From positions 1-20,291 of the IMG/VR virus record IMGVR_UViG_3300044858_005059: a stretch of DNA of 20,291 bases. One strand, 5' to 3'. This document shows positions 1-20,291 of this stretch, piece after piece. Numbering within the stretch: the stretch's first letter is position 1; every line of letters starts with the position of its first letter. The notes under the pieces are model-generated. The model searched no databases. It saw only the letters and a program-made list of their open reading frames with translations, and was not told the origin of the DNA. This DNA comes from a virus. The translations under genes and the position numbers were made by a program.

Positions 1-151
1 AATCTATAGAAAGTCTATTAATTCAATTTAATCTACTACTAATATTACTACTAATTTTCTACTTAATCTATAGAAAGTCTATTAATTCAATTTAATCTAC
101 TACTAATATTACTACTAATTTTCTACTTAATCTATTAATTCAATTTAATCT
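1..151. repeat. 64-bp tandem direct repeat, two full copies and one shortened copy
   Basis: Positions 1-64 and 65-128 read as identical 64-base units beginning AATCTATAGAAAGTCTATTA. A third copy starts at 129 but lacks 11 bases between two short CTA repeats and loses the match after about 151. The first copy begins at the first base of the window, so the array may extend to the left. The function is unknown; candidates are a replication or packaging recognition region, or a simple expansion by slippage. Confidence 0.9.
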
Positions 152-161
152 TAAGTTTTCT

Positions 162-245
162 TTCAAATTAAGGGAAAGAGCGCAGAAGCGCGTAAAAGAG
201 AAGAATTTCATTCAAATTAAGGGAAAGAGCGCAAAAGCGCGTAAA
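162..245. repeat. Pair of 35-bp direct repeats with GCGC hairpin core
   Basis: Copies at 162-196 and 211-245 start TTCAAATTAAGGGAAAGA and differ at one base. Each contains GCGC, four bases, then GCGC (180-191 and 229-240), which could form a small hairpin. The one mismatch falls in the four-base loop (AGAA or AAAA). The GC-rich core stands out in otherwise AT-rich DNA. The 49-bp spacing and near-identity suggest two protein-binding or structural sites, possibly for a replication, packaging or regulatory protein. Confidence 0.85.
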
Positions 246-268
246 TAATATTTATAATATTTATAATA
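246..268. repeat. 9-bp tandem repeat (TAATATTTA)
   Basis: Two perfect copies of TAATATTTA (246-254, 255-263) are followed by a partial third (264-268). It directly follows the second 35-bp repeat. It may be only low-complexity AT sequence, although easily melted AT repeats beside paired repeats also occur at replication origins. Confidence 0.6.
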
Positions 269-279
269 CTAGTGTTTTT

Positions 280-311
280 GTTATAGGATATAAATTTCAT
301 ATAGGATATAA
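280..311. repeat. Paired TATAGGATATAA motif, with an inverted copy at 688-701
   Basis: TATAGGATATAA is present at 282-293 and 300-311, 18 bp apart. An inverted copy lies inside the next gene: 688-701 reads TTATATCCTATAAC, the exact reverse complement of 280-293 (14 bases). Two direct copies and one inverted copy within about 420 bp look like binding sites for one protein, for example a late-gene activator or repressor. This role is inferred from the arrangement only. Confidence 0.5.
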
Positions 312-632
312 CTAATTTTATTGCTATAATATTACATATAATCTAGATCTAAAATTATTTGATTTATAAATTCACTTTTTACTGTAAAAGTCGGTGCATT
401 ATAATATTAGAATCAAAATTATACATATATAACTAGTTATAAATAACTTTTTTTAAAATTGAGGGAGAAAAGACTTGCTTTTGTTACTAGATTATTATAG
501 AATAGTATTTGAAAATGACGAGTTATTTATGAAATTTTCAAATCTATATTTGTCTTAATAGGATATTTTACAGATCTTAAACAATATATATATGATAAAG
601 TATAAAACAACATTGTAAACAGGAGAATTGCT

Positions 633-1082
633 ATGATTTATTCGCGGTATGATTATAATTGGATTACTGATAATAATATTCTTGCCGTTATATCCTATAA
701 CTTAGATTTTGATGTAATTCGAATACATTTTTTTTATTTAAATCCAAATGATGAGATTATTTCACTGAAGAAATTACATAAGGTTTGCAGCACTTATTTG
801 TATATGGAGCATCGAGAAGAGCTGTATAATATGATTATATCTAATAAACCCGCCGTTATGCGTATAAGAGAAAGGAAGTCCTCTAATTCAGATTATAAGC
901 CTGATAAAACTAATTTTAAATTACAAGATAATGTATTAACAATAAATTGTGCAAATATTAGTTTTAATATTAAAGATTTTCATTTAACTAACTTTGCTAA
1001 CTTCTTAAAATTAACTATTTCAGAAGAAATAATTAAGTCTAATATATTAAAGAAAGAGAAAGAGAAAGCAAATGAGGTGTGA
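633..1082 (+). CDS. Hypothetical protein, first gene of the operon
   Basis: I do not recognise this 149-residue protein. The start is well supported by AGGAGA a few bases upstream of ATG 633. It is a soluble-looking protein with no signal peptide or membrane helix: a mixed N-terminal half, then a beta-rich stretch around residues 95-115 (LQDNVLTINCANISFNIKDF) and a lysine/glutamate-rich C-terminus (KKEKEKANEV). Its last 11 bases overlap the next gene, so the two are probably co-translated. An inverted copy of the leader motif TATAGGATATAA lies inside the gene at 688-701. Being first in the late operon it could be a late regulator or a packaging accessory, but nothing in the sequence shows this. 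Confidence 0.7.
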   Translation: MIYSRYDYNWITDNNILAVISYNLDFDVIRIHFFYLNPNDEIISLKKLHKVCSTYLYMEHREELYNMIISNKPAVMRIRERKSSNSDYKPDKTNFKLQDNVLTINCANISFNIKDFHLTNFANFLKLTISEEIIKSNILKKEKEKANEV

Positions 1083-1281
1083 TACAAATATTGAATCGTG
1101 CAAAATACACGGAGAAATAAATTACGAGCTATCTAGAATTTGTGAGAGATTAGAGAAAATTGAAGCTAGTAATCAACAAGTTAAAACTTTAATGGGTTCT
1201 ATTAAATTAACTTTTAATATGATTAAATATTCAGCAACTACTTTAGCAGCATTATTTTCAATTTATTATACAGTAGGATAG
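1072..1281 (+). CDS. Small coiled-coil and single-membrane-helix protein
   Basis: This 69-residue protein has a polar heptad-like region at about residues 15-42 (ELSRICERLEKIEASNQQVKT) followed by a C-terminal hydrophobic segment at about 47-68 (NMIKYSATTLAALFSIYYTVG). The layout of short coiled coil plus terminal membrane anchor is seen in XhlA-type haemolysin-enhancing proteins and in the Mu gp25/DUF2730 type of small proteins that precede the terminase genes of Mu-like phages. Two cysteines and a histidine lie in the first 13 residues (C3, C10, H13). The start overlaps the preceding stop region and has a purine-rich AAAGAGAAAG upstream. It may be a lysis accessory or an inner-membrane protein; homology is not certain. 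Confidence 0.65.
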   Translation: MRCDTNIESCKIHGEINYELSRICERLEKIEASNQQVKTLMGSIKLTFNMIKYSATTLAALFSIYYTVG

Positions 1282-1291
1282 AAATAAGAAA

Positions 1292-1501
1292 ATGGAATTA
1301 GATGTAGAATTAGAAGAATTTTTAAAGAATAATAGAAATGTAGTTTTTGATAATTTAATTAAGAAATGCCAGAATGGTGATACTCAAGCTTTAAAGTTAT
1401 TATATAATGAAATTAAAGATTTATCAGCTAAAATTAAAAAAAGAAATACTAAATTAACAACTTCACAAATAGTTAAAAGTTATATTACTGGTAATGAATA
1501 A
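1292..1501 (+). CDS. Candidate small terminase subunit, very short
   Basis: This 69-residue, charged, helical protein is encoded directly before the large terminase and overlaps it by eight bases. Residues 19-41 contain DNLIKKCQNGDTQALKLLY, a pattern like the C-terminal part of several phage small terminase subunits, where a 'GD..ALKL' helix is common. A small terminase would recognise phage DNA and hand it to the large subunit for cutting and packaging. Mu gp27-type subunits are much longer and carry an N-terminal helix-turn-helix, which is not visible here. The gene could therefore be a reduced terminase subunit or an unrelated small protein; the call rests mainly on position and one motif. 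The upstream Shine-Dalgarno is weak (AAATAAGAAA). Confidence 0.45.
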   Translation: MELDVELEEFLKNNRNVVFDNLIKKCQNGDTQALKLLYNEIKDLSAKIKKRNTKLTTSQIVKSYITGNE

Positions 1502-2753
1502 GCTATATAACTATCAAAAAGAATTTATATTAGATAAGTCTCGCTTTAAATTAGGTTGCTTTAGTAGACAAACTGGAAAAACATTTTCAACTTGTCTTGA
1601 TATTATAGATGATATAGCAGAGATTGAAACTAATGGTGGCTCAACAAATTGGGTTATATTATCTTCTGGAATGAGACAAGCAAAAGAAAGCATTAACCAA
1701 GGAATTCGTAAGCATTTGCATGAATTACAATTCGATTTTAATATGCATGAAGATACTTGGTTAGATGATAGTGAATATTCGTTATTAGAGATTAGATTTC
1801 CAAATGGCTCTAAGATTACTGCTTTACCAGCTAACCCAAGCACAGCTAGAGGCTTTAGTGCTAATGTTTATTTAGATGAATTTGCATTTCACAAAGATAG
1901 TAATGAGATATGGTCTGCTCTATTTCCATGTATTAGTAATGGAAAAAGAATAGTTATAACTTCAACACCTAATGGTAAGAATAATAAATTTTATGATATT
2001 TTCACTTCTAAAACAAATATTTGGTCTAAGCATGTAATAGATATATATGAAGCAGTTAATCAAGGATTAAATAGGAATATAGAAGAATTAAGATTAGCAT
2101 TAGACGATGATCTTATTTGGCGCCGAGAATACTTATTATCATTTGACGATCAAGAGAATTCCTACATTTCGCAAGATTTAATATATAGTAATATTTCAAA
2201 TGATAATATAGATTATAATTATAAAAACGTATATATAGGTATAGATATTGCAACTAGTATAGACAAATTCAGTATTTTCGCGGTAAGTCCAGACATGGAT
2301 GGTAATTTACGAGTTATAGATTCAGAAACAACAGCTAACACGACATTTTATCAGCAAGACAAGATATTAGAAAGATATTTAAATAAATATTCAGTGAGAA
2401 AAGTATTGATCGATAGCACAGGGATTGGAGCTAGATCTTTAGAAGAATACAAGCAACGATATGGTTCGCTAGTAGAAGGAATGCATTTTACTATTAACTC
2501 TAAATTAGAATTATTTTCAACAGCTAAGAAATACTTTGAGAATAATAAGATTAAAATTCCTAAAGATAATAATTTAATTAAGGGATTAACAAGTATTAAA
2601 CGGATTTTTAATGCATCAGGACAACAGATTTTTAATTTAGATAGAAATAGTAATGGCCATAGTGATAATGTCGTTGCTTTATTTTTAGCTATATTATCTT
2701 ATGATAGGAACAAGAATAATTATAATAAGCATAATTGGGGGATAATTATTTGA
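1494..2753 (+). CDS. Terminase large subunit, Mu gp28-like (DNA packaging ATPase and nuclease)
   Basis: The 419-residue protein drives ATP-dependent DNA packaging into the procapsid and cuts the DNA. The ATPase part shows a Walker A-like motif at residues 24-30 (SRQTGKT, K29), a Walker B at 125-129 (VYLDE, D128/E129) and a coupling motif at 155-161 (ITSTPNG). The C-terminal RNase H-like nuclease part shows acidic residues in the expected order: D251 in YIGIDIA, D307 in VLIDSTGIG and D391 in GHSDNVVALFLA. All motifs are intact and the length is only slightly short for the family. Translation is probably coupled to the preceding gene, whose stop it overlaps. The end overlaps the next start as TTGA. 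The family assignment to terminases is secure; the Mu gp28-type subfamily is inferred from motif style and neighbours. Confidence 0.95.
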   Translation: MNKLYNYQKEFILDKSRFKLGCFSRQTGKTFSTCLDIIDDIAEIETNGGSTNWVILSSGMRQAKESINQGIRKHLHELQFDFNMHEDTWLDDSEYSLLEIRFPNGSKITALPANPSTARGFSANVYLDEFAFHKDSNEIWSALFPCISNGKRIVITSTPNGKNNKFYDIFTSKTNIWSKHVIDIYEAVNQGLNRNIEELRLALDDDLIWRREYLLSFDDQENSYISQDLIYSNISNDNIDYNYKNVYIGIDIATSIDKFSIFAVSPDMDGNLRVIDSETTANTTFYQQDKILERYLNKYSVRKVLIDSTGIGARSLEEYKQRYGSLVEGMHFTINSKLELFSTAKKYFENNKIKIPKDNNLIKGLTSIKRIFNASGQQIFNLDRNSNGHSDNVVALFLAILSYDRNKNNYNKHNWGIII

Positions 2754-3574
2754 AGATTAAGATTTTCAAATCAGGCGATCACACCAGCTCTAATGGAATA
2801 TTTATGAGCTTTACTGAAGATATTATACAGAAGATTGTAAATAGTTATAATGTATCAGTGCATGAAGCACCGATAGTAATAGGTCATCCAAAGATTGATG
2901 ATCCAGCTTATGGTTGGGTTAGTTCTCTATCAACAAATGATTTTGGTGAAATTGAAGCAGAAATCGATCAAGTTGAACCGGCTTTCGCAGAATTAGTAAA
3001 TGCAGGAAGATTTAAAAAAGTTAGTGCTTCTTTCTATAATCCAGATAGTGAAATAAATCCAGTTAAAGGAACTTATTATCTTAGGCATGTTGGCTTTTTA
3101 GGAGCTACTCCACCAGCTATTAAGGGATTAGGTAATGTTAGTTTCAATGAGACGGAAGATTTAATTCAGTTAGAAATGGAACTAGATTATAATGAGAAAA
3201 AAGAAGAGCTTATTGCCGAATATACAGAAAAACCAGATGATAGATTCCGCAGATTGTTAAGAGAAACAGTAAAAGATAAGATTAATACTATTATTAAATC
3301 AGGCGTGCCATTAGGCGATGTCGATGAATTAGTAGACTTTTGCGATAGTTTAGTAAATACTAGTGATTTTAGTGAGAGTAAGATTAATTGGTTTTTTGCG
3401 TTTCTATCTAGATTACCAAAAATGGTAAATTTCAGTGAATTAACAAAAGACGATGTGCAAACTTTCAAAGAAGTTAAAAAGCAGTTAACTACTCATCAAC
3501 TAGCGCAACTAGCTAGAGATAAAGCATTAAATGATAAGATTAGTTTTACAGAAGCAGTTAAATTTTATATGTAG
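2750..3574 (+). CDS. Capsid maturation protease and scaffold, Mu gpI-like
   Basis: In Mu-like phages this family cleaves the scaffold during procapsid maturation, and its C-terminal part is the scaffold. From a TTG at 2750 the 274-residue protein begins MKIKIFKSGDHTSSNG, as family members typically do. Conserved blocks follow: HEAPIVIGHPK with H46, AYGWV, KKVSASFY at 89-96 (likely catalytic serine S92 or S94), and LRHVGFLGATPPAIKGL at 111-127. Residues about 200-274 form the scaffold-like tail, with FAFLSRLPKMVNFSEL typical of the family. TTG 2750 is preferred over an in-frame TTG at 2735 because five G at 2737-2741 lie eight bases upstream and the start then overlaps the terminase stop as TTGA. 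An in-frame ATG at 3176 could give a separate scaffold product, but I see no clear ribosome-binding site there. Confidence 0.9.
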   Translation: MKIKIFKSGDHTSSNGIFMSFTEDIIQKIVNSYNVSVHEAPIVIGHPKIDDPAYGWVSSLSTNDFGEIEAEIDQVEPAFAELVNAGRFKKVSASFYNPDSEINPVKGTYYLRHVGFLGATPPAIKGLGNVSFNETEDLIQLEMELDYNEKKEELIAEYTEKPDDRFRRLLRETVKDKINTIIKSGVPLGDVDELVDFCDSLVNTSDFSESKINWFFAFLSRLPKMVNFSELTKDDVQTFKEVKKQLTTHQLAQLARDKALNDKISFTEAVKFYM

Positions 3575-3585
3575 GAGATATAATT

Positions 3586-3966
3586 ATGTCAAATGTTGTT
3601 TATCCATTCATTACAAATGAAAATATTGGAGCTAATGCTATTGTTACGCGCGTTAATGGAATCGAGCCACTATTATCTTTAGCTATTTCAAATACAGAAG
3701 AAATTACTTTAGTAGGCGTTAATGGAGATATATCAAATGTTGCAGGTGATGTTGCAGATATTACTATTGGTGGTATCGGCAAAGTTAAGCTTGCTGGTAC
3801 TGTTAAGTTTGGTGATTTAGTTACTTGTAATACTGCAGGATTAGGTGTTAAGGCATCACCAAATACTGTTGGATTAGTTCAGACTGTTGGTGTCGCTCTA
3901 ATGGGTGGTGTTTCAGGTGATATTGTAGATATTAACGTTGTGCCTTCTCGTTTAGAAAAAATTTAA
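3586..3966 (+). CDS. Capsid cement/decoration protein, DUF2190-like
   Basis: This 126-residue, glycine- and valine-rich, beta-type protein fits the DUF2190 group of capsid stabilising proteins, which sit on the outside of the shell. Typical features are the hydrophobic beta repeats GVNGDISNVAGDVADITIGGIGKVKLAG and a middle section (FGDLVTCNTAGLGVKASP) in which the protein is 'loaded' with reference values; the C-terminus contains VALMGGVSGDIVDINVVP. AGGAG lies just upstream of ATG 3586. It sits between scaffold/protease and major capsid gene, the usual place for a cement protein. No signal peptide or membrane segment is present. Confidence 0.82.
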   Translation: MSNVVYPFITNENIGANAIVTRVNGIEPLLSLAISNTEEITLVGVNGDISNVAGDVADITIGGIGKVKLAGTVKFGDLVTCNTAGLGVKASPNTVGLVQTVGVALMGGVSGDIVDINVVPSRLEKI

Positions 3967-3981
3967 TAGGAGTATAAATAT

Positions 3982-4902
3982 ATGTCAGCTACAGGAACCC
4001 CTTTTCAAGTAAGACCAGATCTAACTGCTATTTCTATTGCATTTAAAAATCAAAGATTGATTGCAGATAAAGTATTGCCTAAGGTACCAGTTAACTCTCG
4101 TTCATTTGAATATTCAGTAGACGATTACGGTGCACAGTTCACTATTCCAGATAGTTATGTTGGTAGAACTTCTCGAACTAATGATGTTTTTTCAAATACT
4201 ACAACTAGTACAGGCATTATTCAAGATTATGCGCTACAAAGAGTTGTTCCAGTTTACGATATTGAAACAACGGATATCGATATCTTAGGTAAGGCAACTG
4301 AACAAGTAAGTAATTTATTAGCATTAGATTATGAGAAAAGAGTAGCAGATATTGTATTTAATTCAAATAATTATGCAGGAACTACAGGTCTATCTTCAAC
4401 TACTTGTTGGGATAATGCTGCTAGTGATCCTATTAAAGCGATTAGTGATGCTCTAGATAGTTTAGTTATGCGCCCAAATGTGATGGTAATCGGAAGAGAA
4501 GCATTTTCAGCATTATCTAGGAATGCAAAGATAGTAGCAGCTGCTAATCGTAATAGTGGTGCTTATGGAATTGCCGAAGTTGGATTTTTACAGGAATTGT
4601 TTGGATTAGAAGAAATTTTAATTGGTGAAAGTTTTGTTAATGGATCAAAGAGAGGTAATACTACTTCTCTATCTCGCTGCTGGGGTGATAGTTGTGCGTT
4701 AATTTACAAAGATATGTTAATGGATGCAGATTATGTCACTTCATTTGGATTTACAGCTGAATTAGGAAGTCGTGAAGCCTCTCTATTTTTCGATTATAAT
4801 CAAGGTCGTAAGGGTAGCTATATTGTTCGTGTCGGCGAATCAGTACAAGAGGTAATTGCTAGTAATAAGTTAGGATATTTATTTACTAACTGTGTTGCCT
4901 AA
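3982..4902 (+). CDS. Major capsid protein
   Basis: The 306-residue protein is the shell subunit expected to have an HK97-like fold. It belongs to the capsid type seen in B3-like and related transposable siphophages. Recognisable blocks are the N-terminal LTAISIAFKNQRLIADKVLP with KVPVNSRSFEYSVDDYG, then DYEKRVADIVFNSNNY, a central DPIKAISDALDSLVMRPNVMVIG followed by NRNSG (central domain), and the C-terminal RVGESVQEVIASNKLGYLF. The gene has AGGAG upstream of ATG 3982 and is followed after two bases by the gp36-like gene. I see no separate N-terminal scaffold arm, in keeping with the separate scaffold/protease gene. Confidence is high from sequence pattern and context. Confidence 0.93.
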   Translation: MSATGTPFQVRPDLTAISIAFKNQRLIADKVLPKVPVNSRSFEYSVDDYGAQFTIPDSYVGRTSRTNDVFSNTTTSTGIIQDYALQRVVPVYDIETTDIDILGKATEQVSNLLALDYEKRVADIVFNSNNYAGTTGLSSTTCWDNAASDPIKAISDALDSLVMRPNVMVIGREAFSALSRNAKIVAAANRNSGAYGIAEVGFLQELFGLEEILIGESFVNGSKRGNTTSLSRCWGDSCALIYKDMLMDADYVTSFGFTAELGSREASLFFDYNQGRKGSYIVRVGESVQEVIASNKLGYLFTNCVA

Positions 4903-4904
4903 AT

Positions 4905-5387
4905 ATGAGTAATTATATTACAGCTTTATCGTTAACTAATATTTTCGGTAAAGATGAAGTCGCTTCTTGGTCTTCGCAAGATAATGTATCAGTTTGTAGT
5001 GGTAATTCTTTTATAATTGCTTGTAGTGATGATCCAGATTTTGGTGAGAATAATGATGAGGAAACTATAGCTTTAGAAGCAGTATCTCGTTGTAATTTAT
5101 GTATTAACTATGCTTCAATTGAAATAGATAATATATTAAATAATATTTATGATTTGCCGTTAGAGCAAACAGTAATTGATAATTCTATTCTTCCTATTAT
5201 TTGTGCTCATATTACTAGATATCATTTATGTGATACAAATATTACGAAAGATATTGCAGATAAAGCTATTTGGGCTAGAAAGCAACTAAGAGAAATAGCT
5301 CTAGGGGTGATTGTAATTACAAAAAATATCGCCGTTCCAGCTTTAAAAAGTAATTATAATCATTTCGAAAAGTTTATAATTTATTAA
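4905..5387 (+). CDS. Head-tail joining protein, DUF1320 (Mu gp36-like)
   Basis: The 160-residue helical protein matches the DUF1320 pattern: N-terminal YITALSLTNIFGKDEV, a helix EAVSRCNLCINYASIEIDNIL with the family's short IYDLPL loop, then PIICAHITRYHLCD and a second long helix (AIWARKQLREIALGVI). These proteins are thought to sit at the head-tail joint of Mu-like phages. An acidic insertion at about residues 42-58 (DDPDFGENNDEETIALEA) lengthens the loop before the first conserved helix. It directly follows the capsid gene with only two bases between stop and start and no clear Shine-Dalgarno, so translation is probably coupled. Confidence 0.85.
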   Translation: MSNYITALSLTNIFGKDEVASWSSQDNVSVCSGNSFIIACSDDPDFGENNDEETIALEAVSRCNLCINYASIEIDNILNNIYDLPLEQTVIDNSILPIICAHITRYHLCDTNITKDIADKAIWARKQLREIALGVIVITKNIAVPALKSNYNHFEKFIIY

Positions 5388-5401
5388 AATAAGGAATAAT
5401 T

Positions 5402-6139
5402 ATGTCAGAATTATATTATATTGGTTGTGGAAAAATTTATTGTAAGAAATATGGAACAGCCGAACCTTATACTTATATCGCTAACTCAGAAGCTTTAACT
5501 CTATCTATTACAGAGAGTGAGCAAGTTTTAAAAGATTACGATTCTTGTGGTGGTGGCAACGTTCAAAAGATTACTAGAATTGATAAAGTAGAAGTAAACT
5601 TCACATTTAGCGATTTACAGCCTAAGAATTTAGCTATGGCTGTTTTTGGAACTTATAGTGAGGTTAATGCAGCAACGATTTCAACTACGTCGACTTATAC
5701 AGTTTATAAAGATTCTTTAGTACCTCTAACTCATATTGATCCCGCTTCAGTAGTAATTACAGACGGTGCAACAACTACGTTTTCATCTACTTCAGATTAT
5801 TCGCTATCTGGTGCAGGTATTATCATTCCAGCAACTTCATCTATAGGCGATGGTAGCACTATTTCATTAACTAGTTATTCTCATCCAGCTTATTACGATA
5901 TTGAGCCGTTAACTGAGGGTAGTAACGAATATTCATTAATTTTTGATGGTGTTAACCTCGCAAATAGCCATAAAACTAGAGTAGTGACGCTTTATAAAGT
6001 AAGATTAGGAGCGCTTAAAGAATTAGCATTAAAGGGAGAGGATTATCAAAAACTCGCTCTAACTGGTGAAGTGCTCAAAGATACTACGATTACTGCATCT
6101 AATAAGTCTAAATATTTCAAAGATACTATGGTTGTGTAA
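5402..6139 (+). CDS. Major tail tube protein
   Basis: The 245-residue protein is placed between the head-joining protein and the tail chaperone, as expected for the tube subunit. It starts MSELYYIGCGKIYCKK and has the features of siphoviral tube proteins: a beta-rich N-terminal domain with YTYIANSEALTLSITESEQVLKDYDSCGGGNVQKITRIDKVEVNFTFSDLQPKNLAMAVFG in outline, and a C-terminal part (KTRVVTLYKVRLGALKELALKGEDY) that resembles the final strands of this family. The middle region (about 95-165), rich in serine and threonine, looks like an inserted immunoglobulin-like domain facing outwards. No sheath gene is next to it, consistent with a non-contractile tail. It has a usable AAGGAAT upstream and is followed by a hairpin terminator. 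Confidence 0.88.
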   Translation: MSELYYIGCGKIYCKKYGTAEPYTYIANSEALTLSITESEQVLKDYDSCGGGNVQKITRIDKVEVNFTFSDLQPKNLAMAVFGTYSEVNAATISTTSTYTVYKDSLVPLTHIDPASVVITDGATTTFSSTSDYSLSGAGIIIPATSSIGDGSTISLTSYSHPAYYDIEPLTEGSNEYSLIFDGVNLANSHKTRVVTLYKVRLGALKELALKGEDYQKLALTGEVLKDTTITASNKSKYFKDTMVV

Positions 6140-6152
6140 TTAAATAATTATT

Positions 6153-6186
6153 TAGGTGCATTTATTATTTTAAGTGCACCTATTTT
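6153..6186 (+). terminator. Hairpin terminator or attenuator after the tail tube gene
   Basis: TAGGTGCA at 6153-6160 pairs with TGCACCTA at 6175-6182. The pairing can extend inwards to 12 base pairs, with one G-U, leaving a six-base loop (6165-6170). Four T follow at 6183-6186. It lies 13 bases beyond the stop of the tail tube gene and before the chaperone gene. The short T run suggests only partial termination, which would give more transcript for capsid and tube genes than for the tape measure and tip genes. Confidence 0.65.
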
Positions 6187-6200
6187 AAAAAGGATAAAAA

Positions 6201-6503
6201 ATGAAAACAGAAATAGCCGGAATTTCATTCGATGTTAAAGAGTTAAGCGTCGAAGATATTATACAAATGCTCGATAGAAAGACTGAAGTTAATTTGACAA
6301 ATTTCATTATTAGTAAAGCGCTTGATCCTATAGGATTGGACGGATTACTTACGATTACAAATTTAACAATAGATCAATTAAAGGATTTAACACCTAGCCA
6401 ACTAAAAGAAATAGCAAATATTTGTAAGGAATTAAATAAAGATTTTTTTATGGAGATACTACCAGCAATACGAGAGGTAGTTCAGAACTCGAAAGTAGAG
6501 TAA
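6201..6503 (+). CDS. Tail assembly chaperone (G-type product)
   Basis: This 100-residue protein occupies the usual place before the tape measure gene and acts as the chaperone that holds the tape measure during tail assembly. It begins MKTEIAGISFDVKELSVEDIIQML and is mostly helical and acidic. Near its 3' end the reading frame meets a T-run at 6443-6449 (GAT TTT TTT ATG), where a -1 slip would make a longer product; see the separate frameshift entry. The normal reading continues MEILPAIREVVQNSKVE before TAA. A Shine-Dalgarno-like AAAAAGG lies upstream of ATG 6201. The position between the hairpin at 6153 and the tape measure gene supports the call. Confidence 0.85.
   Translation: MKTEIAGISFDVKELSVEDIIQMLDRKTEVNLTNFIISKALDPIGLDGLLTITNLTIDQLKDLTPSQLKEIANICKELNKDFFMEILPAIREVVQNSKVE
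6443..6449 (+). promoter_or_regulatory. Programmed -1 frameshift slip site (T TTT TTT)
   Basis: In the chaperone frame the codons are GAT TTT TTT ATG, so the seven T at 6443-6449 form an ideal -1 slippery run for both the P- and A-site tRNAs. After slipping, reading continues with TAT GGA GAT. The -1 frame is open from 6440 to the TAA at 6614-6616 and contains no ATG, GTG or TTG start, so it cannot be translated on its own. I did not identify a downstream stimulator structure. Confidence 0.8.
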
Positions 6504-6616
6504 TCGAGAAAACAGCTCTTTTACTCGAATTAAAAGGATTTAATAATGTCTTTAACTGGACTTGGAGACGTTTTAATTTAGCTTTAAATTTAGTAAAGGA
6601 GAATAATGCAAAATAA
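6449..6616 (+). CDS. Tail chaperone -1 frameshift extension (T-type), fused to the upstream product
   Basis: The extension adds 55 residues to the first 83 residues of the chaperone, giving a fusion of about 138 residues. It reads YGDTTSNTRGSSELESRV followed by IEKTALLLELKGFNNVF and NWTWRRFNLALNLVKENNAK, a helix-rich and aromatic segment such as is seen at the C-termini of frameshifted chaperones. It overlaps the tape measure start at 6606 by 11 bases. In known phages the short and long chaperone products are both needed in an uneven ratio. The frame has no start codon of its own, so the only natural route to it is slipping. Confidence 0.75.
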   Translation, partial: YGDTTSNTRGSSELESRVIEKTALLLELKGFNNVFNWTWRRFNLALNLVKENNAK

Positions 6617-9344
6617 TGATATTACCATTAGAATAAATGCAAATTCTAGTAATGCAAGACGAGAAATTCAACTATTAAATAATTCGCTAACTAATTTAAA
6701 TAGGATATTAGCAGCATCAGCAGCCGCATCAACAAGAAGTTTAAGTGGTATTAGATTAAATAGAGGATTATTTACAGACTTTTCAAATTTAAATAATGCT
6801 ATAATAAGAAGTAATCAGTCAGCACAATTATTATTAAGAAATTTACGCGCTTTGTCGTCGACTGGTGGTCGCAGCATTCCTGTTGAATTTTCAGTATTAT
6901 TTTCACGAATGAATGGATGCATCAGATTATGCGGTGGAGGTGGCGGTGGTGGTGGAGGTGGTGGTGATAGAGGTTCTGGTGGTGGTGATCTTAGTAATTT
7001 CGCTGCAATAGCAGGTATCGGTGCATCTATTAGTACTGCTATATCAGCAGCATTTCAAAAAGCTTATGAAAATACGCTATCAGACAGATTATTAGTTACT
7101 GCAACAGGCGATAAGACCATAGCTTCGATAGAGAAAAAATATATTGAAGGTTTAGCAGATAAATACGGTCAAGATGTTAATACATTAAAATCACAATTCG
7201 CTAAGTTTCAAATAGGTGCGAGAGATACTGAATTACAAGGAATTGGTGGTAGAAAAGTATTTGAAGCTTTTATTAAGACAGGCATATCAGCAGGCTTAAC
7301 TAATGAAGAAATAAAACGAGTATTTACAGCTATTGGACAGATGATTTCTAAAGGTATAGTAAGTTCGGAAGAGTTAAAAAACCAATTAGCAGATTCGCTA
7401 CCGGGTACATTAAAAGCATCAGCAGATGCGCTAAATATCACAGTTCCAGAGCTAATGAAAAAATTAGAAAAAGGCGAAGTTGAGTCTATAAGCTTTTTAA
7501 AGAAATTAGCTTCAGTTTTAGATAAGAATTTCAATGTTGGATCTCAAGAAGCTAGTAAAGATAATATTTCAGATATTAACAGGTTTTTAAATAAATTTAA
7601 TCAGAATATAGCAATTCCAGTAGGCGAATTAGCTCTATCTGCAGCATCTAGTGCTTCAAAATTTGGTACATCTATTTTAGATTCGCCATCGTATACTTCA
7701 GGAATATTAACTTCATTAGGCTTCCAAGCTTTAATACCAGCGGTGATGAATATTTTAAATAAATTCACTCCAGGCGCTATACCAACTTCGTGGATGAGAG
7801 CTGGTCCTCTTGGCGCTATTGGAGCAGCTTCTCTAGGGACATTATACGCTACTAGTGATAAAAGAAGTGAAAATTTATATAATATTAAAGATGATGAAAC
7901 ATTTAAAAAAGAATTATTAACTAAAAAATTAGATAATTACGCTTTTATAGGTCAAGCATTAGCTACTGCTGCATCTATATTTGTTCCAGGTGGTTTATTA
8001 GCTAAGTTTTTATTTTCAACATTAGGTGGATTTATAGCAGGCAATATCGGCCGCGCTATTGGTGGTGAAACTCTCGATGAAAGTGATTTTCAGGAAGATA
8101 TTAAGAAAAGAGAAGAAATACAAGCTATTAGACGATTAGATGAAGATAAAACAATAGCTATTCAACGAGCTATACAAGTGAAAAGCTTCTATAAGAAAAT
8201 CGAAGATGCAGATTCAATGCTTCAAAAGATAAAAGAATCAGCTATCGAAAATAAAGCCGATAATAATAAAGAATTAGAGAAAACAAAAAATAAACTAATT
8301 CAAAGTAAGCAAGATTCAGATTTAGATTTAAGCGATAAAGAGCAAAAATTACGCTATAGAATTAGCAAAGATCGAGTTGTGACTAATGAAGAAGCCGATG
8401 AATACGCTCGTGAATTAGATGCAATTAAAAGAGATAGGATTCAAAAAGAAGAAGAGTTTATAATTAGTCTTAATGAGATAAATGCAAAAATTAAAGATAT
8501 CGGTTATTCAAAAACTGATAAAGCAGATATTAAGAAAGCTGAAAATATTAAAAAATTAGCTGAAGAATCATTAAGTAAATTTACTGAAGAAGATCTAATT
8601 AAATATAAGCGCGTTCAAGAAGTAGTAGACTCGATTAAATCTAGTGAATCCCTATTAGCTGATGAAAATTTCACCGATATTCAAAAAAGAGAATCTGTTG
8701 CTAATAGATTAAGCGCAGCAAGATCTGAGTTAGATAGTTTAAGCCAAGGTGAAGCAGAAAGACTGCGTCAAAGTACTCAAAATGAGAATTTATCTAATAT
8801 TGAAAGTAGTTTTAATAAGCTATCAGGCGATCAAGCAATTCTAAATAATAATTTAAATGAGATAGTGAATAAATCTGAAATTATCAGTAATAATTTAACT
8901 GAGCCTATTGTGATGGATATAAATCAAGATCAACTCAACCAGGCATTAGAAAAAAGTGATACGATAAGAAAAAATTTAGAAATTATAGTGAGAAATAGTG
9001 ATGCTGAAAGTGAGGGTACAACAGATAATAGGCAATTACGATTTGCTAAAGGTGGATTAGTACCAGGATTTGGTGGTGGTGATATAGTTTCAGCGCTATT
9101 AGAACCAGGCGAATTTGTAGTGAATAAGAATAGGGCAAGAATGTTTAAACCGCTATTATCAGCTATTAATACTGCGCCGTTAGAATCTATAAATGCAAGT
9201 AATGCAACTAGTAATCATCAATTAGTTAAATTAGATTTATCTATAAATAATGGTACTACGCTTTCAGTGCATACTAGGAAAGATTCGGTTAGAGACTGGT
9301 TAAATTCGAATAAAGAATATAGCAGAGGGAAAATTTATGTCTAG
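6606..9344 (+). CDS. Tail tape measure protein
   Basis: This 912-residue protein sets tail length and spans the tail lumen. Residues about 155-300 carry the standard tape measure domain (VFEAFIKTGISAGLTNEE, SKGIVSSEELKNQLADSLPG). Before it lies an eleven-glycine run at 110-120 with a second short GGG, probably a flexible linker. Hydrophobic stretches at about 370-400 and 440-480 could insert into a membrane during DNA ejection. From about 500 to 760 it is charged and coiled-coil-like. Residues about 816-839 have the GGLVPGFGGGD ... LLEPGEFVV motif found near the end of many tape measure proteins. The start ATG at 6606 has AAGGAG close upstream. The tail module is small to medium in size by protein length, consistent with a siphophage. 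Confidence 0.95.
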   Translation: MQNNDITIRINANSSNARREIQLLNNSLTNLNRILAASAAASTRSLSGIRLNRGLFTDFSNLNNAIIRSNQSAQLLLRNLRALSSTGGRSIPVEFSVLFSRMNGCIRLCGGGGGGGGGGGDRGSGGGDLSNFAAIAGIGASISTAISAAFQKAYENTLSDRLLVTATGDKTIASIEKKYIEGLADKYGQDVNTLKSQFAKFQIGARDTELQGIGGRKVFEAFIKTGISAGLTNEEIKRVFTAIGQMISKGIVSSEELKNQLADSLPGTLKASADALNITVPELMKKLEKGEVESISFLKKLASVLDKNFNVGSQEASKDNISDINRFLNKFNQNIAIPVGELALSAASSASKFGTSILDSPSYTSGILTSLGFQALIPAVMNILNKFTPGAIPTSWMRAGPLGAIGAASLGTLYATSDKRSENLYNIKDDETFKKELLTKKLDNYAFIGQALATAASIFVPGGLLAKFLFSTLGGFIAGNIGRAIGGETLDESDFQEDIKKREEIQAIRRLDEDKTIAIQRAIQVKSFYKKIEDADSMLQKIKESAIENKADNNKELEKTKNKLIQSKQDSDLDLSDKEQKLRYRISKDRVVTNEEADEYARELDAIKRDRIQKEEEFIISLNEINAKIKDIGYSKTDKADIKKAENIKKLAEESLSKFTEEDLIKYKRVQEVVDSIKSSESLLADENFTDIQKRESVANRLSAARSELDSLSQGEAERLRQSTQNENLSNIESSFNKLSGDQAILNNNLNEIVNKSEIISNNLTEPIVMDINQDQLNQALEKSDTIRKNLEIIVRNSDAESEGTTDNRQLRFAKGGLVPGFGGGDIVSALLEPGEFVVNKNRARMFKPLLSAINTAPLESINASNATSNHQLVKLDLSINNGTTLSVHTRKDSVRDWLNSNKEYSRGKIYV

Positions 9345-9708
9345 AACCTTAGGCAATATAACTTTGCCGTTATCAATAGATTGGTCAAATAGATATAATT
9401 GGACGCCTATAACCAGAACTATAGATAGAACAGTTAGCGGCGTTTTAATAGTATGGGATCAGTCGTTAACTAATGGAAAGCCTATTACATTATCTGGTAA
9501 TATCGATAGTGGCTGGTTTTCAACTGAACAAGTTAATCAATTAAAACAAATGGCTGCTAGCTTAGAATCTGTATATACATTTATATGGGATGATGAAACA
9601 TATCAAGTAGTTTTTGATTTTACAAATGGTCAGCCTATAACGATGCAAGCAGTATTAAGAGGCCATCCATACTGGTATGGCTCTATAAATTTATTACAGG
9701 TGGCATGA
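9337..9708 (+). CDS. Tail protein directly after the tape measure, distal-tail type
   Basis: This 123-residue beta-rich protein starts MSRTLGNITLPLSIDWSNRYNWTP, continues TVSGVLIVWDQSLTNGKPITLSG and ends with RGHPYWYGSINLLQVA. The pattern matches a small conserved tail-protein family often encoded right after the tape measure gene in Mu-like and B3/D3112-like phages. It probably caps or starts the tail tube near the tip, but that role is inferred from position. The start overlaps the tape measure stop by eight bases, with AGAGGG upstream. No cysteine or membrane segment is seen. Confidence 0.75.
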   Translation: MSRTLGNITLPLSIDWSNRYNWTPITRTIDRTVSGVLIVWDQSLTNGKPITLSGNIDSGWFSTEQVNQLKQMAASLESVYTFIWDDETYQVVFDFTNGQPITMQAVLRGHPYWYGSINLLQVA

Positions 9709-9712
9709 TCTA

Positions 9713-10687
9713 ATGACAATCATTTCAAGTGAAATTAAATTATATAAACCAACAAATAATAATGATTTTAGTTATAATGGCGGTAGAATTTCTTCAATAC
9801 CTATTACTAATTCAATATTTCCAAATGCACAAAACTCAGAGCGTATATCCGGTTCAATTAAATATAGAAAGATATTTTATAAAGTTGATAATGCAGATAA
9901 TTTAACTTTAGCTAATAGTAAATTTTTTATATTAACTAACACTGAAGGTGACGACGATATAACTGCTTTTGTAGGTGATTTCAGAGATACTCAAGCTAAT
10001 ATAGGAAATCCGCGATTATATGGATGCGCTAAATTAGCTAGTAATCTAAATCCCGGTAGTTCTACTATTACGGTTATTCAAGAAAACACTAACACATTAT
10101 TTGTTAATAATGATATTGCTATTTTAACAAATAAAACAAATTTAACCGATGAAGATGGCAATTATGAATTATTTTATATAAATAATGTAGTTAAAAACCA
10201 GAATACTGTTACTTTAACTATTGATAATGATACGAATACATTCGGCTATTTACAAAACGATAGATTAGCTTCAGTTATTGATTTAGGCGAGATAAAAACT
10301 GTTGCTAATAATTTAAATAATACATCTATTAACGGTGTTTTTAATATAGATGATTTAATTTTAAATAATATTGGTGCAATTGATCAAGATATTTCATTAG
10401 AATTTGTTTCACCTACTAGTTTTAATATATTTAGCGATTTATTAGGGTTATTAGGTACAGGGACGGTGTCGACAGATTTTTCAGTAGAGAATCCTAATTT
10501 TCCAGGTTATAACTATTTTGAGATTCCAGCTAGTTGCTTTAGTGGTAATTATTTAGCTTTAGATTTAGTTAGCTTTACTATTAGTCCAGCAGCTAAAGGT
10601 ATATGGTTAAAGAGAAATATTCCAGCTAATTGTGGGGTTAAAGAGAATAACACATTTATAACTGGTTTAATAGGAGAAAGTGATTGA
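9713..10687 (+). CDS. Tail tip structural protein, paralogue of the gene at 12667-13692
   Basis: The 324-residue protein is related to a family of tail proteins from transposable siphophages. It and the product of 12667-13692 share N-terminal SxIKxxK with GG, ERxxGSxKYRK, a middle SVID(V/L)G block, and a C-terminal IPAN(C/S) with ITG and GES at the end. The protein is rich in asparagine and serine, as expected for an extended surface protein. A good AGGTGG stands eight bases before ATG 9713. The end overlaps the next gene as TTGA. Duplication of this gene before and after two unrelated tip genes is odd and is reported as a finding. The exact role within the tip is unknown. Confidence 0.75.
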   Translation: MTIISSEIKLYKPTNNNDFSYNGGRISSIPITNSIFPNAQNSERISGSIKYRKIFYKVDNADNLTLANSKFFILTNTEGDDDITAFVGDFRDTQANIGNPRLYGCAKLASNLNPGSSTITVIQENTNTLFVNNDIAILTNKTNLTDEDGNYELFYINNVVKNQNTVTLTIDNDTNTFGYLQNDRLASVIDLGEIKTVANNLNNTSINGVFNIDDLILNNIGAIDQDISLEFVSPTSFNIFSDLLGLLGTGTVSTDFSVENPNFPGYNYFEIPASCFSGNYLALDLVSFTISPAAKGIWLKRNIPANCGVKENNTFITGLIGESD

Positions 10688-11634
10688 TTACTAGTGTTGT
10701 GTCAGCTCAAGAATTAACAGTGCGAGCACCAACTAAAAAAATATCGAATTTTAAATTAGCTATCGATAGGGATTATGAGAATATACCTTGTAAAGTAGAT
10801 AAGGGTGAAATTTCAGGTGATCAAAAGAGTTGGGAGCCGCCAACTGAAAAATTAAAAGTATTGGAAAAAGGAAAATTTCAAGTTAAAGTTTATTGCTCTT
10901 CAGATAGCGTTATGGGTGGATTAATAGTGCTAGTTGATGGTCTTACGGAGTGCTCTAGAGTAGATTCAAGATTAGAGGAAATTACAGAAACGATTGAATT
11001 TAGTGGAGATAGTAACAGATCAGTGTCTTATGCTTTCGGTGAACAACCGCTCGAAATATCGATAGAGGGAGCGACAATATTCTATAATGATAGTGGTGTT
11101 ATCGTTGAACAGCCATACTGGGATTCTACTGTTAAAAGATTCAGGTCTACTGGTAAAATATATGGAAAATTATTAGTAAAATATAATTGTAATACAGAAA
11201 TTTATTCAGTTGAATATGGAAACGGGTCAGAAATATTATCTGAAACAGCTTTTCAACGAATTAAAGATGTATGGTCATCTGAAGATCCAAAAGAAAATGT
11301 AATGTATCCACCTGTAATAGTAATAGCGAAAAATAGTAGTTTTTATGCCGCTATTGAAGAAGAAAGATTGTTTTCGCCGCACACTCTCTCTCCTAGAGCG
11401 ATAAGAAGACTTGAATTAAATAGCGATGATGAGAAAAAATATTATATCAAGTATAAAGCATGGTTTGAAGAGAATCACACTTCAGATAGCGAGGATTATG
11501 CCGTTATTATCGGAACTAGAGAGTATACTGAAGTTGATGAAAAGACAGGTAAAAAGACAACAAGAACAGTTAAATACGACCATATTTCTGAAGATGATAT
11601 AATAGCAGATTACTTAACAATAGATGAATTATAA
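10684..11634 (+). CDS. Putative tail tip protein, unknown family
   Basis: This 316-residue protein starts at TTG 10684, with AGGAG at 10672-10676 seven bases before it, and overlaps the previous stop as TTGA. I do not recognise the family. The protein is acidic and beta-rich, with an N-terminal domain around SNFKLAIDRDYENIPCKVDK, a middle strand-rich section, and a highly charged C-terminus with EYTEVDEKTGKKTTRTVKYD. There is no signal peptide, membrane segment or coiled coil. The place among tip genes, and its length, suggest a structural part of the tail tip. Its stop overlaps the next ATG (TAATG), so the two are probably made together. Confidence 0.55.
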   Translation: MITSVVSAQELTVRAPTKKISNFKLAIDRDYENIPCKVDKGEISGDQKSWEPPTEKLKVLEKGKFQVKVYCSSDSVMGGLIVLVDGLTECSRVDSRLEEITETIEFSGDSNRSVSYAFGEQPLEISIEGATIFYNDSGVIVEQPYWDSTVKRFRSTGKIYGKLLVKYNCNTEIYSVEYGNGSEILSETAFQRIKDVWSSEDPKENVMYPPVIVIAKNSSFYAAIEEERLFSPHTLSPRAIRRLELNSDDEKKYYIKYKAWFEENHTSDSEDYAVIIGTREYTEVDEKTGKKTTRTVKYDHISEDDIIADYLTIDEL

Positions 11635-12656
11635 TGATGACAATAACCGCGCCGTTAGACACTTATATCAAAAAAGTACCTCGTAGAGAAGGTGAATATC
11701 TAGTATTTAGATTTATGTCGCATGTCTATTCAGCAATTCATAGACCTGAATTATATCCAGGTTCACCACCACTAATGAATCCATATATTAGATATGCTTC
11801 TATTATTAGACCTATGGTAATATTCGAGTTATCTAAATCAAAATGCTTAATACCTATAAGAAAATTTAATTTAAAAAATGTTAATAATGTATCTGAATTA
11901 GATGGCTATTATACTCTTATAGATAACTTAATACCTTGGATAAATACAAATCAAGATTATGTATTATTCAACTTAACAGCAGAAGACTACGCAACTTATC
12001 CGACATTAGCTAATACTAATACTTATGCGAATTATCATGGAATTTACGAGCAAGAAGTTAATAATAAAATAATTAAATATAGATATTTTGCAAATAATAA
12101 AGCAATTGGAAACGATTTAAATTTTTGGAATGAGACTTTCAGAATAGATCGTTGGTATGAATATCCGATTAACACATTACCAGAATATCAAGAAAAATAT
12201 CCAGATAGCTATTATCCGCCTTCAGTTATAGATGAACAGCATAAAGCCACTTGGACAGATATAGCAAATAAGATGAAAAATATGTTTATTCATAATCGTT
12301 GTCACTTAATTAAAACTAAATTAAATGAAAATGGTAATTTAGCAGCTATAATAGGAAGCGGCTGGAATACTACAACTCAACAGGCTAAAATTGAAGTGAT
12401 GGATAGTCAACGATCTTGGAATGAGCAAGAGATATTATCTAGGGGTCGACTTAATGCAGAACAAATAGATAATTATTATATGATTGCTAAAGATATAGCA
12501 ACTCAGCAAATAATTAAAGCAGGTTTATATTTCGACGAAGATAGCAGCTATATACGCGCATCTTCAAGCACTCCTACTGGTGTTTATAATGGTGCTAAAC
12601 CAGTGCCGACGAATTTATATCACGGCGATCCTTGGATAGATAATAATTTAATTTAG
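11634..12656 (+). CDS. Hypothetical virion protein of the tail tip block
   Basis: This 340-residue protein is not assigned to a family. It is rich in aromatic residues, asparagine and proline, with clusters such as YPGSPPLMNPYIRYASIIRP near residues 41-60 and PDSYYPPSVIDEQH near the middle. A long amphipathic section with SRGRLNAEQIDNYYMIAKDI and TQQIIKAGLYFDE lies near the C-terminus, which ends in KPVPTNLYHGDPWID. No signal peptide or membrane helix is present. The start overlaps the previous stop (TAATG) without a clear Shine-Dalgarno, so it is probably translated with its upstream neighbour, and a second ATG follows directly at 11637. Only the context supports a structural role. Confidence 0.55.
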   Translation: MMTITAPLDTYIKKVPRREGEYLVFRFMSHVYSAIHRPELYPGSPPLMNPYIRYASIIRPMVIFELSKSKCLIPIRKFNLKNVNNVSELDGYYTLIDNLIPWINTNQDYVLFNLTAEDYATYPTLANTNTYANYHGIYEQEVNNKIIKYRYFANNKAIGNDLNFWNETFRIDRWYEYPINTLPEYQEKYPDSYYPPSVIDEQHKATWTDIANKMKNMFIHNRCHLIKTKLNENGNLAAIIGSGWNTTTQQAKIEVMDSQRSWNEQEILSRGRLNAEQIDNYYMIAKDIATQQIIKAGLYFDEDSSYIRASSSTPTGVYNGAKPVPTNLYHGDPWIDNNLI

Positions 12657-12666
12657 GAGTATTTTA

Positions 12667-13692
12667 ATGCCGATTTCAAATAGTGATATTAAATGGTTTA
12701 AGAGTGAGCTTATAAGTGATACTAGCGCCGCTCAAAACGGTGGCTATATGAGTAATAATGAGATTATTTCAAATACTAAGAATAATGTTTGGCCCGATGT
12801 TACTCAAGCAGAGAGATTAGCAGGTTCAACTAAATATAGAAAAAATTTTATAAAGATAAATTCTGATCCGTCTATTGATTTATTAAATACAAAAATATTT
12901 ATCGATGCACCTTCAATAGGTGATGATTTTTTAGTATTGCAGTATGATAGTAATGTAGTAACCGCTCAAGTTAATGATCAAACAGATTTAACAGGATTTC
13001 GTCATTATGGTATTGGTGCGCTAAAGACTAGTGCTAGCATCGGTGGGACAACGATTACAGTTACGGTTGAAAATAGTAATGCTGTTGCTCTATCTCCATT
13101 TGATGATGATGATTTATTATGGATTAGTAATCAGGCAAGTGTCGCTGATGATGGAGATTTCGAATATATTACAGCCGATACTGTAACTTATAGTGGTAGT
13201 GATGCGATTATTACGTTGACTAGTGGATTAGCAAATGATTGGACTGTTGGTGATACACCTATTAAAGTGTCTTCAGTAATAGATGTTGGAACGGTTAAAG
13301 CGAGCTATGAAGAGTGCTTTGTTACATCAACTGCAGGTGTTTTCGATCATGCGAATGGAATAGTGCTTAATGGAACAGGCGCTATCGAGCAATTATGGGC
13401 TTTAGTATTTACTAGTGCAACTGCTTTTAATTTAAGTGGAACAACATTAGGTAATAATATAGCTACTGGCAGCATTAGTACAGATTATACTTATACAAAT
13501 ACAGCTTTTAATAAGCCTTATTTTAAATTATTAGCTAGTGCATTTACAGGAACTTTTGCTATTAATGATGTTATTATTTTCACTACGCATCCAGCTTCAG
13601 TGCCTTACTGGGAAAAAAGAATAATTCCAGCTAATTCAAATAGTATAGCTAATACAGGTTCTAGAGTCGCTATTACAGGCGAGAGTGCATAA
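12667..13692 (+). CDS. Tail tip structural protein, paralogue of the gene at 9713-10687
   Basis: The 341-residue protein begins MPISNSDIKWFKSELISD and includes AQNGGYMSNNEII, QAERLAGSTKYRKNF, a middle VSSVIDVGTVK block and a C-terminal PYWEKRIIPANSNSIANTG with ITGESA at the end. These match the gene at 9713-10687, showing that both came from a duplication and have since diverged. Of the two, this copy looks more like the usual family members of B3-type phages. AGGAG precedes ATG 12667. The end overlaps the first fibre gene as TAATG, giving a direct translational link to it. The protein probably forms part of the tip on which the fibres are mounted; this is inferred. Confidence 0.8.
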   Translation: MPISNSDIKWFKSELISDTSAAQNGGYMSNNEIISNTKNNVWPDVTQAERLAGSTKYRKNFIKINSDPSIDLLNTKIFIDAPSIGDDFLVLQYDSNVVTAQVNDQTDLTGFRHYGIGALKTSASIGGTTITVTVENSNAVALSPFDDDDLLWISNQASVADDGDFEYITADTVTYSGSDAIITLTSGLANDWTVGDTPIKVSSVIDVGTVKASYEECFVTSTAGVFDHANGIVLNGTGAIEQLWALVFTSATAFNLSGTTLGNNIATGSISTDYTYTNTAFNKPYFKLLASAFTGTFAINDVIIFTTHPASVPYWEKRIIPANSNSIANTGSRVAITGESA

Positions 13693-14603
13693 TGACGGTT
13701 ACAACACGAATTTATTATTCGACTGACAGTAGTGCACCAGTATTAAGCGGAACAACCGGTTCTTTAATTACGCTATTAGATGCAGTATTAGTAAACGGAT
13801 ATGGAAGCAGGCAAGCAGCCGGTTGGACTAAGCCTTATAGCGATGCAGGTGCTTATAAAGCAGTGTTTAGGCAAGGTGGTGGCAATCAGAAATATTTAAG
13901 AATAAGAGATGATGGTGTTTTGCCAAATGTTAGGCATGCTGATTGCAGATTTTTTAAAACTATGAGCGATGTTGATACTGGAACCGGTCAATTCCCGTCA
14001 ACTTCATTAACTAATCATAATATTAGTAAGAGTTATACAGCAGATTCAACAGCTAGACCTTGGATTATTATTGCTACTGACCGCTCTTTCTATATTTGGG
14101 TTCAACTAAATACTGCAAATACAGATATTTTATTTTTTTTAGGTGATATTACAAATATTTACGAGCGATGCAAATTAACTATTGCGTGTTGTAGTATTTA
14201 TAATAATACTACACCAGTTGGTACTAATAGCTTTTTAACTGAATTAAGTAATGGATTTACTCCAGATCAAACATTTGGATATTCTTATGATGAATTTTAT
14301 AAAACATCTATTTATATAAATAAATTTGGAAATTATAATTATAGTAAAGGGGCAACTTGTTTTGGTGGTGCAGGTCAGACATATCCTAATCCAGGCGATA
14401 GCAAATTACATATGGGTAGAATAGGCGTTCAAACTGCTAATGATGGATTAGCAGGTTATTTACCTGGATTATGGAATCCTTATCATTTAAAGCCATTAGC
14501 TCACGGAGATACGTTTTCAGCTATTGATAAGCAATTCATAGTGCTTAACTGCGAAGCTGGAGCAGGACAGTGTTTTATTGAATTATCAAATACGTGGTAT
14601 TAG
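13692..14603 (+). CDS. Tail fibre or adhesin, first of a tandem pair
   Basis: The 303-residue protein starts MTVTTRIYYSTDSSAPVLSG and belongs to a conserved tail-protein family of Mu-like siphophages. Regions shared with its neighbour are the N-terminal part (about residues 1-75), a short MSDVDTGTGQFP block, the RPWIIIATDRSFYIWV block, and the C-terminal PGLWNPYHLKPL and QCFIELSNTWY. The parts in between differ more and include the variable regions expected of a receptor-binding protein. The start overlaps the preceding stop (TAATG). I infer a role in host recognition from its place and pattern. Confidence 0.75.
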   Translation: MTVTTRIYYSTDSSAPVLSGTTGSLITLLDAVLVNGYGSRQAAGWTKPYSDAGAYKAVFRQGGGNQKYLRIRDDGVLPNVRHADCRFFKTMSDVDTGTGQFPSTSLTNHNISKSYTADSTARPWIIIATDRSFYIWVQLNTANTDILFFLGDITNIYERCKLTIACCSIYNNTTPVGTNSFLTELSNGFTPDQTFGYSYDEFYKTSIYINKFGNYNYSKGATCFGGAGQTYPNPGDSKLHMGRIGVQTANDGLAGYLPGLWNPYHLKPLAHGDTFSAIDKQFIVLNCEAGAGQCFIELSNTWY

Positions 14604-14767
14604 GAGAATTTTATGACGGTTACAACACGAATTTATTATTCGACTGACGATAGTGCACCAGTATTAAGCGGAACAGCCGGTTCTTTAATTACGCTATTAG
14701 ATGCAGTATTAGTAAACGGATATGGAAGCAGGCAAGCAGCCGGTTGGACTAAGCCTTATAGCGATGC
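13692..14767 (+). repeat. Near-identical direct repeat between two fibre genes
   Basis: Bases 13692-13846 and 14613-14767 match at all but three of 155 positions. The spacing between copies is 921 bp. Further identical blocks follow, such as 13958-13990 with 14888-14920 (33 bases), and a segment around 14041-14099 repeats with one visible mismatch in the second gene. The pattern of near-identical blocks between diverged blocks points to duplication followed by gene conversion or selection on the variable parts. Confidence 0.9.
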
Positions 14768-15560
14768 TGGAACTTATAAAGCAGTATATCGTCAAGGTGG
14801 TGGAAATCAACGATATTTAAGAATACTCGATGATGCCGCATCTTTAACAGCGTTAACTGGAAAAGCAGCAGACGCTCGATGTTATCTAACTATGAGCGAT
14901 GTTGATACTGGAACCGGTCAGTTTCCAACTGGAGCATTATCTGGTTATACAACTTATTGCGCTAAGAGTTCTACAGCAGATTCAACAGTTAGACCTTGGA
15001 TTATTATTGCTACTGACCGCTCTTTCTATATTTGGATTGATACTAATAGCTCTAGTTACAGATCATTACAATTTTTTGGTGATATTATTAGTATAAATCC
15101 TAGCGATACTTATAATACATATTGGGGATTTGCAGATGGAAATACTGGTTCACCAAATGGTTCTCAATCAGCTTTAACAGTATTAGATTCAGGATATACA
15201 CCAGCAGCAGCATTTGGATTAATTGCAAATTCGATCGATGGAACTACAGGACCAGCTTTTGTTAGTAAATTTGGAAATTATAATTATAGTAAGCAAGCAG
15301 CTGCATTAGGTAGTGCAGGTCAGATATATCCTAATCCAGCCGATAATTGTTTACATATGGGTAGAGTATTTATTCAAACTACAGCCGATGGTATTAGAGG
15401 TAGAATACCTGGATTATGGAATCCTTATCATTTAAAGCCATTAGTTCACAGAATGATTTTTTCAGGTAATGGTGCATTATCAAATAGGCAATTTATTGCT
15501 TTAGACTGCGAAGGTGGATCAGGACAGTGCTTTATCGAATTATCAAATACGTGGTATTAG
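14613..15560 (+). CDS. Tail fibre or adhesin, second of the tandem pair
   Basis: This 315-residue protein is the closest relative of the gene just before it. It starts MTVTTRIYYSTDDSAPVLSG and has the same RPWIIIATDRSFYIWI and QCFIELSNTWY blocks. The first 155 bases differ from the first copy at only three positions, while the central regions have diverged. It has its own AGGAG upstream of ATG 14613, so it can be made independently. It carries several extra residues compared with the first copy (for example in the LTALTGKAADAR region). Both proteins are probably structural parts of the tip that touch the host; whether they form mixed complexes cannot be seen. Confidence 0.75.
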   Translation: MTVTTRIYYSTDDSAPVLSGTAGSLITLLDAVLVNGYGSRQAAGWTKPYSDAGTYKAVYRQGGGNQRYLRILDDAASLTALTGKAADARCYLTMSDVDTGTGQFPTGALSGYTTYCAKSSTADSTVRPWIIIATDRSFYIWIDTNSSSYRSLQFFGDIISINPSDTYNTYWGFADGNTGSPNGSQSALTVLDSGYTPAAAFGLIANSIDGTTGPAFVSKFGNYNYSKQAAALGSAGQIYPNPADNCLHMGRVFIQTTADGIRGRIPGLWNPYHLKPLVHRMIFSGNGALSNRQFIALDCEGGSGQCFIELSNTWY

Positions 15561-15563
15561 AAT

Positions 15564-15926
15564 ATGGCAGATTTAGGAACAATTTCAGTTGCAGTAATAG
15601 AAGACAATTATTTATTTAGTTTTCAGCCAAAATTAAAAGTAGTGGATAGTTTTGATTTTTTAGAGAGTAATACTATAAAATTTGATGAATTTCAAGAAAC
15701 CAAGCAGTTAAGTGGTCTTGTAAAGGTCAACAACGCAAATTCTGCTAGAATAGTACGAGTACACGATCGAAATACAGGCTTTGTCGTCGCTAATATCACA
15801 TCAGCAGAAGATGGAACATTTAATTTAAATAATTATGACGATATTACAAAATATTATATCGTTGCACTACCATTATTAGAAGATGATGCTAATGCTGTAA
15901 TTGTTGATAGAATAACAGGAGGCTAA
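15564..15926 (+). CDS. Small tail protein with carboxypeptidase-regulatory-like (beta-sandwich) domain
   Basis: The 120-residue protein has a C-terminal section with SGLVKVNNANSARIVRVHD, then TGFVVANITSAEDGTFNLNN and YYIVALPLL ... NAVIVDRITGG. This is the pattern of a small CarboxypepD-regulatory-like beta-sandwich that is common in phage tail proteins. The N-terminal 50 residues have a different, phenylalanine-rich character and may attach it to the tip. There is no clear Shine-Dalgarno before ATG 15564, only three bases after the previous stop, so coupling is likely. Beta-sandwich domains of this type are often surface-exposed adhesive or stabilising modules; the role here is inferred. Confidence 0.7.
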   Translation: MADLGTISVAVIEDNYLFSFQPKLKVVDSFDFLESNTIKFDEFQETKQLSGLVKVNNANSARIVRVHDRNTGFVVANITSAEDGTFNLNNYDDITKYYIVALPLLEDDANAVIVDRITGG

Positions 15927-15927
15927 T

Positions 15928-16725
15928 ATGCCTTATAATCCATCTATTGGTACTGATATTGAATTATTCATTTCATCTAGTGATTATACACCTGCTATTG
16001 GTACTGCTATTGAATTATTTATTGGTGGTAATGTTTTATTAAATAAATCGAATAAAGAAAATTATAGTATATCTATATCTAAAAGTAATCTTAATAAATT
16101 CGATATTATCACTACTTCTGCTAATAAATCTAGTATTCGTGAGAAATTCAGTATATCTATTTCTAAATCTAATAGCGAAATTTATAATATAATAAATCTT
16201 GCCGTTAAATCTAATCTTAATGTTTTTGATATTATATCTACAATAGCTAATAAATCTAGTATTCGTGAGAAATTTAATATATCTGTATCTAAATCTAATA
16301 GCGAAAGTTATAGCGTACTAACACCTGCCGTTAAATCTAATCTTAATAAATTCGATATTTTAATTACATTTCCTAATAAAGCAAGTTTAAAGCATAAGTT
16401 TTCTATAGTAATATCGCAATCTAAAAAGAATAAATTTAATTTAGATAAAGAAATAATCGGTAAGAGCATTCAAGAGAAATTTAATTATTTTGATTTAAAT
16501 CGGTTTTCAAATGCATTATTTAATAATATTTCTTATGACGTATTAGATGGAGTTGTAATAAATAAATCAACTAATTTTAAGTGTAATTTAAATGAGTCTA
16601 TCGAATTATCAAGCTCTTTTATTCACCATATATTAGATAACGATATTATACAGAATTATAATAGCTTTAAATACGCTATTAAATCAATAGGGATTAGATT
16701 TATTATAGATGAAAGCGATTTATAA
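15928..16725 (+). CDS. Internally repetitive tail protein
   Basis: The 265-residue protein has two repeat systems. At the N-terminus SIGTDIELFISS and AIGTAIELFIGG are two copies (17-residue spacing) of a motif related to the 'PPAGDAVALTL' repeats of phage tip proteins. Then come repeats of a 42-residue unit, starting NKSSIREKFSISISKSN and containing a KSNLNKFDI block. The first unit is shortened to 27 residues, the second and third are full length, and a diverged fourth begins NKASLKHKFSI. The strands alternate with serine/asparagine/lysine turns, as in a beta-helix or stacked fibre, but that is inference. The gene has a strong AGGAGG upstream of ATG 15928. Confidence 0.65.
   Translation: MPYNPSIGTDIELFISSSDYTPAIGTAIELFIGGNVLLNKSNKENYSISISKSNLNKFDIITTSANKSSIREKFSISISKSNSEIYNIINLAVKSNLNVFDIISTIANKSSIREKFNISVSKSNSESYSVLTPAVKSNLNKFDILITFPNKASLKHKFSIVISQSKKNKFNLDKEIIGKSIQEKFNYFDLNRFSNALFNNISYDVLDGVVINKSTNFKCNLNESIELSSSFIHHILDNDIIQNYNSFKYAIKSIGIRFIIDESDL
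16042..16374 (+). repeat. 126-bp in-frame DNA repeats inside the tail gene at 15928-16725
   Basis: Two full 126-bp units (16123-16248 and 16249-16374) both start AATAAATCTAGTATTCGTGA. A shortened unit of 81 bp comes before (16042-16122) and a diverged one begins at 16375. Since 126 and 81 are multiples of three, gain or loss of units keeps the reading frame. A separate 51-bp spaced repeat around CTATTGGTACTG (15944 and 15995) lies at the start of the same gene. Confidence 0.85.
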
Positions 16726-18195
16726 ATGAGAAGTAATGTTTATGTAACAAAGGCAGGACGCACTATTCAAATGATCGATATTATCATTCAGACGGATATC
16801 GATATGTACGCTTGGAAGTTTTCAGGTAGATTAACTTCTTTTGATGATTATTTTTCTTTAGAAATAGAAGATAGAATAATTTTAACTGTTTACGGAACTA
16901 GCTATAATTTAGTTATTGATAGTTTAGAATTTTCAAAAGATAATATTGAAGCACCTATATTAAATATGACCGCTATATCTCCTTCGATATATTATCACGA
17001 TTTATCATCAAAAGTATATTCAGGCGATATTGTTTCGCTATCTAATAATTATAGTCAAAATTCTAAATATAATTCAGCTAGTGCTATTTGTAATTATTTT
17101 ATAAATAATTTATCTTGGGGTATTACGAGCTGGAATATTCCTGCTGGTGCAATATCTGGAGAAGAGATGTCGCCGTTAGATATCGTCAAAAGAATAACTT
17201 CAGCTATTGGTGCTTCGATTATTTGTGATCCAAGCGGAAACCTCGCCGTTAGATATAAAAGATCAAATTATTCTATTACCCTTTCAGTCGATAGAGAGAT
17301 TGAAGCTATAAGTATAACTAAAAATATCAGGCCAACAAAATATAGCAGTATTAAAGTTACTCGAGAGGTCCCTGTTAATGATAATAAAATAAATATAATA
17401 ACTAGAACATCTATTAATAGCAGTGATAATGAAGCTTATAAACCAGCAGTAAATCTTCATTTAGATACTCGTGAAAATGGATTAAATTCTTCAGTTGAGA
17501 ATTCCTTTGAATATGGAGATAGCGCATACTTTCTTCTAGAATGGGAAAATTGTAGTGTAGATTATTATTGTGATTTCGGCGATATATCCAGTCAAGGGTA
17601 TACTACTTGGCAAACTACAGAATATATTCAAATTAACGATTATAAAGGTCAGCTATCTTATATTTGTGAAAATATTATTGATATTTCAACAGGTTCAGGC
17701 AGCTCTAGTTTTAATTATAATTTAATAAATGGAAATAAAGGAATTTCAGTAGATTTTCAATATGGATTTATTAAAATAAGTTATAATGTACGCTCTTTAG
17801 TTTTAAAATGGTCTTGTCCTATTCCTTCAGGTATTCAAGACTCGATTAAATGTTATATTTATGCGATTGGACGAGCTACGTTACCGAAAGATATCGATAG
17901 TAATGAAGATTTGACAGAATTTATGAATATTGGTGAGCAAGGCGCTAGGACTCTTAATGTAGTTGATAATCTGTTAACGACAAATAATGTTATTAACGCT
18001 AGATTTGAACAAGAGAAATTAGATTACGAGAATACGCAGATTATAAATTTAACGTGCACTTATTTACCAAATGTTGCTATTTCAACGAAGATATCCTTCG
18101 ATTATGAAGGTAAATTATTTACTGGTTACGTACGCTCTATTAGGCATACTATCGATTATACAAAGGTATTAACGCATTTGGAGTTGTTTACATGA
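16726..18195 (+). CDS. Baseplate-hub-like tail tip protein
   Basis: The 489-residue protein has features of the central hub family of siphophage tips: an N-terminal beta domain with DRIILTVYGTSYNLVIDSLEF (about 49-69), then a domain with ITSWNIPAGAISG ... SPLDIVKRITSAIGASIICD and PSGNLAVRYKR (about 133-178). It ends with ISFDYEGKLFTGYVRSIRHT and a final strand. Proteins with this pattern form the hub at the end of the tail tube, through which DNA leaves. Length fits the family. There is no Shine-Dalgarno worth noting; ATG 16726 lies directly after the preceding TAA. The end overlaps the portal gene as ATGA. The hub call is supported by motif resemblance and context, but not proven. Confidence 0.78.
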   Translation: MRSNVYVTKAGRTIQMIDIIIQTDIDMYAWKFSGRLTSFDDYFSLEIEDRIILTVYGTSYNLVIDSLEFSKDNIEAPILNMTAISPSIYYHDLSSKVYSGDIVSLSNNYSQNSKYNSASAICNYFINNLSWGITSWNIPAGAISGEEMSPLDIVKRITSAIGASIICDPSGNLAVRYKRSNYSITLSVDREIEAISITKNIRPTKYSSIKVTREVPVNDNKINIITRTSINSSDNEAYKPAVNLHLDTRENGLNSSVENSFEYGDSAYFLLEWENCSVDYYCDFGDISSQGYTTWQTTEYIQINDYKGQLSYICENIIDISTGSGSSSFNYNLINGNKGISVDFQYGFIKISYNVRSLVLKWSCPIPSGIQDSIKCYIYAIGRATLPKDIDSNEDLTEFMNIGEQGARTLNVVDNLLTTNNVINARFEQEKLDYENTQIINLTCTYLPNVAISTKISFDYEGKLFTGYVRSIRHTIDYTKVLTHLELFT

Positions 18196-19328
18196 GATTA
18201 GTAGAAAAGATAAAATCTTTATTTAAAGAAGAAACTAAAGATCCTCAAAATTCAAGATTATTTGGTTTTGTTACTCCATCTATTAAAACAGATCAAACTA
18301 CGCTAATGGACCGCTATGAATCGCTATTAGATGATTCACAGGTGACTTCTACCTTTCAACAGCGAAGATTAGCTCTAACTATGACTAATACTATTATTAA
18401 ACCAACTAATAATGATGAAAAATCTGCAGATTTAGTAAAAAAAATAATAGACAAATTAGAATTCGATTCAATTATCGATAAGATGTCTTACGCTATATTC
18501 TTCGGTTATTCAATAGGCGAATTAATGTTCGAAGTTGAAGATAATATGATCTTATTATCAGATATTAAAGTGAGAAGGCCTAGGCGTTTTGCTTTCGATA
18601 TTGATGATTATTTGTATTTACGTGGTGTTAATAATGATTCTAAAGTTAAATTAGATAAATCTAAATTTTGGATTTTGAAATATGGCGGATTTTCAAATGA
18701 TGAAGTTTATGGTCGAGGTCTCGCGCAAACACTGCAATATCCAGTATTATTAAAAAGACAAGCGCTCGATGCATGGCATACTTTTTTGCAGAAATACTCG
18801 ATCCCGCCGTTAATAGGATATCTTCCACCTGGTTCAGATACAGACGTTTATAATAAATTATTAGAAATAGTAACTAATTTTCAATCAGCCAATGGATTAG
18901 TATTACCAGATAATTTACGAGTAGAAATGCTCGAGCCAAGCAGAAATGGTAGTCCTAATTTCGAATCTTTCATAAATATTTGTGATCAATCTATTTCAAA
19001 AATAGTATTATCTCAGACAATGACAACAGATAATGGCAGTTCTCAATCTCAAGCAACAGTGCATCAAAATGTTAAAGATGAAATAGTCAAAGCCGATAGT
19101 AAAATTATAGCGAATAGTTTTAAAAAACAAGTATTAGATAAAATAGTATATTTGAATTATCCTGATGGTAGTGCACCAATTATCGAATTTGAGAGTGTTG
19201 ATAATGAAAGCTTATTAAATCGCTCTATTAGAGATAAGAATATTTCAGAAGCATTTAATGTTAGTTTATCTATAGAAGATATAAATAGGATATATGGTGG
19301 ATTTTGGAATGTTAACAATTCAATTTAA
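18192..19328 (+). CDS. Portal protein, Mu gp29-like (DUF935)
   Basis: The portal forms the ring at one vertex of the head through which the terminase pumps DNA. The 378-residue sequence shows DUF935 hallmarks: RLALTMTNTIIKP at 59-71, FFGYSIGELMFEV at 103-115, YGRGLAQTLQYPVLLKRQALDAW at about 173-195 with KYSIPPLIGYLPPG after it, and IVLSQTMTTDNGSSQSQATVH at 271-291. It is shorter than the usual family length of about 500 residues, mainly through a short C-terminus. It is very unusual that it follows the whole tail module instead of standing next to the terminase. The 4-base ATGA overlap with the hub gene argues that this order is genuine and that the portal is translated from the same message. 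Confidence 0.92.
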   Translation: MRLVEKIKSLFKEETKDPQNSRLFGFVTPSIKTDQTTLMDRYESLLDDSQVTSTFQQRRLALTMTNTIIKPTNNDEKSADLVKKIIDKLEFDSIIDKMSYAIFFGYSIGELMFEVEDNMILLSDIKVRRPRRFAFDIDDYLYLRGVNNDSKVKLDKSKFWILKYGGFSNDEVYGRGLAQTLQYPVLLKRQALDAWHTFLQKYSIPPLIGYLPPGSDTDVYNKLLEIVTNFQSANGLVLPDNLRVEMLEPSRNGSPNFESFINICDQSISKIVLSQTMTTDNGSSQSQATVHQNVKDEIVKADSKIIANSFKKQVLDKIVYLNYPDGSAPIIEFESVDNESLLNRSIRDKNISEAFNVSLSIEDINRIYGGFWNVNNSI

Positions 19329-19635
19329 TAGAATTAGGATAAATTTGCCCGCGCTAGATATGAAAAGTGCAGGTGAAAAGTTATTAAGTAATATTAAGTA
19401 TAGATTTAATAACGGAATATCAGCAAATGGAATAAGATATGTTAATAGAAAGAAATCTGGAAAAGTGCTATTTGATACTAGCCGATTATATAATTCATTT
19501 AAATTACAATACACGCTAAATTCAGCTATTATATCTAATGTCGCACCTTATGCGCGCTATGTTGTTAATAAGATGAATTTTATGAGTTATAATAATCAAG
19601 ATATTTCAGATATTAAGAATATTATTATTAGGTAA
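19309..19635 (+). CDS. Mu gpG-like virion morphogenesis protein (Phage_tail_S type)
   Basis: The 108-residue protein has the family pattern: GEKLLSNIKYRFNNGISANG (22-41), KVLFDTSRLYNSF (52-64) and NVAPYARY (77-84). Such proteins act at the head-tail joint or finish the tail. The longer ATG at 19294 is in frame, but ATG 19309 is preferred because GGTGG at 19296-19300 lies eight bases upstream. The start overlaps the end of the portal gene by 20 bases, so portal and gpG-like genes act as one pair. The C-terminus is shorter than that of many relatives and lacks the usual final RPFLG-type stretch, which here reads MNFMSYNNQDISD. Confidence 0.82.
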   Translation: MLTIQFNRIRINLPALDMKSAGEKLLSNIKYRFNNGISANGIRYVNRKKSGKVLFDTSRLYNSFKLQYTLNSAIISNVAPYARYVVNKMNFMSYNNQDISDIKNIIIR

Positions 19636-19664
19636 AAAATGGGAGTACCTATCATAGTACTCCC
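19636..19664 (-). terminator. Intrinsic terminator of the minus-strand HNH gene
   Basis: GGGAGTAC at 19641-19648 pairs perfectly with GTACTCCC at 19657-19664 around an eight-base loop. On the minus strand the stem is followed by six T (A-run at 19634-19639). It starts eight bases after the HNH stop. On the plus strand no T-run follows the stem, so its action on the structural operon is uncertain, though the stem lies directly after the gpG-like stop. Confidence 0.75.
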
Positions 19665-19672
19665 GATAATAA

Positions 19673-20137
19673 TTACGACAAATCATCTATATAAGCAAAT
19701 TCACCATGTACCTCTTTACGTAATTTATTAGCAATAATACGAGCTTCTAATAGAGTTTTAGCGTATTTAGTATATTTTTTTCTATCTTTACAAACTTGAA
19801 TTTGATAATTTCCATTAAAATGCCAGATATTCTTATAGCCGATATTATTATAATTAGATGCAGCTTTATTACAGCAATTCTGTGAGCGAGTACAACTTCT
19901 TAAATTTTCAATGCGATTATTAATTCTATTATTATCGATGTGGTCTATGAATTCAGGTAGGTAATTATTGAAGTATAGGAATATAATGCGGTGTAAAAGA
20001 TGTTTCTTACCTTTAATATAGCATTTGTAATAGCCATTACTACTATCGTAAGAGCCTATTAACTCTTTACCTTGCCAATATAACGAGCCATCTTTATAGC
20101 TATAATTTTTGTGTAAATATTGATATAATTCTTCCAT
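19673..20137 (-). CDS. HNH endonuclease with AP2-like DNA-binding domain, homing type
   Basis: This 154-residue minus-strand protein is a typical free-standing phage homing endonuclease. Residues 46-91 hold the HNH core: HLLHRIIF, then IDHIDNNRINNRIENLR with the metal/catalytic histidine H66, N78, and SQNCCNK with N87. Residues about 97-148 (NNIGYKNIWHFNGNYQIQV, ARIIANKLRKEVHGEFAY) fit an AP2/ERF-like DNA-binding fold, as seen in many HNH homing enzymes. ATG at 20137 is preferred over an in-frame TTG at 20167, which would add KKRKNRK-type residues without a usable Shine-Dalgarno. It is the only gene on this strand and runs toward the structural genes, ending in its own terminator. It is a selfish element likely inserted next to the portal/gpG-like pair. 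Confidence 0.88.
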   Translation of the reverse strand: MEELYQYLHKNYSYKDGSLYWQGKELIGSYDSSNGYYKCYIKGKKHLLHRIIFLYFNNYLPEFIDHIDNNRINNRIENLRSCTRSQNCCNKAASNYNNIGYKNIWHFNGNYQIQVCKDRKKYTKYAKTLLEARIIANKLRKEVHGEFAYIDDLS

Positions 20138-20291
20138 TTTTCTGTTCTTTCTTTTCTTATTTAACAAGATATAGAGGGTATGCTATTTAAGATACTATAA
20201 TTAAATCTATAAATATTCACACTCTCATCATAATTTATTTTTTCGATATTAACTAAATTAAGAAACCCAGTTACATTATTAAAGGTTTTTT
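20138..20291. other. AT-rich non-coding end of the window
   Basis: No gene is visible. The stretch would contain the promoter of the minus-strand HNH gene, but no clear boxes stand out. A short inverted pairing near the very end (AAACC with GGTTT) runs into a T-run at the edge; it is too weak and cut off to be called a terminator. Confidence 0.4.

Follow-up and report, generated by a model that had tools for sequence, protein, structure and literature searches.

Gene content of the window

The window, that is, the whole stretch of DNA analysed here, is the complete linear IMG/VR record IMGVR_UViG_3300044858_005059 (20,291 bp, ~30% GC). Its plus strand carries a row of terminase, head and tail genes that ends with a portal gene and a gpG-like gene, while an HNH endonuclease gene lies on the minus strand after this row. 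The annotated features are as follows:

1292–1501, plus strand: terS, terminase small subunit (phrog_24579, E 5e-9)
1494–2753, plus strand: terL, terminase large subunit (PF03237, E 3e-22; PF17289, E 5e-12; phrog_2, E 4e-44)
2735–3574, plus strand: head maturation protease/scaffold, abutting terL, with a probable TTG start at 2750 (phrog_976, E 1.5e-70)
3586–3966, plus strand: head decoration/scaffold-like protein (phrog_673, E 1.6e-11)
3982–4902, plus strand: major capsid protein (phrog_1005, E 5e-73; 42–43% identity with phage B3)
4905–5387, plus strand: gp36-like head-tail adaptor (PF07030, E 4e-9)
5402–6139, plus strand: major tail protein (phrog_807, E 4e-55)
6606–9344, plus strand: tape measure protein (PF20155, E 9e-15)
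9337–16725, plus strand: distal tail genes, including phrog_4408, phrog_24675 and two phrog_9600-type copies (profile matches)
16726–18195, plus strand: hub-like tail protein, the final tail gene (phrog_24698, E 1e-11; phrog_6079 tail, E 9e-6)
18192–19328, plus strand: Mu gp29-type portal of 378 aa, without a C-terminal tail (PF06074, E 2.2e-75)
19294–19635, plus strand: gpG/Neck1-like gene, with a possible start at 19309 (weak profile matches and a structural match)
19641–19664, minus strand: terminator-like hairpin following the HNH gene, in leftward orientation
19673–20167, minus strand: HNH_3 homing-type endonuclease (PF13392, E 1e-12; phrog_99, E 1e-43)

Homologues of terL, protease, decoration, capsid and gp36 are present in the order of a B3/Mu-type head module. 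The window departs from the B3/Mu-type layout, in which the portal gene comes straight after terL and is followed by MuF and the protease gene, in that the portal gene lies 15.4 kb off and MuF was not found. Instead, the terminase leads straight into the protease/scaffold gene, as an earlier reading of the DNA made without database searches (hereafter, the sequence-only reading) had proposed, and the phrog_976 match bears this out. The joint between the two genes reads ATTTGAAG, which makes a TTG start overlapping the TGA stop likely (a probable TTGA overlap), and a G-rich site lies upstream.

The genes of the tail module also occur in non-Mu siphophages, and the homologue of the hub-like protein in Vibrio phage 1.215.A sits in the same tail cluster. 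Several repeats were observed in this region: the two phrog_9600-type genes are tandem copies (13692–15560) with 92% identity over their first 223 nt and later divergence, a second paralogous pair occupies 9713–10687 and 12667–13692, and the ORF at 15928–16725 contains three 126-nt tandem repeats (16080–16457). At the left end of the record (1–245), a 64-bp tandem repeat of 2.1 copies precedes two 40-nt repeats that contain GCGC-AGAA-GCGC-like hairpins.

No DDE transposase gene (TnpA) or TnpB gene was found within this 20-kb record, which is possibly a fragment. Scans of viral contigs with the portal, terL and hub proteins returned no near relatives; one candidate, L002, was rejected, its match consisting of 17 residues aligned by chance.

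A short portal, a gpG-like protein and no detectable MuF

Both ORFs at the end of the row lie where the sequence-only reading had placed them, with the portal assignment much the firmer of the two. Specifically, the portal matches PF06074 (Portal_Mu) with 254.5 bits against a curated cut-off of 23.9, over positions 2–335 of 336, and PHROG 113 (portal) with E 4e-75; on these profile matches, its identity is certain. The portal ORF is the single PF06074 match in the whole record. A predicted model of the portal (mean pLDDT 75.8) has as its top Foldseek matches the portals of JBD30 (8rka, E 1e-15) and Mu (9khx, E 2e-13).

The portal ORF stops at residue 378, nine residues past the end of the PF06074 match. 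Nearly all complete relatives have portals of ~480 aa or more, those of the portal-led sample described below being at least 478 aa, and they carry a C-terminal tail of roughly 100 residues that the window portal is without. Some Helicobacter prophage portals are likewise short (365 and 405 aa). The solved portal chains of Mu and JBD30 comprise 369–405 residues, compared with 512–526 in the sequence, and the tail absent from the window portal is therefore probably not part of the resolved ring. Consistent with this, the ring-forming part of the window portal seems intact in the predicted model. Portal ORFs of other kinds were also seen in the survey: L233 (9818–13195) has an 1126-aa portal ORF with an inorganic-pyrophosphatase-like domain (PF18823) after the portal domain, and L190 (3132–7275) has two portal ORFs, of 497 and 352 aa, on one contig.

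The gpG/Neck1 assignment of the last ORF of the row is weaker than that of the portal but consistent. The ORF matches phrog_26 ('tail completion or Neck1') with E 2e-4, PF05069 with E 0.02 (15.2 bits, under the cut-off of 24.3), and a gpG model built here with 16 bits, with the conserved positions (GE, RF, L and YA) in alignment. Furthermore, its C-terminal end, MNFMSYNNQDISDI, lies where the family motif RPFLGLSxxD would be expected. In a structure comparison, the best, though tentative, match for its predicted model is a chain of the SaPI1 neck structure, with Z 7.4 across 87 residues against 4.5 for the following row; plain Foldseek with the same model returned nothing significant.

Nearly all relatives have MuF between the portal and gpG or the protease, and no PF04233 match to MuF was found in the record. 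MuF could lie outside the record or have diverged past detection. As judged from the ORFs and profiles, the undetected MuF and the portal lacking its tail are two features that the sequence-only reading had missed. Among the relatives themselves, MuF-containing ORFs of 879–1457 aa were observed in L206, L208, L210 and L250, compared with the usual 400–500 aa.

Gene order in related head modules

To compare gene order, we collected a capsid-led set of 102 capsid-related loci taken from viral contigs and genomes, together with several annotated phages, and an extra set of 29 portal regions out of 369 genomes of one bacterial class, and annotated the loci using profiles derived from the window together with reference phages. 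Among the 93 loci with both genes detected (full portal), 92 have the portal gene at most 1.5 kb downstream of terL on the same strand, a count in which the loci are not independent (65 capsid-set loci fall to 39 once near-identical portals are removed) and in which similarity-based sampling with 10-kb flanks favours compact layouts. The sole exception is the window, where, as measured from the ORF ends, 15,394 bp separate the two genes, matching the earlier estimate of about 15.4 kb. Likewise, the protease gene directly follows terL in only one of 79 loci, again the window; the usual order in relatives is terL-portal-MuF-(gpG)-protease. This comparison upholds the earlier claims that the portal gene normally follows the terminase and that portal and gpG are displaced together here.

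A portal-led sample, independent of the capsid, added 80 more loci, among which 65 are terL-adjacent by model, six have too little upstream sequence, and nine were inspected further. In six of these nine, the ORF directly upstream is large and of likely terminase type but was missed by the profile (for L206, the upstream terminase was confirmed by Pfam), and L233 has terL upstream of the portal with a wider gap. L234/L235 is truly odd and is the only such lineage added by the portal-led sample: in L235 (IMGVR_UViG_3300046778_000250, 9812–18097), the order is portal-MuF-gpG-terS-terL, with NUMOD4/HNH genes in between, and the block is divergent from protease and capsid. Departure from terL-portal adjacency thus exists but is rare.

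Other arrangements of strand were also present in the sampled set. Divergent blocks like those of Burkholderia phage KS10 occur in L014, L018, L035, L072, L090 and L096, and in L045 and L050 the portal is on the strand opposite the capsid. For Helicobacter prophages, L118 is KS10-like and L117 is scrambled. An orphan portal from the genome census, L169, was not taken as a displaced portal; it has only chromosomal housekeeping genes around it and is probably what remains of a prophage.

Origin of the arrangement and comparison with known systems

The window probably derives from an uncultivated siphophage with a Mu/B3-type head, in which the portal-MuF-gpG block was relocated behind the tail genes, with loss of MuF and of the portal tail. 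We infer that the block was excised from its place between terL and the protease gene and re-inserted behind the final tail gene, where it would have remained in the late operon. The portal C-terminal tail and MuF would have been lost during or after the move, leaving the portal core overlapping gpG. A single deletion spanning the portal tail and MuF as far as the gpG start would yield exactly the observed overlap; by joining the portal core to gpG, it could explain both the short portal and the absent MuF. Late transcription would then yield terminase and head proteins first and the portal and neck protein last, and the portal ring, to judge from its family, would be incorporated into the head in the way usual for phages of this type. 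The sequence offers no hint of a different assembly mechanism, and, because what assembly requires is the protein, wherever its gene lies, the window portal should by analogy still work as the DNA entry ring. The HNH gene, a possible agent of rearrangement in the sequence-only reading, flanks the block and has a terminator-like hairpin of its own; HNH genes beside the blocks of the window and of L235 amount to two cases, and we draw no association from them.

It is unlikely that the native portal-MuF-gpG block was instead deleted and a second, foreign portal acquired behind the tail genes. Such a replacement would fit the differing nearest relatives of the two proteins (L106, L031 and L004 for terL; L027, L015 and L019 for the portal), but many phages whose two genes are adjacent are placed differently in the terL and portal trees, and L019, L041, L075 and L094, which belong to the terL clade of the window, carry portals of its broad portal group. 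With conflict this broad extending to adjacent genes, exchange between them is routine, and the tree is no guide to whether the window portal was moved or acquired. The branch of the window portal is, furthermore, too long to place.

Somewhat less probable still is an assembly chimera, in which the tail operon was joined to the portal fragment of another phage or a portal segment was dropped between terL and the protease gene. The window is a single metagenomic record, and no relative has the same joint, as a chimera would allow; however, two independent joints, terL-protease with its probable TTGA overlap and hub-portal, would both have to land in coupled overlaps. Hub and portal overlap by four bases (ATGA) with GGAG upstream; portal and gpG overlap by 20–35 bp, depending on the choice of ATG, so both overlaps described in the sequence-only reading are present. 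The codon usage of hub, portal and gpG falls inside the spread of the other genes, the GC content matches, and no 14-mer of positions 18091–18300 recurs in the window, leaving no repeat at the joint. Codon usage, joint repeats and joint structure of the record thus gave no chimera signal, which is good though indirect evidence, and the coupled overlaps, matching codon usage and repeat-free joint are consistent with the earlier proposal of a functional operon and no assembly accident.

A genome that is circularly permuted, or closed at 20 kb so that 19635 runs on into position 1, is very improbable: both ends are intergenic and the left end begins in a tandem repeat, but the ends have no common 15-mer and no end repeat, no replication, lysis or integration gene was identified among the scanned genes of the record, and the circle would read portal-gpG-HNH-terS-terL, with the portal upstream of terS and still not in the usual order, so that the permuted map once suggested for this DNA is not supported.

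Adjacency of terL and portal is near universal in the Mu/B3 head type, and the exception tests the limits of the gene-order constraint. The short portal with MuF missing is a natural test of the roles of the portal tail and MuF, and automated annotation that locates the head module by adjacency would miss the window portal. More tentatively, the window may represent a stable lineage in which terminase and portal are parted, MuF and the portal tail have been shed, and a minimal portal is expressed last in a 19-kb late operon. If this were true, MuF and the portal tail would be dispensable in this head type, and head genes would not need to remain grouped.

Among known systems, the Mu-like Pseudomonas siphophages B3 and JBD30 share the same head gene families with the window, and the JBD30 portal has the same fold, but B3 has the order terL-portal-MuF-gpG-protease, with a portal of ~490 aa and MuF kept. 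L235 shares with the window a portal that does not follow terL, as well as HNH-type genes next to the genes of its block; it differs in its portal-MuF-gpG-terS-terL order, divergent from protease and capsid, and in keeping both MuF and a full-length portal. The large cyanophages with DUF935 portals, S-TIM5 and Nodularia kac65v151, also have a portal that is not straight after terL, but their genomes are 147–172 kb and their portals remote (22–24% identity). In T7-like phages, portal and terminase are apart by design.

In Burkholderia phage KS10, the capsid genes are split into two modules ~11 kb apart (PMC2628397). As in the window, the head genes occupy two separated modules and include homologous protease, decoration, capsid, portal and terminase genes; in KS10, however, terS-terL-portal-MuF stay together on the opposite strand, whereas in the window terL stays with the head operon and portal-gpG ends the tail operon. 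The KS10-type split is thus absent from the window, where terL and portal are apart on the same strand. In the TG1 group of Leptospira transposable prophages, a TerS-TerL-Portal block is separated (PMC8705779), but terminase and portal stay together there and are parted in the window. A literature search for displaced portals with all terms combined returned no paper. The window arrangement is a real, rare rearrangement, yet it varies on a pattern already described, since related phages are known to have this gene set split; what is new is that the head operon retains terL and the tail operon ends in portal-gpG, with MuF undetected and a portal of 378 aa.
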